Source: a virus
Virus record (IMG/VR): IMGVR_UViG_3300026512_000008
Location: 1-64,000 of that record
Reading direction: 5' to 3' (one strand)
Length of the DNA: 64,000 nucleotides
This document shows, piece by piece, positions 1 to 64,000 of the stretch. Made by a program: the position numbers and the translations under genes. The notes beneath the pieces are model-generated. The model worked only from the letters and a program-made list of their open reading frames with translations. It searched no databases and was not told the origin of the DNA. Numbering within the stretch: position 1 is the first letter of the stretch; each line of letters opens with the position of its first letter.

Positions 1-109
1 GTAGGTGAAGATATAGTCTAATCTATATAGAGATATATAGCAGTCTAAGGTGGTACTTAGAAACTGGTTTAAGTTTAACGAACTTAAATTGCCTAATTTT
101 GTTTCTTAC

Positions 110-928
110 CTATACGAAAGAATTAGACCATCTTTCGTATAACTCTTTTTTACTATTTTTAGTAATCTTATCTTTTTTACTAATGTTGTCAAACCATGGA
201 ATCATTCTAATATTACTTTTAGAACCTATAATTTGTGGTAAAATGCCATCATTAAATCCTTTTGATATAGGAAATATGTGATCAATGTGATAACTATCTT
301 TATTAAATGCATGATTACCTCTTTTATCTGCATTACTTAAATCCTTGTAATTTTTCTCTGTTAGTTTTTTAACAATATATTTGTATTGTTCATAATCGGA
401 CTTGTCCTTTAGTTTAACCCATTTACCGGATTCTTCATTTGTTTTTCTATGGGCTATTTTTTGGTTTTCTTTAACACCTGGTATATCCGCAACTTTTGTA
501 ACACCATATTTTTCCATCAATGTTTGCTTACCTTTTTCTGGATTATTATAGTTTTCATTACCATACTTTTTAAGTTTAGTTTGTTTTACTTTGTCTATAT
601 TTACAGAATATTTACCAGCACACTTTAATGAACAATATTTTTTATACCCCTTTCTTATATTTACAAACTTTGTTTTATTTCCACAATTACATATACCAGA
701 TGGGTCAAATACAGCAGTATTTAGGACAGAATTATTGTCAAAAACTTCTATTATTTTATATTTAATTGTAAAATTATAAAATTTTTCTTTGTTTACAAAA
801 TATTTACTATATTCTTGCCATATTTCTGGATGATATTTCGAAACCCATGATTGCTTAATTCTTTGGGATTCTATATACCCTTTAGAATTAAACATATTTT
901 TAATAATAAAATCTTTAAGTTTTTGCAT
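110..928 (-). CDS. HNH homing endonuclease, antisense within the intron
   Basis: This 272-residue protein is probably a DNA endonuclease that mobilises the intron. Its middle has a cysteine zinc-binding pattern (CNCGNK and, about 20 residues later, CSLKC) typical of phage HNH enzymes. It is followed by repeated KYG-N/V-xx-P segments of the kind that bind DNA in phage homing enzymes. The C-terminal part has the HNH core YHIDHIFPISKG, followed by N-IRMIPWFDN. The gene runs opposite to the intron and the sheath gene, which is unusual because intron endonucleases are normally encoded on the intron sense strand. An AAGGG lies about 7 bases before the ATG, and a TATAAT on the minus strand could serve as its own promoter. 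Confidence 0.85.
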   Translation of the reverse strand: MQKLKDFIIKNMFNSKGYIESQRIKQSWVSKYHPEIWQEYSKYFVNKEKFYNFTIKYKIIEVFDNNSVLNTAVFDPSGICNCGNKTKFVNIRKGYKKYCSLKCAGKYSVNIDKVKQTKLKKYGNENYNNPEKGKQTLMEKYGVTKVADIPGVKENQKIAHRKTNEESGKWVKLKDKSDYEQYKYIVKKLTEKNYKDLSNADKRGNHAFNKDSYHIDHIFPISKGFNDGILPQIIGSKSNIRMIPWFDNISKKDKITKNSKKELYERWSNSFV

Positions 929-938
929 TGTTAACCCT

Positions 939-946
939 TATAAATA
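939..946 (+). promoter_or_regulatory. TATAAATA late-promoter match inside the intron
   Basis: An exact TATAAATA octamer points toward the sheath 3' exon. Because it lies within the intron and just upstream of the antisense HNH start, it may be a chance match in AT-rich DNA. Confidence 0.25.
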
Positions 947-956
947 ATGTGTATTT

Positions 957-962
957 ATTATA
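957..962 (-). promoter_or_regulatory. Candidate sigma70-type -10 for the HNH gene
   Basis: The ATTATAAT palindrome reads TATAAT on the minus strand, about 29 bases upstream of the HNH start codon. No clear -35 is seen. It would allow the endonuclease to be expressed independently of late sense transcription. Confidence 0.35.
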
Positions 963-1006
963 ATATATCATTATTGGTCTTTTGATATAATTATTTTATT
1001 TATAAG

Positions 1007-1585
1007 AAACAAATATGTAACATTGCAGGACACATCGCAGGTCTTAGAGCACAAACAAGTACAAACAGAGCAAGTTGGTGGGCATCAGCAGGTCTTGAAA
1101 GAGGTCAACTGAAAGGTATTACTAAATTAGCATTTAATCCAGACAATGGTAAAAGAGATATTCTTTACAAAAATGGTTTAAATCCAGTCGTTTCATTCGC
1201 AGGACAAGGAATTGTTATGTGGGGTCAAAAAACTTTACTCGACAAAGCATCAAGTTTTGATAGAGTTAATGTTCGAGGTTTATTTAACACGCTTGAAAGA
1301 AGTCTTTCTAAAATGGCTAAATACCAAGTAATGGAATTCAATGATACATTTACTAGAAATAGAATTATATCAATGATTAAACCTTATTTAGGTTCAGTTA
1401 AAGCAGGAAGAGGAATTCAAGATTTCTTAGTAATTTGTGATGAAAGTAATAACACACCAGATGTTATTTCTAGAAACCAATTAGTTGTAGACATTTTCAT
1501 TAAGCCAACTTATGTTGCAGAGTTTGTACAATTAAGATTTACAAACGCAGGCACAAATAGTTTCTCCGAAATTATTGGCAGTTAA
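1007..1585 (+). CDS. 18: Tail sheath protein, 3' exon (T4 gp18-like)
   Basis: This is the C-terminal exon of the contractile tail sheath protein, which encloses the tube and drives DNA injection. The frame is open from about 986, well before any ATG. The protein reads GHIAGLRAQT, then LERGQLKG, then NPVVSFAGQG. After these comes the classic sheath C-terminal domain with DRVNVRGLF, MEFNDTFTRN and LVVDIFIKPTYVAEF. The internal ATG at 1217 is not the start, because conserved sheath sequence precedes it and is joined to an upstream exon by intron splicing. The 5' exon is outside the window. The gene ends at a hairpin terminator. A divergent sheath-like paralogue lies at 53689-55544. Confidence 0.85.
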   Translation, partial: KQICNIAGHIAGLRAQTSTNRASWWASAGLERGQLKGITKLAFNPDNGKRDILYKNGLNPVVSFAGQGIVMWGQKTLLDKASSFDRVNVRGLFNTLERSLSKMAKYQVMEFNDTFTRNRIISMIKPYLGSVKAGRGIQDFLVICDESNNTPDVISRNQLVVDIFIKPTYVAEFVQLRFTNAGTNSFSEIIGS

Positions 1586-1611
1586 TATTAAGAACCCCCG
1601 GGTTCTTAATA
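1586..1611 (+). terminator. Hairpin terminator after the sheath gene
   Basis: An 11-bp perfect stem (1586-1596 with 1601-1611) with a CCCG loop starts immediately after the sheath stop codon. It is GC-richer than its surroundings. There is no long T run, as is common for phage terminators or mRNA-stabilising hairpins. Confidence 0.65.
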
Positions 1612-1643
1612 AAATATTGTATTATTTAAAGTATTATATTACT

Positions 1644-1651
1644 TATAAATA
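1644..1651 (+). promoter_or_regulatory. T4-type late promoter (TATAAATA)
   Basis: An exact TATAAATA lies 40 bases upstream of the portal gene, in the gap after the sheath terminator. Confidence 0.6.
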
Positions 1652-1690
1652 TTGTAAATAATACAATCATAATGATTAAAAGGGATATTA

Positions 1691-3157
1691 ATGTTAGAAG
1701 CAGTTAAAAGTTTTTTATTTAAAAAGGAACCAGAAGTAGAACCTTTAGTACCAGAAGAAAAAGTAATAAATGATTTTCAAGATTCAGATGTATATAGTAC
1801 AGGTGCGTTTTTTGATGATGATTTTAGTTCTGTATTCAATGCTAGAGACAAAACAAACCAACTAGAAGCACAAAAAGCAAAAATTATGTTATATCGTAAT
1901 GCTGCTAAAACAGAAGAAGTATTTGAAGCAGTAGACGAAATTGTTAATGAAATTGTTTATACAGAAACCGGAGAAGTGTTAAAATTACAACTTAATGAAG
2001 AAAATGATACAATTCAAACAGCTATTGAAAATGCATTTTCAAAAATTACAAGTATTATCAATACTGAAAGAAATATGTACAATATTGTTAAACAATCTTA
2101 TACAGATGGTCAGTTAATTTTTCATTGTGAATATGAAGAGAACTTATCACAAGGTATTAAAAATATTAAGATGATTGAACCAATATATTTTTACTATGAT
2201 AAAAAGAAAGAAGTGTACAAATATCACACAGCAGACAAAAGTTTCTTACAACACTCAAATATAGAAAAGGGTATTACATATCCAAAAGAAGAAATTATTC
2301 GTAACACATTTGGTATAGCAGAGGGTAATATAAATTTAAGTTACCTTGAGTATGGTATTAAAAGTGCTAATCAATTAAAAACACTTGAAGATTTATTAAT
2401 ACCTATGAGATTTTCTCGTTCAATATCAAGAAGAGTATTTAATGTTGATACAGGGGAGTTAAGTCCTACTAAATCTGAAGCAGCAATGCGTGAGATGAAC
2501 AAAAAATTTAAGTACAAAAAGTTTTATAACACAGAAACCGGGGAAATATCTAATCAACAACATATTACCTCAATGGTAGAAGATTATTGGTTTGCTAATA
2601 GAAGTGGTGGTAAGGGTACAACTGTCGATGTACTTGATGAAACAGGTAATCTTGGGGAAATAAATGATATTTTATATTTTCAAAAGAAATTATACCGTGC
2701 GTTAAAAATTCCAGCAAGTAGAATAGCAGGTAACCCAGATGCTGATGAAATGGATTATGAAAATACAAGTATATCACATGATGAAATGAAGTTTTTTATG
2801 TTTATATCCAGATTAAGAAAGGTATATACAGAAATGTTTAAAGAACTACTTAGAAGAGAACTAATATCTACAGGTGTTATGACGGCAGAAAATTATGAAG
2901 ATTACAAAAACAAAATTAATATAGTTTTTAGTTCAGAAAATGTTTTCCTTGAAAGAATGAAACTAGCTAACTTTAACAACAAACTAGATATTTACGCTAC
3001 TGTATCAGAATATGCTGGTAAATTATTTCCTGTTGAAACAATACTTAAAGATGTGTTTAAAATGACAGATGAAGAAATAGAACAAAACTTTGAAAAAATT
3101 AAAGAGGAAGAAAGAGATCCTAAATTTGCTAAGTTTTATGTAGAAGATGATTTTTAA
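1691..3157 (+). CDS. 20: Portal vertex protein (T4 gp20-like)
   Basis: This 488-residue portal protein would form the twelve-fold ring at the unique head vertex, through which DNA is packaged and ejected. It carries the T4 gp20 signature region: IPMRFSRSISRRVFNVDTG, then a MREMNKKFKYKK-type helix. This is followed by the EDYWFANRSGGKGT loop and LYRALKIPASRI near residue 340. Its length is a little below that of T4 gp20 (about 520). The gene follows the sheath directly; in T4 the order is sheath, tube, portal, so the tube gene has moved downstream here. The start is supported by AAAAGGG upstream and a late promoter at 1644. Confidence 0.95.
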   Translation: MLEAVKSFLFKKEPEVEPLVPEEKVINDFQDSDVYSTGAFFDDDFSSVFNARDKTNQLEAQKAKIMLYRNAAKTEEVFEAVDEIVNEIVYTETGEVLKLQLNEENDTIQTAIENAFSKITSIINTERNMYNIVKQSYTDGQLIFHCEYEENLSQGIKNIKMIEPIYFYYDKKKEVYKYHTADKSFLQHSNIEKGITYPKEEIIRNTFGIAEGNINLSYLEYGIKSANQLKTLEDLLIPMRFSRSISRRVFNVDTGELSPTKSEAAMREMNKKFKYKKFYNTETGEISNQQHITSMVEDYWFANRSGGKGTTVDVLDETGNLGEINDILYFQKKLYRALKIPASRIAGNPDADEMDYENTSISHDEMKFFMFISRLRKVYTEMFKELLRRELISTGVMTAENYEDYKNKINIVFSSENVFLERMKLANFNNKLDIYATVSEYAGKLFPVETILKDVFKMTDEEIEQNFEKIKEEERDPKFAKFYVEDDF

Positions 3158-3183
3158 TCCGCATTAATACACAAATATTGTAT

Positions 3184-3191
3184 TATAAATA
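3184..3191 (+). promoter_or_regulatory. T4-type late promoter (TATAAATA)
   Basis: An exact octamer lies 20 bases upstream of the start codon of the small gene at 3211, in the gap after the portal gene. Confidence 0.55.
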
Positions 3192-3210
3192 ATTAAAACA
3201 AGGAGTCAAT

Positions 3211-3492
3211 ATGTATATTGCAAAAGGTTATTTCGATACAAAATTTAAAAAGAGTTTTAAAAAAGGTGATGTAGTTCCTGCAGAAATCGCAGAAGTATAT
3301 TTAAAATATGTTATTAAAGAAGGTGACGACGAATTATTAGTTGAAACACCATCAGAAGTTACAGTTACAACAGTTACAGTTGAAAAAGACGAATCAAAAG
3401 AAGACGAAATACTTGTTGACGAAGAACCTAAAAAGGTTAAAAAAATTAAAAAAACTGAAGAAAAAACTAAGAAAAAAGGGTTTTGGAACTAA
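3211..3492 (+). CDS. Small charged head-region protein, unknown
   Basis: This is a 93-residue protein of unknown function with a strong AAGGAG ribosome site. Residues 1-45 look folded (KGYFDTKFKKSFKKGDVV). The rest is a low-complexity tail, first Thr/Val/Glu-rich and then dominated by Lys and Glu, ending KKKGFWN. In T4 the genes just after the portal encode small charged prohead-core proteins (gp67, gp68), so a head-core or head-decoration role fits by position. No convincing sequence similarity is visible to me. It has its own late promoter match. Confidence 0.6.
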   Translation: MYIAKGYFDTKFKKSFKKGDVVPAEIAEVYLKYVIKEGDDELLVETPSEVTVTTVTVEKDESKEDEILVDEEPKKVKKIKKTEEKTKKKGFWN

Positions 3493-3536
3493 TTTTTAGT
3501 TAAAACATACAAAAAACAAGTATAAAAGGAATATAA

Positions 3537-4244
3537 ATGATAAGAACAAATGATGACTTAGTTGATTACATTAAAAGACAGTTAGGATATCCGTCAGTTG
3601 AAGTAGAATTAACATCAGATCAGATACAAGATTGTATTGATTATAGCATTAAAGAGTTCTCATCATTTGCATGGGATGGTGAACTTGAAGAGTCAGTTAT
3701 ATTAACTGTAGACGGAAGAGGTACATATCAATTACCTGATTTTATTACAAATATTATAGCATTAAAGTCTATCCAAGGGTTCCAAAATTACGGTCAAAAT
3801 TATATTCCTGACAGATGGTCCGAAGAGTTTTTTAGAGCATTTGAGTCAAATAGCACTGGTATAGATGCAGTTATTTCAATTTCAAATACTTTCACTATGT
3901 ATGAAAAATATATGCAGAAAGAAATAAATTATTATTTTAATCCTTATAAAAATACAATACAAATTATGGAAGAATTTAGTGGTAATGTAGTAATACATTA
4001 CACATATGAATACACACCGGATAAAAGGGATAAAATTTATGATCATCAGTGGGTTAAAGATATGAGTGTAGCTAAATCAAGATATACTCAATCAACAGTT
4101 ACTGGTAAATACTCGCAAACATTAATTGGTGGTGCTACTATTAATTATGATGATATGAGAAGTAAAGCGGAAACTGAAATAGAGGATCTTAAAGAACAAC
4201 TATTTAGTAAATATGGTGGCCCAGCACCTATTTTAATAATGTAA
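3537..4244 (+). CDS. Neck / head-tail connector-like structural protein
   Basis: This is a 235-residue probable virion protein. Its N-terminus (DLVDYIKRQLGYP, then an acidic helix with QIQDCIDYSIKEF) and the following beta-rich part (GRGTYQLPDFITNII) resemble the neck/connector-type structural proteins of marine T4-like phages. Those also begin with a helix-loop around a GxP turn and a QI-x-D-x-I-D-x-A/S helix. It sits between the portal and the tail tube, consistent with a head completion or neck role. The family assignment is by eye and the exact T4 counterpart (gp13/gp14 class) is not certain. Confidence 0.55.
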   Translation: MIRTNDDLVDYIKRQLGYPSVEVELTSDQIQDCIDYSIKEFSSFAWDGELEESVILTVDGRGTYQLPDFITNIIALKSIQGFQNYGQNYIPDRWSEEFFRAFESNSTGIDAVISISNTFTMYEKYMQKEINYYFNPYKNTIQIMEEFSGNVVIHYTYEYTPDKRDKIYDHQWVKDMSVAKSRYTQSTVTGKYSQTLIGGATINYDDMRSKAETEIEDLKEQLFSKYGGPAPILIM

Positions 4245-4254
4245 GGAAAAATAA

Positions 4255-4713
4255 ATGAAATTTACGCAATTATTTGAAAGTCCAGTAGGACAAAGAGGCA
4301 GAACAAGTGTAAAAGATGCACATGCACATATAACACCTGAACTAGAAAAAGAGTTTTTTAAGATTATTAAGAAACTAGGTGGTATTCAAGTTGCTAAAGT
4401 GATGTTAAATAAAATATCAGTAGCACCTATTAGTACTAGCGATTCTGTTCTTAAAAGATATCAAGACAGTAATTATATACAAGCAGATAAACTTAAAAAA
4501 TCTAATAAAACATTAAAAGAAGAATTTGAACTCAACGAAAATGAGTATGAAGATATTCTTATTAAAAATAACATTAAAATTAAGTCAAAGTTTGAAACAA
4601 AGTTTGGTACAGAATTTCAACTTGCTAAAAAATATGATAAAGAAGATATTAAAAAAGCGTTAAAAGGGTTTAAAGTAACATTTGACGGAAATTCAATTTT
4701 CGTAACTAAATAA
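4255..4713 (+). CDS. Putative internal head protein with capsid-targeting-like N-terminus
   Basis: This is a 152-residue basic protein of unknown function. It starts MKFTQLFES, the same style as the neighbouring genes at 4725, 5608 and 7777. In T4, internal head proteins begin with a short capsid-targeting peptide that the gp21 protease removes after an (L/I)xE motif; LFE at residues 6-8 would fit such a site. The body is Lys/Glu-rich and probably helical (NKTLKEEFELNENEYEDIL). The gene starts 10 bases after the previous stop, behind TAAGGA. The packaging role is inferred from the N-terminus and position only. Confidence 0.55.
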   Translation: MKFTQLFESPVGQRGRTSVKDAHAHITPELEKEFFKIIKKLGGIQVAKVMLNKISVAPISTSDSVLKRYQDSNYIQADKLKKSNKTLKEEFELNENEYEDILIKNNIKIKSKFETKFGTEFQLAKKYDKEDIKKALKGFKVTFDGNSIFVTK

Positions 4714-4724
4714 GGATTTTTTTT

Positions 4725-4940
4725 ATGACATTTAGAGAATATTTAACAGAAGGAAGCATTATATTTGATGCTAAAAACACAAAAGCAGTACAAAAATTTT
4801 TAAAAAAATACAAAACATCGATAGAAGATAATGGAAAATTGTCGGTTGAGATAGACGGTAAAGATGTTACTATTTTTAAGGGCGATGTAGTAAGTATTAA
4901 CAACGGAAAAGTGGTTGTTAAAAAACCTTTCGATAAATAA
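4725..4940 (+). CDS. Small putative internal head protein
   Basis: This is a 71-residue protein of unknown function that begins MTFREYLTEGS, with a potential LTE cleavage site at residues 7-9, like the capsid-targeting peptides of T4 internal proteins. Residues 10-71 would form a small alpha/beta unit with alternating strands (SVEIDGKDVTIFKG, VVSINNGKVVVKK). It lies 11 bases downstream of the previous gene, and both resemble each other at the N-terminus. Inferred to be packaged in the prohead; no family recognised. Confidence 0.5.
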   Translation: MTFREYLTEGSIIFDAKNTKAVQKFLKKYKTSIEDNGKLSVEIDGKDVTIFKGDVVSINNGKVVVKKPFDK

Positions 4941-4966
4941 ACAACACATTTTAAGTATTAAATTAA

Positions 4967-4974
4967 TATAAATA
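4967..4974 (+). promoter_or_regulatory. T4-type late promoter (TATAAATA)
   Basis: An exact octamer lies 26 bases upstream of the tail tube start codon, with GGAGA in between as the ribosome site. Confidence 0.6.
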
Positions 4975-4999
4975 CTTAAAATGATATTAGGAGATATAT

Positions 5000-5575
5000 A
5001 TGGCTAACATAGCAAATTTAAAACAAGCACTTGGTGCTGGTGGTAGAGTAAATAAGTACAGAGTTAATTTCTCTATACCAAGCACGGTACCAATTTCGTC
5101 AGATTTACAAAATGCAGATGTATTGTGTAAAGCGGCTCAGTTCCCAGGTGTTACAATTACACCTATTGAAGTATTTAATCAAGGAAGAAAATTAGTTATT
5201 CCTGGTGATACAGTATATGAAAATACATGGGCACTAACTTTTTACAATACTGCAGACCATGCTTTAAGAAGAGATTTAATTTCTTGGATGAGAAGTGCAG
5301 ACGATTTTCAAAAAAATACACACAGTGGTAATCCTAATGATGTTCTTGGTGAGTTAAGTGTAACTCAATTAGATTCATTAGGTAAACCAACTGTTACATA
5401 TACATTTCATAATGTATGGGTAAGTGGTGTTGACGCGGTTGAATTAACTGATGATGCTGATGGTGGTATTCAAGAATTTGCTGTTACATTCAGTTTTAGT
5501 GATTGGGTAGTAGGTGACGGTGAATTTTCCGAACCAGCAACAGCAAACGCGGCAAGTACAAATAGTATAGCATAA
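5000..5575 (+). CDS. 19: Tail tube protein (T4 gp19-like)
   Basis: This 191-residue protein would polymerise into the inner tail tube through which DNA passes. The sequence matches the T4 gp19 family. It has an N-terminal helix plus KYRVNFSIP strand, CKAAQFPGVTITPIEV near residues 48-63 and GRKLVIPGDTVYENTWALTF. The segment HALRRDLISWM lies at about residue 90, and the protein ends in a beta-sandwich with FSDWVVGDGEF. It is about 30 residues longer than T4 gp19, with an Ala/Asn/Ser-rich tail. It lies downstream of the portal rather than between sheath and portal as in T4. Its stop codon lies in a hairpin. Confidence 0.95.
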   Translation: MANIANLKQALGAGGRVNKYRVNFSIPSTVPISSDLQNADVLCKAAQFPGVTITPIEVFNQGRKLVIPGDTVYENTWALTFYNTADHALRRDLISWMRSADDFQKNTHSGNPNDVLGELSVTQLDSLGKPTVTYTFHNVWVSGVDAVELTDDADGGIQEFAVTFSFSDWVVGDGEFSEPATANAASTNSIA

Positions 5576-5589
5576 TAACTATACTATTT
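5560..5589 (+). terminator. Hairpin spanning the tube stop codon
   Basis: An 11-bp perfect stem (5560-5570 with 5579-5589) with an 8-base loop encloses the TAA stop of the tube gene. It may be a weak terminator or an mRNA 3'-end stabiliser that keeps tube levels high. The stem is AT-rich and only a short T run follows. Confidence 0.4.
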
Positions 5590-5607
5590 TAAAAAGGAAA
5601 TATATAA

Positions 5608-5802
5608 ATGAAATTTATAGATTTATTTGAAAATACAAAATTAGATGATATTTACAACGAACTTAAAAAGGATTATGGTAATAAAAGTGATGTTATACAC
5701 GCACAATTAAAATCAAAATTTGAAAATAAATATGTCAGATGGTCTAATAAGGAAATGGAATACTTATGGGCGTTATACAAAAAAGACAAATCGTTAAAAT
5801 AA
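5608..5802 (+). CDS. Small putative internal head protein
   Basis: This is a 64-residue protein of unknown function with the N-terminus MKFIDLFEN, closely similar to the gene at 4255 (MKFTQLFES). LFE at residues 6-8 could be a prohead-protease site. The remainder is helical and rich in Lys and Tyr/Trp (KYVRWSNKEMEYLWALYKK). It lies between the tail tube gene and the gene at 5812, which it precedes by 9 bases. The capsid-targeting role is inference. Confidence 0.5.
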   Translation: MKFIDLFENTKLDDIYNELKKDYGNKSDVIHAQLKSKFENKYVRWSNKEMEYLWALYKKDKSLK

Positions 5803-5811
5803 AGGGATTTT

Positions 5812-6384
5812 ATGAACATTCTTAAAGGTGCAATTAATAAGATTAAAAATTTAGGTGCTAAGGAATTAACACCTAAAGAATCTATGGAAATGTTAAAAAA
5901 TCTTATTAAAAAAGACAAAGTACCTATACAAAAACACTTAAAGCCTGGTGCTTTAGTAACATTTGTATATAATGCTAAAGATAAAACTCAAGATTTTGAT
6001 AGAACACCTTTAGTTATGGTATTAAGTACTACTTCAAAATATATGCTCGGATGTAACTTTCACTGGTTACCAACATCAAAAAGACAAGTATTAGTGCAAT
6101 ACATTCTTGACAAAAATAAAAATCGTATTCGTAAAAAATTACCCATTATTATCTCATATAAATCAATAAGAGCAGCAATGAAAAGTATTGGGGCATTTCC
6201 AGTAATTAGATTATATATTCGTGGTAGAATGAGTACAACTGGTGTAAGAATTCCGGATGAATTACTTATGCAAGCATCTAAAATGAAAACTGAAACATTT
6301 ACTAAAGGTAAAGCAAATAGTACAACACTTTGGACTAGAGCAAAACAAAAAGCATTAAGTGCAAAACGAAAATTACTTAGATAA
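5812..6384 (+). CDS. Conserved T4-like structural-region protein, function unknown
   Basis: This is a 190-residue, strongly basic protein (ends RAKQKALSAKRKLLR). The centre, KPGALVTFVYNAKDKTQDFDRTP followed by LVMVL and GCNFHWLPT, resembles a protein type I recall from other marine T4-like phages. That type reads PGK-x-x-x-F-x-YDPKTK, a P-L-V phrase and LNxHYLP. The biochemical role is unknown to me. The basic C-terminus would suit contact with DNA or with an acidic core. It lies in the head gene block, 9 bases after the previous gene with a GGGA site. A lysis or enzymatic role is not supported by any motif. Confidence 0.5.
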   Translation: MNILKGAINKIKNLGAKELTPKESMEMLKNLIKKDKVPIQKHLKPGALVTFVYNAKDKTQDFDRTPLVMVLSTTSKYMLGCNFHWLPTSKRQVLVQYILDKNKNRIRKKLPIIISYKSIRAAMKSIGAFPVIRLYIRGRMSTTGVRIPDELLMQASKMKTETFTKGKANSTTLWTRAKQKALSAKRKLLR

Positions 6385-6442
6385 TATCTATATTAAAAGT
6401 GTTATATACTTAAAAATACTTAAAAAAATACTTTAATGTAAA

Positions 6443-6450
6443 TATAAATA
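6443..6450 (+). promoter_or_regulatory. T4-type late promoter (TATAAATA)
   Basis: An exact octamer lies 29 bases upstream of the small gene at 6479, in a 94-base gap. Confidence 0.55.
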
Positions 6451-6478
6451 TAGTGTAAATAAACAAAAAAGGACAAAT

Positions 6479-6676
6479 ATGTCGTTAGAACAAGAAACAT
6501 TAGACTCTGTGAAAACTAAAAAGTTTACAGAATTTAGTGATGCAGTTAAACAAGAGTTGAAAAATAAATTAAGTAATCATCCAAAAACTAAAGATTATGT
6601 ATCAAATTTTGATAAAATACAGCAAATGAAAGATTCGTTTGCTAAAATTGCTAACATAAATAGTACGGAAGATTAG
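6479..6676 (+). CDS. Small prohead-core-like protein
   Basis: This is a 65-residue, all-helical, charged protein (VKTKKFTEFSDAVKQELKNKL, written here only in part by key residues K9-L29). It lies just upstream of the prohead protease, where T4 carries the small core proteins gp67/gp68. Marine T4-like phages have similar short proteins here. The assignment rests on size, composition and position; no catalytic motif is expected. A late promoter match and AAAAGGA lie upstream. Confidence 0.5.
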   Translation: MSLEQETLDSVKTKKFTEFSDAVKQELKNKLSNHPKTKDYVSNFDKIQQMKDSFAKIANINSTED

Positions 6677-6704
6677 TAATTTTTAAATTACATAGGAGGT
6701 GTAT

Positions 6705-7604
6705 ATGAAATTAATATACGAAGTAGCAGAAGATAAAGTAATTACGGAACAAGTAATTAATGAGGCTAACGGATCTAAAAAATATCTTATTAAAGGTATA
6801 TTTTCAAGTCCTGGAATTAAAAATAAAAATGGTAGAATTTATCCTAAATCAATTTGGGAAAGAGAAGTTACAAAATACCAAGATGTTTTAAAATCAGGAA
6901 GTTCGAATACTTTACTTGAGTTAAACCATCCGCCAAGACAAGATGTTGATATGATGGAAGCAGTTGCTAAAATGACTAAACTATATATTGATGGTGATTA
7001 TGTTATGGGTGAAGCAGTTTTACTAGATAACCCAAAAGCAAACCAACTTAAAACTTTAATTGATAATGGTATTAAAATGTCAGTATCGTCAAGAGGTGTT
7101 GGTAGTGTTAAAAATGGTTTAGTTGAAGATTTTAAACTAATTACATTTGATATAATTCCTAATCAACAACAATCTGACTTAAACGCATCAATGATGGGTA
7201 TTGTAGAAGGTGTTCTTGAAGGTAAAGAATTTGAAATGAATGAGTCAGGATTAATTACTGAAGTTGAAATGTGTACTAAAGATGAATGTACTCTTTATAA
7301 TAAAGAAGATATTGTTGAAGCAACTAAACAAAAGTTCAAAGAATTAATGGATAACATGTCTATAAATGAAGCTAAATTACATGATATTATTAGCTCTTTT
7401 GCAGACGAAAACAAAAAAGAAGGTAAAGCAATTATAAAATTAGCACCTTATTTAAAAGATTTTGTTTATGGTAAAGATGTTGCAGATGTAATTATTACTG
7501 GTAAATTAAATAATACAGAACTTGAAATGTTAGTAAAAACATTTAGAAAAGTTGTAATTATTCCGGATGGTGGTAACACTTTAAGAGTTAAACTTTATTT
7601 TTAA
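6705..7604 (+). CDS. 21: Prohead maturation protease (T4 gp21-like)
   Basis: This protease would cleave scaffold, internal and capsid proteins after (L/I)xE sites during head maturation. The order of motifs fits gp21-type proteases: GIFSSPGIKNKNGRIYP, then LLELNHPPRQDVDM with the likely catalytic His, then GIKMSVSSRGVGS with the catalytic Ser region. After these come DIIPNQQQSDLNA and GIVEGVLEG. At about 299 residues it is longer than T4 gp21 (212) because of a C-terminal extension from about residue 190, including CTKDECTLY. I chose the ATG at 6705 behind a perfect AGGAGGT; a GTG two codons upstream lies inside that ribosome site. Scaffold and capsid genes follow. Confidence 0.92.
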   Translation: MKLIYEVAEDKVITEQVINEANGSKKYLIKGIFSSPGIKNKNGRIYPKSIWEREVTKYQDVLKSGSSNTLLELNHPPRQDVDMMEAVAKMTKLYIDGDYVMGEAVLLDNPKANQLKTLIDNGIKMSVSSRGVGSVKNGLVEDFKLITFDIIPNQQQSDLNASMMGIVEGVLEGKEFEMNESGLITEVEMCTKDECTLYNKEDIVEATKQKFKELMDNMSINEAKLHDIISSFADENKKEGKAIIKLAPYLKDFVYGKDVADVIITGKLNNTELEMLVKTFRKVVIIPDGGNTLRVKLYF

Positions 7605-7617
7605 CTTACTTAAAACT

Positions 7618-7716
7618 TATAAATAGAGTATAACATAAAAAAATTAGTATAAATATTAAAAAATCAGTTGAAATAGTTCGAATAGATGGTTTTTTGTATT
7701 TTTAGAAATATAAATA
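7618..7716 (+). promoter_or_regulatory. Three T4-type late promoter matches
   Basis: Exact TATAAATA octamers lie at 7618-7625, 7648-7655 and 7709-7716 in the 172-base gap before the scaffold gene. Three copies in one gap would fit strong late expression of scaffold and capsid proteins. A small hairpin (CTTGTTAATATAACAAG) lies just before the ribosome site. Confidence 0.6.
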
Positions 7717-7776
7717 AATAAGTATTATATACTTATTACTTGTTAATATAACAAGAAAAATTAAAAGGAGACATAA

Positions 7777-8577
7777 ATGAAGTTAGAAAAATTATTTGAA
7801 TCTTTAGATGAAAAAGTTTTTACTGAAGAACTAAAAAGTAATTTGCAAGAAACATTTGACGCAGCAGTAGCTGAAGCGGCAAAAGTATCTGATGAAGAAC
7901 TTACAGAAAAAGTAGAAACACTTGCTGAAATCAAAGCTGTTGAAATGATTGCTGAAAAAGTCGAAGACAAAATTTCAGAATTAGAAGAAAAAGCAGAAGA
8001 ATTTCAAAAAGTACTTGAAGAAGAAGCAAAAGAAAAAGAAGACACATTACTTGACCAAGTAGATTTATACTTAGAAAAAGTAGTAGAAGATTTTATCGCT
8101 GAAGCACAAGAAACTCTTGATGAGTCACTTAAAGCAGAAAAAGCAGATATGATTATCGAAGCAATGGATGCAATGATCGTTGCAACAGGTACAGACATTC
8201 TTAAAATTTCAGAAGCAAAAGATTCTTCGGATGCAGAACTTAAATTAGCAGAATCAATTGAAAAATATGATGAACTAATGGAAGAACACTTAGCATTAGA
8301 AAAAGAAAAATCAGCAATGATGAAAATGGGTATTATAGCAGAAATGAAAGCGGATCTTAATGTTGTTGAAGCAGATAAGTTTGAAAAATTAGCAGAATTA
8401 GTTGATTTTAGTTATGATCCAAGTTATGTTACAAAACTTGAAACATTAAAAGAAAGTTTAGGTGCTTCAAAAATCGTTGAGAAAGTTGAAGATAAAAAAG
8501 AAGATAAACAAGAACAAATTGTTGAGAAAGTTGAGAAGAAAGTTTCTTTAACTACAGCATTTAGTCACTTAGTTTAA
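7777..8577 (+). CDS. 22: Prohead core scaffolding protein (T4 gp22-like)
   Basis: This 266-residue scaffold would shape the prohead around the portal and then be degraded by the gp21-like protease. Nearly the whole sequence is acidic, helical coiled coil rich in Glu, Lys and Ala. As in T4 gp22, the C-terminal third has the conserved block MMKMGIIAEMKADL followed by VEADKFEKLAELVDF, the usual pattern of that family. The N-terminus MKLEKLFES carries an LFE motif like the putative internal proteins upstream. Length matches T4 gp22 (269). It has a strong AAAAGGAG site and triple late promoter, and the capsid gene follows by 20 bases. Confidence 0.93.
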   Translation: MKLEKLFESLDEKVFTEELKSNLQETFDAAVAEAAKVSDEELTEKVETLAEIKAVEMIAEKVEDKISELEEKAEEFQKVLEEEAKEKEDTLLDQVDLYLEKVVEDFIAEAQETLDESLKAEKADMIIEAMDAMIVATGTDILKISEAKDSSDAELKLAESIEKYDELMEEHLALEKEKSAMMKMGIIAEMKADLNVVEADKFEKLAELVDFSYDPSYVTKLETLKESLGASKIVEKVEDKKEDKQEQIVEKVEKKVSLTTAFSHLV

Positions 8578-8597
8578 TTTAAAAAAGGAGAATTAAA

Positions 8598-9926
8598 ATG
8601 AAAGAAATGAACGAACAAATTTTAGAATTAGTTGAGTCAGAAAAATACGCAGCATTGACTGAAGGTGCAGAAGCATCTTATATGGGTATGATGTTAGAAA
8701 ACGCAATGGACGAAGCTGAAAAAGTACTTGCAGAAGGTACAGTTGCATCAGATGTAGCTACATTCACTCCAATCATTATGCCACTTGTAAGAAGAGTTTA
8801 TCCAAACCTTATTGCTAATGAACTTTTAGGTGTTCAGCCAATGGCTTTACCAACTGGTTTTATTTACGCACTTACAAACAGATACTTAGGTAACAAAAAA
8901 GATGGTTCAGTTAGCCCAACTACAAAAGGTCAAATTCTTGTATTTAGCGCAAACACTCCATCAGTAGGTGATACAGTTACAGGTGTTGACGCAGCAGGCG
9001 ACGAAGCAACTGCATTAGTAGCTTATGTTGAAGGTAACAAAGTATTAGTTGAAGCAGCAGGTAACTTTTTAGTACCAGCAGGTGATATTTCAGCAGTATT
9101 TACAAATGAATTAGCATTTGGTCAAGTTCTTGTTAATTACACAGGTCCAATGACAACAGCAGAAGCAGAAGTTATCGGCGAAGGTATGAATGAAGTTGGT
9201 TTTGAAATTGCTCGTAAATCAGTTGAAGCAAAATCAAGAGCTCTTAAAGGTAGATATTCAGTAGAAATGTACCAAGATTTAAAATCACAACACGGTTTAG
9301 CTGCTGATGATGAAATTATGTCATTAATTTCTTACGAAGTACAAGCAGAACTAGATAGAGAAATTGTAAACTTTGTTAACACAAACGCAACTCCAGTTGC
9401 TAACTCTTTTGCACCACAAAATGCAGATGGTAGATGGGAAATTGAAAAATATAGAACAGAAGTTATTAAAATGAAAAAAGAGTCTACTCAAATCGGTCTT
9501 GATACAAAAAGAGGTCAAGGTAACATTGTTGTTGTTTCTCCAAATGTTGTTACAATGATGGAAGAAGTTGGTTCATTTAAAACTGCTACAAAAGACAATG
9601 GAACTACTCAACCAGTATCTGGTGGTGTTGCAGGAATCTTTGATAACAAATTCAAAGTAGTAGTTGATCAATTCGCTACAACAGACTATGCAACAGTTAT
9701 GTACAAAGGTGCTGATAGAAGAGATTCAATGGGATTCTTTGCTCCATATGTTCCACTTAGTTTCACAAAAGTTACAAACTTTGAAACTGGACAACCAGCA
9801 ATAATTGCTAAAACTAGATACGCTCTAGAAACTATTCCAGGTGTTGAAACTCCTATCAGTAATGATAGAGCAGCTAAATACGCTAGAAACTTTGGTATTG
9901 ATTTTACAGGAACTGCACTTCAGTAA
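8598..9926 (+). CDS. 23: Major capsid protein (T4 gp23-like)
   Basis: This 442-residue precursor would build the icosahedral head. The N-terminal propeptide (about residues 1-48) should be removed by the gp21-like protease after LAE at about residues 46-48 (context KVLAEGTVASDV). The mature start resembles gp23, with FTPIIMPLVRRVYPNLIANE. Further gp23 hallmarks are ARKSVEAKSRALKGRYSVEM, QDLKSQHGL, NIVVVSPNVVTMMEE and a C-terminal ETIPGVETPISN-type end. It is somewhat shorter than T4 gp23 (521). Codon and base composition are less AT-rich than in neighbouring accessory genes, as expected for a highly expressed gene. A terminator follows. Confidence 0.96.
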   Translation: MKEMNEQILELVESEKYAALTEGAEASYMGMMLENAMDEAEKVLAEGTVASDVATFTPIIMPLVRRVYPNLIANELLGVQPMALPTGFIYALTNRYLGNKKDGSVSPTTKGQILVFSANTPSVGDTVTGVDAAGDEATALVAYVEGNKVLVEAAGNFLVPAGDISAVFTNELAFGQVLVNYTGPMTTAEAEVIGEGMNEVGFEIARKSVEAKSRALKGRYSVEMYQDLKSQHGLAADDEIMSLISYEVQAELDREIVNFVNTNATPVANSFAPQNADGRWEIEKYRTEVIKMKKESTQIGLDTKRGQGNIVVVSPNVVTMMEEVGSFKTATKDNGTTQPVSGGVAGIFDNKFKVVVDQFATTDYATVMYKGADRRDSMGFFAPYVPLSFTKVTNFETGQPAIIAKTRYALETIPGVETPISNDRAAKYARNFGIDFTGTALQ

Positions 9927-9933
9927 CCAAAAT

Positions 9934-9959
9934 TAATTAAGATCTTCGGATCTTAATTA
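9934..9959 (+). terminator. UUCG hairpin terminator after the capsid gene
   Basis: A perfect 11-bp stem (9934-9944 with 9949-9959) is capped by TTCG between GATC sequences, the very stable tetraloop often used in T4-like transcripts. It lies 8 bases after the capsid stop codon. Confidence 0.8.
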
Positions 9960-9979
9960 TATATTAAGTAAACAAATGT

Positions 9980-9985
9980 TATAAT
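9980..9985 (+). promoter_or_regulatory. Candidate sigma70-type -10 for the homing endonuclease
   Basis: ATGTTATAAT resembles the extended -10 of T4 early promoters (GTGnTATAAT). It lies just downstream of the capsid terminator, and transcription would begin at the foot of the hairpin described next. No clear -35. Confidence 0.45.
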
Positions 9986-9988
9986 ATA

Positions 9989-10071
9989 TTTAATTATTTA
10001 ATTGTAGATAGATGAATTCCGACCTCACTATCTATAATTAAATAATTAAAATAATTAAAAAAGAGGTCGGA
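9989..10071 (+). promoter_or_regulatory. Hairpin-pseudoknot leader masking the ribosome site
   Basis: A 23-bp stem (9989-10011 with 10028-10050, one G-U pair) encloses a 16-base loop. Nine loop bases, TCCGACCTC at 10018-10026, are perfectly complementary to GAGGTCGGA at 10063-10071. That segment contains the Shine-Dalgarno sequence of the gene starting at 10076. Pairing would form a pseudoknot and hide the ribosome site. The loop also contains a possible nine-codon ORF (10012-10041). The 12-base linker must span the long stem, so full formation may need the stem base to open. In T4, the I-TevI mRNA is likewise controlled by a hairpin over its ribosome site. Confidence 0.7.
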
Positions 10072-10075
10072 CTCA

Positions 10076-11662
10076 ATGAAACACAAAATAAATTACAGAT
10101 TATTAAAATATCCTCAAACATTCTTTAATACACAAAAATACAAAATATCTGATTATAAAAGATATAAACACCGCTTAATAGCATGGTACTTATTACATGA
10201 ATATTCAAAAGACCATTGTATTCAACATCTTGCTAAATATACTGATTTTCGTAGAGTTATTAATAACGAATTTAATTTTATTAAACAATATATTACAAAA
10301 ATATATAATCTTGATATAAACAATTATACAAAACACAATATTATTAATTGTAAAATATGTAAAGTATGTGCTAAACAATGTAAAACAAATAGAGATACTT
10401 GTTCTAATAAATGTGCAAATACATTAAAAAACACTAAAAATATATCAGATGGTCTTAAGAAATATTACAAAACAGCAGATTGCACGGAAAGACACTCAAA
10501 AATTAAAGACTCTATAATTACAATGTACGATAATATGACTCCAGATGAAATTAAGGAAAAATGTGTTAATAAAGAATTAAGATATACTTCTTTTGATAAT
10601 TTTGAAAAAAGATTTATTACATTAAAATTAAAATGCAATAAAGACTTTTATTACAATAATAATATTATACCAATAGAATGTGAATGTGGTAACAAATTTA
10701 CAGCACTAAAATCTACTGGTTTTATACCTATATGTAGAGTTTGCACACCAACAGTTAAACATAAAACACAAAACGACATATATACATTTATTAGAAATAT
10801 AAGTACAAAACAAATACAAACTGATAATAAAACATTAATAAAACCATTAGAAATTGATATTGTATCAAGTAATTTTGGAATAGAGTATAATGGTATTTTA
10901 ACACATTCGTTTGGCAAAACAGATAAAATAAAATGGGCAGATAATTGGGAAAATAAAGATTATAATATACATCTCAGAAAAACTGAAATGTGTGAATCTA
11001 TAAATATTCACTTATTTCATATAAACGAATATGAATGGTTAAATCCCATTAAACAAAATATCTGGAAATCTATAATTGCTAATAAAGTAGGTATAAATGA
11101 TAAAATATACGCTAGAAAATGTATAATTAAAGAAATATCGTCGAGTGAGGCTAATAATTTTATAGAAAATAATCATTTACAAGGTATAAGAAATGCTAGT
11201 ATTAAATTAGGATTGTTTTATAATAATGAACTAGTTCAAGTAATGACATTAGGAGTTCCTATGCAACTTAAATATAAAGGGGCGAATCATTATGAACTTA
11301 TTAGATTATGTTCAAAAATAAATACCACAGTTATAGGTGGAGCATCTAAACTTCTTAAGTATTTTGAGAGAAATTATAATCCAAAATTAATTATTAGCTA
11401 TGCTAATCGTAGATGGGCTTACAGTAAAAGTACAGTATATAATAAATTAGGGTTTAAATATATAGGAAAATCAAAACCAAATTATGTAATATGTCGTCTT
11501 AATAATACAAATGTATATTCAAGACAAAAGTTTCAAAAACATAAACTTAAAAATATAATACCAAATTTTAACCCTACTATTTCTGCAATTAATAATATTG
11601 TAAATAATGGATACAGAATATTTCCAGATTCTGGTAATCTTATATTTACAAAAACTTATTGA
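10076..11662 (+). CDS. Free-standing homing endonuclease, PD-(D/E)XK-like
   Basis: This is a 528-residue probable site-specific DNA endonuclease. Around residue 100 there is a zinc-finger-like CKVCAKQC, with CSNKC about 10 residues on. A second CECGNKF with CRVC follows near residues 202-222. The segment PLEIDIVSSNFGIEYNG (about 257-273) fits the E-x-D ... E-Y-N core of PD-(D/E)XK/Vsr-like nucleases. The C-terminal part (about 355-480) matches a domain I associate with phage homing enzymes, with NNHLQG, GVPM and a YANRRW motif. It lies between the capsid and baseplate genes, a typical site for T4 mobile genes. Its codons are more AT-rich than those of the capsid gene, suggesting separate origin. 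Confidence 0.75.
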   Translation: MKHKINYRLLKYPQTFFNTQKYKISDYKRYKHRLIAWYLLHEYSKDHCIQHLAKYTDFRRVINNEFNFIKQYITKIYNLDINNYTKHNIINCKICKVCAKQCKTNRDTCSNKCANTLKNTKNISDGLKKYYKTADCTERHSKIKDSIITMYDNMTPDEIKEKCVNKELRYTSFDNFEKRFITLKLKCNKDFYYNNNIIPIECECGNKFTALKSTGFIPICRVCTPTVKHKTQNDIYTFIRNISTKQIQTDNKTLIKPLEIDIVSSNFGIEYNGILTHSFGKTDKIKWADNWENKDYNIHLRKTEMCESINIHLFHINEYEWLNPIKQNIWKSIIANKVGINDKIYARKCIIKEISSSEANNFIENNHLQGIRNASIKLGLFYNNELVQVMTLGVPMQLKYKGANHYELIRLCSKINTTVIGGASKLLKYFERNYNPKLIISYANRRWAYSKSTVYNKLGFKYIGKSKPNYVICRLNNTNVYSRQKFQKHKLKNIIPNFNPTISAINNIVNNGYRIFPDSGNLIFTKTY

Positions 11663-11663
11663 T

Positions 11664-11671
11664 TATAAATA
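11664..11671 (+). promoter_or_regulatory. TATAAATA match after the homing endonuclease
   Basis: An exact octamer starts just beyond the endonuclease stop codon, 142 bases before the next gene. Less likely to be used than the closer copy at 11786. Confidence 0.3.
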
Positions 11672-11785
11672 CACTATAAACAGATTTTTGCGGAATCTAT
11701 TAATTTAAGCTTACATACATTAATCGTTAGACTAAACTAAGTTTAACAACAATATACTCACTCAAACACTCACTCAAACTAATTA

Positions 11786-11793
11786 TATAAATA
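11786..11793 (+). promoter_or_regulatory. T4-type late promoter (TATAAATA)
   Basis: An exact octamer lies 20 bases upstream of the gp25-like gene, followed by a GTAGGA ribosome site. It would start the baseplate transcript. Confidence 0.6.
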
Positions 11794-11812
11794 CTAAAAA
11801 GTAGGATTATAT

Positions 11813-12232
11813 ATGCCGAATTACATACCAGAAGCAGATTATGATAATTATGCTGGGTCAGCAACACATAATGATAAACTTACATATTTCGACTATAATA
11901 GTCCGACGGATGTAGTTACAAATATTGATGCTATTAATAATGCTATTCGTAACATATTAATGACAAGATTAGGTTCACTACCAGGTAAACCAGATTTTGG
12001 ATCAAATGTTATAAATGTAGTTTTTGAACTTATGGATAATACAAGTACAACAGACATATTAAGAAATAGTATTATTCAAGCATTAATAAAATGGGAACCT
12101 AGAATATTAATAAATGATGTTGTTATAAAAGAAATTCCAGAATATAACAAACTTATAGCAAACATATCGTACACTTATACTATGATGGGCGGGAATATAG
12201 ATGCATCAACATCAATTTTATTACATGATTAA
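11813..12232 (+). CDS. 25: Baseplate wedge protein (T4 gp25-like)
   Basis: This 139-residue protein would be the lysozyme-like wedge subunit that joins sheath and baseplate. It matches the gp25/GpW family by ILMTRLGSLPGKPDFGSNV, followed about 25 residues later by LRNSIIQALIKWEPRI, where the EPR triad is the family hallmark. Length is normal for T4 gp25 (132). It heads a run of baseplate genes, with the gp6-like gene 24 bases downstream. Confidence 0.93.
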   Translation: MPNYIPEADYDNYAGSATHNDKLTYFDYNSPTDVVTNIDAINNAIRNILMTRLGSLPGKPDFGSNVINVVFELMDNTSTTDILRNSIIQALIKWEPRILINDVVIKEIPEYNKLIANISYTYTMMGGNIDASTSILLHD

Positions 12233-12256
12233 AAAAATACAATTAAGGATTATTAA

Positions 12257-14257
12257 ATGGCAGTAGAAGAAGAAATTAAGGAAACCGTACCGTTTTCGTT
12301 TGACGAAATATACGATGGTATAGCAGAATTATTTGAAGAAAAAGGATATGATAGTCCTTATGACGGCTCAAATTTAGCACAACTAATTACATCAATGGCA
12401 TATACTACATCTATGCTAAATGCTAATACTGCTATAAACATTAACGAAACTATTTTATCTCTTGCTCAAAAAAGACCAAATATTATTCAAGATGCTAGGT
12501 TATTAGGGTACGAAGCAACACAAAGAATATCATATGTATATGAAATAGAATTAACATTTACAGAAACAAAAACATATAATATACCTCATAATACTAAATT
12601 TTTAAGTGGTAGTAATACATATTATTACACAGGTGATGATTTTGATTTTAATGCTAGTGCGGGAGATACTAAAAAGATTTTTGTTAAAGAAGGCAAACTA
12701 ACTACTTATATCGAAGAACCAGAAAATCTTAGACAAGTAATTGCTAATCAACAATATTTAGATATTCCTTATGAAAATGTTGAATCTGATGGTATCGAAG
12801 TATATATTACATATTATCAAGATGATGGTATTTTATCAAACAAAGAAAGATTTTTTAAATCACCAACATTGCTTATTGATGTGGATGATAATCTTTCGAA
12901 GAAATTTGTTAGACTAGAAAATATCGATATGGGTACTCCACGAATACATTTTGTAATTAGTAATGTTGGTAATGAAGTTCCAACAGGCGCAGTTGTTGAA
13001 ATGAATGTATTACAATCAAAAGGTCCGGATGGTAGTACAAAAGATGATTTTAGTACAGATATCGAAGGTGTAGAAATTCATAATTATGAGTTAAGTATTC
13101 GTGGTAATAATGTTGAAAGCAACCAATCTATAAAAGATAATGCACCTGTATTACATAATACAGCGTCTAGATGTATTACAGGTAATGATTATGAAGTTAT
13201 TTCAAAAAAACATAGTGCGTGTCAAGAAGCATTTGTATTTGGTGGTGAAGACGAGCACCCAATGAAACTAGGTAATATATTTTTAAGTTTAACACCAGAA
13301 AAAGCGGATAGATCATTTACACAAAATAATGAAAATACATCATGGTATTTAAATGATTTAGAATTGACAGAAAATAATTACCTATTGAATAGCGAATGGG
13401 AATCTACTGTTATTGATGTAAACGGAAACATTAAAAATCCAGGAGTTTTAGATAATATTAAAGCGTTAAATTTGCCAGCACTTAGATATAATAGAAGGGA
13501 CCCTTTGTATATTTTAATAGATTTTAACATATCTATTGTTAAATATGCTTTAAGTTCAGTACATACAGAAGTAAGACAAACTATTTTTAATATTTTAAGT
13601 GATTATATGAAAAGTTTGGAAACATTTGAAACTGAATTTTTTAAATCAAATGTTATTAAAAAATTAGATTCTTATCTTACAGATATTACAGGGCTTGAAA
13701 TGGATGTAAATTTTAGAGTTATGATTGATAAAAATTCTATTAGTAAAGAAACAACACAAGCAATTCAAGGTACAAATATTGTAGATGTTGAGGAAAATTC
13801 AATAGTATTGTATTTAGATACACCATACGAAAACATATATGACGACAATGGTAATATGATTATAGATAATTTACCACAAATTAATACAGAAAATTTTATT
13901 CCAGGAAAAAATTTAACTGTAGATTTTAGCAATCCATCTGTATTACCGGATACTATTGAAGGAAATACTTTAACAAAAGACAAAGATAGTATAGAATTTC
14001 CTGTTTATTTAGGACCTATCTCGTCTAGAGACAATACTATAAATAAAATAGGAATATATACTATTTTTAATGACAGAACAACTTATATTAGAGTTAAACT
14101 AAATTCGGATAGTTTTGAGAATGAGTTAATAACTGCTAAATTTATAACATTAAAATATCCTAGTCAAAATATGAAAACATTAAGAAGTAGTATATTTAAA
14201 TTGAATAGTGTGAAAATTGATAATAAAGAAACAAGTCCAGAATATGAGGAAATGTGA
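12257..14257 (+). CDS. 6: Baseplate wedge protein (T4 gp6-like, baseplate J family)
   Basis: This 666-residue protein would form the ring of wedge dimers that holds the baseplate together. The N-terminus fits gp6: FDEIYDGIAELFEEKGYD, then a helix of the type LITSMAYTTSMLNANTAININE. After that comes RPNIIQDARLLGYEATQRIS, typical of gp6 and baseplate J proteins. Length matches T4 gp6 (660). The gene follows gp25 as in many contractile tails, and its stop codon overlaps the next start. Confidence 0.92.
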   Translation: MAVEEEIKETVPFSFDEIYDGIAELFEEKGYDSPYDGSNLAQLITSMAYTTSMLNANTAININETILSLAQKRPNIIQDARLLGYEATQRISYVYEIELTFTETKTYNIPHNTKFLSGSNTYYYTGDDFDFNASAGDTKKIFVKEGKLTTYIEEPENLRQVIANQQYLDIPYENVESDGIEVYITYYQDDGILSNKERFFKSPTLLIDVDDNLSKKFVRLENIDMGTPRIHFVISNVGNEVPTGAVVEMNVLQSKGPDGSTKDDFSTDIEGVEIHNYELSIRGNNVESNQSIKDNAPVLHNTASRCITGNDYEVISKKHSACQEAFVFGGEDEHPMKLGNIFLSLTPEKADRSFTQNNENTSWYLNDLELTENNYLLNSEWESTVIDVNGNIKNPGVLDNIKALNLPALRYNRRDPLYILIDFNISIVKYALSSVHTEVRQTIFNILSDYMKSLETFETEFFKSNVIKKLDSYLTDITGLEMDVNFRVMIDKNSISKETTQAIQGTNIVDVEENSIVLYLDTPYENIYDDNGNMIIDNLPQINTENFIPGKNLTVDFSNPSVLPDTIEGNTLTKDKDSIEFPVYLGPISSRDNTINKIGIYTIFNDRTTYIRVKLNSDSFENELITAKFITLKYPSQNMKTLRSSIFKLNSVKIDNKETSPEYEEM

Positions 14258-15852
14258 TGATTAAAGAAATAATACCCGCTATAACTCCTGATAATATAAA
14301 GGATATTCAGTTATTAAAAGATTCTATGGATATTTTTCTTGATTATCTTACTGAACATTCGGATATTTCTATTAATATTAAAAATATACTTGACCAAGAT
14401 AAAGAACCTATATACGAGGAATTTGTAAAAATTTACTTGAATGGTATATATAATGTTCTTACAAAATCAGAGCATAATGAAGCACTTTATGATAAATTAA
14501 AAACTTCATATCGTGCTGCAGGTTTAAATATCGAAGACATAGATCTTAGTGTGGATATAGTCAATTTACTTACTGAAGAATATATACTTACTAATAAAGC
14601 ATATAAAGAATCAAAAGGTACACCAACAGCAATGGAGTACATTTTCAATATTATTATTAATTCAGGTGTTCAAAACGACTTCCTTGGAGATAATATTGGT
14701 AGATTTAAATATTTTGAGGGTGAAAACTTATTTGAGTATCATATTGAAGGTACTATGATTGAGGAAGTTTATAATCACTTCGTTAAACCTTTGGTACATC
14801 CGGTTGGATGGGCATATTTTTATCAACGAGTTTTTTATCAATCATTTACAGATTATTTTGACTTAAAATTTGAATACACATTTGGTTATAATGGGCTAGA
14901 AGTTCGTTGTATGAATGGTGATATACTTTCAAAAGACAACTACTTAACAAACGAATCGCATCATACACCGCCACAACAATTAGTTGATGATAATAAAGTA
15001 GTTTTTATTAATGTAGATCATTTAGGAAGGGGCGACAATTCAACAAAAAGAACGAGAGTTTATTTTGCAAGTGGAGAGTATTTAGAATCAAATAATAACC
15101 CTAGAAGTTTAAAATTATTTAATAAACCTAATGAAGACGACAACCCAAATTATAACGAAATTAAAATAAATTATGATGAATTTGATGGTAACTGTGGTTT
15201 GTACATAAACTACACAGTTAAAGTAGTTTCGACAGTAGAAGAACAACTAGAATTTCAAGATATATCACATATAGCAAGTACAACAGGTAAAAAAAATGTT
15301 GTTGGTGCTGGAAATGTTTATATTGGTGCATCAATATGTGGAGAAGAACTTGTTAATAAAAATGTAAGTGTTACTTATAAATCATACACTGGTGTACACG
15401 ACGGTGCTGATTATAATAGGTCTTTTAGTGCTGGTGGTATAGATGAAGTTGATGCTAGATTTGGTACATATTGGGATAAAGAACATTTAAGATTTGACGA
15501 GTTTAAATTTGACGCTTATTCCAAAAATCCTGTATTAAAAAGCCTTAGTGGTAAAACTGCTAGTGACGAATATGAATGGTATCAAGAATTACAATATTGT
15601 AGTATAAATCCAACTACACCATTATTACCCGACGGTAGGGAAAATCACCAATGTAATATGCCATTAGAAGATACATTTCAATATGACCAAAATTGGGATC
15701 AACACAAATTAAAATGGGATAATTTTAATTATGATGGGGAGTATGTTACTGAAGAATTTGTTATACACTATGATAAAAATGTTTGGGATACAGATTTATA
15801 CTTTGATTACTTTCAATTTGATGGTGATTATATTGGAGGAGGCTTCTTTTAA
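14257..15852 (+). CDS. Probable baseplate wedge/tail protein
   Basis: This is a 531-residue virion protein directly after the gp6-like gene, where T4 has gp7. Residues 1-170 are helical and include AMEYIFNIIINSGVQNDF. The phrase YHIEGTMIEEVYNHFVKPLVHPVGW (key residues only: H, E, P, V, P, G, W) resembles tail protein I/wedge proteins that contact the tail tip. The C-terminal third has repeated short motifs W-D-x-x-x-L-x-F-D-x-F (for example KEHLRFDEFKFDAY, QHKLKWDNFNYDGE). These suggest small beta repeats. I prefer the ATG at 14257, sharing its A with the preceding TGA and placed behind GAGGA, over the GTG at 14254. Confidence 0.7.
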   Translation: MIKEIIPAITPDNIKDIQLLKDSMDIFLDYLTEHSDISINIKNILDQDKEPIYEEFVKIYLNGIYNVLTKSEHNEALYDKLKTSYRAAGLNIEDIDLSVDIVNLLTEEYILTNKAYKESKGTPTAMEYIFNIIINSGVQNDFLGDNIGRFKYFEGENLFEYHIEGTMIEEVYNHFVKPLVHPVGWAYFYQRVFYQSFTDYFDLKFEYTFGYNGLEVRCMNGDILSKDNYLTNESHHTPPQQLVDDNKVVFINVDHLGRGDNSTKRTRVYFASGEYLESNNNPRSLKLFNKPNEDDNPNYNEIKINYDEFDGNCGLYINYTVKVVSTVEEQLEFQDISHIASTTGKKNVVGAGNVYIGASICGEELVNKNVSVTYKSYTGVHDGADYNRSFSAGGIDEVDARFGTYWDKEHLRFDEFKFDAYSKNPVLKSLSGKTASDEYEWYQELQYCSINPTTPLLPDGRENHQCNMPLEDTFQYDQNWDQHKLKWDNFNYDGEYVTEEFVIHYDKNVWDTDLYFDYFQFDGDYIGGGFF

Positions 15853-15877
15853 AAAAATATTAAGTGTTTTAAAATTG

Positions 15878-15894
15878 TATAAATAATATAAATA
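15878..15894 (+). promoter_or_regulatory. Two overlapping late promoter matches
   Basis: TATAAATA occurs at 15878-15885 and again at 15887-15894, directly before the ribosome site of the gene at 15912. Confidence 0.55.
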
Positions 15895-15911
15895 ATGAAA
15901 AGGTATAATTA

Positions 15912-16487
15912 ATGACTGAAAAATTTAATGGAGTGCACGGTTACTTTAAAATTGAAGCAATTAAAGATGGAAAAGTAATTGATACTTTTGAACAAAAAAA
16001 TCTTATCATGGATGAAGCTAGAAAAACATTTGCTAAATATTTAGCAAACATAAACGCAACACCAGTGATTGACAGATTTGTTCTTGGTACAGAAGGACAT
16101 ATTGGCGCGGAAGACGCAGATGGTGGGGATTTATTAGCACCTAAAACAGAAGCAAATGGTTTTACTGCTGACAGAGATATGTTGTTTTCAGAAAGCACAG
16201 GTGCAAACGGAACTAATTATGAAGACATTAGATTTACTGTAACAGGTGTATCTGGTGATACAGTAACAGCAGATGATGAAAAAAGTACTGTTAAAACAAC
16301 TGTAACAGGTACTGATGTAACATACGAAATAATGATTCATAATGATGCATGTAATGGAACAGGGACAATTATTTTTACAGAATGTGCTTTTTACACTGGT
16401 ACAGAAATTTTTAGTATGAGAACTTTTAAAGGTAAAATTAAAGACGATACTGTATCTTTAAGAATTACTTGGCGGATAATGTTTTGA
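15912..16487 (+). CDS. Virion protein, tail/fibre base candidate
   Basis: This is a 191-residue protein of the structural block. The N-terminal part (GYFKIEAIKDGKVIDTFEQK, then LIMDEARKTFAKYLA) is of a kind seen in phage tail proteins, in which a strand with I-D-x-F-x-x-x-N-x-I is followed by a helix. The rest is beta-rich with a Thr/Asp/Gly-rich middle (about residues 95-145) and ends SLRITWRIMF. It lies between the baseplate wedge gene and the first long fibre gene, so a fibre-attachment or tip role is likely. No enzymatic motif is seen. Confidence 0.6.
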   Translation: MTEKFNGVHGYFKIEAIKDGKVIDTFEQKNLIMDEARKTFAKYLANINATPVIDRFVLGTEGHIGAEDADGGDLLAPKTEANGFTADRDMLFSESTGANGTNYEDIRFTVTGVSGDTVTADDEKSTVKTTVTGTDVTYEIMIHNDACNGTGTIIFTECAFYTGTEIFSMRTFKGKIKDDTVSLRITWRIMF

Positions 16488-16531
16488 TTAATATGATGAA
16501 AGTATATAAAGTAAGTAAATAGGAGACGAAA

Positions 16532-17644
16532 ATGAAAGAATTAATGCCACTTGAACAATTCAAGCAAACACAAACAATAAAATATGGTACAGCAGCAACA
16601 TCTGCTAGTGCTAACCACGCACCTATTTTTATAAAAGAAGAACTAAATAGTTTATATAATTATACAAAGATGAAATTTAGTGAATTACCATTAGAATGGG
16701 ATCCGGAAGCGACATACAAAATAGGCGATGTTGTAGCACATAACGGCGATGTATATGAAGCTATTGCAGATAATGGTAATCAAGAACCACCAGGAGTTGC
16801 ATGGGCACTTTTTGATACTGCGTCTTTAGATTTGGAATTAAAATATGTTCAAATTCATACAGATAAATATATTAACTTATATAATAGAAACTCATATAAA
16901 ATGATGAGGGCAAACGAAAATAGTACTACTGCTATTATGAGTCCAAAAAATGGTTTAGTTCCTTGGGATGATGGGACAAGTTCTGATCTCGGCACATCTA
17001 ACCTTAGATGGAATGATATTTATTGTGTAAATGGACATTATAGTAGTATTAATACTGGTTCTATTACAGCAACAACTGGTTCTATTGGTGATTTATCTGG
17101 TACTTCGTTGGATTATAATTCAGGTGATATAGGGTCATTAAGTGGTAATGTACTAAATTACAATACAGGAACTATAGATTCAATAACAGCAACATCAATA
17201 TCTGTAAATTCTATAACAGCATCTGGTAAAATAACAGCAGATACAATGGAAGCAACAACTTTTGATGGTACTTCTACTAGAGCAAAATACGCCGATTTAG
17301 CAGAAAAATATGAGTCAGATGTAGAATATGCGCCAGGATCAGTTTTAGGTTTTGGTGGAGACAAAGAAATTACTATTTACAATAAAGGTTTAACATTAGC
17401 TGGTGTTGTTTCTACTCAACCAGGATATATGTTAAATAGTGAATTAAGTAATGGTGTTTATATAGCGTTAAAAGGAAGAGTACCTTGTAAAATTATTGGT
17501 GATGCTAAAGCAGGAATGTATATTTTAGCAAGTAACGATGGATTAGGTATAGCAGTTGATAATTACTCATTTGAGGAAAGTAAAATATTACTAGGTGTAG
17601 CTATTTCAAACTCAAAAGATGGTATTGTGGAAATTAAAGTTTAA
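16532..17644 (+). CDS. Tail fibre protein with conserved C-terminal domain
   Basis: This is a 370-residue tail fibre or short fibre protein. Residues 60-95 hold a carbohydrate-binding-like W-x-x-x-x-x-Y-x-x-G-D-x-V-x-x-x-G-x-x-Y pattern (WDPEATYKIGDVVAHNGDVY). After that come NLRWNDIYCVNG and a run of beta repeats (SITATTGSIGDLSG). The C-terminal domain begins RAKYADLAEKYESD and contains GSVLGFGGDKE and LKGRVPCKIIG. The same domain closes the fibres at 17656 and 51742. It is a familiar ending of phage fibre proteins, perhaps a trimerisation or chaperone-like unit. SD AGGAG lies 8 bases upstream. Confidence 0.8.
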   Translation: MKELMPLEQFKQTQTIKYGTAATSASANHAPIFIKEELNSLYNYTKMKFSELPLEWDPEATYKIGDVVAHNGDVYEAIADNGNQEPPGVAWALFDTASLDLELKYVQIHTDKYINLYNRNSYKMMRANENSTTAIMSPKNGLVPWDDGTSSDLGTSNLRWNDIYCVNGHYSSINTGSITATTGSIGDLSGTSLDYNSGDIGSLSGNVLNYNTGTIDSITATSISVNSITASGKITADTMEATTFDGTSTRAKYADLAEKYESDVEYAPGSVLGFGGDKEITIYNKGLTLAGVVSTQPGYMLNSELSNGVYIALKGRVPCKIIGDAKAGMYILASNDGLGIAVDNYSFEESKILLGVAISNSKDGIVEIKV

Positions 17645-17655
17645 GGATATAATAA

Positions 17656-19572
17656 ATGACAAAATTTAATCAAATAGATTTTACAAAATTCGTAGCAGAT
17701 TACTCAGTAATTAATGGAGAATTGGTGGACGAATTTGCATTAAATTTATCTCCACAACGACTTAAAAAAGAAGTTAATAATATTTTTAATATTGTTAATA
17801 TTCTTAACGGTAATAGAATATTAAATTGGAATCCAGTAGAATATTATGTGGTAGGAGAATTAGTACAAAATGACTCCGCTGATGATAAATATTATAGAGC
17901 GAGAAAAGTGTCTGAAAACAAAAGACCTGATTTATTTCCTGATTTTTGGGAAGAAGCATCAAATAAAGATTATACAGAATATGGTGATTTTACTAATTTC
18001 CTTGCTAAAGATAACACAGAACCTTATAGTCCTGCTGGACAATATAATCCAGCAACAAAAGGTTATATTGATTTTGCATTAACTAAAAAATTAGATTTGG
18101 AAGCAACAGCACAAGACAGTTATAAATTAAATGGAGAAGTTGTTACAAATGTATTAGGGGATTCATTAACTAAACCAGCATCACAAAAATTAGTCCAGCA
18201 AGTAGATAATAAATGTAATACGAAATTAGATGCTGACGAATTTAATGCAACAAATGTTATGGCAATGGTACAAAATGTAGATGGTGCAGGAAGTGGTTTA
18301 AATGCAGATTATTTAGACGGACAAAGCTCAGAATATTTTATGAAAGTCGGCACTACTACTAATTTTGATACTATGAAAACTCCAGGGTCATATTTAATTT
18401 CGCCTGGTGGAACTGGTGCTCCTGATAGTGTTGGTACATATGCATTAGTTGTTACGGGTACAAATACTTATTTTTCACAAATTGCAACAAGTGTGACAGA
18501 AAATAAACTTTATTACAGAAGTTATGTTACTTCATGGAGTGCTTGGAAGGAATTTGCAAGTTCAACTGGTTCAGTTGCAACGGCAGATAAATTAACTTCA
18601 CCTGTAACTATTGCTTTAGACGGTGATGCAAGCGGTTCTGTTAGTTTCGACGGATCACAAAATGTTACTATTAACACAACTGTTATAAACGATTCACATA
18701 CACATGACGAAAGATATTACACAGAAGGTGAATCTGACGCTAGATTTTTACCATTACACGCTAAAGCGGACAATTCGGACAAATTAGATAACTTAAACAG
18801 TTCACAATTTTTAAGATCTGACATTGGTGGTGTTGTTTCTGGCAATGTTACAATTAATGCTAACCTTTTAGTGTCGGGAAATACAACTTTTAAGACTGGT
18901 AGTACTAATATAGAATCTGGATCATTAAAAGTTTCTGACAATAATGTTGAAATAGGTGTATGTGATAATCCTACAGATGACACAGCAAATGGTGGTGGTT
19001 TCACTTTATATGGTGCTTCAAATAAATCATTTACATATGATAAAGACGAAAATGCTTGGGAGTCGTCAATAAATATATCAGCAGATTATTTTTTAGGTAT
19101 TGCTGAAAATGCTGAGTTATTAAATGGGTACGATAGTTCAAAAAATGCAGATGCTAATACAGTAGTTGTAAGAGATAGTAATGGTAATATAAATGGTACT
19201 TCTAGTTCAGCAAAATACGCCGATTTAGCGGAATTGTATCCTTCAAAAGAAAAATATATAGCAGGTACATTAGTACAAATTAGTACAAGTGATGATTATG
19301 ACATTGAAGAAAATGTTGATAATGTGTTTGGTGTTATTTCTGATAAGCCCGGTTTTATTCTTGACGATGGTATTGACGGGTTACCAGTAGCAATGGTTGG
19401 TAAAACACCAGTTAGAATAATTGGTAAAATTAATAAAGGTGATAAAATTACTCAAAATGGTAGCGTTGCTATTAAAGCACAACCAAGTGATATTAAAATA
19501 GGTATTGCTTTAGAAAATAAATATACTGAAGAGGAATCATTAATCAAATGTTTCGTTCAAGTTCAGTTATAA
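17656..19572 (+). CDS. Tail fibre protein
   Basis: This is a 638-residue fibre protein. The N-terminal region includes WNPVEYYVVGELVQND, a short carbohydrate-binding-like unit resembling the one in the preceding gene, and AKDNTEPYSPAGQYNPATKGYID. The middle has DADYLDGQSSEYF-type and SHTHDERYYTEGESDARFL collar repeats. The latter contains the HxHDxRY motif that binds metal in T4-like fibres. The C-terminus AKYADLAELYPSKEKY with VAMVGKTPVRIIGK is the domain also found at the ends of the genes at 16532 and 51742. It is 11 bases downstream of the previous fibre gene. Confidence 0.82.
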   Translation: MTKFNQIDFTKFVADYSVINGELVDEFALNLSPQRLKKEVNNIFNIVNILNGNRILNWNPVEYYVVGELVQNDSADDKYYRARKVSENKRPDLFPDFWEEASNKDYTEYGDFTNFLAKDNTEPYSPAGQYNPATKGYIDFALTKKLDLEATAQDSYKLNGEVVTNVLGDSLTKPASQKLVQQVDNKCNTKLDADEFNATNVMAMVQNVDGAGSGLNADYLDGQSSEYFMKVGTTTNFDTMKTPGSYLISPGGTGAPDSVGTYALVVTGTNTYFSQIATSVTENKLYYRSYVTSWSAWKEFASSTGSVATADKLTSPVTIALDGDASGSVSFDGSQNVTINTTVINDSHTHDERYYTEGESDARFLPLHAKADNSDKLDNLNSSQFLRSDIGGVVSGNVTINANLLVSGNTTFKTGSTNIESGSLKVSDNNVEIGVCDNPTDDTANGGGFTLYGASNKSFTYDKDENAWESSINISADYFLGIAENAELLNGYDSSKNADANTVVVRDSNGNINGTSSSAKYADLAELYPSKEKYIAGTLVQISTSDDYDIEENVDNVFGVISDKPGFILDDGIDGLPVAMVGKTPVRIIGKINKGDKITQNGSVAIKAQPSDIKIGIALENKYTEEESLIKCFVQVQL

Positions 19573-19582
19573 GGAATATAAA

Positions 19583-22261
19583 ATGGCATTAACGGGTGTA
19601 ATTCAAAGAAGAGATAATAAAAGTGTTATAACACAAAATCCTCCAAGAGTTGGTGAAATTGTGTATGCTCTTGATACTGAAGAATATGGTTCTTTACAAA
19701 ATGGCACTCTTATATGGAAAAAATTTGACGATATTGTTAAAAGTGTTTCTGGTAAAATAGGTAATGTAACATTAAATAAATCTGATGTAGGACTTGATAG
19801 AGTAAATAACACAAATGATTTAGAAAAACCAATAAACACAGCAACTCAAGAAGCATTAAATAATCATAGTATGTTAATTAACCCACATGGTGTTACTGCT
19901 GAATTATTAGGCTTAGGAAATGTGGATAATACATCCGATATGAATAAACCAGTTTCTATAGCAACACAAGAAGCAATTGATAATGGTATTAGTAGTATTA
20001 CGGATGTAGAAAATGCACTTAAATTAGGTGGTATTGATGCTGATAAATATGCATTAATTGAAAATTATTTTAATAAAACAGAAACACAAGATTTATTAAA
20101 TCAAAAAGCAGATATTGGCGTAAGTTATACTAAAGATGAAACAGATTCATTAATTGATGAAAAAGCAAGTGCACATGACTTAATGCTAACAGATCAAAAA
20201 GTACAAACATTAGAAATATCAAATGCTGGTAAAGCAGATAAAACTTATGTTGATGACCAAGATGATGCATTACAATCTAATATAGATTTAAAAGCAGATC
20301 AAACAGATTTAAACACATTAAATGCAACAGTATCAGACAATATAACAAATATTAATTCAAATAGCACTAAAATTAACACTAATATAGATGATATAAATTC
20401 ATTGAAATTAGGTAAAGCAGATAAAACTTATGTTGATTCACAAGATGCTAATATACAAGACCAAGTTAATACAAACACTAATGATATTGCAAATCTTACT
20501 AGCGGAGGTACCACTAAATCATATGTAGATGACCAAGATGACGCATTAGGTGTTAGAATAGACAATTTAGATTCTAAAAAAGCAGATAAAACTTATGTAG
20601 ATAATCAAGATAATACATTACAAACTAATATAGACAATTTAGATTCTAAAAAAGCAGATAAAACTTATGTTGATTCTGAAATTGATGCTATTGATACTGT
20701 TTCGCAGGATTATGTAGACACAAAAGTAGATGCATTACAAAATTCAAAAGCAGATAAAACTTATGTAGATGATCAAGATAATACATTACAAACTAATATA
20801 GATTTAAAAGCAGATAAAACTTATGTAGATGATCAAGATAATACATTACAATCGAATATTAATAATAAAGCAGATAAAACTTATGTAGATGACAATGTTT
20901 TGAATTTGCAATCAGATATAGACAATTTAGATACAAAAAAAGCAGATAAAACTTATGTAGATAATCAAGATAATACATTACAAACTAATATAGATTTAAA
21001 AGCAGATAAAACTTATGTAGATTCTGAAATTGATGATCTAACAGACAATGTGGACGAATTATATGATACTAAAGCAGATATAACTTATGTAGATTCTGCT
21101 ATTTCTGGTTTAGACGCTAAGGAAGCTGTTTTAGTTGCAACAGATTCTAATATCACATTAAATGGATTACAAACTATTGATGGTATAGAATTAAGTGAAA
21201 ACGACAGAATTCTTGTTAAAAATCAAACAAATGCTGCGGAAAATGGTATATATTCTGTTAAAAGTGATGATTGGATACGAACAGAAGATGCAGACAATAA
21301 TCCAGGGTCTGAAGTTAATAATGGTATGTATTGTTTTGTTACAAACGGAACAAATAATGCAAATACTGGTTGGATTTTAAGTGCTACTGATCCTGTTGAA
21401 TTAGGAACAACAGAATTATATTTTAATATTTTTTCGAATGTAATTATAAATGCTAATGATATATTAACTAAATTAAAAACAGTAGATGGTTCGGGTAGTG
21501 GATTAGATGCTGATTTATTGGATGGTCACGATACTGTATATTTTGCACCACAATCAGATACATATACTAAATCAGAAGTGGATGATAGAGTTGCTGATGC
21601 TACAATGTCAGATGATGGTATTTTAGATGCTGTAAAAAGAGTTGATGGATCTGGCTCAGGTATTGATGCTGATTTATTAGACGGTCATGATAGTTCATAT
21701 TTTGTTGCTAAATCAGGCGGAACAATGTCTGGAGATATTACATTTGTGGAAGACCAGCAAGGAATTGTTTGGACCAGAAATACAGACGGTGCTAGTATTA
21801 AATTTTATAATACAGCAGATGATGATACTAATAGTAGATTAGAATTCTCAGTAAGAGACAACGGTGACGAATTTTTTAGATGGGTTAATGATGGTGTTGA
21901 AAAAATGACACTTAAAGGCGATTTACTAGAAGTACCTAATGCTACTATTTCCGGGGATTTGAAAGCAGGAACTATAACAGAAACATCTGCTAGAAAATTT
22001 AAAAAGAATATTACACCTATTGTAAATGCTATGGATATTATAAATAAAATGACAGGTGTTCAATACCAATGGAAAAAAGATTCTAGTAATGATATTGGTT
22101 TTATAGCAGACGATGTTGAAAAAGTGTTACCAGAGTTAATTTCGTATGATAACGAAGGTGAAATTCAAGGTATGAATTACTCAAAAATAACAGCAGTGTT
22201 GGTTAATGCTTTAAAAGAACAACAAAAACAAATAGACGAACTTAAAAAACTTATTAAATAA
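19583..22261 (+). CDS. Long tail fibre with S74 intramolecular chaperone
   Basis: This is an 892-residue fibre. Residues 1-90 (GVIQRRDNKSVITQNPP, GKIGNVTLNKSDVGLDRVNN) are shared with the fibre at 55611. Residues 210-510 are about ten ADKTYVDxQDxxLQxNID repeats, forming a trimeric coiled-coil shaft. A domain with QTIDGIELSENDRILVKNQT follows, also present in the gene at 58662. Two LDADLLDGHD units come next. The C-terminus is a peptidase S74 chaperone: ETSARKFKKNITPI with the Ser-Lys pair, GFIADDVEKVLPEL and VLVNALKEQQKQIDELK. It would trimerise the fibre and then cut itself off. This is the best candidate for the main receptor-binding fibre. Confidence 0.9.
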   Translation: MALTGVIQRRDNKSVITQNPPRVGEIVYALDTEEYGSLQNGTLIWKKFDDIVKSVSGKIGNVTLNKSDVGLDRVNNTNDLEKPINTATQEALNNHSMLINPHGVTAELLGLGNVDNTSDMNKPVSIATQEAIDNGISSITDVENALKLGGIDADKYALIENYFNKTETQDLLNQKADIGVSYTKDETDSLIDEKASAHDLMLTDQKVQTLEISNAGKADKTYVDDQDDALQSNIDLKADQTDLNTLNATVSDNITNINSNSTKINTNIDDINSLKLGKADKTYVDSQDANIQDQVNTNTNDIANLTSGGTTKSYVDDQDDALGVRIDNLDSKKADKTYVDNQDNTLQTNIDNLDSKKADKTYVDSEIDAIDTVSQDYVDTKVDALQNSKADKTYVDDQDNTLQTNIDLKADKTYVDDQDNTLQSNINNKADKTYVDDNVLNLQSDIDNLDTKKADKTYVDNQDNTLQTNIDLKADKTYVDSEIDDLTDNVDELYDTKADITYVDSAISGLDAKEAVLVATDSNITLNGLQTIDGIELSENDRILVKNQTNAAENGIYSVKSDDWIRTEDADNNPGSEVNNGMYCFVTNGTNNANTGWILSATDPVELGTTELYFNIFSNVIINANDILTKLKTVDGSGSGLDADLLDGHDTVYFAPQSDTYTKSEVDDRVADATMSDDGILDAVKRVDGSGSGIDADLLDGHDSSYFVAKSGGTMSGDITFVEDQQGIVWTRNTDGASIKFYNTADDDTNSRLEFSVRDNGDEFFRWVNDGVEKMTLKGDLLEVPNATISGDLKAGTITETSARKFKKNITPIVNAMDIINKMTGVQYQWKKDSSNDIGFIADDVEKVLPELISYDNEGEIQGMNYSKITAVLVNALKEQQKQIDELKKLIK
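20227..21092 (+). repeat. Coding tandem repeats of the fibre shaft
   Basis: The phrase AAAGCAGATAAAACTTATGT recurs about ten times, with spacing from about 60 to 180 bases, encoding KADKTYVD units. Nucleotide identity is high, so copy number could change by recombination. They are coding and not a CRISPR array. Confidence 0.85.
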
Positions 22262-22280
22262 TACTTATTAAAGGACTTTA

Positions 22281-23306
22281 ATGGAAAGCTTAAAATTTTC
22301 ATTACCTATATACCCAGATTTATCCGCAGATTATATTGAAAAGGAATTTATTCCTTTTCTTATTCAAAATAAAAACAGCATTTATGATTTATATTTTACC
22401 ACTAGAATGGCTCCGTTTAACCAAGATGCTATGGGCACAATATTTTCTAATGAAGATATTATGAGTATGATTACAAATGCTATTATTATACAACAAAAAA
22501 CAGGTATTACAGTATCTGCAGTTTTTAACAATAAATTTATATCGCCTAAAAAAGAAAATTTAGATTTATGGGTCAAAAATTTTCGTATGTTATACAAAAT
22601 GGGTATTAGATCTTGTACTTTACCATTTACTTCATGGATGATGTTTGGTATTATCCAAAAAGAATTTCCAGAGTTAATAGTTAAAAATACTATTTTAGAT
22701 TCTCTTGATGAACCAAGACAAGTGTATGATGCTTTTATAGCAGGATATAATTATGTAAATCTTGACAGAAATTTAATGAGAAACCAAAATAAATTAAAAA
22801 TTATTGACGAAGCAAGAAAAACAGCTGAAAAGAAACTCGGTAAAAAATTGTATTTAAGTTTATTATGGAATGAAAATTGTATAGGAAATTGCCCAATACA
22901 AGAAGAACATTATTTGTACAATTCACATAATAACATAAATACTCAAAAAGATGTTTTCTTTAAAAGTTCATTAGCTTGTATTAGTTGTTCTGAGTGGGAA
23001 AAAACTGATAAAGCATACAAATTTAAAAAAAGTAATATTATACCTAATAAAGATTTTATTTCTGGATTAGATATGATTGATGTATTTAAATTACACGGTA
23101 GAGAATCACATAATGTATTTTTAAATAGTATAGGAATTATTGATAGTATTACAAACAACAAACCTATATATGATGAATTTTTTATGCTTAAAGATAAATT
23201 AAATATAACAGATGAAAAATTTGACAGATGGGTAGACATCACTAAAAATTGTAATTTTGATTGTTGGAAATGTAACGAATGTTCGCAATTATTGGAAAAT
23301 AAATGA
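22281..23306 (+). CDS. Peptidase U32-like Fe-S protein
   Basis: This is a 341-residue protein with a TIM-barrel-like pattern. The segment LSLLWNENCIGNCPIQEEHY (about residues 191-210) fits the cysteine motif of U32 family proteins. A CISC follows about 25 residues later. FKLHGRES (about 269) corresponds to the U32 phrase K-I-E-G-R, and the C-terminus has CNFDCWKCNEC. U32 proteins such as UbiU/UbiV, RlhA and TrhP bind a 4Fe-4S cluster and support oxygen-independent hydroxylation of ubiquinone or RNA; despite the name many are not proteases. The substrate here is unknown. It sits directly after a fibre gene and overlaps a methyltransferase gene by ATGA. A second U32-like protein lies at 41688. 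Confidence 0.6.
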   Translation: MESLKFSLPIYPDLSADYIEKEFIPFLIQNKNSIYDLYFTTRMAPFNQDAMGTIFSNEDIMSMITNAIIIQQKTGITVSAVFNNKFISPKKENLDLWVKNFRMLYKMGIRSCTLPFTSWMMFGIIQKEFPELIVKNTILDSLDEPRQVYDAFIAGYNYVNLDRNLMRNQNKLKIIDEARKTAEKKLGKKLYLSLLWNENCIGNCPIQEEHYLYNSHNNINTQKDVFFKSSLACISCSEWEKTDKAYKFKKSNIIPNKDFISGLDMIDVFKLHGRESHNVFLNSIGIIDSITNNKPIYDEFFMLKDKLNITDEKFDRWVDITKNCNFDCWKCNECSQLLENK

Positions 23307-23907
23307 TAGAAGATATATTACAACAAACAAATAACCAAATATATAAAAAATGGAATATTTGTGGTCTTACTTCTCCAAAATCTCAACATTTTTTAAGTTT
23401 AATATGTAAAAATAAAAATGTATTAGAAGTAGGATATTATAAAGGCGCTAGCACTATTCCAATAGCATCAACAGCTAAATATGTTCTTACAGTAGATGAT
23501 TTGTCTTTTATAGAAAGTGTGCCAGTAAAAATATTAATATTGGTAATACTAATCAAACATTAGAATATAATCTATTGACAAGAAATATAACAAATGTTGA
23601 TATAATTAATGACAATATTTTTTCCGAAAACACATTTAATAAAATTAATAAAATGAATTTTGATATAATTTTTTATGATGCTTCGCATAAAATAGAAGAT
23701 GTTTTTAAATTTTTAATGTTATATGAGAAAACTCTAAATAATAAAATACTTATTTTAGACGATTATAATTTTGAAAGTGTAAGAGAAGCAGTAAATTTTT
23801 TTATAAATACTAAAAGTAAAGTAATAAAATATAAAAAAGAAATAATAACCAACTCAGAATCATTAAATGACTTTTGGAATGGTATAGGTATTTTTGTATT
23901 TGTATAA
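23303..23907 (+). pseudogene. Class I SAM methyltransferase, frameshifted
   Basis: Two adjacent reading frames make one methyltransferase of about 200 residues. The first (23303-23563) has the SAM-binding motif NVLEVGYYKGAST and the acidic strand TVDDLSF. The second frame continues from about 23521 through ITNVDIINDNIF, then FYDASHKIEDVF and ILILDDYNFESVREAV, typical of Methyltransf_24/TylF-like enzymes. Reading would have to shift by -1 near 23520-23532, close to a run of five A. No canonical slippery heptamer is present. This is either a natural loss of function or a sequencing error in the A run. The substrate is unknown; the position suggests fibre or glycan modification. Confidence 0.7.
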
Positions 23908-23916
23908 GGAGTATTA

Positions 23917-24996
23917 ATGGCAAATTTTGTTAATTTTGAAAATAATGCTGGAGAAGAAATTATATCTCCAAACAATAAAATAAATTACAATAAAATAAAG
24001 GGAATACCATCCAATTTAGTAGATGCTGCTAATCATAATCACGACGATTTATATACAAGTAAAAATACTATAGAATCTGAGTTTGGTGCTATTATGGATA
24101 CGGTTGCTTCTTTAACAAAAGCATTAACTATTCGTCCATTAAAAACTAAAGGGTTTTTAAATGGTGGATATAAAAGTTCTTATGTATATGCACAAAGAGT
24201 ACAAAGATTCAACACAGTAACAGAAACTGGTGTTGAAATTGGACAGATAGGAACTGTTACATCATATTATACTCCTGGTGGGTCATCAGAGTTAAAAGGA
24301 TATTTCTTTGGATCAAATACATCAAGTACTAGCAATAAGGCTGAAGATGGTAATGACAGAAAAGGTAAGCATGTTGATAATATAGTTTATCTTACTGAAG
24401 TTGAAACATATTTAGGTAACATTATGTCACACAATGTTAGGTCTACATTATATAATATATATTCTCAATCTCAATTATATGTATGTGATAGTTCCTCTAA
24501 TTGGAGTAGTATTTCTGTTGTTTCTGATGCTGTGACAGTATTATCATCTGCAGCATCGCAAAGTACAACAAGGCAAGGACTATCTTCCGAAGATTTTGGA
24601 TATGTAGTTCAAAATGCAAGCTCAGCGGACAAAACTTCTACAAAATACACATATTTAACGGGTGTGTCTAGTACAGGTACTACACAGCAGATTAGACAAA
24701 TACCTACAGGATTGTCAAAAGATAAAGATAAAGGGTATTGGATTGATTACGGAACAGCCAATAATTGGCGCATTAATATGGTTAATAATAGTGTTTCTAA
24801 TGTTGTTTGTTTTACTGAAGGATTTGGGGAAAGTAACTCTCTTGGTTCTGAAAAAGTAGGTTTTATGATGGGTGGTTACGATGGTAAACAACATGGTAAA
24901 GTTCAAAAAATGGTATGGGCAACCGAAGCTGCTAGTAATGTTCTTGGTGGATCTTTAGCAATACCACAAAGTTCTGCTGGTATGGCAGAATCATAG
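23917..24996 (+). CDS. Tail fibre-like protein, kelch-like repeats
   Basis: This is a 359-residue virion protein. The N-terminus has YNKIKGIPSNLVDAANHNHDDLY, the HxHDD collar motif shared with the genes at 25006 and 26006. A short coiled coil follows. From about residue 85 there are repeated beta units with FLNGGY, GYFFGS, FGYVVQ and GFMMGGYDG, resembling the kelch-like GG-Y/F repeats found in fibre-tip proteins of T4-like marine phages. It is likely a distal receptor-contact protein. SD AAGGAG lies 8 bases upstream. Confidence 0.7.
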   Translation: MANFVNFENNAGEEIISPNNKINYNKIKGIPSNLVDAANHNHDDLYTSKNTIESEFGAIMDTVASLTKALTIRPLKTKGFLNGGYKSSYVYAQRVQRFNTVTETGVEIGQIGTVTSYYTPGGSSELKGYFFGSNTSSTSNKAEDGNDRKGKHVDNIVYLTEVETYLGNIMSHNVRSTLYNIYSQSQLYVCDSSSNWSSISVVSDAVTVLSSAASQSTTRQGLSSEDFGYVVQNASSADKTSTKYTYLTGVSSTGTTQQIRQIPTGLSKDKDKGYWIDYGTANNWRINMVNNSVSNVVCFTEGFGESNSLGSEKVGFMMGGYDGKQHGKVQKMVWATEAASNVLGGSLAIPQSSAGMAES

Positions 24997-25005
24997 GAGA
25001 ATAAT

Positions 25006-26004
25006 ATGGCAAAGTCGGATACATTAATTGTAGCTCTTAAGGACAAAGATGTAACATTATATGATGTAACAAATAATATAAATTTTAATTTATTTGTAAA
25101 TGTACCAGGTTCATTAGTTTCTGGTCAAGGGCATAATCACGATAATTTATATATGAGAACACCGGAAGTTGATTTTTTATTTAAATACGAAAAAGATAAA
25201 GTTGATGTTTTATCAACAAAAATTGAAGTCTTAGGGTATAAAACAGATGTATTAATGAATGGTGGTGGTGATAATAATGACAATAAATTAAGAAATTATA
25301 ACATTAACACAGAAACCGGAAGTGTTGTAAATGCTACTACACCATTTAATACTGTTGAAGGTACTGGTATTAGTTTTCAAAGATTTGGTTTTTTTACAAA
25401 TGAATCATCAAAAATAAGTAAATATGATCATTTTACTGTTACACTAACTAATATTAATGATACTAATTTTAATGTTAAAGCATCATTAATAGACTTTGCT
25501 GTACAGTCAAAAGGGTTTATATTTGATGGAAATAATCAAATAAATTCATTAAATATTTTACTTAATACATTTAGTGTTAAACCAAATGCTGCTCATAAAG
25601 GTAATTTTCGTTCAGGTTTGAGTTCGTTTACTTTTGGATATTTGAAAGGAGTATCTGGTAGTGATGCAGATAAGTTAAAAATTTATAAATATAGTTCGAG
25701 TACAATGAGTGGTGTTACTAATTTTAATATAAATAGTGAAGTATCTGGTTTACAAAAAAATAGTAAAACAGGATATTGGATAGGGTCTAATTGTTATAAA
25801 CACCAATATACTACAGATTCTGTTTCACAATTATTTGGTACAACACAAATAAAATCCAATAATACAGCTAATGACATATTTGGTGTTCTTGTTTCTGGTA
25901 GTGATTCTGTTACTTCAAATAAACTGACTTTTAGTACAGATACTTTTAGTACAATGACAGATAATATAACAAATACAACTTCCGCAAGTTATATAGAGGT
26001 TTAA
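25006..26004 (+). CDS. Tail fibre-like protein
   Basis: This is a 332-residue virion protein with the same plan as the gene before it: VPGSLVSGQGHNHDNLYMR at residues 35-55 with the HxHDxLY motif, a helix, then beta-rich repeats. FGFFTNES, FGYLKGVSG and FGVLVSGSD are distant echoes of the GYxxGG repeats at 23917, and both contain KTGYW or KGYW phrases, so the two are probably paralogues. Separated from its neighbours by 9 and 1 bases. Likely a fibre-tip or accessory receptor-binding protein. Confidence 0.65.
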   Translation: MAKSDTLIVALKDKDVTLYDVTNNINFNLFVNVPGSLVSGQGHNHDNLYMRTPEVDFLFKYEKDKVDVLSTKIEVLGYKTDVLMNGGGDNNDNKLRNYNINTETGSVVNATTPFNTVEGTGISFQRFGFFTNESSKISKYDHFTVTLTNINDTNFNVKASLIDFAVQSKGFIFDGNNQINSLNILLNTFSVKPNAAHKGNFRSGLSSFTFGYLKGVSGSDADKLKIYKYSSSTMSGVTNFNINSEVSGLQKNSKTGYWIGSNCYKHQYTTDSVSQLFGTTQIKSNNTANDIFGVLVSGSDSVTSNKLTFSTDTFSTMTDNITNTTSASYIEV

Positions 26005-26005
26005 T

Positions 26006-26902
26006 ATGAAAGTACAACAATTAAAAATAAATAATAAAAATTTACTAAGAGAGGATGGTACCATTGATTGGTTTGATGTTTATAATGTTCCTATTGTAAG
26101 TATTACCAATAATAATCATACCCATGATGACAGATATTACAGAATATCAGAAGTAAATAGTAGAATATCATCTGCTACAACTGCTATTGAAGATTTAATA
26201 GAAAAAGTAGATTTACTTAACGAAACTACTGGAATATCATTAAATAGCAATGATGCTAGTATTTCTATTCCCGCTTCAAATACATCATTTTCTACAGCGT
26301 TTACTATTTCTGTAGGAGTAATTACTCCTGAACCAGAAAATGCTTCTATAATTTTTAATAAAGAAGACTCATATGAACTGCAAATAAGTACTTCTGGTTA
26401 TCTATCGTATGCTATGCATGATGATTCATCATGGGCATGGATTTACACGGGTATAAAAATTTCATTTAATAAAAGACATATAATCACATTTGTATATGAT
26501 GGTAACAATAATAAAGTATTAATATATATAAATGGTGGACTAATATACGATTCTACTATAAACGGGTCATATTTAACCAATTCACCTTATGACACACCTA
26601 CATCAACAGTTATAAATATACCTAGCACTTTAGCTATAAACAATAATCCGTTATTGTTTGGATTAAGAAGTAATAATGCTGAACCGTTAATAAATGGAAA
26701 ATTTGATACTATTTTAATATATAATAAAGCTCTTTCTAGTAGTGAAGTTAAAACTATTTTAACAGTTAGAGAAAATAATATTAGCAATATTAGTAATTTA
26801 ATAGCATATTATAATTTTGAAGGCACATCACCACTTACAGATAAATCTGGAAATAACATAACAGCATCTACTACCGGTTCGGTTAGTTATGTTGTACTTT
26901 AA
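26006..26902 (+). CDS. Fibre protein with LamG/concanavalin-like lectin domain
   Basis: This is a 298-residue virion protein. Residues 25-50 carry NNNHTHDDRYYRISEVNSRI, the collar motif of the two genes upstream. Residues 75-298 look like a laminin G / concanavalin-type jelly roll. They include FNKRHIITFVYDGNNNKVLIYING and FDTILIYNKALSSSEVKTIL, ending LIAYYNFEG with LTDKSGN. Such domains bind sugars, so this protein could contact a surface glycan. SD GAGG lies 8 bases before ATG. Confidence 0.8.
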   Translation: MKVQQLKINNKNLLREDGTIDWFDVYNVPIVSITNNNHTHDDRYYRISEVNSRISSATTAIEDLIEKVDLLNETTGISLNSNDASISIPASNTSFSTAFTISVGVITPEPENASIIFNKEDSYELQISTSGYLSYAMHDDSSWAWIYTGIKISFNKRHIITFVYDGNNNKVLIYINGGLIYDSTINGSYLTNSPYDTPTSTVINIPSTLAINNNPLLFGLRSNNAEPLINGKFDTILIYNKALSSSEVKTILTVRENNISNISNLIAYYNFEGTSPLTDKSGNNITASTTGSVSYVVL

Positions 26903-26918
26903 TTAAAAAGGAATAAAA

Positions 26919-27605
26919 ATGATAGCACACATAGACGAAGGATTAACAGACTTAATTCAAGATAAAAAAACAGTATTATACACACCTAACAATAAAGGCC
27001 AAATGCCTTCTTCCTATAATAAAGGATTGATTCCTAGTTCAATACCAATAGATATGAATTGGTATATAGGATACACTAATTTTATTATGGAAGGTTTTAA
27101 TATGTTTGAAATTTCTGACGAAATTGCCGAAGGATTACAATTTTTTAACACTATTGACGGAGCTAATAAAAGATATGACAAATTTTTTGTTCCTAATGAA
27201 AATAATGAAAAATTAACAATTACACTTGATGATGATGAGTTATTTAAACAATTAACATCAAAAAAATATTTAATGGTAGCAGAAGTAAATCGCATATACG
27301 ATATCAAATTTAAGCAACTTATACAAAAATACGGTGCGGAAAGCAACACATGGAGGATGCAACTTTCGGAAGCAGAAGCTTACATTAAAGATAATAATTC
27401 AAATTGTCCAATAATAAAAGCAATTAGCGAATCAAGAAATATAGATATAGTTGATGTTGCTAATGATATTATTTTAAACAACAATAAATATATTACAGCA
27501 ATAGGAAGTTTACTTGGATCTAAATATTCCATAAAAGATTCGATAAATGGTTGTAGTACTAATGCAGACCTTATAAATATTTTAGATACACTAAATACAA
27601 TATAA
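26919..27605 (+). CDS. Tail fibre assembly-like protein (DUF4376-like)
   Basis: This is a 228-residue protein. The C-terminal half fits the DUF4376-type domain of fibre assembly proteins: VNRIYDIKFKQLIQKYG, then ESNTWRMQLSEAEAYI and ISESRNIDIVDVANDI, followed by YITAIGSLLGSKYS. Such proteins usually follow fibre genes and help them fold or attach. The N-terminal half is less typical. The position right after three fibre-like genes supports this call. Confidence 0.65.
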   Translation: MIAHIDEGLTDLIQDKKTVLYTPNNKGQMPSSYNKGLIPSSIPIDMNWYIGYTNFIMEGFNMFEISDEIAEGLQFFNTIDGANKRYDKFFVPNENNEKLTITLDDDELFKQLTSKKYLMVAEVNRIYDIKFKQLIQKYGAESNTWRMQLSEAEAYIKDNNSNCPIIKAISESRNIDIVDVANDIILNNNKYITAIGSLLGSKYSIKDSINGCSTNADLINILDTLNTI

Positions 27606-27619
27606 ATTAAAGGCAAATA

Positions 27620-28285
27620 ATGAAAAACGAAATAGAAAAACTAATTAAAAAACAAAGTACAACAATGTCTAAATATCAAATTGACAATTTTGTTATTAAT
27701 GATAAAATGACATCATATAAAATACTAAAACAAATATTATTAGAACTAGGTACTAGATATTCTGGTTTAGAAGATTTAGAGTTAGATATTGAAAGTGCTG
27801 ATTTAGAATTAGAACTTCTGGAGTCTGAATTAACAGATATAACAAAAGATTCCATTGAATATAAACTAAAAAAAATAGAAATTAAAAAACAATTAAAAGC
27901 TATTAAAACATTGTCTAAAACATTATCTAATTATATGTATGAAATTAAAATTTTAGAAGATAATTTTGCTAAAATTAAGGAAATAGGAGACCCGGAAACA
28001 ATTCTTAATGATGAAAAGGGTGAGGAAATTTATTGGGTTAATAAATTCGTAAAAGAAGCACAAATAGATATTATGACTTCAGGAAGAATAGGTAAAGGCA
28101 TTTTAGATGCTATTCTTATGTTAGACGAAAAATTACAAAAAACAATTATAGATAATGCTATATCACAAGCAACTTTATCAAACTTATATTTGAGTAGTGT
28201 TGAAAATGAAGTTATCTCTAATATAAAAGAAATAAACAAACCGTCTCTTATGTTAAATCAGTTGGTAGAAGAAACTAAAGTATAA
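27620..28285 (+). CDS. Coiled-coil protein of the tail region, unknown
   Basis: This is a 221-residue, highly helical protein with a heptad-rich centre (residues 45-115, for example LELDIESADLELELLESEL). I do not recognise the family. The C-terminal part includes WVNKFVKEAQIDI and GRIGKGILDAILML. It is cotranscribed after the assembly-like gene, and its stop overlaps the start of the permease gene at 28285 (TAATG). An exact TATAAATA at 27572, inside the previous gene, could start transcription here. It may be a structural linker or chaperone. Confidence 0.5.
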   Translation: MKNEIEKLIKKQSTTMSKYQIDNFVINDKMTSYKILKQILLELGTRYSGLEDLELDIESADLELELLESELTDITKDSIEYKLKKIEIKKQLKAIKTLSKTLSNYMYEIKILEDNFAKIKEIGDPETILNDEKGEEIYWVNKFVKEAQIDIMTSGRIGKGILDAILMLDEKLQKTIIDNAISQATLSNLYLSSVENEVISNIKEINKPSLMLNQLVEETKV

Positions 28286-29298
28286 TGTCACTCATACTGT
28301 TAAATCAGTCTTATGTATTATACATTTTTTTCATAATGGTTATAAGTGCTGTTATAAAACATAATGGTGTTTTTGATGATTTGTTTTATATTATATCTAA
28401 ATACATAAAAAGTAAGAGAGTTGTTATTTTTTTAATAAGTTTAGTTTCTGGAGTATTGCCCGTTCCTGGTAGAGTTACTGTTACAGCAGGAATTTTAGAT
28501 ACAATAGCTCCTTCAGATAAAAAGAAACGGGCTAAGTTTGGAATTATAGATTATCTTAGTACACATCATTATTATTTGTGGTCGCCTTTAGAAAAAACGA
28601 TAATAATACCAATGGCTATGTTAGGATTGAGTTATGCTGGTGTTATTACTTTACTTGCACCCTTGCTTATTTTTAGTTTATTATTAAGTTTTTGGTATAT
28701 ATTTGTTACTACAAAAGAAGAAGACATTGTACTAAATATTAAAAAAACATCAAATAAAGGTATATATAACATAGTACCATTTATTTTAGGTATTATAACA
28801 ATAGCATTTGGAGTAAATCCTGCACTTGTTTTTAGTATTATTTCAATAACATATTATATTTGGTTTCCAACACCAATAAATGTTATTTGGAAAAATATAA
28901 ATGTTAAGTTATTGATTTTTGTATTTTGTATTTTAGTTTTCGGAAATTATGTACACTTACATACTGACGAAATTAATACTTTTATTTCTACATTACCATA
29001 TTCTATAAACACATTAATAGGGTTTATATCTGTGAGCATATTATCTTTTGGTAGTTCATTTTTGTTAGGAAGTAGTGCAAGATTTACCGGGTTAGTTTCT
29101 ATATTATCACTTGCATTTGGTGTACAATATTTTGTGTACTTTTTTGCATTAGAATTTAGTGCTTATTTATTATCGCCCGCTCACAAATGTGTTATTATAG
29201 GTAATATGTATTTTGGTACAAAAATTAAGGATTACTACAAAGTTTTAATATTTTGGAGTTTTGGATTAATATTATTAGGGTTAATAACTTTAATTTAA
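28285..29298 (+). CDS. Inner-membrane permease, DUF401-like
   Basis: This 337-residue protein is composed almost entirely of hydrophobic helices (about nine or ten membrane segments). It resembles the DUF401 group of the ion-transporter superfamily. An early helix is followed by the motif SLVSGVLPVPGRVTVTAG, with conserved P-x-P-G-R. Later there are ISTHHYYLWSPLEKT-like (here LSTHHYYLWSPLEKT) and FSAYLLSPAHKC re-entrant-like motifs. The substrate is unknown. Translation is coupled to the phage gene upstream, and a TonB-dependent receptor gene follows after 15 bases. The pair would give uptake across both membranes. Such genes are unexpected in a phage structural operon and are probably host-derived. 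Confidence 0.6.
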   Translation: MSLILLNQSYVLYIFFIMVISAVIKHNGVFDDLFYIISKYIKSKRVVIFLISLVSGVLPVPGRVTVTAGILDTIAPSDKKKRAKFGIIDYLSTHHYYLWSPLEKTIIIPMAMLGLSYAGVITLLAPLLIFSLLLSFWYIFVTTKEEDIVLNIKKTSNKGIYNIVPFILGIITIAFGVNPALVFSIISITYYIWFPTPINVIWKNINVKLLIFVFCILVFGNYVHLHTDEINTFISTLPYSINTLIGFISVSILSFGSSFLLGSSARFTGLVSILSLAFGVQYFVYFFALEFSAYLLSPAHKCVIIGNMYFGTKIKDYYKVLIFWSFGLILLGLITLI

Positions 29299-29313
29299 AA
29301 AAAAAGGAATAAA

Positions 29314-31044
29314 ATGAAAATTTTAATGTTGATGTTGCTATCAATATCTATTTATGCAAAAGATTACACGCTACCTCTTTTAAACATAACTTCTTCTGCT
29401 TTTAAGAGAAACACATTATTTTATAATAAGTTAAAACAAACAGATAATAATGAACATGCTGAAAGAGTTGTCCAAATACAAGAAACAGCAGTTGGTTTTA
29501 GACAACCAATTTTTAGAGGTTTGCAAGGCGATCAAATACATTTAACAGTCGATAGTATGGATTTTACTAACTCTATGTTTAGATCTGGACCTAATCAGTA
29601 TTATTCCTTTATTCCAAATGAGTTTGTTTATCAAATCACACTAAACAAGGATATAGATGATTTAGGTAATAACTCATTTGGTGGCACAATAAACAGAGAT
29701 TTAGGGTTTTTGAGTACAAATACTAACATAATCCGGGTAGAGAACTACATTTCTGGTGGTAAAGTGTTTAGTTCTTACCAAAATAAAGATTTAAAAATAG
29801 GTGCTTTATACAAAAAGATTAATTATATTGAAACACCGAATGGTAAACAAGACCATACTAACTACAATCAAAAAGGGATTTATATTGAGAAAAATAAGTA
29901 TAAATTAATATATACTAGAAGTGATAATATTAACCGTACAGATAAGTTTTTAAAAGGCAAACCTAGAATTTATGATAAACAATATTACCTTGGTATATTT
30001 AAAGATTTTAAAGTAAACTATGATTATACAATTAAAGTTTCTTACCAAAACTTTTATGAAAATATTAATAACCCTAAAAAAGATAACAAAAGACTTGATA
30101 AATCTAATACAAATGTGTATCAACTTCATAATGAGTATTACATTTCTGATAATTTAATTTTAACAACTAAACATAAATGGGAAAATATAGACTATAAAAA
30201 ATATGGTACTACTGAAAAGAATTATAATGTATATGATAATAGTGTTGGATTAAATTATTTTCAAAATTACGCAGACTTTAAATATAGTGTTAGTGTTAAT
30301 GCTGATTATGCTACAATAGCAAATAAAGATTTTTGGAATGTTGGTGCTGGTGTAAAAGCAGAATATAATAATGTTTATATAAGTGTATCACAAGGTTACA
30401 AATATCCAACTATTTACAATCTTAATGAAGCAATTTCCGATAGTTTATATGAAATACCAAATCCAGATCTTAAAAAAGAAACAAGTATTAAAACAGAACT
30501 AGGTTATTCAAATTCAATACAATATTTAGAATATCGTAGTACTGTTTTTTACAATCGTTTAAGTAATATGATTGTAAGAGAGAAAACAAACCAATTATCA
30601 CCAGACGGTTCCAATATGTTTAAAATAACAAATGCAAATAATGGAAACATATATGGTGTTAATACAAACTTGGTTTTTGATTATAATAATTTTATTATAG
30701 ACTTTTTTGCAGAGTACACATACGGCAAAACAAATGTTGATTATATTTCAAAATTAACTCCGTTTCGCACAGATACAAGAATAGAATATAAATCGTTTAG
30801 TATAACACATAAATATGCAAAAAAATCTAACACTTTATCTAATGCGGATAAAAAAGACATTCGTATTAAAAATCATAATTATGGATATAACCAATTTGAT
30901 GTAAATTACATTTACTGTTTTGAAAATAAAAATACCTTAAAATTTTCTGTTAAAAATATTTTCAATAATACAGGTCGTGTTATTGGTAGTAGTAATGATT
31001 TTGAAAAAAGATATTTATATTTAACTCTAACAATTAAACTTTAA
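29314..31044 (+). CDS. TonB-dependent outer-membrane receptor
   Basis: This is a 576-residue outer-membrane receptor. It has a signal peptide (MKILMLMLLSISIYAKD, cleavage after YA) and a possible TonB box (YTLPLLNITSSA). The plug domain has FRGLQGDQIHLTVDSMDF, FRSGPNQYY and GGTIN. A beta-barrel follows with alternating strands and receptor phrases (PTIYNLNEA, NPDLKKETSIKTELGY, NIFNNTGRV), ending KRYLYLTLTIKL. It is shorter than many receptors, but plug and barrel look complete. It would move iron chelates, cobalamin or another metal complex, using host TonB energy. Carried by a phage it could feed the host, act as a decoy, or alter entry of other phages. Confidence 0.88.
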   Translation: MKILMLMLLSISIYAKDYTLPLLNITSSAFKRNTLFYNKLKQTDNNEHAERVVQIQETAVGFRQPIFRGLQGDQIHLTVDSMDFTNSMFRSGPNQYYSFIPNEFVYQITLNKDIDDLGNNSFGGTINRDLGFLSTNTNIIRVENYISGGKVFSSYQNKDLKIGALYKKINYIETPNGKQDHTNYNQKGIYIEKNKYKLIYTRSDNINRTDKFLKGKPRIYDKQYYLGIFKDFKVNYDYTIKVSYQNFYENINNPKKDNKRLDKSNTNVYQLHNEYYISDNLILTTKHKWENIDYKKYGTTEKNYNVYDNSVGLNYFQNYADFKYSVSVNADYATIANKDFWNVGAGVKAEYNNVYISVSQGYKYPTIYNLNEAISDSLYEIPNPDLKKETSIKTELGYSNSIQYLEYRSTVFYNRLSNMIVREKTNQLSPDGSNMFKITNANNGNIYGVNTNLVFDYNNFIIDFFAEYTYGKTNVDYISKLTPFRTDTRIEYKSFSITHKYAKKSNTLSNADKKDIRIKNHNYGYNQFDVNYIYCFENKNTLKFSVKNIFNNTGRVIGSSNDFEKRYLYLTLTIKL

Positions 31045-31067
31045 TCAAATTTTAAGTATTAATTTGT

Positions 31068-31073
31068 TATAAT
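31068..31073 (+). promoter_or_regulatory. Candidate sigma70-type -10
   Basis: TTTGTTATAATATATCAT lies after the receptor stop codon and before the micro-ORF and radical SAM genes. It resembles the motifs before the homing endonuclease (9980) and in the end repeats (63626). It may give this operon early or host-type expression. TATAAT matches by chance are common in such AT-rich DNA. Confidence 0.4.
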
Positions 31074-31102
31074 ATATCATAAAAAGGATAATAAGGATAA
31101 TA

Positions 31103-31165
31103 ATGTACAAACAAATTACCTACAAATATAATCAAAAACTACAAACACTTGAAGAAAAATTTTGA
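31103..31165 (+). CDS. 20-codon micro-ORF upstream of the radical SAM gene
   Basis: An ATG with two upstream AAGGATAA ribosome-like sites opens a 20-codon frame (31103-31165). It starts MYKQITYKYNQ, with three Tyr residues, and ends in a Glu/Lys-rich segment. Its TGA overlaps the TTG start of the radical SAM gene. A short peptide right before a radical SAM enzyme is the arrangement of PqqA-PqqE, so it could be a modified peptide; it could equally just couple translation. It contains no Cys. No homology can be tested by eye. Confidence 0.35.
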   Translation: MYKQITYKYNQKLQTLEEKF

Positions 31166-32115
31166 AATTTATATCTTTAATATTATCAGAAGCTTGTAAT
31201 CTAAATTGTTCATATTGTTATATAGCAGATAAACAATCAAAAAAGAAAATATCATTTGATTTATTTGTTGAAGAATTTGAAAAAATTTATGATGAAACTG
31301 AAGATTATACATTTGATATTATGGGTGGTGAACCTTTATTACAAATGGGTTTAGTAAAACAATTTATAGAGTATGGTAATTTTAGACATTTTGACATAAA
31401 AATAATGACAAATGGTTTTTTACTTACTCCTGATATTGTTAATTATTTAAACGAAAATAAAGTTACAGTTTCAGTTTCATATGATGGTATGTGGCAATGT
31501 GATAGAGGTAAAGATTTTTCGAACAATTTAATAAAAATAATCAAATCTATAGATAACTTAAAAATACATTCAATGTGGAGTGGTAAATATTTTGGTCTTA
31601 CTGCAAACCACAAAATATTAGAAAAAATGTTTGGTGTTAATCCTAAAATTACTATGGTAAGAGATATAGGTACTTGGCATGAAGAAAATATCAAACAAGC
31701 AAAACAAGATATTACAGAATTAATGAATTATGCTATAGAATCTAATACAATTCCTGGGTTTTTTGAACACTTTTTAACTCATATATTAAGATATCATAAG
31801 AAAGGATATATACCTAAAGATTGTGGTGCTGGTAATACTATATTAGCATTTCATAATAATAAATTTTTTAGTTGTTATAGATATTTTGATAAAGAAGATA
31901 TCTTTAGTGGTATTGGTACAGAAGAAATACAAGAATTTTGTAAAACTTGTGAAGTAAACCAATATTGTGAAAAAGGTTGTTTAATTCAACAATTAGAAAA
32001 CCAAAAACCTATAGAACACTTATGTGAGTTATACAAACACATATATTGGCTTATTATAGAAAATATAAATACACTAAATAAAGAAAAAGTATTTGAAATT
32101 ACAAATTATGTTTAA
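31162..32115 (+). CDS. Radical SAM/SPASM peptide-maturase-like enzyme 1
   Basis: This is a 317-residue radical SAM enzyme. The 4Fe-4S cluster that cleaves S-adenosylmethionine is held by C12, C16 and C19 (CNLNCSYC). GGEP follows at about residue 55. The C-terminal part has a SPASM-type set of cysteines (DCGAGN, FFSCYRYF, FCKTC, YCEKGC, HLC) that would hold two auxiliary clusters, as in enzymes that modify ribosomal peptides. The start is TTG, because in-frame codons upstream give no ATG before a stop. It overlaps the micro-ORF stop, suggesting translational coupling. It is likely to act with the second SPASM enzyme at 32403 on the Cys-rich protein at 33526. Confidence 0.88.
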   Translation: MKFISLILSEACNLNCSYCYIADKQSKKKISFDLFVEEFEKIYDETEDYTFDIMGGEPLLQMGLVKQFIEYGNFRHFDIKIMTNGFLLTPDIVNYLNENKVTVSVSYDGMWQCDRGKDFSNNLIKIIKSIDNLKIHSMWSGKYFGLTANHKILEKMFGVNPKITMVRDIGTWHEENIKQAKQDITELMNYAIESNTIPGFFEHFLTHILRYHKKGYIPKDCGAGNTILAFHNNKFFSCYRYFDKEDIFSGIGTEEIQEFCKTCEVNQYCEKGCLIQQLENQKPIEHLCELYKHIYWLIIENINTLNKEKVFEITNYV

Positions 32116-32124
32116 AGGACAATA

Positions 32125-32403
32125 ATGATTAATAAAACACTAAATAACAATTCTGCTAATAGAGTAGATAAAGTAGAAGGATTTTTATCCAAATCAGAAA
32201 AAAATAGCACATTATTTCGTGCTTCACAAAAAATAATGGAAGCAGGAGTAGAAATGATGAAAATATCATCAAAAATGAGCGCAATTTTATTTGAAATGGG
32301 TGATCAGATGCTTAAAGAAATTGATTTAAGAGATGATAAAATGACTGATGATGATATACAAAATATAATAGATGATATTTTGTCTATTAAAAAAGGTTTA
32401 TAA
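32125..32403 (+). CDS. Small helical protein between two radical SAM genes
   Basis: This is a 92-residue protein of unknown function. Residues 20-70 form an amphipathic helix rich in Met, Lys and Ser, and the C-terminus is acidic (DDKMTDDDIQNIIDDIL). No Cys, so it is not an obvious Fe-S or thioether substrate. It lies 9 bases after the first radical SAM gene and its stop overlaps the start of the second (TAATG). It may be a partner or adaptor that presents the substrate. No family recognised. Confidence 0.5.
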   Translation: MINKTLNNNSANRVDKVEGFLSKSEKNSTLFRASQKIMEAGVEMMKISSKMSAILFEMGDQMLKEIDLRDDKMTDDDIQNIIDDILSIKKGL

Positions 32404-33524
32404 TGAGTCAAAAAATACAAGCAAAAGGTTCATTCAATTTTGAAATTACAACTGTTACATCATGTGATATGGCTTGTACATATTGTTTTGAGGGGGAAAA
32501 AGCAGTAGATAATAAGAAAGTAAATCAACGAATACCACAATATATTAAAAAAATTAAAGAGACTTTGGAATCAGATTGGTTTAAAAAAGATTATGAATTT
32601 TTATCTCTTGATTTTTGGGGTGGCGAACCCACTTTAAATAATTATGTTATGACTGTTTTAATTAACGAATTTAAAGATTATGATAATGTTGATTTTCATT
32701 TATATACAAATGCTTTTAATGAAGTAACTATGCGTAAATTTATTTCTTCTATAGATCCTAGTAAATTAAGAATTCAAGTTTCATATGATGGTAGAGTTAT
32801 TAATGATAAATTTAGAATAGATCATGCAGGAAAATCGACATCAGAAAAAGTATTAAGTACTTTTGATTATTTAAGTACTGTTGGGTTAAAACATTTATCA
32901 ATGAAAAGTACATTACCTCTTTCCGAGTGTCATCATATGGTAGAAGTATGGAAAGAGTTCCGTGAGTTAAATAAAAAATATAATAGTAATAATGTACTTA
33001 TTAGATACGCACCAACACTGGATTATCATACAAAATTACAAGATCCAAATACATACTTACCATATTTTGAACAAGCAATTAAAGAAATTAGTGCTATGGA
33101 AATTGATTTTTTTAGAGAAAAAGGTTATTTTCTTTTTACTTGGTACAGAGGGTCTGATAAAAGATTTACTTGTACTGCAGGTAAAAATATGACTATTCTT
33201 GACACAGACGGGAATTTTTATCCTTGTCATGGAGCATTATATTTAGAAGACAAAGAAGAAGCACATAAACTTTTATCACTTAATGATAATATAAATAACT
33301 TAAATAGAGATAAGTTTATTAATATGATTAGTAAAACAAACGAAATATGTGAAAGTTGTGTAGCAACTACTTGTTTTGTTTGTCCAACATCATCTTATGC
33401 AGCATCACAAAAAGAATCTTATGAAGATAGATGGTTAGATAATCAAGTTCACGGATTATGTGGATATTATCAAGCATTTGGTAAGGTTGATAGAGCATTC
33501 TCAAAACTTTTAGGAGGTAACTAA
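32403..33524 (+). CDS. Radical SAM/SPASM peptide-maturase-like enzyme 2
   Basis: This is a 373-residue radical SAM enzyme with C21, C25 and C28 (CDMACTYC) for the SAM cluster and WGGEPTLN near residue 76. A full SPASM domain begins at about residue 259. It contains TCTAGKNMTILDTDGNFYPCHG, with the characteristic C-x-A-G and Y-P-C-H, followed by ICESC, TCFVCP and GLCGYY. This architecture is that of anaerobic sulfatase-maturase and sactipeptide/ranthipeptide maturases, which act on Cys or neighbouring residues of proteins. The next gene encodes a protein with twelve cysteines, starting just after the stop codon, so it is the obvious substrate candidate. Confidence 0.92.
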   Translation: MSQKIQAKGSFNFEITTVTSCDMACTYCFEGEKAVDNKKVNQRIPQYIKKIKETLESDWFKKDYEFLSLDFWGGEPTLNNYVMTVLINEFKDYDNVDFHLYTNAFNEVTMRKFISSIDPSKLRIQVSYDGRVINDKFRIDHAGKSTSEKVLSTFDYLSTVGLKHLSMKSTLPLSECHHMVEVWKEFRELNKKYNSNNVLIRYAPTLDYHTKLQDPNTYLPYFEQAIKEISAMEIDFFREKGYFLFTWYRGSDKRFTCTAGKNMTILDTDGNFYPCHGALYLEDKEEAHKLLSLNDNINNLNRDKFINMISKTNEICESCVATTCFVCPTSSYAASQKESYEDRWLDNQVHGLCGYYQAFGKVDRAFSKLLGGN

Positions 33525-33525
33525 T

Positions 33526-34020
33526 ATGGGATCAGGAACATCCACTTCAGACACAGGATATTGCACATCTGATAATTGTCATAATAACTGTTATTCAAAT
33601 AGTTGTACAAATCACAGAGCAAGTTGCTCATCAAATAGAGTAGTAACATTATCAAATGTTAGTGTAGGACATACAATTAAAGCATCTGATTTAGAATTAT
33701 TAAGATCAAATACTATAAACGAAATTAATAGATGGAATCAAAATCACAAATATAATTTTAGTAAAACAGCAACATCGGGAATTAGTTCAGGTGCAATTAT
33801 TAAAGCAAATGATTTTAATAAACTAATTAACGATTTAAGTGGTACAGGTCACGGTTCTACTAGTAATGTGTCTGCAGGTTCTATTATATATGCTAGTAAA
33901 TTAGCATCTAATATGTTATCATTATATGACTCACTAAGAACAGATTGTGTATGTAACTCTGATTGTGGTAATCATAGTGTGTGTAGTTGTCACGGTGATT
34001 GTGGTTGTAATTATAGTTAA
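33526..34020 (+). CDS. Cys-rich protein, candidate radical SAM substrate
   Basis: This is a 164-residue protein with twelve cysteines, all in its two ends. N-terminal residues 10-36 have five Cys with His, Asn and Ser between. C-terminal residues 140-164 have seven in a near-symmetric CxC-x3-C-x5-CxC-x3-CxC pattern. Between them are three repeats of the form (V/I)S-x-G-x-x-I-(K/Y)-A-x-x-(L/F) (SVGHTIKASDL, SSGAIIKANDF, SAGSIIYASKL), a module of the type seen in phage tail proteins. A perfect AGGAGG drives translation. It is best read as a virion or secreted protein whose Cys ends are modified (thioether or Fe-S) by the two SPASM enzymes upstream. The gene pairing is seen; the modification is inference. 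Confidence 0.75.
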   Translation: MGSGTSTSDTGYCTSDNCHNNCYSNSCTNHRASCSSNRVVTLSNVSVGHTIKASDLELLRSNTINEINRWNQNHKYNFSKTATSGISSGAIIKANDFNKLINDLSGTGHGSTSNVSAGSIIYASKLASNMLSLYDSLRTDCVCNSDCGNHSVCSCHGDCGCNYS

Positions 34021-34049
34021 AAATAAAATTAAAAATAAAGGAAAAGTAA

Positions 34050-34658
34050 ATGATATTTGAATTAGCAATAGTAGAGGATAGAGGAACACATTATTTAGTA
34101 ACAGGTGTAACTAAAAGTTCATTTGACGGATTAGCAAATAGAGAAGACAAAGTATTAAAATTGTCATATAATAGTTATCAAAAATGTAGTGACGGATTAG
34201 CAGAAGGTAAAACTGTTACTATTAATAAAGAATTAACTACAGATGAAGTTCTGCCAGGTGATGTAAATGTTTCTGATGAAGCAATAAGTGAATTAGAAAC
34301 ATATAAAAAAGTAGCAATGCAGAAAATTAATAAAAAAATGACATATAATACTGCAACAATTTCTGCTTTAGAAATATTGTCTTTTACAGTTATAAACTCT
34401 GAATTAGCATCATTAGGGTACTTTATTACAGAAAAAAATAGAGAAGATAAGTATATAGAAATTATAGAAGCAGAAGACGAAGAATTAATTGAAAAATTAG
34501 AAGAGTATTTAATTTTATTAGATTTAGTTCAAAACTCTCTTAAATTTAGTAATATGTGTAAAAAGTATAATAATCAAATTTTATTAGCAGAAGATCAAAA
34601 CGCAGTAGATGATATTTTGTCAAACTTTTATAAAGAGTATGACGCATATAGTTCGTAA
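34050..34658 (+). CDS. Unknown protein closing the RiPP-like operon
   Basis: This is a 202-residue acidic protein that I do not recognise. Residues 1-75 are beta-rich (MIFELAIVEDRGTHYLVTGV), and residues 80-202 are helical with a charged segment (IIEAEDEELIEKLEEYLIL). It has one Cys near residue 47 and one near 171. It starts 29 bases after the Cys-rich gene with AAAGGA. The position suggests a partner, carrier or virion-attachment factor for that protein. No transporter or protease gene is seen in this operon. Confidence 0.5.
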   Translation: MIFELAIVEDRGTHYLVTGVTKSSFDGLANREDKVLKLSYNSYQKCSDGLAEGKTVTINKELTTDEVLPGDVNVSDEAISELETYKKVAMQKINKKMTYNTATISALEILSFTVINSELASLGYFITEKNREDKYIEIIEAEDEELIEKLEEYLILLDLVQNSLKFSNMCKKYNNQILLAEDQNAVDDILSNFYKEYDAYSS

Positions 34659-34666
34659 GTATAGAT

Positions 34667-35377
34667 GTGAAATCGGTTCTTTATTATGTAATGCCACAAA
34701 AAATAATTAATGGTACTCTATTTTATGTAATAGAGTACTTTTTAGTTCTTAATGAAATAGAACCCACTCTTCTTATTCTTAAGTGTGATAAAAAAATATT
34801 TGATTATATAATAACTATAATTAAAATAAAATATAAGTATAATAAATTACTTGATAATTTAATTAAAAATACTAAGTACACAGAATTACCTAAATTAATT
34901 CAAAATAGTGTACTTATATTAGATACAAACACTTATTATAAATGTAAACCATTAATTAAACAAAAAATATTTTTATACTCACAAAACGGTAAAAATTCTT
35001 TAGTAGAAAATACATATGGTTTTTATAATTATCAAGTATTTAAACATAAAGTAAGACTTAAATTAGCATTATCATATCATAAAGAATATAACGAAATTTA
35101 TAACACATTTAATAGTAGTCCTAAAATGAATATTACTAAAGATTCTAAAAACCCAAATAAATTTCAAAATATTATGGAATATAAACATTGGCATTATATA
35201 CATAATGGTTTTGATACTAATAATAGATTTATTCCTGAAGCAAGGTATTTTAACAAACAATTATCACACACTAAAATTATATTTAATGATAGTATTAATG
35301 ATAGATTAATAACACCTATAGAAAATTTAATTTTAACAAAATATGATAGATTAATAAAGGATTTTATTAATGAATAA
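34667..35377 (+). CDS. Glycosyltransferase-like protein (paralogue 1)
   Basis: This 236-residue protein is one of four related proteins (34667, 35370, 36156, 37651). Shared features are an N-terminal strand, then G-T-L-F-Y-x-x-E-(Y/H)-F helix (here INGTLFYVIEYF), a middle K-x-F-L-Y-S strand, and a C-terminal phrase NRFIPEARYFNK. The R-x-I-x-E-x-x-Y/F motif and flanking strands resemble the donor-binding region of GT-B glycosyltransferases. It starts with GTG at 34667; the nearby ATG at 34665 is out of frame and stops at once. The role is inferred and the sugar is unknown. Confidence 0.45.
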   Translation: MKSVLYYVMPQKIINGTLFYVIEYFLVLNEIEPTLLILKCDKKIFDYIITIIKIKYKYNKLLDNLIKNTKYTELPKLIQNSVLILDTNTYYKCKPLIKQKIFLYSQNGKNSLVENTYGFYNYQVFKHKVRLKLALSYHKEYNEIYNTFNSSPKMNITKDSKNPNKFQNIMEYKHWHYIHNGFDTNNRFIPEARYFNKQLSHTKIIFNDSINDRLITPIENLILTKYDRLIKDFINE

Positions 35378-36146
35378 GATAATTTTAGATGTAAATGAAC
35401 ACAATATTATAAATGGTACTTTGTTTTACTGCGTTGAACATTTTTTATATCTTTCAAAATATACAAATATCAATCTTTGTATTATTTTTAATAATAACAT
35501 AAATATTATTAAGAATATTATTAAAGAAAAGTATTTTATAACAAACGACGAGTTAGATAACATAATACAAATTAAATCTTTAGATTTATTAAAAACAAAT
35601 ACAAATAAAGCAATGATATTAGATTCAAGAACATATAACATTATATTACCATTTGCTAGTAAAATTAATAAAATATTTTTATACTCTAATGACAATAATC
35701 ATAATGCTCGTAATAAGGATAATATATACGGTTTTTATAAGTATCAAAAGTTTAATATTAAAGAACGACTTAAATTAGGGTTTCAATTTATGAAACCTAA
35801 AATACCTCATATTAATAAAACATTTTGTTCACATTTATTAAAAGGAAGTATAGACAAAAAGTTAATAGAAAATACTGCTACCTATAATGTGTCTTATAAA
35901 AACTTTAGTAAAGATCTTGATATTTTTAAATGTAAAGAAATAATTTACTATCATACTAAAGAACTTGACCGCAATAATCGTATTATACCAGAAGCATTTT
36001 ATTTTGGTAATAAATTAACTTTAATAAATAATACATATACAAAAGACTCCATAAATGAAAGATATTATATTTGTTTACATCAAGGGTATAAAGTATTTCA
36101 AATAAATGAAGATTACAAATTAACAAAAGATTTTTTAGTGTTTTAA
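35370..36146 (+). CDS. Glycosyltransferase-like protein (paralogue 2)
   Basis: This is a 258-residue paralogue of the previous gene, which it overlaps by 8 bases. It shares IINGTLFYCVEHFLYL near the N-terminus, KIFLYSNDN, IYGFYKYQ, and DRNNRIIPEAFYFGNK near the C-terminus. The two are clearly tandem duplicates (compare NTYGFYNYQ in paralogue 1). GT-B-like by the R-x-I-P-E-A motif; no second Rossmann-type half is obvious, so these may be single-lobed or strongly reduced enzymes. SD AAAGGA lies upstream. Confidence 0.45.
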   Translation: MNKIILDVNEHNIINGTLFYCVEHFLYLSKYTNINLCIIFNNNINIIKNIIKEKYFITNDELDNIIQIKSLDLLKTNTNKAMILDSRTYNIILPFASKINKIFLYSNDNNHNARNKDNIYGFYKYQKFNIKERLKLGFQFMKPKIPHINKTFCSHLLKGSIDKKLIENTATYNVSYKNFSKDLDIFKCKEIIYYHTKELDRNNRIIPEAFYFGNKLTLINNTYTKDSINERYYICLHQGYKVFQINEDYKLTKDFLVF

Positions 36147-36155
36147 AGGAAATAT

Positions 36156-37043
36156 ATGTCAAGAATAGTGAATCTTAAAAACTATGATTTAGTAATAACA
36201 TATAGTTGGCACACAAATGACCAAGGAATATGTGGTCATACTTTTGAAGTTATTGAGTATTTTTGGATACTTAAAGATTATTTTAATGTTTGTATTCTTA
36301 TGGCAGAAAATACTACTATTGACGATTTTATTGTTGCTATTAAATCAAAATATAATTTTACAGAAGATGAAATAAAAATAATAACAAATAAAATAGAGTT
36401 TCATTACAAACCTCTTCTTTTAATGTGTAATAATATATTATTTACTGATGGCGCTTATGAACGAATTAAATTAAGTAATATTTATTACAAAAAAATGTTT
36501 TTATTTAGTTGTGGATATATGCCTATAACAAGTGACAAAAATATATATATACTTCAAGATCATAGAATTTATAAAAAAGCAAAAGTAAACTCTATAGAAT
36601 ATGTTAAAAAGATATTGTTTTCTAGGTTTAAAGAAGTTAATACACATAAAAACCAAACTTTAATATACGCTACCAAAAATTGTAGAAAATTAAGTGTTAA
36701 ATACTACCAAAACTTATTAAACAATACTAATGATAATTATATAGTTATAACAAATGAAGAAAATAAACTTACATTTACATCACCTAGAATAACACAAATT
36801 ATGATGCCTGTAAAGGATATTTTTGAACACTTTAATAAATATCTCTATACACCTATAGACAGACAATTTGATTGTAGTCCAAGGTTTATAGCAGAGTGTA
36901 AATATTATAATATAGAAGTTCAGTACGACATAACTTATACAGATAAAGGATTAGAAGCAAGGCAGTCTGACCTCGAAGATTTATCAAAAATATCATTAAC
37001 AAAAAATGATAATATAATAAAAATTATTAGTGATATTATATGA
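36156..37043 (+). CDS. Glycosyltransferase-like protein (paralogue 3)
   Basis: This is a 295-residue protein closely related to the one at 37651 and more distantly to the two upstream. Key phrases are GICGHTFEVIEYFWIL (N-terminal helix), KKMFLFSCG, then LIYATKNCRKL at the start of a second lobe. After these come PVKDIFEHFNKYLYTP and FDCSPRFIAECKYYNIEV near the C-terminus. The second lobe with a strand-YAT-K/Q-x-C-R start and the SPRFIAE motif supports GT-B glycosyltransferase. It overlaps the radical SAM gene at 37040 by ATGA. Sugar and acceptor unknown. Confidence 0.55.
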   Translation: MSRIVNLKNYDLVITYSWHTNDQGICGHTFEVIEYFWILKDYFNVCILMAENTTIDDFIVAIKSKYNFTEDEIKIITNKIEFHYKPLLLMCNNILFTDGAYERIKLSNIYYKKMFLFSCGYMPITSDKNIYILQDHRIYKKAKVNSIEYVKKILFSRFKEVNTHKNQTLIYATKNCRKLSVKYYQNLLNNTNDNYIVITNEENKLTFTSPRITQIMMPVKDIFEHFNKYLYTPIDRQFDCSPRFIAECKYYNIEVQYDITYTDKGLEARQSDLEDLSKISLTKNDNIIKIISDII

Positions 37044-37657
37044 CACATACTTTATTTGTAACTTATAAATGTAATTGGAATTGTTCATATTGTATAACAG
37101 ACACTCATAATCAAAAAGAAGTTAGTTTTCAAAAAATATTAAATCAACTTGTTAATATAGAAGATAACTCTATAATATATTTAAGTGGAGGAGAACCAGG
37201 GTTATTATCATATAAAAAATTAGAGACTATTTTTAATATTGTAAAATCAAAACATTGTACACTAAATGTATTTACCAATGGCAGTATTTTTAAATACAAA
37301 ACATTAATAAAATATATAGATTATATTTCGTATCATTGTTCTGAAAACTTGGATAATTTTGTAGAAAAAGTTGATATAAAAAATGTAACATATAATATAG
37401 TAGTGTCTAACACAAATAAAGACAATTTAGATTCATTTTTAGAAATAAACAAACATATAAAATTTTTAGTTGCGGGTGCGGATGATAAAGATTGTTTAAG
37501 TAAAATAGACGGAATTAAAATTTGGATGAAATATAAAAATATAATTCACGAATATAGTAAAGAAAAATTAATGTGTCATTATAAATTTTACAAAAATAAT
37601 ATAAAACAAAATAATACAATGCAAGAGTATAGTTTTAAGGAGCAATATAAATGTTAA
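37040..37657 (+). CDS. Short radical SAM protein
   Basis: This is a 205-residue radical SAM enzyme with C11, C15 and C18 (CNWNCSYC) and LSGGEPGLL at about residue 50. It is shorter than its relatives in the island and has no clear auxiliary-cluster domain; only scattered Cys remain at the C-terminus. It resembles small activase/organising-type radical SAM proteins such as QueE-size enzymes, but no specific function can be read. It lies between two glycosyltransferase-like paralogues and overlaps both (4 and 7 bases), so it probably works with them. Confidence 0.8.
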   Translation: MTHTLFVTYKCNWNCSYCITDTHNQKEVSFQKILNQLVNIEDNSIIYLSGGEPGLLSYKKLETIFNIVKSKHCTLNVFTNGSIFKYKTLIKYIDYISYHCSENLDNFVEKVDIKNVTYNIVVSNTNKDNLDSFLEINKHIKFLVAGADDKDCLSKIDGIKIWMKYKNIIHEYSKEKLMCHYKFYKNNIKQNNTMQEYSFKEQYKC

Positions 37658-38514
37658 ATTTACTAAAATACGATTTAATAGTATCTATTTCTACAGAACT
37701 AAATGGTGTTTGTGGGCACACTTATGAAATCATAGATTATTTTTATGTATTATCTAATCATTTTAAATGCTGTATTCTTCTTCCTGAAAAAGATATATTT
37801 GATAAATTTGATAGTATTATTAGATTAAAATACAATTTTACAGAAAATGAAATATCATATATACTAAAACACACTTATTCTAGAAGTTTTCATACTAAAG
37901 TTTTAGGTAATAATATATTACTTACAGATGGTGTTATAGATTATAGTATAAACAAACATTATGTTGTTAAAAAAATGTTACTGTTCAGTTGTCAAACTAA
38001 AATACCATATAAAAATAATAATATAATATACTTAGCGGATAATAGAATATATAACAATGGTGTGCATTATGTTAAAAAAATATTATTTGATAAAATTAAA
38101 AAACCTAAATTGCAAAGCAATAATATGTTAATATATGCTACTCAAGATTGTAGAAATCTTGATGAAAATTATTATGATATTATAGAACAAAAATACCCAA
38201 ATTTTAATTTTACATTATTGACAAATATAGAAAATAAACCAAAAACTCGTTCTAAATTTATGTGGTTAGATATGCCTGTTGATAATATATTTGAACACTT
38301 TAGTACTTATCTTTATACTAAAACTAGTACTCGATTTGATTGTAGTCCTAGATTTATAGCTGAGTGTAAATACTTTAGTAAAAAAGTTATATATGATATT
38401 GATTATGAAGATTTAGGGTTGAAAACAAGAATAGATGATATAGAAAATAATTTTAAATCCTTATACTTAACTGATAATGATGAAATTATAAATATTATAA
38501 AAGAACATATATGA
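37651..38514 (+). CDS. Glycosyltransferase-like protein (paralogue 4)
   Basis: This is a 287-residue near relative of the protein at 36156: GVCGHTYEIIDYFYVL, KKMLLFSCQ, LIYATQDCRNL, PVDNIFEHFSTYLYT and FDCSPRFIAECKYFSKKV align along the whole length. The pair at 36156/37651 flanks the short radical SAM gene, as if a glycosyltransferase was duplicated around it. Both lack a signal peptide or membrane segment and should be cytoplasmic. It overlaps the GT2 gene by ATGA. Confidence 0.55.
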   Translation: MLNLLKYDLIVSISTELNGVCGHTYEIIDYFYVLSNHFKCCILLPEKDIFDKFDSIIRLKYNFTENEISYILKHTYSRSFHTKVLGNNILLTDGVIDYSINKHYVVKKMLLFSCQTKIPYKNNNIIYLADNRIYNNGVHYVKKILFDKIKKPKLQSNNMLIYATQDCRNLDENYYDIIEQKYPNFNFTLLTNIENKPKTRSKFMWLDMPVDNIFEHFSTYLYTKTSTRFDCSPRFIAECKYFSKKVIYDIDYEDLGLKTRIDDIENNFKSLYLTDNDEIINIIKEHI

Positions 38515-39086
38515 GTGATGTAAAACTAAGTATTTTAATTTTAACACATAATAGACCAGAACTATTTAAAAGATGTATTAATTCAGTACTTAAAAATATT
38601 CCTGATAATGTTGAAATTATTGTAAATAATGATAGTAATGATATTACAGAAATAGATGGTGCTACATATTTTTATGAAAAACATGATGATTTATCGGATA
38701 CCTATAAAATGTTATTTGATAAAGCAAAAGGAGAATATATTTATTTTCTTGAAGATGATGATTACATAACTAAAAATTTCTTCAAACATTTAGATTTTTC
38801 ATATGATATTATGTATATGAATTTTATTAGATTTGACGAAATAATACAAGATTATGATTTTATAATGGAAGAGGAGAATAATGAATTTCAACTGTCTCAA
38901 ATACTATTTAAAAAAAATTTAGTATCAGAATTTCCAAAAGGTAATTTATTACATAATGATTGGTTTTTATTTCAACATATAAAATATAAAACAGATAATA
39001 TTAAATTAATTAAAAATAAAATGTTTGTTCAAACAACACATGGTAATGATAATATAAGTATGACTAAAAATGAAAGGTTTAAATAA
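38511..39086 (+). CDS. Family 2 glycosyltransferase (GT-A)
   Basis: This is a 191-residue glycosyltransferase. The start KLSILILTHNRPELFKRC is the classic nucleotide-sugar-binding strand and helix of GT2, followed by EIIVNNDSNDIT and YIYFLEDDDYIT, whose acidic DDD would bind the metal and donor sugar. It is shorter than usual GT2 enzymes (about 250) but the catalytic half is complete. No membrane segments. The stop overlaps the next radical SAM gene (TAATG). Likely acceptor: a phage protein or host surface glycan. Confidence 0.85.
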   Translation: MSDVKLSILILTHNRPELFKRCINSVLKNIPDNVEIIVNNDSNDITEIDGATYFYEKHDDLSDTYKMLFDKAKGEYIYFLEDDDYITKNFFKHLDFSYDIMYMNFIRFDEIIQDYDFIMEEENNEFQLSQILFKKNLVSEFPKGNLLHNDWFLFQHIKYKTDNIKLIKNKMFVQTTHGNDNISMTKNERFK

Positions 39087-40024
39087 TGATAGTACAACAA
39101 GGAAAGAATCATATGATTCAAAGATTATATGTTCATTGGGATGTAAGTACACAATGTAATTTTGCGTGTTCATACTGCTATGCTATAAAACAATATGGGG
39201 ATCAATGGGGTAAAATACTGGATTTTAATAAACAAAAGTTAATTATAAAATCAATCAGTCTTAGTACATTACCAGTGTTTTTAGGATTTTTGGGTGGAGA
39301 ACCAACCATACACCCTAGATTTTATGAACTATACGAATTAACAGTTCAAGCAATATCAAAACATAAAAAAGGTAGATTATATATAACTACTAATGGGTCA
39401 AAAAATTTAGATTTTTTTAAAAAGATTAAATATTACAATAATGTGTACTTTTTATGGAGTTTCCATCCGGAATATGTTCATAATTACACTAATTCTAAGT
39501 CAAAGTATGGTATTATACTAGATAATATACGATTAATGCAAAAGCGTGGATTTAAAAATAAAGTAAATATTATGTTATCTAATGAAGAAAAATATTGGGA
39601 CGACCTTATTAATTTCTCAAATGAAGTAGAAAAAATTGAAGGTGTTGAATTACACGCTCACTTTTTATATACAGAAAGTAAAGATCAGTCACAAATATTT
39701 CCTTACACAGATGTGTTTTATGAAAAATTTAAAAAGTTTAAAAATTATAATAGAGAGTTTATTTATGATGGTAAAGAATATAATGATTATGAAATGTTTA
39801 CTCAAGGACTAAATCAATTCAAAGGGTGGAAATGTTGGAATAATAATTGGGAAATCACATATGATGGTAAAATAGAACGATTTTGTTTTAATGAAAAAAC
39901 TGATTTACTAAAAGATATTATGTTTTTTAAAAATTTAAAAGAAGTAACTCCAAAACCTTGTCCATATAATGTTTGTGAGTGTGATGGGTTACTTAAAATA
40001 TATAAAGAAAAACCTTATGACTAA
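39086..40024 (+). CDS. Radical SAM enzyme, GGEPTxHP subfamily
   Basis: This is a 312-residue radical SAM enzyme with C24, C28 and C31 (CNFACSYC) and FLGGEPTIHP. The C-terminus has GWKCWNNNW, IERFCFNEK and CPYNVCECDG. This C-terminal pattern (GW-x-C, then G-x-I-x-x-x-C, then CP-x3-C-x-C) recurs in the genes at 40017, 42508, 43434 and 47907, defining a family with an auxiliary cluster of reduced SPASM type. A second possible start at 39113 has a better AAGGAAAG site and would still keep all motifs. Substrate unknown. Confidence 0.85.
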   Translation: MIVQQGKNHMIQRLYVHWDVSTQCNFACSYCYAIKQYGDQWGKILDFNKQKLIIKSISLSTLPVFLGFLGGEPTIHPRFYELYELTVQAISKHKKGRLYITTNGSKNLDFFKKIKYYNNVYFLWSFHPEYVHNYTNSKSKYGIILDNIRLMQKRGFKNKVNIMLSNEEKYWDDLINFSNEVEKIEGVELHAHFLYTESKDQSQIFPYTDVFYEKFKKFKNYNREFIYDGKEYNDYEMFTQGLNQFKGWKCWNNNWEITYDGKIERFCFNEKTDLLKDIMFFKNLKEVTPKPCPYNVCECDGLLKIYKEKPYD

Positions 40025-40895
40025 AATTAAAAATATAAAAGAAATAGGTACTTATTCTGATATATTATTGTTTTCTTGGGAACTAACAGATTATTGTAAT
40101 TATAATTGTTCATATTGTTATGCTAAGGATTTTAACAAACAATCATTTACTTCGGAAAATAAATCTTGGAAAATGGTTTTAGCTAGACTTAAAACATTAG
40201 ATACAAAATTTAAAATAGAATTACTTGGTGGAGAACCAACATTACATCCTGAAATATTTGCAATTATAAAAAAATTAAATTGTATTAAAAATTGTATAGA
40301 TATACAATTAATAACAAATTTAAGTAAATCTATACAATTTTTTAAAAAATTAGATATATTAGAAAATAACAAATTAACAATAAATGCTTCATATCATTAT
40401 GAATATGATGGATTTTACGAAAAGTGTTTAAAGTTTAACAATTTTAAATATATTAAATTTAGAGTTACTGTTAATGTAGGGTCTGACGAATCTTATTGGA
40501 ATAAAATATTAAAAATATTAAATAATAAAAATATTCACACTACCATTAATATTTTATATAGTACACCTGATAATAATATAAAATATAATAAAAATATATA
40601 TACATACTTTAGTGATTATTTACATTATGATAATTTAGTACCTGTTACATATATAGATAATAAAGAATCTAAAATTGAAATATATGATGTGTTTCAAGAT
40701 AGTGCGAATTTTACAGAGTTTAAATGTACGCCTTTAGAATATACAATCACAATGTATGGTGAAATATTAAATGCATGTACAAGAGTAAAAACTTCACTAA
40801 AATTAACTAAAGAAAATATGATAAAAAGTGTAATTTGTCCTTTAAACAAATGTAAATGTAATGATTATATTGAATTTAAAAAGGTAAGAATATGA
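40017..40895 (+). CDS. Radical SAM enzyme, GGEPTxHP subfamily
   Basis: This is a 292-residue enzyme with C27, C31 and C34 (CNYNCSYC), LLGGEPTLHPEIF and a C-terminal ICPLNKCKCND. I place the start at the ATG at 40017. The longer frame from 39969 runs deep into the previous gene, and the shorter form aligns from its first residues with the relative at 47907. Eight bases overlap the gene before and four the gene after. It is closest to the protein at 47907 by N-terminal layout (F-x-W-x-x-x-x-x-C-N). Confidence 0.85.
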   Translation: MTKIKNIKEIGTYSDILLFSWELTDYCNYNCSYCYAKDFNKQSFTSENKSWKMVLARLKTLDTKFKIELLGGEPTLHPEIFAIIKKLNCIKNCIDIQLITNLSKSIQFFKKLDILENNKLTINASYHYEYDGFYEKCLKFNNFKYIKFRVTVNVGSDESYWNKILKILNNKNIHTTINILYSTPDNNIKYNKNIYTYFSDYLHYDNLVPVTYIDNKESKIEIYDVFQDSANFTEFKCTPLEYTITMYGEILNACTRVKTSLKLTKENMIKSVICPLNKCKCNDYIEFKKVRI

Positions 40896-41650
40896 TGGTA
40901 GAATGGGAAATTACTTTAAAATGTAATTATAGTTGTAATTATTGTGGATTATTAAGACCTATAAAAGAACAAACAAATGAAAAAATTTTATATGATTTTA
41001 TAAAAAAACTTAATGAAAAATATAGTACAACGGAAATATTTTTATTTGGCGGTGAACCATTTTTACACCCTAAAATCGAGTTTATCATTAAAACTTTACA
41101 ATCGTTTAATCAACCATTTATGATACAGTCAAATTTATCAAATACTTCAACTAAAGTAATACAAAATTTAAATGTAGAACCTTTTAAGTTATGTATAAGT
41201 GTTCATGTGTCTCAAACATCTTTAACGGACATTTGTAAAAATATAATAAAAGTAAAACCACAAGAAGCTCACTTAATGTACACAGAAACTTCAGGTAAAG
41301 TTGAAAAATATTATAAACGCATAAATATTATTAAAGGATATACAAAATTAATTCTTACACCTGTAAGTAATCTTGCTTGTGAAGGATATGATGATGTGTT
41401 AATAAAGTATAATAAAATAAAAGAAAATTATGTGTATGATCAAAACAAAGTTACATACAATGGTGTAAAAATGTTAAGAAGTGATATTTGGATGATGCAA
41501 AATAAATTAGAATATTCATTAACAAAAGGTAAAACCTGTCAATACTTAAATAAATATATTTTATTTACACCGGAATTAAAACCTATGAATTGTTGTTATC
41601 GTAAAAGTACAAATGGTATATGCGACGAACAAAATTGTTTTTTTATGTAA
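40892..41650 (+). CDS. Radical SAM enzyme
   Basis: This is a 252-residue enzyme with C11, C15 and C18 (CNYSCNYC) near the N-terminus and LFGGEPFLHPKIE. The end carries GKTCQYLNKYILFTP, MNCCYRKS and a final CDEQNCFFM, suggesting an auxiliary cluster that differs from the CP-x3-C-x-C type of its neighbours. It overlaps the previous gene by ATGA and closes this tightly packed run, which extends from 34667. A late promoter match lies in the gap after it. Confidence 0.83.
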   Translation: MMVEWEITLKCNYSCNYCGLLRPIKEQTNEKILYDFIKKLNEKYSTTEIFLFGGEPFLHPKIEFIIKTLQSFNQPFMIQSNLSNTSTKVIQNLNVEPFKLCISVHVSQTSLTDICKNIIKVKPQEAHLMYTETSGKVEKYYKRINIIKGYTKLILTPVSNLACEGYDDVLIKYNKIKENYVYDQNKVTYNGVKMLRSDIWMMQNKLEYSLTKGKTCQYLNKYILFTPELKPMNCCYRKSTNGICDEQNCFFM

Positions 41651-41662
41651 ATTGTAATATTA

Positions 41663-41670
41663 TATAAATA
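41663..41670 (+). promoter_or_regulatory. T4-type late promoter (TATAAATA)
   Basis: An exact octamer lies in the 37-base gap between the radical SAM gene and the second U32-like gene, followed by AAAGGA. Confidence 0.5.
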
Positions 41671-41687
41671 TAATATAAAGGATATAT

Positions 41688-42521
41688 ATGTATAATGTAG
41701 CAGGTGCATTTAGTAAATTTAAAGTATTATCATTGTTTATACTTAAAAATCATATCAAAAATATTACAGTTTATGATGGTATTAATATGTGTAAATGGAA
41801 CGGTGGTAGAATTAACACAGAAAACTTTTATAAAGATTCACAAATAGATTTTTATTACAAACGAAATATTAATATAGCTTTAACATTTAGTAATCATATT
41901 ATAGATATTAATGATAAAGTAGGTAATGAATTACTTCAAAAGTTTCATAAAAATGGTAATAAAATTATATTAGTAAACGAAGAACTTCGTAAACATATTC
42001 GTAAAAACTTTCCTAAATATAAGTTAGTACATAGTATTACAGACACAGGTAAATTATCTGTAATATATAAAGATTGTATAAATTATTATAAAAATTTAGA
42101 AACAAAATACGATTATATTGTACCCAAAATGGAACATGCAATGTATTTAGATAATAATTTAAATTTAAGTAAGTACGAAATTATGTTAAATGATTCGTGT
42201 GTATTTAATTGTTCACTTTATAATGAACATTTTAAAAAAATTAATGAACAAAATTTACTAGATAACCCACAAAAAGAATTAAGTAAAAACGAACGATATT
42301 GTATAGAAGAATGCTGGATTAAAAACTTTAATCCTGATATTGGAGATACTAAATATTATGTAGAACAAGGCGATATGAAAGGTATGGATTTAACATATAA
42401 ACAAATACAAATACTTATAAATAAAGGCATTAAACACTTTAAAATATCAGGAAGAGAAATGACAGATAAAATGTTTGCTACGCAATTAGAAGTATTATTG
42501 GAATTTAATGAATATTTATGA
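41688..42521 (+). CDS. Second peptidase U32-like Fe-S protein
   Basis: This is a 277-residue protein with the same plan as the U32-like protein at 22281. EIMLNDSCVFNCSLYNEHFKK (key: N, C-x3-C, H) fits the U32 cysteine motif, a CIEEC follows, and HFKISGREMTD near the C-terminus corresponds to the K-I-E-G-R phrase. It is shorter at both ends. Characterised U32 relatives (UbiU/V, RlhA, TrhP) support oxygen-independent hydroxylation with a 4Fe-4S cluster. Its neighbours are radical SAM enzymes, and the next gene starts within its last 14 bases. Confidence 0.6.
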   Translation: MYNVAGAFSKFKVLSLFILKNHIKNITVYDGINMCKWNGGRINTENFYKDSQIDFYYKRNINIALTFSNHIIDINDKVGNELLQKFHKNGNKIILVNEELRKHIRKNFPKYKLVHSITDTGKLSVIYKDCINYYKNLETKYDYIVPKMEHAMYLDNNLNLSKYEIMLNDSCVFNCSLYNEHFKKINEQNLLDNPQKELSKNERYCIEECWIKNFNPDIGDTKYYVEQGDMKGMDLTYKQIQILINKGIKHFKISGREMTDKMFATQLEVLLEFNEYL

Positions 42522-43431
42522 TATTGACAATTTACCATTAGCAAATGTTAATACTGTAAATATTAAGGATATTACTACAGATATAATTGAATATCAAGGA
42601 TTTAAGGAATTTAAAGCAGTAAATGTTGATTGGACTATTAATAACGAATGTCAATTAAATTGTAAATATTGTTGTGCTAAAAAAGATATGTTTGTTACTA
42701 AAACAAATTCTAATTATGAAAAAGTTATTAAAAAACTTCAATTAATTTTAGTACCTTTTACTATATGCCTTCTTGGCGGCGAACCTACTTTACATCCGGA
42801 TATATTTAAAATTATTGAGGAATTAACTAAACTTAAATATTGTAAAGGTGTTAATCTTATTACAAATTTACATAAACCATTAGAATTCTGGAAAGAGTTA
42901 GCTGGTTACAATTTTAACAAATTTAGTATTGATGCTTCATTACACCCAGAATATTATAATGATAAATTCTTAGAAAAAGTGAATTACTTAAAAAGTACAG
43001 AAACGGAAATAAATGTGTTACTTAATGTATTTCCTGAAAAAAAATATTATGATAAAATGAATCATGCTATTAATAATATAGATGATTTGACTATTGTAAA
43101 CATTTTTGAAACGGAAGATTATAAACCTAAAATAACTGATGAATTTTTAGAAATGTTTTTTGAAAAAGATGTGATGTTTAATTATCATATAAATAATGTA
43201 AATAACAGTTACAAATACACTGAGTTACAAAAATATAATTTAGTAAATTTTAAAGGTTGGAAATGTACCGCTCAAGATTTAATTATTACTCAGGAAGGTG
43301 ATATTAAAAATGCTTGCACTAACAAAAAGGTAATAATGTACACACATAAACATAGGGATGAAATGATAATTTGTCCATTAGACAGTTGTCCGTGTGATAC
43401 ATTTATGCACTTTTACAAATATAAAGGATAA
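42508..43431 (+). CDS. Radical SAM enzyme, GGEPTxHP subfamily (duplicate a)
   Basis: This is a 307-residue enzyme with C48, C52 and C55 (CQLNCKYC), LLGGEPTLHPDIF, GWKCTAQDLIITQEGDI, a following ACTNKK, and ICPLDSCPCDTF. It is a tandem duplicate of the next gene; the two share long stretches of identical DNA at the start of the barrel and in the C-terminal cluster region but differ in the middle. The N-terminal 40 residues are unlike those of other radical SAM families and may bind a partner. Confidence 0.87.
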   Translation: MNIYDIDNLPLANVNTVNIKDITTDIIEYQGFKEFKAVNVDWTINNECQLNCKYCCAKKDMFVTKTNSNYEKVIKKLQLILVPFTICLLGGEPTLHPDIFKIIEELTKLKYCKGVNLITNLHKPLEFWKELAGYNFNKFSIDASLHPEYYNDKFLEKVNYLKSTETEINVLLNVFPEKKYYDKMNHAINNIDDLTIVNIFETEDYKPKITDEFLEMFFEKDVMFNYHINNVNNSYKYTELQKYNLVNFKGWKCTAQDLIITQEGDIKNACTNKKVIMYTHKHRDEMIICPLDSCPCDTFMHFYKYKG

Positions 43432-44353
43432 AAATGAATTTAAAATACCCAGTTGAAGACCCTAGAAATTATGTTAAACAGTTTCATCATAAAGTTCAAT
43501 ACGATATTCATCCAAAAGATGTTGATATGAATAATGTAAATTTTCAAGGATATAATGAATATAAAGGTGTTTCTATAAATTGGACTATTAATAACGAATG
43601 TCAATATGATTGTGTTTATTGTTATGCTAAAAGAGATATGATAGTGAAGCGTGCTAATTGTGATTATAAATCAGTAATTAAAAAATTAAAATTGATAGCT
43701 GTTCCTTTTGATATTTGTTTAGTAGGTGGTGAACCTACTTTACATCCGGATATATTTGAAATTATTGAAGAATTGGCAAAATTAAAACATTGTAATGATA
43801 TAGCTTTAACAACAAACTTATATGGTACTCAAGAATTTTGGAAAAAGTTTGACGATTTAGACCATAAAGGTAAATTACTTATCAATGTATCATTACATAT
43901 ACAATATTATAATGATAATTTTTTAAAAAATATTGATGTGTTAAAATCATATAAAAACACAGGTTTTGAGTGTACTTTAAATGTGTTTGCTGAAAAGAAA
44001 TACTACCAAAAAATGGAACACGCTATTAAACATATCGAAAACCTATATGTTGTTAGTATGTATGAAACTCCTGATTTTACTCCTAATATAAATGACGATT
44101 TTATTAAACAATTTTCCGAAAAAGAAATAGGGTTTAAAATGATTGTAGACGGAAAACCTCAATATTATCCGTTTTCTATGATGCAAAAATATGAGTTGAA
44201 TAAATTTAAAGGTTGGAAATGTACCGCTCAAGATTTAATTATTACTCAGGAAGGTGATATTAAAAATATGTGTACAGATAAAAAAATACTATTATACAGA
44301 GAAAAAGATAGGGATGAAATGATAATTTGTCCATTAGACAGTTGTCCGTGTGA
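43249..44353 (+). repeat. Recently duplicated or converted DNA in two radical SAM genes
   Basis: Identical segments occur at 43249-43311 and 44205-44267 (63 bases) and at 43352-43397 and 44308-44353 (46 bases). A shorter one, 25 bases, is shared at 42631-42655 and 43581-43605. Sequence between these blocks has diverged. Identity includes third codon positions, so gene conversion or recent duplication is likely. Confidence 0.9.
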
Positions 44354-44387
44354 CCCATTATTATTATTTAGAAAGGAACGAGTATGA
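43434..44387 (+). CDS. Radical SAM enzyme, GGEPTxHP subfamily (duplicate b)
   Basis: This is a 317-residue tandem partner of the previous gene: C56, C60 and C63 (CQYDCVYC), LVGGEPTLHPDIFEI, GWKCTAQDLIITQEGDI, MCTDKK and ICPLDSCPCD. The substrate-facing middle and the last dozen residues differ from the duplicate, which fits two enzymes with the same chemistry and different substrates. AAAGGA lies upstream; the stop overlaps the next start by ATGA. Confidence 0.87.
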   Translation: MNLKYPVEDPRNYVKQFHHKVQYDIHPKDVDMNNVNFQGYNEYKGVSINWTINNECQYDCVYCYAKRDMIVKRANCDYKSVIKKLKLIAVPFDICLVGGEPTLHPDIFEIIEELAKLKHCNDIALTTNLYGTQEFWKKFDDLDHKGKLLINVSLHIQYYNDNFLKNIDVLKSYKNTGFECTLNVFAEKKYYQKMEHAIKHIENLYVVSMYETPDFTPNINDDFIKQFSEKEIGFKMIVDGKPQYYPFSMMQKYELNKFKGWKCTAQDLIITQEGDIKNMCTDKKILLYREKDRDEMIICPLDSCPCDPLLLFRKERV

Positions 44388-45304
44388 TATATCCACAAAC
44401 ATATGAAGTTCTTAAAATACAAGGTACAGAAGCTGAAGAAGAATATTATGATTATACTATTCAATTAAGACTTAATCAAAATTGTAATTTAAATTGTTCA
44501 TATTGTCATTGGAAAGATGGAAAATTATGGAACTTTGAAGATATTATAAAAATTATAGATAATATTAAAGTTCTTTTTGATTATATGAATTTTAAAAGTA
44601 CAAAAATATTTATTCACGGTGGTGAAAGTACAATACATCCTAAATTTATGGATATATTGAAATACATAAAGGATACTTTAGGAAGTGTTATTGAATTACA
44701 AACTAATTTAACTATGGATATTTCTAAATGGGATGAATATATTGATCAATATTCTGTTAGTTTACATTATGGTGAATTATTAAGAACTGGTAAAATGAAG
44801 ATGTTTACACAAAACTTAGATAAAATTAAAGAATTATATCACTTTGATATTATGTTAGAAAAAGTTGATGATAAAGAGAAATACTATAATTTTATTTTAA
44901 AGTATTTAAATAAAGCTGTCGAAAGTGAGTTTATATATAATTATATGGGCGGATATAATTGCTATGAAGATCATAAAGATTTTATAGACAAATACAATAA
45001 AACAACACAAGAATATCTTATAAATAACAAAATTTATAACACAAATGACTTATTTGAAAATGTAAATTTTAAAGGTATGACTTGTTTTGAAACATCCCAA
45101 CAAACTTTTATAAATGGTGACGGAAATGTTTCAATATGTCCTAGTGGTGTTCCGTCAGGTATAACAGAGGGGGATGTATGGTTTAATATTTTAACAGATA
45201 AACACTTTTTAATAAAGTTTAAAGTTATATATACTCAAGGGTTTAAATGTAAATGGAATCAATGTTTAGGTTGTTTTTATAGTGATAAAATAAGGAAAGA
45301 TTAA
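44384..45304 (+). CDS. Radical SAM enzyme with variant GGES motif
   Basis: This is a 306-residue enzyme with C34, C38 and C41 (CNLNCSYC) and FIHGGESTIHPKFM, where Ser replaces the usual Pro of GGEP. The C-terminus has KGMTCFET, GNVSICPSGVPSG and FKCKWNQCLGC, a different cysteine set from the CPLDSCPC type. It is probably a more distant member of the same island family. The TAA stop overlaps the start of the transketolase N-half (TAATG), so expression of the two is coupled. Confidence 0.85.
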   Translation: MIYPQTYEVLKIQGTEAEEEYYDYTIQLRLNQNCNLNCSYCHWKDGKLWNFEDIIKIIDNIKVLFDYMNFKSTKIFIHGGESTIHPKFMDILKYIKDTLGSVIELQTNLTMDISKWDEYIDQYSVSLHYGELLRTGKMKMFTQNLDKIKELYHFDIMLEKVDDKEKYYNFILKYLNKAVESEFIYNYMGGYNCYEDHKDFIDKYNKTTQEYLINNKIYNTNDLFENVNFKGMTCFETSQQTFINGDGNVSICPSGVPSGITEGDVWFNILTDKHFLIKFKVIYTQGFKCKWNQCLGCFYSDKIRKD

Positions 45305-45996
45305 TGGTAAATATGTTACAATATAGTATAGATAATAACCTTAGACATATACCAAGTGCTTTATCACAGTATTCATATCTAAAATATTTATTACCAAAAT
45401 TGGATTATAATAATACAAATATTGTAATAGGCAAACCTTTTGGTTCTCAAGCATATTATTGTGTTTGGGAAAAAATGGGATTAGTAAAACAACCTTTGAG
45501 TTATGGTGTTAAGCATGATGAAATAAATTTTATTAAATACTCTGAAGAAACATTAGGTAATGCTCTCGGTATTGCTAGTGGTTTAGCTTTTAATGGTAAG
45601 AAAACATACTGTAATATAAGTGATGGTGCTTTACAAATGGGTCCTACATTAGAAGCTATTCAATTTATTGGTAAACATAAACAAAATATTTTACTAACTG
45701 TAGATTTTAATAGTATGCAATTAACAGGAGATACTCAAAGTATTATGGGTATTAATATGTTTAATATAGAAAGTATGTTTAGAATACACGGATGGCAAAC
45801 TATTATGATAGATACTAGATATGTTAACAAATCGCGTATTAAAATGTCTATTGATCGTGCATTAAGTACTAATAAACCAGTAACATTGATTTTTAAAACA
45901 TCTAAAGGACAAGGTGTTATGGAAATGGAAAAAGACCCAGTCGGTTGGCATTATAAAGAACTAAAGAATATCAATGACATTACAATATACTCCTAA
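45304..45996 (+). CDS. Transketolase-like N-terminal subunit (ThDP-binding half)
   Basis: This 230-residue protein corresponds to the pyrophosphate-binding half of transketolase. The segment TLGNALGIASGLAFNGKKTY is followed by NISDGALQMGPTLEAI and TVDFNSMQLTG. These match the G-D-G ... N thiamine-diphosphate motif region, although here it begins S-D-G. KTSKGQGVMEMEKDP with WHYKEL fits the family end. The pyrimidine-binding half is the separate gene at 46875. Split transketolases occur in sugar and secondary-metabolite pathways, where they move two-carbon or acyl units. The partner subunit, two genes away, supports a working complex. Confidence 0.78.
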   Translation: MVNMLQYSIDNNLRHIPSALSQYSYLKYLLPKLDYNNTNIVIGKPFGSQAYYCVWEKMGLVKQPLSYGVKHDEINFIKYSEETLGNALGIASGLAFNGKKTYCNISDGALQMGPTLEAIQFIGKHKQNILLTVDFNSMQLTGDTQSIMGINMFNIESMFRIHGWQTIMIDTRYVNKSRIKMSIDRALSTNKPVTLIFKTSKGQGVMEMEKDPVGWHYKELKNINDITIYS

Positions 45997-46903
45997 AACT
46001 AAACAAGAATTAATTCAATTAATAGATAATAATATTAATTTAAAATTAATAAATACTGTTAATATCACAGATATGTGTGGGTTGTTTTCTTGTAAATCTG
46101 TTATTTATGATATAACTAATTGGAATGTATCTAATGTAATATATATGGACGAAATGTTTGAAAGTGCAGAATTTAATCAAGATATATCTAATTGGAATGT
46201 TGAAAATGTACTTAGTATGAGATTAATGTTTCACAATTCTACATTTAATCAGGATATATCTAATTGGAATGTAGAAAAAGTCGAAAATATTTTTGATATA
46301 TTTGTTTTATCTTCATATACCTACGATATAGCTAATTGGAAATTAAATTGTAATTGTATTATTAATGATATTTTTAATGATATTTCTAAATTAAATAAAT
46401 CACAATATAAACAATTTTTGAATACTAAAAATGAATTTAAAAAATATATAACATATAATACTATATCAACAAATGTATTTTCCGAAATTAAAAAGTTTAA
46501 AATTAATAATTGTTCTGCTATTAAAAAACAAATAACTATTTTTAATTGGTTATATGACATTAAATTGTCAGAGGATATTTTACAAAAAATAAATAATATG
46601 CCGGAAATAATAAATTATTTGTATGAAGATAAAGAATATTATTATTTTGAATATATAGAATCAAATAATATTGATATCACTAAATCAGAAGTAATTATGT
46701 TTAATACACTTTTTAAATTAAAATATCCTTTAAATGACATTGATAATGATGAAATATATTACGATATAATACCTAGAAATTTAGTAAAATCTAAAAAAAC
46801 AAATAAAATTATTATGATAGATATTAAATTTATATTATCATATTTTATAAAATTACAATATTTAAAGGATATTTATGAGAATACAATTAGCGAAAACACT
46901 TAA
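45974..46903 (+). CDS. BspA-like repeat protein (DUF285) with unknown C-terminus
   Basis: This is a 309-residue protein. Residues 1-115 are DUF285/BspA-type repeats: YTPKTKQELIQLIDNN start, NITDMCGLF, then units of the form FNQDISNWNV followed by E-x-V-x-x-M-x-x-M-F. The rest is Ile/Lys/Asn-rich, with no recognisable fold. There is no signal peptide, unlike many BspA proteins that act at the cell surface. It overlaps the transketolase N-half by 23 bases and the C-half by 29, so it was probably inserted between the two. Role unknown; repeat domains of this kind often bind proteins. Confidence 0.75.
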   Translation: MTLQYTPKTKQELIQLIDNNINLKLINTVNITDMCGLFSCKSVIYDITNWNVSNVIYMDEMFESAEFNQDISNWNVENVLSMRLMFHNSTFNQDISNWNVEKVENIFDIFVLSSYTYDIANWKLNCNCIINDIFNDISKLNKSQYKQFLNTKNEFKKYITYNTISTNVFSEIKKFKINNCSAIKKQITIFNWLYDIKLSEDILQKINNMPEIINYLYEDKEYYYFEYIESNNIDITKSEVIMFNTLFKLKYPLNDIDNDEIYYDIIPRNLVKSKKTNKIIMIDIKFILSYFIKLQYLKDIYENTISENT

Positions 46904-47330
46904 AAAAACAGATTATTTGTTACATGCAGATATGTGGAACACTAAAAGATTTCTTACAAAAGGTAAAGTAATTAATGTAGGTCTAGGGGAATCTAATTTA
47001 TTAAATATTGCAGGTGGTCTTGCTTCTGAAGGCAATACTGTTTATATATATGGTGTATCAGGGTTTATTATTCATAGATTGGAACAACTTAAATTTTCTT
47101 GTAAACATTTTGGTGCAAAGTCAGGTAAAATAATTATATGTAATGCAGGGAAGTATGGATACGAAAAATTTGGTATAGGACATTTATTAAATGATGATAA
47201 GCAAATAATGAATATGTTAGATATTCCATTTTATTCTCCAAGTAATATTAATAGTTTTGAAAATATTATGAAAAAAATAAATAATTATGATTTTGGTATA
47301 TGGTATATTCAATTAGGAAAAGATAGATGA
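46875..47330 (+). CDS. Transketolase-like C-terminal subunit (pyrimidine-binding half)
   Basis: This is a 151-residue protein that matches the central pyrimidine-binding domain of transketolase. NVGLGESNLLNIAGGLASEGNTVYIYGVSGFI contains the catalytic-type Glu (G-x-G-E-x-N) and the A-x-G-L-A-x-x-G phrase. An R-x-x-E-Q-x-K helix (HRLEQLKFSCKH) and GIGHLLNDDKQIMN follow. The third transketolase domain is missing, as in some split enzymes. It would assemble with the 45304 product into a ThDP enzyme. The start is 29 bases inside the preceding gene, behind AAAGGA, and the stop overlaps the epimerase start. Confidence 0.75.
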   Translation: MRIQLAKTLKKTDYLLHADMWNTKRFLTKGKVINVGLGESNLLNIAGGLASEGNTVYIYGVSGFIIHRLEQLKFSCKHFGAKSGKIIICNAGKYGYEKFGIGHLLNDDKQIMNMLDIPFYSPSNINSFENIMKKINNYDFGIWYIQLGKDR

Positions 47331-47917
47331 ATATTTTAGTAACAGGACAAAATGGATTTTTATTAAAACCATTAATTGAAATGATAAAGGAACAATATAA
47401 TGCTAATATAATTGAGTATCAAGATGTTAGATTTTATAATAAAGTAAAAAATATTGATATTGTTATACACTTTGCTGGTCCTATTGATGCTGAAAATGAT
47501 GTAAGTACTATATTATTAGGAACTATGAATATGGTTAAAATTGCTAATGAAAATAATGCACATTTTGTATTTAGTTCATCACAAGCAGTTTTAAATTTAG
47601 TAGACAAATATGGTATATGTAAAAAAGCAATGGAAATATATATACAAGAAAATGTAAAAAATTATACTATTCTTAGGATACCAAGAGTTTATGATATCTC
47701 AAGAAAAAAAGGGTTGATTGCTAAATTACATACTATTAATGATAAAAAATCTCTTAATAAAGTAATAACATATATAACTTTAAAACAGTTTTTAAAGTAC
47801 ACTATAAAACGAATATTAAAAAAAGGTTTTGTAAATTATAAATCAGTAAAATATAAACATAATACAATACAAGAGTTAAAGCACAAATATAAAGGAGTAG
47901 TACACAATGATATCTAA
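47327..47917 (+). CDS. NAD-dependent sugar epimerase/dehydratase (short SDR)
   Basis: This 196-residue protein belongs to the extended SDR group. NILVTGQNGFL is the Rossmann nucleotide-binding start, DIVIHFAGPID follows, and YGICKKAME is the YxxxK catalytic motif, preceded by SSSQAV with the Ser. It is shorter than usual (about 300), lacking much of the substrate lobe. It would epimerise, reduce or dehydrate a nucleotide sugar, in line with the surrounding glycosyltransferases and split transketolase. It overlaps both neighbours (4 and 11 bases). Confidence 0.82.
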   Translation: MNILVTGQNGFLLKPLIEMIKEQYNANIIEYQDVRFYNKVKNIDIVIHFAGPIDAENDVSTILLGTMNMVKIANENNAHFVFSSSQAVLNLVDKYGICKKAMEIYIQENVKNYTILRIPRVYDISRKKGLIAKLHTINDKKSLNKVITYITLKQFLKYTIKRILKKGFVNYKSVKYKHNTIQELKHKYKGVVHNDI

Positions 47918-48785
47918 TACAAAAGGTAAAATAACAGAGTTGGGGTCAAATGATAATAATATTCTTTTTACTTGGGATATTATAGGTAAATGTAACTTTA
48001 ATTGTTCATATTGTTATAGTAAAGAATTAAATAAAACAAATAAAATAGGTGAATGGAAATTAGTATTATCAAGACTTAAAACATTAAAACAACCTTTTAA
48101 TGTAGAATTAGCTGGTGGCGAACCAACATTACATCCTGAATTAGATAAAATAATTAATGAATTACATAAAAATAAAATGTGTAAAATTATAGAATTAGAC
48201 ACAAATACTACAGCATCACCTGAATTGTATAAAAAATTATTTAAAATTTCAAATAAATTAAATATATCTTGTTCATATCATCATGAATTTAATAGTAAAT
48301 TTGTAAAAATATACAAACAAATAATGAATGATAAAACATTTATTATTTTTAACTTACCTTTAAAACTTAAAGATGTTGAAGATGCTTTGAAAATACTAGA
48401 ACCTGTAAAACAAGATATTTTCTTTAATAAATTAGATACTAACAAATTTTTTAAAGCTGATTATGATAATGATATATTTAACAAAATCAAATTTGAAAAT
48501 GAAGAATATTTTGATTGTGTTATTGATGGTAAAAAAACAACAATATGTGAGCAAGATATATTTATAAACAATAATGCTAATTTTAAAGGGTGGGTTTGTG
48601 CAACAAAGGGTTATTCTATAAGTATAGATGGTATAATAACATCAGAACGAGATCATCAAATATTACCATTATCACTTAGTAATTGGAATTTTAATCGCAC
48701 AATTATATGTCCTATTGAAAGATGTAAATGCGGTGATGGGTTTAAATTTAAAAAATATAACCCTTGTGCGTTTATAAATACATAA
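47907..48785 (+). CDS. Radical SAM enzyme, GGEPTxHP subfamily
   Basis: This is a 292-residue enzyme with C29, C33 and C36 (CNFNCSYC), LAGGEPTLHPELD and a C-terminal GWVCATKGYSISIDG with ICPIERCKCGDGF. It is the closest relative of the gene at 40017 by layout. In the middle cluster region the usual C after G-x-I is missing (SIDGIITSERD), a small variation among the paralogues. It ends the second packed run of the island and is followed by a late promoter match. Confidence 0.86.
   Translation: MISNTKGKITELGSNDNNILFTWDIIGKCNFNCSYCYSKELNKTNKIGEWKLVLSRLKTLKQPFNVELAGGEPTLHPELDKIINELHKNKMCKIIELDTNTTASPELYKKLFKISNKLNISCSYHHEFNSKFVKIYKQIMNDKTFIIFNLPLKLKDVEDALKILEPVKQDIFFNKLDTNKFFKADYDNDIFNKIKFENEEYFDCVIDGKKTTICEQDIFINNNANFKGWVCATKGYSISIDGIITSERDHQILPLSLSNWNFNRTIICPIERCKCGDGFKFKKYNPCAFINT
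48773..48780 (+). promoter_or_regulatory. T4-type late promoter (TATAAATA)
   Basis: An exact octamer covers the last codons of the radical SAM gene, 17 bases before the next start codon, with AAAAGGAG in between. Confidence 0.45.
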
Positions 48786-48796
48786 AAGGAGTATAA

Positions 48797-49543
48797 ATGA
48801 TTTATTTTTTATTTTGTAACGACGAAAAAGCAGGATTAAGATTAATAACTAAAATAAGTAATCAAACAGAATCTAAAGGGGATTATAAAATATTGAACTT
48901 GGATGAAAATACTTATGTAGAAGCAATAGACAAATTAAAGAAATTTTCTGATAAAGATAATATTTTTGTATCAATAAATTCTAATATTTTATTAGATTTT
49001 TTTAAAATTATAGATTATGTTGGTTCTGATATGTGTGAAGTATATATAATTAAAAGAGATTTGAAATATATTTTACAATTTATGGACAAATTTAATATAG
49101 ATACGCCTAAATTATTAGACATAATTGATAGAAATCACAACACGGAGTTAGCATCATACGAATATCCAGATAATGTTATAGATTTTAATGATATGTGTAA
49201 TAATGGGTCATTTAGTATAAATAAAAATACAATATCTCTTTCTGACGAATTTAACCTAACTAATAATATTACTCAATATGAAAAAAATATTACAGTATTT
49301 GATAATTTTACGGATAATGATATTAATTTAATAAAAGGATTAAATTTTATTCCGAGAGATGATGGTGATGAAATTATTACATGGTATTTAAATTTGTTTA
49401 TAGCAGCAGTAGAAAATACAGAAAATTATGCTATTAAAGATGGTGATAAAGAGTTATCATTAAAAGAAGTTTTAGATATGTATAAATCAAATGGCGAATT
49501 ATCTGATAATGAACAAGATATGTTATCTAAATTAGAATATTAG
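48797..49543 (+). CDS. Unknown protein of the enzyme island
   Basis: This is a 248-residue acidic protein that I do not recognise. The first half looks alpha/beta (MIYFLFCNDEKAGLRLITKI, IFVSINSNILLDFFKI). The second half has SINKNTISLSDEFNLTN and a helical C-terminus (KELSLKEVLDMYKSNGEL). The last 60 residues vaguely recall fibre assembly proteins, but not firmly. It lies between a radical SAM gene and a deacetylase gene. No signal peptide, membrane helix or catalytic motif is visible. Confidence 0.5.
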   Translation: MIYFLFCNDEKAGLRLITKISNQTESKGDYKILNLDENTYVEAIDKLKKFSDKDNIFVSINSNILLDFFKIIDYVGSDMCEVYIIKRDLKYILQFMDKFNIDTPKLLDIIDRNHNTELASYEYPDNVIDFNDMCNNGSFSINKNTISLSDEFNLTNNITQYEKNITVFDNFTDNDINLIKGLNFIPRDDGDEIITWYLNLFIAAVENTENYAIKDGDKELSLKEVLDMYKSNGELSDNEQDMLSKLEY

Positions 49544-49566
49544 AATATTTTTAATAAAGGAAGTTA

Positions 49567-50169
49567 ATGAATTTAGGTAAAGTATTGATTATAGGAGCTC
49601 ATCTAGATGATATTGAAGTTGGTATAGGTGGGTTTTTATCTAGATTAAGTAAAAAAGTAACAAATAATATATTTACTTATACTGCTTGTAATGGTCTTAT
49701 TACAAAGGATAATAATAGATTAGAAGTATTTTATGAAAATATGAATACATTAAATATATATAATAACATAGTTGATAATTATAGTGATACTAAACTAACA
49801 TTAGAAAATATGAATATAATTAAACAAAAAATACTTGAAATTATAATGTATAATAATATTGAATCTATTTATGTTATAAATGGTGATAACCACAATGATC
49901 ATAAACTATTATATGAAGCAGTTAAAATTTGCGCAAGACAATCAAGAACTAATGTTAAAAGATTATATGCTTATCAAGTGTACACAGATTTTAATCTTAA
50001 TAATTTTAATTGTTCATTACCATTTTACACTTATAAAAAATATGAAATGATAAAGAAATATAACCAAAATATAAATGTAGAAGCTATTAAAAATCAAGAT
50101 AAAGTGTTTGGTAGTTCTGTACAAAAAAATTTAGCAGAAAAAGTTAAAATAGTGTTTGACACTATATAA
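49567..50169 (+). CDS. PIG-L/LmbE-type deacetylase
   Basis: This 200-residue enzyme belongs to the PIG-L family. The zinc site is given by GAHLDDIEVGIGG (A-H-x-D-D) near the N-terminus and NGDNHNDHKLL (H-x-D-H) near residue 118. Relatives remove acetyl groups from N-acetylglucosamine linked to lipids, mycothiol precursors or teicoplanin-type sugars. Here it most likely deacetylates an amino sugar in the glycan pathway suggested by the neighbouring sugar genes. Length is normal for the family. SD AAAGGAAG. Confidence 0.88.
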   Translation: MNLGKVLIIGAHLDDIEVGIGGFLSRLSKKVTNNIFTYTACNGLITKDNNRLEVFYENMNTLNIYNNIVDNYSDTKLTLENMNIIKQKILEIIMYNNIESIYVINGDNHNDHKLLYEAVKICARQSRTNVKRLYAYQVYTDFNLNNFNCSLPFYTYKKYEMIKKYNQNINVEAIKNQDKVFGSSVQKNLAEKVKIVFDTI

Positions 50170-50178
50170 AGGATAACT

Positions 50179-51198
50179 ATGATAAATTATAATGTGATGA
50201 GTACATCACAAATAACACACAATACTTCAAATAAAATATGTAATCGAGCAAAATTAGATACAGGTACACATTGTAATTATAAGTGTAAGTTTTGTTACTA
50301 TATAGATCATCTTAATGATGTTACACCTTTTGAAGTAATTAAAAAACGCATAGATTATTTTTATGATTGTGGAATACAGGAACTAGATCTTAGTGGTGGC
50401 GAAAGTTCTATACATAAAGATTGGTTTAAGATACTTGATTATTGTAATGAAAGATTTAAAAGTGTAACTACACTTTCAAACGGTTTTATGTTTGCAAATA
50501 AAGAGTTTGCACAAAAATCTAAAGATCACGGTCTTAAAGAAATATTATTTTCGTTACACGGTTCTAGTGAAGAGTTACACGATAATTTAGTACAAAAAAA
50601 GGGTGGTTTTAAACGAATGTTAGAAGCTATACAAAACGCTAATGATGTTGGTATTATTGTAAGAATTAATTGTACTGTTACTCAAGACAATTACTTGCAC
50701 TTAAAAAAGTTTGTTAACATTGTTAAAAATTTTAATGTATTTGAAGTAAACTTCTTAACTTTAAATTATTGGAACGACGCTGGAAAACAAGTTCCTATAG
50801 ATTATAACGAAGTAACGCCTAAAATTCACGAAGCTATTGATTTATTAAAGGATTTTTGTGTAGTAAATGTAAGATATACACCATATTGTTATATGAAAGG
50901 ATATGAAAAATATGTATGTAATTATTATCAACATATATACGATATATACGACTGGAATATTGCAGTATATGATATGACAATAAAACCGGACGAATATAAA
51001 AAAGACCCTGTTAACGCATTATTTAATGAAGCCAAAGAAAATCGTAATTTATTTTATTATAAACCAAAAGAGTGTATGATGTGTAAGCATTTTTATATTT
51101 GTGATGGTATAGAAAATAAAATGAATATTAATGTAATACCAGAATCTGGTGTAAAAATTACTAATCCTGTATTTTATAGGAATAAGTATTATGAATAA
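50179..51198 (+). CDS. Radical SAM enzyme, MoaA/NirJ-like
   Basis: This is a 339-residue enzyme with C32, C36 and C39 (CNYKCKFC), DLSGGESSIHKDW and a well conserved barrel (LFSLHGSSEELHDNL; IVRINCTVTQDNYLHL). That pattern is typical of the MoaA/PqqE/NirJ group. The C-terminus has CMMCKHFYICDGIE, a cysteine set for an auxiliary cluster. It differs from the GGEPTLHP paralogues in the island and may have a separate job. It lies between two deacetylase genes and overlaps the next by 8 bases. Confidence 0.86.
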   Translation: MINYNVMSTSQITHNTSNKICNRAKLDTGTHCNYKCKFCYYIDHLNDVTPFEVIKKRIDYFYDCGIQELDLSGGESSIHKDWFKILDYCNERFKSVTTLSNGFMFANKEFAQKSKDHGLKEILFSLHGSSEELHDNLVQKKGGFKRMLEAIQNANDVGIIVRINCTVTQDNYLHLKKFVNIVKNFNVFEVNFLTLNYWNDAGKQVPIDYNEVTPKIHEAIDLLKDFCVVNVRYTPYCYMKGYEKYVCNYYQHIYDIYDWNIAVYDMTIKPDEYKKDPVNALFNEAKENRNLFYYKPKECMMCKHFYICDGIENKMNINVIPESGVKITNPVFYRNKYYE

Positions 51199-51718
51199 AA
51201 AAAATGTAATGATACACGAAGTAAATGAGAATGTATTGAGTAAAGATTTAAGTAATTTTGACATAATAACATTTGATGATGGTTTATATTCTCAATACTT
51301 AAATTTAGAACATTATAAAAAGTTGCCCCAACCAAAAATATTTTTTATAAGTACAAACATAGTATGTCCTGAAGATACAAAACAAAGTATAGAACCTTTA
51401 TATTGTGCAGATGCACATAAAAAAGCATTTGAAGGTAATTTTGAAAATTATATGAAATGGAGTCAAATAATTGAAATTTATAATACTCCAAATTGTTTTA
51501 TAGGCGGACACTCCCATAATCACACAAAATTACACACACTTAAAGAAAATATAGAGGATACTAAAATAATGATAAAAGTTTTTAAAAGTAAAAATATTAG
51601 TATAGAAAATTATTGTTACCCTTATAATTTTGCACAATCTTTAAGAAAATTATCTGTTAATAGATATGGTATAACTAATATATTTGGTGGTGAAAGAATA
51701 GCCGTTGAAAGTTTATAA
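51191..51718 (+). CDS. Polysaccharide deacetylase (carbohydrate esterase 4-like)
   Basis: This 175-residue enzyme belongs to the NodB/CE4 family. Catalytic motifs are ITFDDG near residue 28 (metal-binding D-D), GGHSHNH near residue 103 (H-S-x-x-H) and YCYPYN near residue 140. Such enzymes remove acetyl groups from peptidoglycan, chitin or surface polysaccharide. No signal peptide, so it probably acts on a cytoplasmic precursor or is part of the glycan pathway rather than a depolymerase on the virion. It is the last enzyme of the island; a fibre gene follows. Confidence 0.85.
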   Translation: MNKKNVMIHEVNENVLSKDLSNFDIITFDDGLYSQYLNLEHYKKLPQPKIFFISTNIVCPEDTKQSIEPLYCADAHKKAFEGNFENYMKWSQIIEIYNTPNCFIGGHSHNHTKLHTLKENIEDTKIMIKVFKSKNISIENYCYPYNFAQSLRKLSVNRYGITNIFGGERIAVESL

Positions 51719-51721
51719 ATA
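51714..51721 (+). promoter_or_regulatory. T4-type late promoter (TATAAATA)
   Basis: An exact octamer overlaps the deacetylase stop codon, 20 bases before the fibre gene at 51742. It marks the return to structural genes. Confidence 0.55.
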
Positions 51722-51741
51722 CTTAAAAAAGGTAGGTATGT

Positions 51742-53025
51742 ATGCTACACGAATTATTCAAAGACTTTGTATTTAAATTTAACATAAGAAATGGTGAACT
51801 TGCATCACAAAAAAAATTAAATGAAAGTGTTAATATTCTTAAAAAAGAAACTGATGATTTATATAATAGAAGTGAAATTATTAGGGGTGAATTAGCTTTT
51901 CCTTGGAATGCTCAAACATATTACAAAGCAGGCGAAATAGCTTCATACCATTCTAAAAATTACATGGTAATACCCGGTCAGGAATCTATAAATGAATTAC
52001 CATCCGAATCATATAAATGGGAAGAAACAGTAAGAGCAGATTGGACAATGGAACTTGATCCTAATGGATATATTCACAAAGATAATGAAGACCCTTATGT
52101 GCCAAGTAACGATTTTAATCCTGCTACTAAGAAATATGTAGATGATGTTCATAGAGAATTTTCTGTAAATCTAAATATTAATGATGGTATAAATTTTTTA
52201 CCACTTAACGACAATATGTTAGTAGGAATAGAACATATAACAGGTAATGGATTAGATGAAGGAGATACTGGATACATTCCTATATATACACCAACAGCAG
52301 AAGCACATCCTGCTAATAAAAAATATGTAGATGATCAAATAGAAGAATTAGCCGAGGGTGGAAGTATTGTAGTAGGACATACTTTAAATTCTGAAAGATT
52401 AGGTGGTAGAACACCGGACCAATATATGTCATTAGAAAGTGATACAATATCACAATATCCTTTTATGGCTATTAAAAACAATGACAATCCTGCAAGTACT
52501 ACTATGGGTGACTGGATGAGAACTCCTTCTGGTGGTTTATTACCGTATAATAACAATATAGGTAGTAATATAGGAAGCGAAAATTGGAAATTTAAGGATA
52601 TATGGGTTAAAACACTTCATGCAGATACAGTTATATCAGATGCTCATGTTATTGTCGAAACTCATTTTATAGATAAATATGAATCAGATGATAATTACGA
52701 ACCTGGCACAATCCTTAGAATAGGGGATGCTACAGAAGTGTCTATTTTTAATGATGTAAATACGGATAAAGTAGCAGGTATTATAGCTAAAGAAATCGAT
52801 ACAACTGAATTTCAAACAAATAATAAAGTATATTCCGCATTAAAAGGTAAGTTTGCTGTTAGAATTAAAGGTCCTGCAAATAGAGGTGATTACATTAACG
52901 CAAGTTATAATGGTGTTGGTGTTGCAAGTTTAGAAAAAAGTGATATAACAGTTGGTATATGTATTAATGCAGGAGATTATCCTGGTAATGATTATACTGA
53001 ATATAAAGTAGAAGTAAAAATATAA
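51742..53025 (+). CDS. Tail fibre protein with conserved C-terminal domain
   Basis: This is a 427-residue fibre protein. Features include FPWNAQTYYKAGEIASYHSKNY (a W-x-x-x-x-x-Y-x-x-G-x-x carbohydrate-binding-like unit as at 16532), then two NPATKKYVDD / HPANKKYVDDQ repeats and SERLGGRTPDQYM. NIGSENWKFKDIW and the C-terminal domain KYESDDNYEPGTI with LKGKFAVRIKG follow. That last domain also ends the fibres at 16532 and 17656, so three fibres share one end domain, separated by 32 kb. SD AAAAGGTAGG. Confidence 0.82.
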   Translation: MLHELFKDFVFKFNIRNGELASQKKLNESVNILKKETDDLYNRSEIIRGELAFPWNAQTYYKAGEIASYHSKNYMVIPGQESINELPSESYKWEETVRADWTMELDPNGYIHKDNEDPYVPSNDFNPATKKYVDDVHREFSVNLNINDGINFLPLNDNMLVGIEHITGNGLDEGDTGYIPIYTPTAEAHPANKKYVDDQIEELAEGGSIVVGHTLNSERLGGRTPDQYMSLESDTISQYPFMAIKNNDNPASTTMGDWMRTPSGGLLPYNNNIGSNIGSENWKFKDIWVKTLHADTVISDAHVIVETHFIDKYESDDNYEPGTILRIGDATEVSIFNDVNTDKVAGIIAKEIDTTEFQTNNKVYSALKGKFAVRIKGPANRGDYINASYNGVGVASLEKSDITVGICINAGDYPGNDYTEYKVEVKI

Positions 53026-53039
53026 TACTAAATATTTAG

Positions 53040-53047
53040 TATAAATA
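53040..53047 (+). promoter_or_regulatory. T4-type late promoter (TATAAATA)
   Basis: An exact octamer lies 17 bases upstream of the gene at 53064. Confidence 0.55.
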
Positions 53048-53063
53048 ACTAAAAGGATATAAT

Positions 53064-53675
53064 ATGACAAGTGGATTGGTATTAAGATCAGAGAAAGGTT
53101 CTGAGTTAACACATAATGAAGTAGATGGAAATTTTATTTATCTTAAAAATATAGAAGAAGGGGATTTTTCTTCCTTAAATAATAGAATATCTGAATTAGA
53201 GCATCCAAATACAATAGCGTCAAGACACAATACTTTTAAATTAATAGAAAACGGTGTTTGTGAAGGATTTTCTAGTATTATAGTATTATTTACTGGTACA
53301 GTTCCTTCTGGAATTTTCCCAGATTCATCAATTAATTCCAATATTCATATTAGAGGTTTTTTATTTAATGATTCTAATGAAAAAATGTATTCTGTAGATA
53401 TTTATATTATTGCATATTGGGATATTGAAGATGAAGAATTGCGTTTTAGAGGACCAAATGTAAATAACTATAAAGTTTATAATACTCAAGAAGGGTTTGT
53501 AGTTGATATACAATCTTTCATAGCAGATAATGATGAAAGTATATCTTTTAATACAGATGATTTTTGGGCTGGTGATTTGGAAATAACTATTATTAATCAT
53601 GTAGACAGTAATGTACCAACTACTTTAGGTTCATATTTTACACCAACTTTAAAAACAGAATTACAAGAAGCTTAA
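53064..53675 (+). CDS. Tail fibre-associated virion protein
   Basis: This is a 203-residue protein. The N-terminus GLVLRSEKGSELTHNEVDGNFIYL is the familiar G-S-x-L-T-x-x-E-x-D-x-N-F-x-x-L element with which many phage fibre proteins begin. A short coiled coil follows (SSLNNRISELE). Residues 55-195 form a beta-rich domain with no recognised family (YSVDIYIIAYWDIEDEELRF). It would be attached to the baseplate or a fibre. SD AAAAGGA. Confidence 0.65.
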   Translation: MTSGLVLRSEKGSELTHNEVDGNFIYLKNIEEGDFSSLNNRISELEHPNTIASRHNTFKLIENGVCEGFSSIIVLFTGTVPSGIFPDSSINSNIHIRGFLFNDSNEKMYSVDIYIIAYWDIEDEELRFRGPNVNNYKVYNTQEGFVVDIQSFIADNDESISFNTDDFWAGDLEITIINHVDSNVPTTLGSYFTPTLKTELQEA

Positions 53676-53688
53676 AAAAGGAAAATAT

Positions 53689-55233
53689 ATGTCAATAACA
53701 GATAATGGATGTTACACAATATCAGGGTATGTTCAACCAGGATACGCGGAGTGTTCAAATGTACCCAACTCATCATCTGATTGTTATGTATATCCAGGGT
53801 ATGCTGTAGACGGGTATTTTGTATGTACAGTAGAAACAGAAACTACTCCTAGTACTACTAATAATAGTAATAAACCAGTATTTAAAGAAGATTATAAAAA
53901 ATCTTTTAGGGGTGCTCCTAGTGTAAAATTAGGACATACTGTGCAACAAAAAACACCAGATAAATATGATTTTGTTACTTCTATAATTATAAATTCGGAA
54001 CAAGGAGAACCTAATAAACCTACATTTATAAACACTCCAAAAGAATTATTAGAAACTTTTGGTACATATATTAATAAAGATATGAAGTATTGTTTGTCAT
54101 TTTTAGCATATTCACCTTCTTTATTAGTCACTAGAAGTATGGGTATAGAATCATATAATAGTAGTACATATGATTTTCCTTTAATTAAAATTAATAATTT
54201 TGAAGAGTTTACGGAATATCCAGAAGAAGATTTTTTACAAGAAGCAACGGTAAGATTTATAGCACAAACTCCTGGTACAGAAGGTAATTTATTAAAAGTG
54301 TCATTATTTACAAAAGAAGAACTTGATAATAATGAAAACATTTATAAACAATACAATGCTAAAGATATATTAAACGGTATGGATTCTGTATGCTATTGTG
54401 TTGCAATATTTAAAGATTTAGATGACGGTACGGCAGAACTTAAAGAAATGTTTGTAGTACCATTTAATGACCTTGAAAGTATTAATACACAATCAAAATT
54501 AGTATATTGTAGATTAAATGCTTATAATGATTTTCTTGATGGTTTTTATGATGGTAATGATTACAAATACACCGGTAACCTAGTGTTTGCTGATGGCGAT
54601 GCTGGTAGATATTATTATGGATATGATGGTAATCTAGAATTGTTAGACGGTAATATTGGATTTTATGACGGCGAAGAATTTAACGAAATTACTTACATAG
54701 TTAAATTTTACGGTGGTAATATTATGAAATTAGGTGACGGAAGCACTCAAATTCCTACAATGTATGATTTAGAAGAAACAGCAGAAGAACTAGATAATAA
54801 AACAAATTATAATATTGATTTACATATTGGTAATAATATTACATTATTTAGAGATGATGTTGTTAATATTGTAGGTACTCCGAAAGGTGTTGAACAAGCA
54901 ATAGATTTCAAGTTAATTTTTGATGCTAGAAGAAGCACATATCAAAGAGAAAAAACTAAAAATACATTCTTTATATATGGTGTAAAATTACTAGATAAAG
55001 AAGAAATTAATTGTAGCGCAGATTATGCCGGATTAAGAAGTAGAGATATATTATCGCATGGATTAGGAAGAAGTACTTCAAAAATTACAACACCTTTAAA
55101 AATAAATAGACTTAAAACAAACCCATCGCTCCCCGAAATGGACAATTTATATCAAAATGGTATAAACATAGTTAATAAAAGTAGAAATGTTGTTTATTGT
55201 AACGGTGAAATTATACATGAGGATAATTTATAA
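53689..55233 (+). CDS. Divergent tail sheath-like protein, N-terminal part
   Basis: This is a 514-residue protein distantly like the tail sheath but without its C-terminal domain. Sheath-like elements in order are: APSVKLGHTVQQKTP, FINTPKELLETFG, SFLAYSPSLLVTRSMG, then TPGTEGNLLKVSLF. Near the end come AGLRSRDILSHGLGRSTS and PLKINRL, GINIVNKSRNVVYCNGE. The N-terminal 50 residues contain repeated G-Y phrases with Cys (GYVQPGYAECSN, YPGYAVDGYFVC). The missing C-terminal sheath domain is the next gene, overlapping by one base (TAATG). It may form a minor ring, a baseplate collar or a sheath variant. Confidence 0.65.
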   Translation: MSITDNGCYTISGYVQPGYAECSNVPNSSSDCYVYPGYAVDGYFVCTVETETTPSTTNNSNKPVFKEDYKKSFRGAPSVKLGHTVQQKTPDKYDFVTSIIINSEQGEPNKPTFINTPKELLETFGTYINKDMKYCLSFLAYSPSLLVTRSMGIESYNSSTYDFPLIKINNFEEFTEYPEEDFLQEATVRFIAQTPGTEGNLLKVSLFTKEELDNNENIYKQYNAKDILNGMDSVCYCVAIFKDLDDGTAELKEMFVVPFNDLESINTQSKLVYCRLNAYNDFLDGFYDGNDYKYTGNLVFADGDAGRYYYGYDGNLELLDGNIGFYDGEEFNEITYIVKFYGGNIMKLGDGSTQIPTMYDLEETAEELDNKTNYNIDLHIGNNITLFRDDVVNIVGTPKGVEQAIDFKLIFDARRSTYQREKTKNTFFIYGVKLLDKEEINCSADYAGLRSRDILSHGLGRSTSKITTPLKINRLKTNPSLPEMDNLYQNGINIVNKSRNVVYCNGEIIHEDNL

Positions 55234-55544
55234 TGAAAAATGTAAAAAATACAACTATAAAATCATTAACAAATCAAATAACATATAATAGATTATTAAG
55301 GGCGACTAGAAAAATACTTATGGAAACAGTATTTGAATTTAATGATGATTACACAAGAAATTTAGTTGGACAAAAACTTAGAACATTATACAATAAAGCA
55401 AAAGAATTTGCAATAAATGATTATCGTATATATATTCGTGATTTTGATCCTGCTAAACCACATTATATGGAAGTAAATATTCAAATACAACTAAAATCGA
55501 TGATACATTATGTTCACTTAAATGTAAATAATGTAGATGAATAA
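55233..55544 (+). CDS. Divergent tail sheath-like protein, C-terminal domain
   Basis: This 103-residue protein aligns with the C-terminal domain of the sheath at 1217-1585. RLLRATRKILMETVFEFNDDYTRN matches the sheath block with L-F-x-x-L-E-R-S-L ... V-M-E-F-N-D-T-F-T-R-N. MEVNIQIQLKSMIHYVHLNV matches the sheath end LVVDIFIKPTYVAEFVQL. In the sheath this domain forms the inner-layer links between subunits. Here it is encoded as a separate, coupled cistron in a different frame from the N-terminal part. Confidence 0.7.
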   Translation: MKNVKNTTIKSLTNQITYNRLLRATRKILMETVFEFNDDYTRNLVGQKLRTLYNKAKEFAINDYRIYIRDFDPAKPHYMEVNIQIQLKSMIHYVHLNVNNVDE

Positions 55545-55580
55545 TATGAAACATTTTATTTAAGATACTTGTTATACTTA

Positions 55581-55588
55581 TATAAATA
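55581..55588 (+). promoter_or_regulatory. T4-type late promoter (TATAAATA)
   Basis: An exact octamer lies 23 bases upstream of the fibre gene at 55611, followed by a CGGAG ribosome site. Confidence 0.55.
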
Positions 55589-55610
55589 CTTAAAAAGTAC
55601 GGAGTAATTT

Positions 55611-57851
55611 ATGGCAAGTACAGGTATTATACAAAGAAGATACGCTAAACATGAACTTATTGCTAATCCACCGCTTGTTGGTGAAGTAGTATTTGCATTA
55701 GATACAGAAGAATTTGGAACGCTTATAAACGGTGATATCGTTTGGAAAGCGTTTGAAGATATTATTAAATCTGTTAATGGAAAAGTTGGTCATGTTGTTA
55801 TCACAAAAGAAGAATTAGGTTTAGGTGATGTAGATAATACATCCGATATGGATAAACCAGTTTCTACAGCAACACAATCATTATTTAACACACATACATC
55901 AAACACTGATAACCCTCATAATGTAACAAAAGAAACATTAAATTTAGAAAATGTAGATAATACATCTGATATGGATAAACCAGTTTCTACAGCAACAAAT
56001 GAAGAGTTGCTTAAAAAACTAGATAAAATAAGTACAGCAGTGAATTCTGAAAGATTGGGTGGTTTTTTACCAGAATATTTTATTAAAGACGGAACTGTTT
56101 ATAGTAAAAGTGAAACAGACGATATGCTAGCAACTAAAGTAAATTTAGGTGATGTTTACACAAAATTAGTTCTGGATGCTATGTTAGAAGACAAAGCAGA
56201 TAAAGACGATACATACACTAAAATAGATTCTGACAATAAATTTGAAGTAAAAACTAATAAAGGAGTTGCTTCTGGTTATGCTTCTTTAGACGGTGCAGGT
56301 AAAGTTCCAACTTCTCAATTACCATCAAGTGTAACAGGTAAATCTGTACAAACATACACTGACGAATTATCATTACCACAGCCAGGAGAAGCAGACACAA
56401 TTTATATTACTGAAGATACAAATTCTATGTTTAGTTATAATGTAGACAATAATACATACGAAAATATTAGTACATCTTTAGGCGAAACTGAAAATACTGC
56501 ATATCGTGGAGACTATGGTAAAATTGCGTACGAACATACACTTAACAAAAACAATCCTCATGAAGTTAGTGCAAGTGATGTTAATGCTTACAATAAAAGT
56601 GAAATAGATAGTAAAATATTAAATCACTTAAATGCACATAATCCACACGAAATTGATGCAGTAGATGTAGGTGCTTATACTACAGAAGATGTCGATAATT
56701 TAATAAATAATCATACATCAAACACAAACAATCCTCATAATGTTACTCCAGAGCAATTAAATGTTTATGAAAAACCTGTTTTAGATGCGCATAAAAATAA
56801 TATGAATAATCCTCATAATGTTACTCCAGAGCAATTAAATGTTTATACTAAAAATGAAGTTGATTTAAAATCAGAATATATAAGAACGGAACCAACTACT
56901 GTAACAGTTGGTGGTATTAAAAAGGGAGAAACTTTTGACGGAACTTTAGCAGATGTATTTGATAGATTATTTTATCCATTAACAACTAAAGAAGATACTC
57001 CTATCGATATTAATTTAGCAGACGAGGGTGCAAGCATTCCTGTTTCATCAATAACACAACCGTCAAACGGTACAGCATCATTAAATAATGACGGGACAAT
57101 AGTAACATATACACCAAATCAAGACTTTAACGGAGTAGACTCGTTTACATATACATCAGAAAACGGAAGTACTGGTACAATCTCTTTAACAGTTACTGCA
57201 GTAAATGATATTACTATAATACACAATGATACAGCTGTAATGGACCAAGATACTTCTATAAACATTGATGTATTAGCAAATGATACAGATGTTGATGGAA
57301 CAAAAAGTTCAGTAGAATCTGTGACTAATGGTTCACACGGTACAACAAGTATTAATTCAGACAATACAATTACATATACACCGGATACAGGATATTATGG
57401 AACAGATTCGTTTACATATACAAATGTTGAAGGAAATTCTGGTGTTGTTGATATTACAATTAACGAAGTTATTAAAGAATCTATGTATTACGGAGTTTGG
57501 GAATATAATACACCACCATTAACTATAGATGAGTTAAATAGTGTTGATTTCACTAAAGACGATACTAAATCTAGTTTAGATGGTACTTATACATTTAATG
57601 CTAAAGCATATGACAGTGAAGATCCTGATTATGTAGAAGGATCTAATAATGGTAATGGTGCTTATCATACATTTGTTTATCCAAAAACTTGGACACAAAT
57701 AGATGCGTCTACCGGTATAGTAGATAACTCTAATAATCAATCTGGTGGTTGGGAATACGACGCTGATATTACGATTGATGGTGTAGATTATTATGTTCTT
57801 AGAACATCGAACGAACAATACGCAGGTGATTATACTTATACAGTATCTTAA
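55611..57851 (+). CDS. Long tail fibre with Ig/cadherin-like domains
   Basis: This is a 746-residue fibre protein. Residues 1-85 (GIIQRRYAKHELIANPP, GKVGHVVITKEELGL) are paralogous to the start of the fibre at 19583, so both probably attach to the same site. The middle has VDNTSDMDKPVSTAT, NNPHNVTPEQLNVY and related repeats of fibre shafts, some near-identical in DNA. Residues 465-620 hold two Big_9/cadherin-like units (SNGTASLNND ... FNGVDSFTYTSENG and SHGTTSINSDN ... YGTDSFTYTNVEG). The end is a different beta-rich tip with no S74 chaperone. The Ig-like units may bind cell-surface sugars. Confidence 0.82.
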   Translation: MASTGIIQRRYAKHELIANPPLVGEVVFALDTEEFGTLINGDIVWKAFEDIIKSVNGKVGHVVITKEELGLGDVDNTSDMDKPVSTATQSLFNTHTSNTDNPHNVTKETLNLENVDNTSDMDKPVSTATNEELLKKLDKISTAVNSERLGGFLPEYFIKDGTVYSKSETDDMLATKVNLGDVYTKLVLDAMLEDKADKDDTYTKIDSDNKFEVKTNKGVASGYASLDGAGKVPTSQLPSSVTGKSVQTYTDELSLPQPGEADTIYITEDTNSMFSYNVDNNTYENISTSLGETENTAYRGDYGKIAYEHTLNKNNPHEVSASDVNAYNKSEIDSKILNHLNAHNPHEIDAVDVGAYTTEDVDNLINNHTSNTNNPHNVTPEQLNVYEKPVLDAHKNNMNNPHNVTPEQLNVYTKNEVDLKSEYIRTEPTTVTVGGIKKGETFDGTLADVFDRLFYPLTTKEDTPIDINLADEGASIPVSSITQPSNGTASLNNDGTIVTYTPNQDFNGVDSFTYTSENGSTGTISLTVTAVNDITIIHNDTAVMDQDTSINIDVLANDTDVDGTKSSVESVTNGSHGTTSINSDNTITYTPDTGYYGTDSFTYTNVEGNSGVVDITINEVIKESMYYGVWEYNTPPLTIDELNSVDFTKDDTKSSLDGTYTFNAKAYDSEDPDYVEGSNNGNGAYHTFVYPKTWTQIDASTGIVDNSNNQSGGWEYDADITIDGVDYYVLRTSNEQYAGDYTYTVS

Positions 57852-57855
57852 TCTT

Positions 57856-57863
57856 TATAAATA
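57856..57863 (+). promoter_or_regulatory. T4-type late promoter (TATAAATA)
   Basis: An exact octamer lies 16 bases upstream of the gene at 57879, in a short gap. Confidence 0.5.
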
Positions 57864-57878
57864 AATAAAAGGTTACAA

Positions 57879-58598
57879 ATGGCAGCATATACAGGTACAA
57901 TACCAATAACAGCACCAATATCTCCAAGAGATACAAGACACAAATACCCTACACACTTTGACCAATTTGGTAAAGGTGGGTATCAGTCTGTTTTATCAAT
58001 ATCTGAAAGAGACACAATTACTACAGACCGTAAAAAAAATGGTATGCTTGTTTATGTTATTGAAGAAGATAAAACTTATATTCTTAAAGAGAATAATTGG
58101 GAAGAAGTTAAAGTACAAATAACTGTACAGTCTTTAGATAATAGTGTTATATTTAATGATGTGGAAAATATTAAAGTTGATACAGATTCTGGTTTAGGAT
58201 TAAACCGAAATGTTAATGAAGCAGGAACTGTTATACTTACAGCACAAAAACCTTTTTGCGAATTTTCAGATTCGGCTGATAATAAAATTAGTGCTAACAA
58301 TACAGATACAGTTAAATTTGAAGAAACAAATACAATTATTCCTAAAATCCAAGGAAATTCTATAGCATTTAACACTAAAACATTTAATTATAAAAGTACT
58401 ACACCGTCCGTGCAACATATAGTAGAACATAATTTAAATACTGATTTAATTATTGTGAATGTATATGAAGTAAATGACAACAATACAAAAGATTACACAG
58501 TTATACCATATACTATATTGGATTTAAATACTATTGAGTTAACTTTAAGTGTTGCTAAAAATATTATGGTTAATATTATACCATTAGAACCTATATAA
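57879..58598 (+). CDS. Virion protein sharing a C-terminal domain with the next fibre
   Basis: This is a 239-residue virion protein. The N-terminal part reads GTIPITAPISPRDTRHKYPTH and includes MLVYVIEEDKTYILKENNWEEV, a W-ending strand common in fibre bases. The C-terminal 65 residues (HIVEHNLNTDLIIVNVYE ... LTLSVAKNIMVNIIP) are paralogous to the end of the next fibre (HTITHNLGDAFVTVALWI ... DLTVAKDIRVVV). The shared H-x-x-x-H-N-L domain may be an attachment or trimerisation unit. SD AAAAGG. Confidence 0.65.
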   Translation: MAAYTGTIPITAPISPRDTRHKYPTHFDQFGKGGYQSVLSISERDTITTDRKKNGMLVYVIEEDKTYILKENNWEEVKVQITVQSLDNSVIFNDVENIKVDTDSGLGLNRNVNEAGTVILTAQKPFCEFSDSADNKISANNTDTVKFEETNTIIPKIQGNSIAFNTKTFNYKSTTPSVQHIVEHNLNTDLIIVNVYEVNDNNTKDYTVIPYTILDLNTIELTLSVAKNIMVNIIPLEPI

Positions 58599-58628
58599 AA
58601 TTATATACCAATTAATATTTTTCAAATG

Positions 58629-58636
58629 TATAAATA
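58629..58636 (+). promoter_or_regulatory. T4-type late promoter (TATAAATA)
   Basis: An exact octamer lies 25 bases upstream of the ATG of the fibre gene at 58662, with AAAAAGGAGA as ribosome site. Confidence 0.6.
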
Positions 58637-58661
58637 AAACATATTAAAAAGGAGAATATTG

Positions 58662-60650
58662 ATGTCAACATTTACAGAAATACATGGTATATCACTAGCA
58701 GAAAATTCATACATTGAAAATATGCATGTGGAAATTTTAGAAACAGATCCAACAGCAACAGCAGCGGGACAGATTTGGTATAATTCAACAGAAAAAACAT
58801 ACAAAGCAACATCATATGATGAAGGCGGAGCAGTTGTAACAATCGTTCTTGGTGGTAAAGAAGAACTAGACGCATTTATTGCGGATTTAGCAACATCAAC
58901 AGGTGCATCAAAAATTGGTTATGATGGTGAAACAGGAACAAATAGCAAATTTTCAGTTCAAGCAGGAACATTAGACACATCATTAGACTCATTGGTACAA
59001 GGTGTTGATGCTAACGCTCAAGCACTTGCAGATTTAGGTGACGGTTCACTTACAGATATGCAAAATGAAATTGATGCAATTGAAACAGGTACAGGTTTAG
59101 AATCAGATGGTACATTTGTATCTTCAGTAGGAACAAACTACACAAACACTTCAGCATCATTAAAAGCAGCAACTGAAGATTTAGATGCTCAAGTAAAAGT
59201 AAATGCAGATGCAATTACACAAGAACAAGCAGACAGAGCGGCGGAAGATATTTTAAAACTTACTAAGTCTGGTGACGCAATGACTGGCGAATTATCACTT
59301 GGTGATAACAGAATTACAAATGTTGGTACACCAGTTGATGATACTGATGCAACTAATAAAGTTTATGTTGATAGTGCTATTGCAGGTATTTCATGGAAAC
59401 AACCAGTACAAGCAGCAACAGAAGCAAATATTACTTTAGAAGATTTACAAACTATTGATGGTGTTGTTTTAGCAGTAGGCGATAGAGTTCTTGTTAAAGA
59501 TCAAACTAATCTTGTCGAAAATGGTATTTACGATGTAGTAGACGGCGGTGCTTGGACTCGTTCAGCAGACTTTGATGATAGTCCAGACACAGAAGTTGAA
59601 GAAGGCGCAGCAGTATTTGTTGAAGGCGGTACTACAAACGCAGATAACGGTTTCACATTACTTGGTAATGATACAGATGGTACAGATGGAATTCAAGTTG
59701 GTTCAGACGAATTAGTATTTATTCAATTTTCTGGTGCTGGACAAGTTATTGCAGGTGCAGGTCTTTCAAAAACAGGTAACGAATTATTTATTAACATGGG
59801 TGCTGGTATTGTCGAACTTCCTTCTGATGAAGTAGGTATAGATGTTTCACCAACTGGTTCATTATTTAATACTTTAGACGGTTCTACTTCAAGTACTGAT
59901 ACAGATGCTCAATTAGCAGTAAAACTAGATGGTGCTACACTTACAAGTTCAGCAAATGGTCTTAAAATTACTGATTCTGTTCTTTCTGATATAGAAGACG
60001 AAATTCAATTAGTTCAAAATGAATTAGATGCTACACAAACAGGCGCAGGTTTAGATAGTGACGGTAGTTATACAGCAACTACATCAGCAAATTATGTTTC
60101 TTCAGCAGCATCGCTAGATGCAGGTATCCAATCACTCGATACTCAAGTTAAAACAAACGAAGATGCTATTTCACAAGAAGTAACTGATAGAACAAATGCT
60201 GATACTGCATTACAAAATGAATTAGATGCTACACAAACAGGCGCAGGTTTAGATGGTGACGGTAGTTATACAGCACCAGCAAGTGCTACTTATATTAATT
60301 CTGCAAGTTCATTATTCAATGCAACAGTTTTATTAGACACACAACTTAATACAAACACTGATGCTATTTCACAAGAAGTAACTGATAGAACAACAGCAGT
60401 AGCGGCACTAAACAATGCTATAAATGCAGGAAACTTCACTTATGAGTCAAGTGCACCAGCAACATCACACACAATAACTCACAATTTAGGCGATGCATTT
60501 GTAACAGTTGCATTATGGATTAAACAAGATGACAATTCATTTAAAAATGATATTGGTCAAATTACACTTAATACTAATGATAAATTAACAGTAGATCTTA
60601 CTGTTGCAAAAGATATTAGAGTAGTTGTAACAGCATCTAAAGACATATAG
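58662..60650 (+). CDS. Large fibre/virion protein with internal repeats
   Basis: This is a 662-residue, Thr/Ala/Asp-rich virion protein, less AT-rich in codon use than the accessory genes and probably abundant. Residues 45-100 have a QIWYNSTEKTYKA unit. The middle contains a domain with TLEDLQTIDGVVLAVGDRVLVKDQTN shared with the S74 fibre at 19583 (key motif QTIDGV ... DRVLVK). Two ELDATQTGAGLD repeats and coiled-coil-like QEVTDRT segments follow, then the HTITHNLG end domain. I take the ATG at 58662; a TTG one codon upstream is less likely. A terminator follows. Confidence 0.8.
   Translation: MSTFTEIHGISLAENSYIENMHVEILETDPTATAAGQIWYNSTEKTYKATSYDEGGAVVTIVLGGKEELDAFIADLATSTGASKIGYDGETGTNSKFSVQAGTLDTSLDSLVQGVDANAQALADLGDGSLTDMQNEIDAIETGTGLESDGTFVSSVGTNYTNTSASLKAATEDLDAQVKVNADAITQEQADRAAEDILKLTKSGDAMTGELSLGDNRITNVGTPVDDTDATNKVYVDSAIAGISWKQPVQAATEANITLEDLQTIDGVVLAVGDRVLVKDQTNLVENGIYDVVDGGAWTRSADFDDSPDTEVEEGAAVFVEGGTTNADNGFTLLGNDTDGTDGIQVGSDELVFIQFSGAGQVIAGAGLSKTGNELFINMGAGIVELPSDEVGIDVSPTGSLFNTLDGSTSSTDTDAQLAVKLDGATLTSSANGLKITDSVLSDIEDEIQLVQNELDATQTGAGLDSDGSYTATTSANYVSSAASLDAGIQSLDTQVKTNEDAISQEVTDRTNADTALQNELDATQTGAGLDGDGSYTAPASATYINSASSLFNATVLLDTQLNTNTDAISQEVTDRTTAVAALNNAINAGNFTYESSAPATSHTITHNLGDAFVTVALWIKQDDNSFKNDIGQITLNTNDKLTVDLTVAKDIRVVVTASKDI
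60015..60276 (+). repeat. Near-identical coding repeats in the fibre gene
   Basis: A segment of about 63 bases starting CAAAATGAATTAGATGCTAC occurs at 60015 and 60213 (period 198) with one or two differences, encoding ELDATQTGAGLD units. Confidence 0.8.
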
Positions 60651-60682
60651 TCTTTAGATTCTACTTAAACACTTAAACACTT

Positions 60683-60724
60683 AAACACTTAAATAAAGGC
60701 TTATAGGTTATATTTTAAGTGTTT
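60683..60724 (+). terminator. Hairpin terminator at the end of the fibre block
   Basis: An 11-bp stem (60683-60693 with 60714-60724), with a 20-base loop and followed by TTGCTTATTTTT, ends the structural operon. Just before it an 8-base unit ACTTAAAC is repeated about three times. Confidence 0.6.
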
Positions 60725-60799
60725 TTGCTTATTTTTATACAAAAAAACACCTTCTCTAAAAAAACTACTTCTCTAAAAAAATTTACATTAAAATAATTT

Positions 60800-60807
60800 T
60801 ATAAATA
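60800..60807 (+). promoter_or_regulatory. T4-type late promoter (TATAAATA)
   Basis: An exact octamer lies 17 bases upstream of the gene at 60824, after the terminator, so the following genes form a new transcription unit. Confidence 0.55.
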
Positions 60808-60823
60808 ATTAAAAAGGACATTT

Positions 60824-61039
60824 ATGGCATTAACTTATGCGGATAAACTTAAATACTCAAAAATTATTAGAACAAAATTTGATGAAATTAAACTGCTTAA
60901 AGATGATTTAATAGCGGCGTTAATAATAGATTCAAAAGAAGACTACGATTTTACAGTAAATATTATATTTTCAAAAATATCAGTAATAGAAACAAATATA
61001 GTAAACTTAAGAAAAGAATTTTTTGGAGAGGTATCCTAA
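60824..61039 (+). CDS. Small helical protein, unknown
   Basis: This is a 71-residue helical protein with no recognised family (ADKLKYSKIIRTKFDEIKLL; ending NLRKEFFGEVS). It shares size, helical character and the C-terminal phrase NLRK-(E/S)-F with the next gene, so the two are probably distant duplicates. Stop and next start overlap (TAATG). They open the transcription unit that includes the two-component system; a regulatory or virion role cannot be told apart. Confidence 0.5.
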   Translation: MALTYADKLKYSKIIRTKFDEIKLLKDDLIAALIIDSKEDYDFTVNIIFSKISVIETNIVNLRKEFFGEVS

Positions 61040-61263
61040 TGTTATCAAAACAACAACAGCAAGTAAAATGGATTGATATTGTATTTGATAATCTTGAAAG
61101 ATTAGAACTTAATATTATTCGTGGTATAGAAAATCAATCGTTTACCGAAGATTCATTATTTAAACTTCAAAATGATTTACAACATCATTATGGTGCAATT
61201 ACAAATCTCAGAAAATCATTCGATAAAAATACTTTTTTTACCGGTTATTTTACTGAAAATTAA
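61039..61263 (+). CDS. Small helical protein, unknown
   Basis: This is a 74-residue, helical protein (WIDIVFDNLERLELNIIRGI, HHYGAITNLRKSFDKNTF). It is similar in layout to the protein before it, with which it is translationally coupled. No function can be read from the sequence. The receiver-domain gene begins 10 bases downstream. Confidence 0.5.
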   Translation: MLSKQQQQVKWIDIVFDNLERLELNIIRGIENQSFTEDSLFKLQNDLQHHYGAITNLRKSFDKNTFFTGYFTEN

Positions 61264-61273
61264 AGGAAATACA

Positions 61274-61864
61274 ATGAAACTTAAATCAATTAGTCAATGG
61301 AATTTAAAAAATAAAGACGGAATAATAGTTGACAGCACAAACAATTTTAATATTCAAGAATTAGGTAATGTAGATTTTTCTAAACCGGGTATTTTAATTA
61401 TCGACGATAATGAAGGTATTTGCTCTTTTATTGAGGATGACTTTGAGGAACTAGATGTGAATGGTAAGATTAATTTAAATAATTATAATGTATTTGTTTT
61501 TTATGGAATTATGTGTGCGTATGATCTTATAGCAACTATTCAAAAATATCCTAATATGAATATACAAAAAGCAATCATAGATATTACATACTCAGGAACA
61601 GTAGAAACAAATAAAGGTAATATAAAATTAAATGGTGTAGATATTTTTGAAATACTTTATGAAATAAATCCTAATCTTGATTATTTATTTTACACAGGTA
61701 ATCAAATGAATAATCATATTAAAATTATTAGTGAAATTATGAGAAAATACACAAAATTAACTAATAAAAAAATAACAGACGATATATTATTTAAAACTCA
61801 ATTTAGTATGAATGACCGTAGAAAATATATAGCAGAACACTTATTTAATATAACAGTACAATAA
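61274..61864 (+). CDS. Response-regulator receiver-like protein
   Basis: This is a 196-residue protein with a CheY-like receiver domain. ILIIDDNEGI supplies the acidic pair D44/D45, KAIIDITY the phospho-acceptor D103, YLFYTGNQM the Thr T141, and ILFKTQF the conserved Lys K174. Spacing between D45 and D103 and the later strands is somewhat long, with an insertion around VETNKGNIKLNGVD. No DNA-binding output domain is attached. I chose the ATG at 61274 (AAAGGAAAT upstream); the longer frame from 61172 overlaps the previous gene fully. The histidine kinase gene follows by 4 bases. Confidence 0.72.
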   Translation: MKLKSISQWNLKNKDGIIVDSTNNFNIQELGNVDFSKPGILIIDDNEGICSFIEDDFEELDVNGKINLNNYNVFVFYGIMCAYDLIATIQKYPNMNIQKAIIDITYSGTVETNKGNIKLNGVDIFEILYEINPNLDYLFYTGNQMNNHIKIISEIMRKYTKLTNKKITDDILFKTQFSMNDRRKYIAEHLFNITVQ

Positions 61865-61868
61865 AAAT

Positions 61869-63242
61869 ATGAATTTAATTTTAAATAACAATATTGTTGA
61901 ATTTACTAAAAAATATTTTTGGTATTTTATTACGGTTACTTTATTATTAATATTTGTGTTAGGAACTTCTGTTATAACAAGTGTAGATTCACATATAAAT
62001 TATATCAATCATCAAATTAAGCAAAATATTATGGAATATGATGAAATAGATTTATCTCATATTTGTAATTTAAGTGAGTGTACTAAAATATACACGCCTA
62101 CAGAAACATTTGTTAAAAAAGATTATCTTACTGAAATTAATTACGAAAAACCTAATTTTTTAAAAATAAGTAAAACAGTATATTTAAATAATTATCATCT
62201 TGTTTTTTATAATGAAGAAGCTAATGTTTACATAGAGAAAATATTTGGTCATCATATATATGATATTATTGTAAATTTAAGTATAATTTTTATAATTTTC
62301 ATTAACATATTTTCTTGGTTTATGTATAAAGCATATAAGCGAGAAAGAAACGAAGCTATGATTACTAATATTGGTAACGAAGCTATTCTTGCTAATAAAT
62401 CTATGATTATGATTACAGAAAATGTACACCATGAATTAAATACCCCTATAGATGTAATTGAAAATAAGATTGAAAAAGTACATCGTACCTTAAATCAATA
62501 TATTGTGTCACAAACAGAATGGGCAGAAAAACATAATATGGATAAAAGAGAAACCGTTGAAAGCAGAAAATGGAACCAAAAAATAATTAAATTAGAAAAG
62601 GATTTTGATTTTATTCATACCAGTATAGAACAAATATTATCAGTCCTTAGTAAAATGAAAAACTTTAAAAATCTTAGATATTCAAATGGTGATAAATCTG
62701 TTTATAATGTTATTGAAGGAGCGTTTCGTATTATATCTGTATCATATTCTAATGTATCATATTATATAGATGATGAATTTAAAAAATATAAAATGGGCAA
62801 AGACACACTTAAAAATATAGATTTATTAAATGTACTTATTAATCATATTAAAAATTCGTTAGAAGCACAAGCTAGTGAAATTAAAGTTAATATGAATCCT
62901 AATATTAAAAAGAATATGATGAAATTAGTAATTACTGATAACGGTTCAGGAATTTCAGAAGAAATTAAAAAAAATGTTTTCAATCCTAATTTTTCTTCAA
63001 AACAAATAGGTGATAGTATTCGTGGAAATGGTATGTATTTAAATAAACATATAGTAAAAGAGTTTGGTGGTGATATAAAAATATTACAAACTAGCACCAA
63101 AGGTACGAGTGTTGAAATATCATTTAGGGTTAACATAAAGGAAGATAATAATATTGCTCATAAAATCAATAATAATGAAATTGAAAATGAAATTGATAAA
63201 ATTAGAATCAAAAGTGCTAAAAATAAACAATATAAATACTAA
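61869..63242 (+). CDS. Membrane sensor histidine kinase
   Basis: This is a 457-residue kinase. Two membrane segments (about 17-38 and 131-153) flank a periplasmic loop of about 90 residues with two Cys (C66, C71) that could form a redox-sensitive bridge. The phosphorylation site is H188 in HHELNTPIDVIE. The ATPase part has the N box INHIKNSLEA (about 324-333), the G1 box ITDNGSGIS (355-363) and the G2 region RGNGMYLNKHIVKEFGG. All catalytic elements look intact. With the receiver gene directly upstream it forms a complete phage-encoded two-component system. A complete kinase-receiver pair is rare in phages. Confidence 0.9.
   Translation: MNLILNNNIVEFTKKYFWYFITVTLLLIFVLGTSVITSVDSHINYINHQIKQNIMEYDEIDLSHICNLSECTKIYTPTETFVKKDYLTEINYEKPNFLKISKTVYLNNYHLVFYNEEANVYIEKIFGHHIYDIIVNLSIIFIIFINIFSWFMYKAYKRERNEAMITNIGNEAILANKSMIMITENVHHELNTPIDVIENKIEKVHRTLNQYIVSQTEWAEKHNMDKRETVESRKWNQKIIKLEKDFDFIHTSIEQILSVLSKMKNFKNLRYSNGDKSVYNVIEGAFRIISVSYSNVSYYIDDEFKKYKMGKDTLKNIDLLNVLINHIKNSLEAQASEIKVNMNPNIKKNMMKLVITDNGSGISEEIKKNVFNPNFSSKQIGDSIRGNGMYLNKHIVKEFGGDIKILQTSTKGTSVEISFRVNIKEDNNIAHKINNNEIENEIDKIRIKSAKNKQYKY
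63231..63238 (+). promoter_or_regulatory. T4-type late promoter (TATAAATA)
   Basis: An exact octamer lies in the last codons of the kinase gene, 20 bases before the small secreted-protein gene. Confidence 0.45.
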
Positions 63243-63257
63243 AAAGAGAAATTATGT

Positions 63258-63542
63258 ATGAAAAAGGTGTTTTTAACTTTACTATTTGTTGCAATAATTA
63301 TATTACCTGTAGATGCGAAAACATCAGAAATACGCACATATAACTATATGGAAACTTATTTTCACGATAATAATATAAATATTAAAACCAAAACTTATAA
63401 AGGTTGGATTAGAGTTTTATTGTCTGGTACTAAAAGAAAACAATATCATTTAAATTTGTCAAAAAAACAAATTAATATATATACACACAAATTAAAAATA
63501 CTACAAAATAAAAAAATAATATATAAAAATAATAATATATAA
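63258..63542 (+). CDS. Small exported protein, unknown
   Basis: This is a 94-residue protein with a clear signal peptide: KK, then LTLLFVAIIILP, then VDA for cleavage before KTSE. The mature 75 residues are basic and rich in Tyr, Lys and Asn, with no family recognised. It follows the histidine kinase by 15 bases and may be its periplasmic partner or ligand-binding helper, or a lysis- or exclusion-related factor; none is shown by the sequence. Confidence 0.55.
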   Translation: MKKVFLTLLFVAIIILPVDAKTSEIRTYNYMETYFHDNNINIKTKTYKGWIRVLLSGTKRKQYHLNLSKKQINIYTHKLKILQNKKIIYKNNNI

Positions 63543-63600
63543 TATTTTTTAATTAAAAAGTATTTAAGTACAGTTTGTGTAAAATTTTACAAGTAATTAA

Positions 63601-63796
63601 AATTAAAAATTAATAAAGTTTGTGTTATAATAACAGTAATTAAAAATTAATACTTAAATAATTTTACAATTAATTAAAAATTAATAAAGTTTGTGTTATA
63701 ATAACAGTAATTAAAAATTAATACTTAAATAATTTTACAATTAATTAAAAATTAATAAAGTTTGTGTTATAATAACAGTAATTAAAAATTAATACT
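63601..63796 (+). repeat. 71-bp tandem repeats with TATAAT promoter-like motifs
   Basis: Three copies (starting 63601, 63672, 63743; the third partial) of a 71-bp AT-rich unit. Each contains GTGTTATAAT, matching the extended -10 of T4 early promoters, with TATAAT at 63626, 63697 and 63768. No gene is seen in the 458 bases from 63543 to the window end. Probably a cluster of early promoters reading rightward. Confidence 0.85.
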
Positions 63797-63830
63797 TTGT
63801 TTTTAGCTAAGTGTTACAATTTGTTACAAA

Positions 63831-64000
63831 ATAAAAAGAATTTGTAAATTTATACTATTTTAAGTAAAAATTAACACTTTTTTAGTTATAATAATATAAA
63901 TAAAACAATAAAAATAAAAATAAAAAGAATTTGTAAATTTATACTATTTTAAGTAAAAATTAACACTTTTTTAGTTATAATAATATAAATAAAACAATAA
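63831..64000 (+). repeat. 89-bp tandem repeat with TATAAT and TATAAATA motifs
   Basis: Two copies (63831-63910 and 63920-64000) with about 80 shared bases and period 89. Each holds AGTTATAATAATATAAATA, where a TATAAT (63887) and a late-type TATAAATA (63895-63902; 63984-63991) nearly abut, so one site could serve both early and late transcription. The array may go on beyond the window. Confidence 0.85.

Follow-up and report, generated by a model that had tools for sequence, protein, structure and literature searches.

Two radical SAM/SPASM enzymes encoded beside a Cys-rich tail-fibre-like phage protein: a likely cassette for virion-protein maturation

Following these analyses of a 64,000-nucleotide stretch of viral DNA (the window), we conclude that the phage very probably modifies its own Cys-rich tail-fibre-like protein with radical SAM (rSAM)/SPASM enzymes encoded in the same cassette. 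This is an inference, with no biochemical or mass-spectrometric evidence behind it, and under the same reservation we regard the reading as a whole, a cassette for the maturation of a virion protein, as likely.

All features described here lie on the plus strand. The genes for rSAM A (31162..32115; 317 aa, TTG start), a small helical protein (32125..32403; 92 aa, with counterparts in 13 other cassettes), rSAM B (32403..33524; 373 aa) and the Cys-rich tail-fibre-like protein, which is the presumed substrate (33526..34020; 164 aa, 12 Cys), form a tight operon, and the gene that comes next, conserved 3' of the Cys-rich gene, encodes a 202-aa phrog_25260 protein (34050..34658). The Cys-rich gene has a Shine-Dalgarno sequence, AGGAGG, at 33512..33517, and an extended -10 promoter-like element, TGTTATAAT (31065..31073, with TATAAT at 31068-31073 within it), recurs in the nearest relative, L030, 68 bp 5' of the cassette. 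Compared with L030, the four cassette genes gave dN/dS values of 0.12, 0.26, 0.14 and 0.19, demonstrating that they are under purifying selection. A micro-ORF of 20 codons read from the sequence (31103..31165) was dropped as a part of the cassette and is probably without function, because no counterpart was seen in the L030 leader. Motifs of the T4-type late promoter, TATAAATA, were observed at 32064 and 33290 with the same offsets in L030; they lie inside coding sequence, where conserved codons may explain them, and were discounted as evidence. The elements listed by the initial annotation (the TATAAT, the micro-ORF, two rSAM genes, a small helical gene, a 164-residue protein and the AGGAGG) are all present. 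Its statement that there is no transporter or protease also held for the cassette, where neither an exporter nor a protease gene was found in the ORF list or by Pfam search. That the cassette is a RiPP operon, strictly defined, has not been established, since it showed no sign of a leader, a protease or an exporter.

The cysteine richness of the 164-aa protein is not due to chance. It is the sole ORF of the window of at least 100 aa with at least 10 Cys and at least three CxC motifs, such Cys-dense ORFs averaged 0 across 30 dinucleotide-block shuffles, and its Cys fraction is 7.3% versus a mean of 1.3%. Five cysteines (positions 13, 18, 22, 27 and 34) form an N-terminal cluster (33562..33627) and seven (141, 143, 147, 153, 155, 159 and 161) an invariant C-terminal cluster of CxC[N/H] type (33946..34008), the latter fitting CxC-x3-C-x5-CxC-x3-CxC exactly, so the five-plus-seven arrangement and near-symmetric pattern first proposed were confirmed in full. 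The predicted helical central module (33628..33945) carries three G-x-x-I-x-A repeats, GHTIKA, GAIIKA and GSIIYA; the earlier description of them as three G-x-x-I-K-A repeats is only partly right, the third having Y for K. Eight Cys and Met1 are the only residues invariant among 13 homologues (26-70% identical). No evident leader was seen in the protein, which has Cys at both ends. In the AlphaFold model pLDDT fell below 50 across the two Cys clusters, and fold comparison was uninformative, giving no significant match. A formylglycine-type motif was considered for the N-terminal C-x3-R (CTNHR, CSSNR) and rejected, there being no P or A at +2 and no conservation in L027 or L028.

The tail-fibre architecture comes from the homologues. 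Many of them terminate in Peptidase_S74, a self-cleaving tail-fibre chaperone, which starts directly after the Cys cluster; the domain was above cut-off in L018, L029 and L033, and the L018 homologue matches tail-fibre PHROGs. Pfam found no Peptidase_S74 in the window protein, which ends where the S74 of its homologues starts. S74-terminated fibres and spikes with the endosialidase-type chaperone are related in architecture but differ from the window protein in this respect, and ordinary S74 fibres are not known to have dedicated rSAM partners.

The pairing of rSAM B with the Cys-rich protein is strict when approached from the Cys-rich protein (the reverse direction) and strong when approached from rSAM B (the forward direction). 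Searching with the Cys-rich protein alone recovered 18 loci, with rSAM B directly upstream in all 18 and rSAM A in 17 of them. The proposal had been held open to refutation by homologues occurring commonly without an rSAM neighbour, and this check went in its favour. The reverse search needed an alignment, the single whole protein as query having matched nothing in the viral contigs or in the phage collection. Among 84,980 prokaryote species genomes no relatives were found. When the Cys clusters were left out, a profile of the central module matched solely Cys-rich rSAM partners in all the viral DNA fetched. In the forward direction, when viral contigs were queried with rSAM B, the Cys-rich protein adjoined in most matches. 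Over 33 contigs, 23 of 33 rSAM B genes had a Cys-rich ORF within the next 300 nt (25 when L071 and the TAG-recoded L040 are included), whereas none of the 99 other rSAM genes on the same contigs adjoined one. A B-like enzyme without the Cys-rich partner occurs in L036 and L037, scoring about 218 bits. The fecal record MT835472 (L014), with an rSAM/SCIFF pair, appears to be bacterial DNA and was kept as a positive control only.

Both enzymes start straight at the rSAM core. rSAM A matched Pfam PF04055 (E 1.2e-12) and phrog_1802 (E 6.5e-33), and rSAM B matched phrog_1802 (E 1.5e-30) with Fer4_12 also detected. Their initial assignment as SPASM enzymes stands, with TIGR04085 just passing on rSAM B (27.7 versus a cut-off of 27), with every rSAM and SPASM Cys invariant across 20 homologues of rSAM B, and with CxxxCxxC and the seven SPASM-type Cys unchanged or almost unchanged throughout both family alignments; the Pfam SPASM model was sub-threshold on rSAM B and gave no match on rSAM A. 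By sequence profiles, the nearest solved structure for both was 5wgg (E 4e-35 for rSAM A, 8e-26 for rSAM B), which is CteB, a thioether-forming maturase. The 92-aa helical protein was not recognised by Pfam or NCBIfam. We propose, by inference only, that it is an adaptor or recognition subunit, and perhaps it functionally replaces an RRE (PqqD-like) recognition domain. A division of labour with rSAM A acting on the N-terminal cluster and rSAM B on the C-terminal one was considered and rejected on the basis of two loci. L029 keeps the N-terminal Cys with no rSAM A on its 52.8-kb fragment, so rSAM A and that cluster are not strictly linked; L033, which lacks an N-terminal cluster, has two enzymes of mixed A/B character.

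Among known systems, CteB/SCIFF of Clostridia (PDB 5wgg/5why) is similar in placing a SPASM radical SAM enzyme beside a Cys-rich product, and most of the chromosomal enzymes closest to rSAM B come from Clostridia and are of SCIFF type, 54 of 80 lying beside a SCIFF peptide. However, the match starts about 100 residues into 5wgg, in line with the absence of that N-terminal region from rSAM A and rSAM B, and the phage substrates are tail-fibre-like proteins of 141-534 aa with CxC clusters, whereas the SCIFF peptide has about 46 aa. The phage-borne cassette also has two enzymes and a helical protein, and no SCIFF-like peptide was present among the ORFs surrounding it. The enzymes widely missed the NCBIfam cut-off of every named maturase, including the SCIFF maturase (TIGR03974; 46.8 and 38.7 bits versus 425). 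The PapB-family ranthipeptide maturase (NF047865) was the best NCBIfam model for both across most of their length (E 4e-24 on rSAM B), although well under its cut-off (72.5 and 85.4 bits versus 340). The substrate pattern of PapA is CX3D, which is not a feature of the phage Cys clusters. Second best was QhpD (TIGR03906; 68.8 and 48.2 versus 453). QhpD is the quinohemoprotein amine dehydrogenase maturase, which puts thioether links into a protein subunit and not a free peptide; no dehydrogenase subunit was seen in the cassette. RaS-RiPP systems likewise combine a SPASM-type enzyme with a dedicated ribosomal Cys-rich substrate, but the phage cassette has no protease for leader removal, no exporter and no evident leader.

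Related pairings, some of them unannotated, were found in Campylobacter phage CP220, Achromobacter phages JWF and 2-1 and Salmonella phage SPN3US, with similar ones in L045-L052 and, alongside SPN3US, in phiEaH2 and SPAsTU. Several of the partner proteins show an enrichment of CxC[N/D/H]. The CP220 pairing is gp136/gp140; gp136 matches rSAM B (26% over 98%), gp023 matches rSAM A (24% over 93%), and gp140, rich in Cys, contains a 21-bp repeat that encodes CDCNYCT. CP220 and CPt10 resemble the window in their components but differ in arrangement, the three CP220 genes being scattered with no operon. The CP220 paper (PMC2853527) notes the repeat of gp140 (CPT_0180) merely as a repeat and does not include this protein among the 11 gel bands it identified; we found no link of the rSAM genes to gp140 in its relevant passages. 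CP220 gp015, a relative of the 202-aa phrog_25260 protein, comes after the baseplate hub gene. In JWF and 2-1 the tail fibre is terminated by Hint, preceded in JWF gp028 by CNCDCNCNCSC, and in L046 and L049 the Cys tracts lie within large fibre-like proteins. The SPN3US-type partners, which in SPN3US are unannotated ORFs, are built like classical precursors: the N-terminal part has no Cys and the C-terminal part is rich in Cys, Ser and Gly. In Thermus phage phiMa, a tail protein with HxD repeats adjoins an rSAM gene.

We propose that rSAM A and rSAM B, probably aided by the helical protein, would modify the Cys clusters of the tail-fibre-like protein of their own operon. The modification would most likely consist of thioether (ranthipeptide/SCIFF-like) links, or of a related one working in the reducing cytoplasm, and the modified protein would enter the particle, where it would probably form a short trimeric tail-fibre or tip module. 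Removal of the self-cleaving S74 chaperone in relatives (or of the Hint domain in analogous phages) would leave the Cys cluster at the mature fibre end; in the window, the gene simply stops at the end of the cluster. The suggestion that SPASM enzymes modify the ends of the phage's own Cys-rich protein is supported, with catalysis on this substrate and the type of bond remaining inferred. Display on the virion is supported by the S74 chaperones and tail-fibre PHROG matches, with incorporation into the particle, the adaptor role and any benefit (stability or receptor binding) again inferred. Counting against the proposal are the missing S74 of the window protein, the missed NCBIfam cut-offs, the lack of CX3D motifs, the scattered CP220 genes, the absence of gp140 from the identified CP220 gel bands, the low pLDDT of the Cys clusters in the AlphaFold model and the exceptions L029, L036 and L037.

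Three other explanations were considered. The first is that the enzymes do modify the Cys-rich protein, with a product that functions apart from the virion, as a RiPP-like effector that is released or sits at the surface (in superinfection exclusion, host takeover or antibacterial action). In its favour, the pairing is equally strong, the SPN3US-type partners resemble classical precursors, and the functional models that match best are several NCBIfam peptide maturases. We nevertheless consider it unlikely given the S74 chaperones and tail-fibre PHROG matches, the fibre-borne Cys tracts of L046 and L049, the Hint-terminated fibre of JWF and 2-1, the lack of an exporter or protease and the position of the CP220 relative of the downstream gene. 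The second is that the Cys clusters are sites of metal binding (Zn or Fe-S) or of virion disulfides, and that the rSAM enzymes do not cross-link them but, for example, modify some other residue of that protein or are linked otherwise. Patterns rich in CxC/CxxC do also fit metal binding, no bond has been observed, and the phiMa protein suggests that rSAM action on fibre repeats may not need Cys. This too appears unlikely against the strictness of the partnership, the conservation of the Cys themselves and the closest enzyme relatives acting beside Cys-rich peptides. The third, that the rSAM genes are auxiliary metabolic genes boosting host metabolism and only incidentally near the Cys-rich gene, has in its favour that PMC2853527 reads the many rSAM genes of CP220/CPt10 in this way and that the window holds 11 rSAM genes, mostly in a sugar-gene-like region, but is very unlikely given the 0 of 99 count for other rSAM genes and the SPASM-type and maturase-like profile matches; it is contradicted for rSAM A and rSAM B because their pairing is obligate, and possibly holds for the rSAM genes at 37040-51198.

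A bolder form of the maturation reading, which we would as readily doubt as accept, is that unrelated phage lineages cross-link Cys-rich (in one case perhaps His/Asp-rich) tail-fibre tracts in the cytoplasm by dedicated radical SAM enzymes, giving a particle whose fibre ends, uncovered by the self-processing of S74 or Hint, are locked covalently without disulfides. This would be a class not described before, and no published description of such a system was found in the open-access literature searched.

The known targets of radical SAM/SPASM maturases are small peptide natural products and certain enzyme subunits. If our reading is true, dedicated maturases acting on phage tail fibres would put this enzyme type to a new use and would explain the abundance of rSAM genes in some phages, hitherto read as metabolic helpers. 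This old puzzle becomes testable in the cultured phages CP220, JWF and SPN3US, and the cassette points to unannotated genes in published genomes. Protein tips that are stable, cross-linked and genetically encoded might also be built with its enzymes and scaffolds. Some viruses, then, may chemically reinforce parts of their own particles with enzymes otherwise known from peptide natural products.

The cassette region (31065-34658) begins with a promoter-like motif, TGTTATAAT, followed by the radical SAM/SPASM enzyme rSAM A (317 aa), a 92-aa helical protein, a second such enzyme, rSAM B (373 aa), the Cys-rich protein (164 aa, 5+7 Cys, with AGGAGG in front) and a 202-aa protein. The initial annotation had proposed a RiPP-like operon here, and its description of these elements held and was accurate. 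The micro-ORF of 20 codons probably has no function, because no counterpart was seen in L030, the nearest relative of the window. Comparison of the window with L030 indicated purifying selection on all four main genes. Just upstream of the cassette (28285-31044), the phage genome carries a DUF401 membrane protein and a TonB-dependent-receptor-like barrel.

The window comes from a 67.5 kb IMG/VR viral record, and its source is a T4-like myovirus, on the basis of matches to portal and major head protein PHROGs and of a head protein that shares 58.6% identity with Vibrio phage Va1-type proteins and 48% with Campylobacter Firehammervirus proteins. Copies of the T4-type late promoter motif TATAAATA number 39 on the + strand of the window against 4 on the - strand, and they often sit 15-40 bp 5' of structural genes. 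Outside the cassette, at 37040-51198, nine more radical SAM genes are interspersed with transketolase-like, PIG-L deacetylase-like, epimerase-like and glycosyltransferase-like genes, which we read as another, unexplained rSAM-rich pathway.

The cassette is conserved, and its pairing of rSAM enzyme and Cys-rich protein is obligate. Alignment-based searches of viral contigs recovered 35 loci through rSAM B and 12 through rSAM A; in close loci A is followed by the helical ORF, then by B, then by the Cys-rich ORF, which starts no more than about 30 nt past the end of B. The reverse search, with Cys-rich proteins as the sole query, gave 18 loci, with B (18/18) and A (17/18) directly upstream. Across 33 contigs a Cys-rich ORF lay immediately 3' of rSAM B in 23 cases, versus none of the 99 other rSAM genes of the same contigs (Fisher p ~3e-18). 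Two additional pairings, in L071 and L040, were missed by the automatic criterion. This count carries an ascertainment caveat, as the Cys-rich protein was itself the route to some of the contigs, and members of the set had served to build the profiles. Two contigs, L036 and L037, have a B-like enzyme without a Cys-rich partner. The 202-aa gene comes next in nearly every cassette, and its relative in Campylobacter phage CP220, gp015, directly follows the baseplate hub gene. In the phage contig L040 (8528-13156), rSAM B and its neighbours are open only with TAG translated as an amino acid, and this translation reveals the cassette, including a Cys-rich C-terminus DCICYSDCNGYSVCWCYGNCNYY.

Both enzymes belong to phrog_1802. 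All CxxxCxxC and SPASM-type cysteines are invariant among rSAM B homologues, and among those of rSAM A the seven SPASM-type cysteines are invariant and the CxxxCxxC ones nearly so. Among solved structures, 5wgg is the closest to both enzymes; it is CteB, the thioether-forming maturase of SCIFF, a Clostridia ranthipeptide system. The best prokaryote-genome matches of B are mostly Clostridia enzymes, and a SCIFF peptide adjoins 54 of the best 80; no phage-type Cys-rich protein was seen beside these matches, and a search for the Cys-rich protein itself did not find it in prokaryote genomes. Scores against named maturases were far below the curated cut-offs, therefore neither enzyme is a member of those families.

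In the Cys-rich protein, only Met1 and eight cysteines are invariant among 13 homologues; among 24, five of the seven C-terminal cysteines are strictly invariant and the remaining two nearly so. A central-module profile built without either Cys cluster, searched against all fetched viral DNA, matched only Cys-rich rSAM partners, among them an 88-Cys protein in L045 and, marginally, CP220 gp140 (CPT_0180). In several homologues a Peptidase_S74 chaperone directly follows CGCNYS, above the Pfam cut-off in L018, L029 and L033, and the L018 homologue also matched tail-fibre PHROGs. The Peptidase_S74 module, which removes itself, is characteristic of tail fibres and spikes that are trimeric. The Cys-rich protein of the window ends exactly where these homologues enter this domain. 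L071 (5995-6797) has its S74 region divided between ORFs: the Cys-rich one stops after SDKRLKKDIIYM, and the remaining S74-like part forms another. The AlphaFold model places helices, at fair confidence, in the central repeats and gives the Cys ends no structure.

Analogous pairs occur in other phages. CP220 and its relatives have an enzyme resembling A, another resembling B, and gp140, whose CDCNYCT repeats hold 35 Cys. As a side observation, in Campylobacter phage CP21 (L060:17834-19271) two CxxC-repeat proteins, with 47 and 76 Cys, lie ~7-8 kb from the rSAM A relative; the CPt10 and CP220 versions are much shorter. In Achromobacter phages 2-1 (L015:3673-5115) and JWF (L167:1676-3127), a phrog_1802 rSAM lies one gene downstream of the gene for a tail-fibre protein in which the cluster CNCDCNC(NC)SC immediately precedes a self-processing Hint domain. 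Other Cys-repeat proteins adjoin rSAM genes in L045-L052, and some of them match Mtd_N or, weakly, C1q. The jumbo phages SPN3US (L012:3091-3898), phiEaH2 (L016:2117-2910) and SPAsTU (L086:3118-3920) have two tandem ORFs of ~127-157 aa and 20-21 Cys each directly upstream of an rSAM pair, Cys-free N-terminally and then with C-S/G-x-x-C repeats; their GenBank records do not annotate them as such. Several of these partners are enriched in the CxC[N/D/H] motif, which is absent from the SPN3US type. A further side observation concerns Thermus phage phiMa (L084:4943-7230), where a tail-like protein containing 53 HxD motifs is encoded just 5' of an rSAM that has HGD motifs at its own C-terminus; DNA modification has been suggested for this rSAM module (PMC11437467).

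The CP220 paper reported 11-12 rSAM genes, read as metabolic, and noted a 21-bp repeat in CPT_0180; no statement linking the repeat to the rSAM genes was found there. In the open-access literature searched, which left out subscription papers and preprints, nothing was found that describes an action of phage rSAM enzymes on virion proteins. On this basis we rate the cassette as new, being a variant, not yet described in that literature, of the known rSAM-maturase principle. There is also a substantial chance that it represents a new class of virion chemistry.

The operon structure, the pairing, the conserved cysteines, the intact catalytic motifs and the tail-fibre domains in relatives are established. 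By inference, the Cys-rich protein would be modified by A and B inside the host cytoplasm, an environment in which disulfides are unstable; the bonds would most likely be of thioether type, and the 92-aa protein would probably serve as an adaptor. The modified product would be a fibre or tip component, and the modification could possibly provide stability or receptor contact, which present evidence cannot separate. Radical SAM enzymes need low oxygen, and consequently microaerobic or anaerobic hosts would suit such a system.
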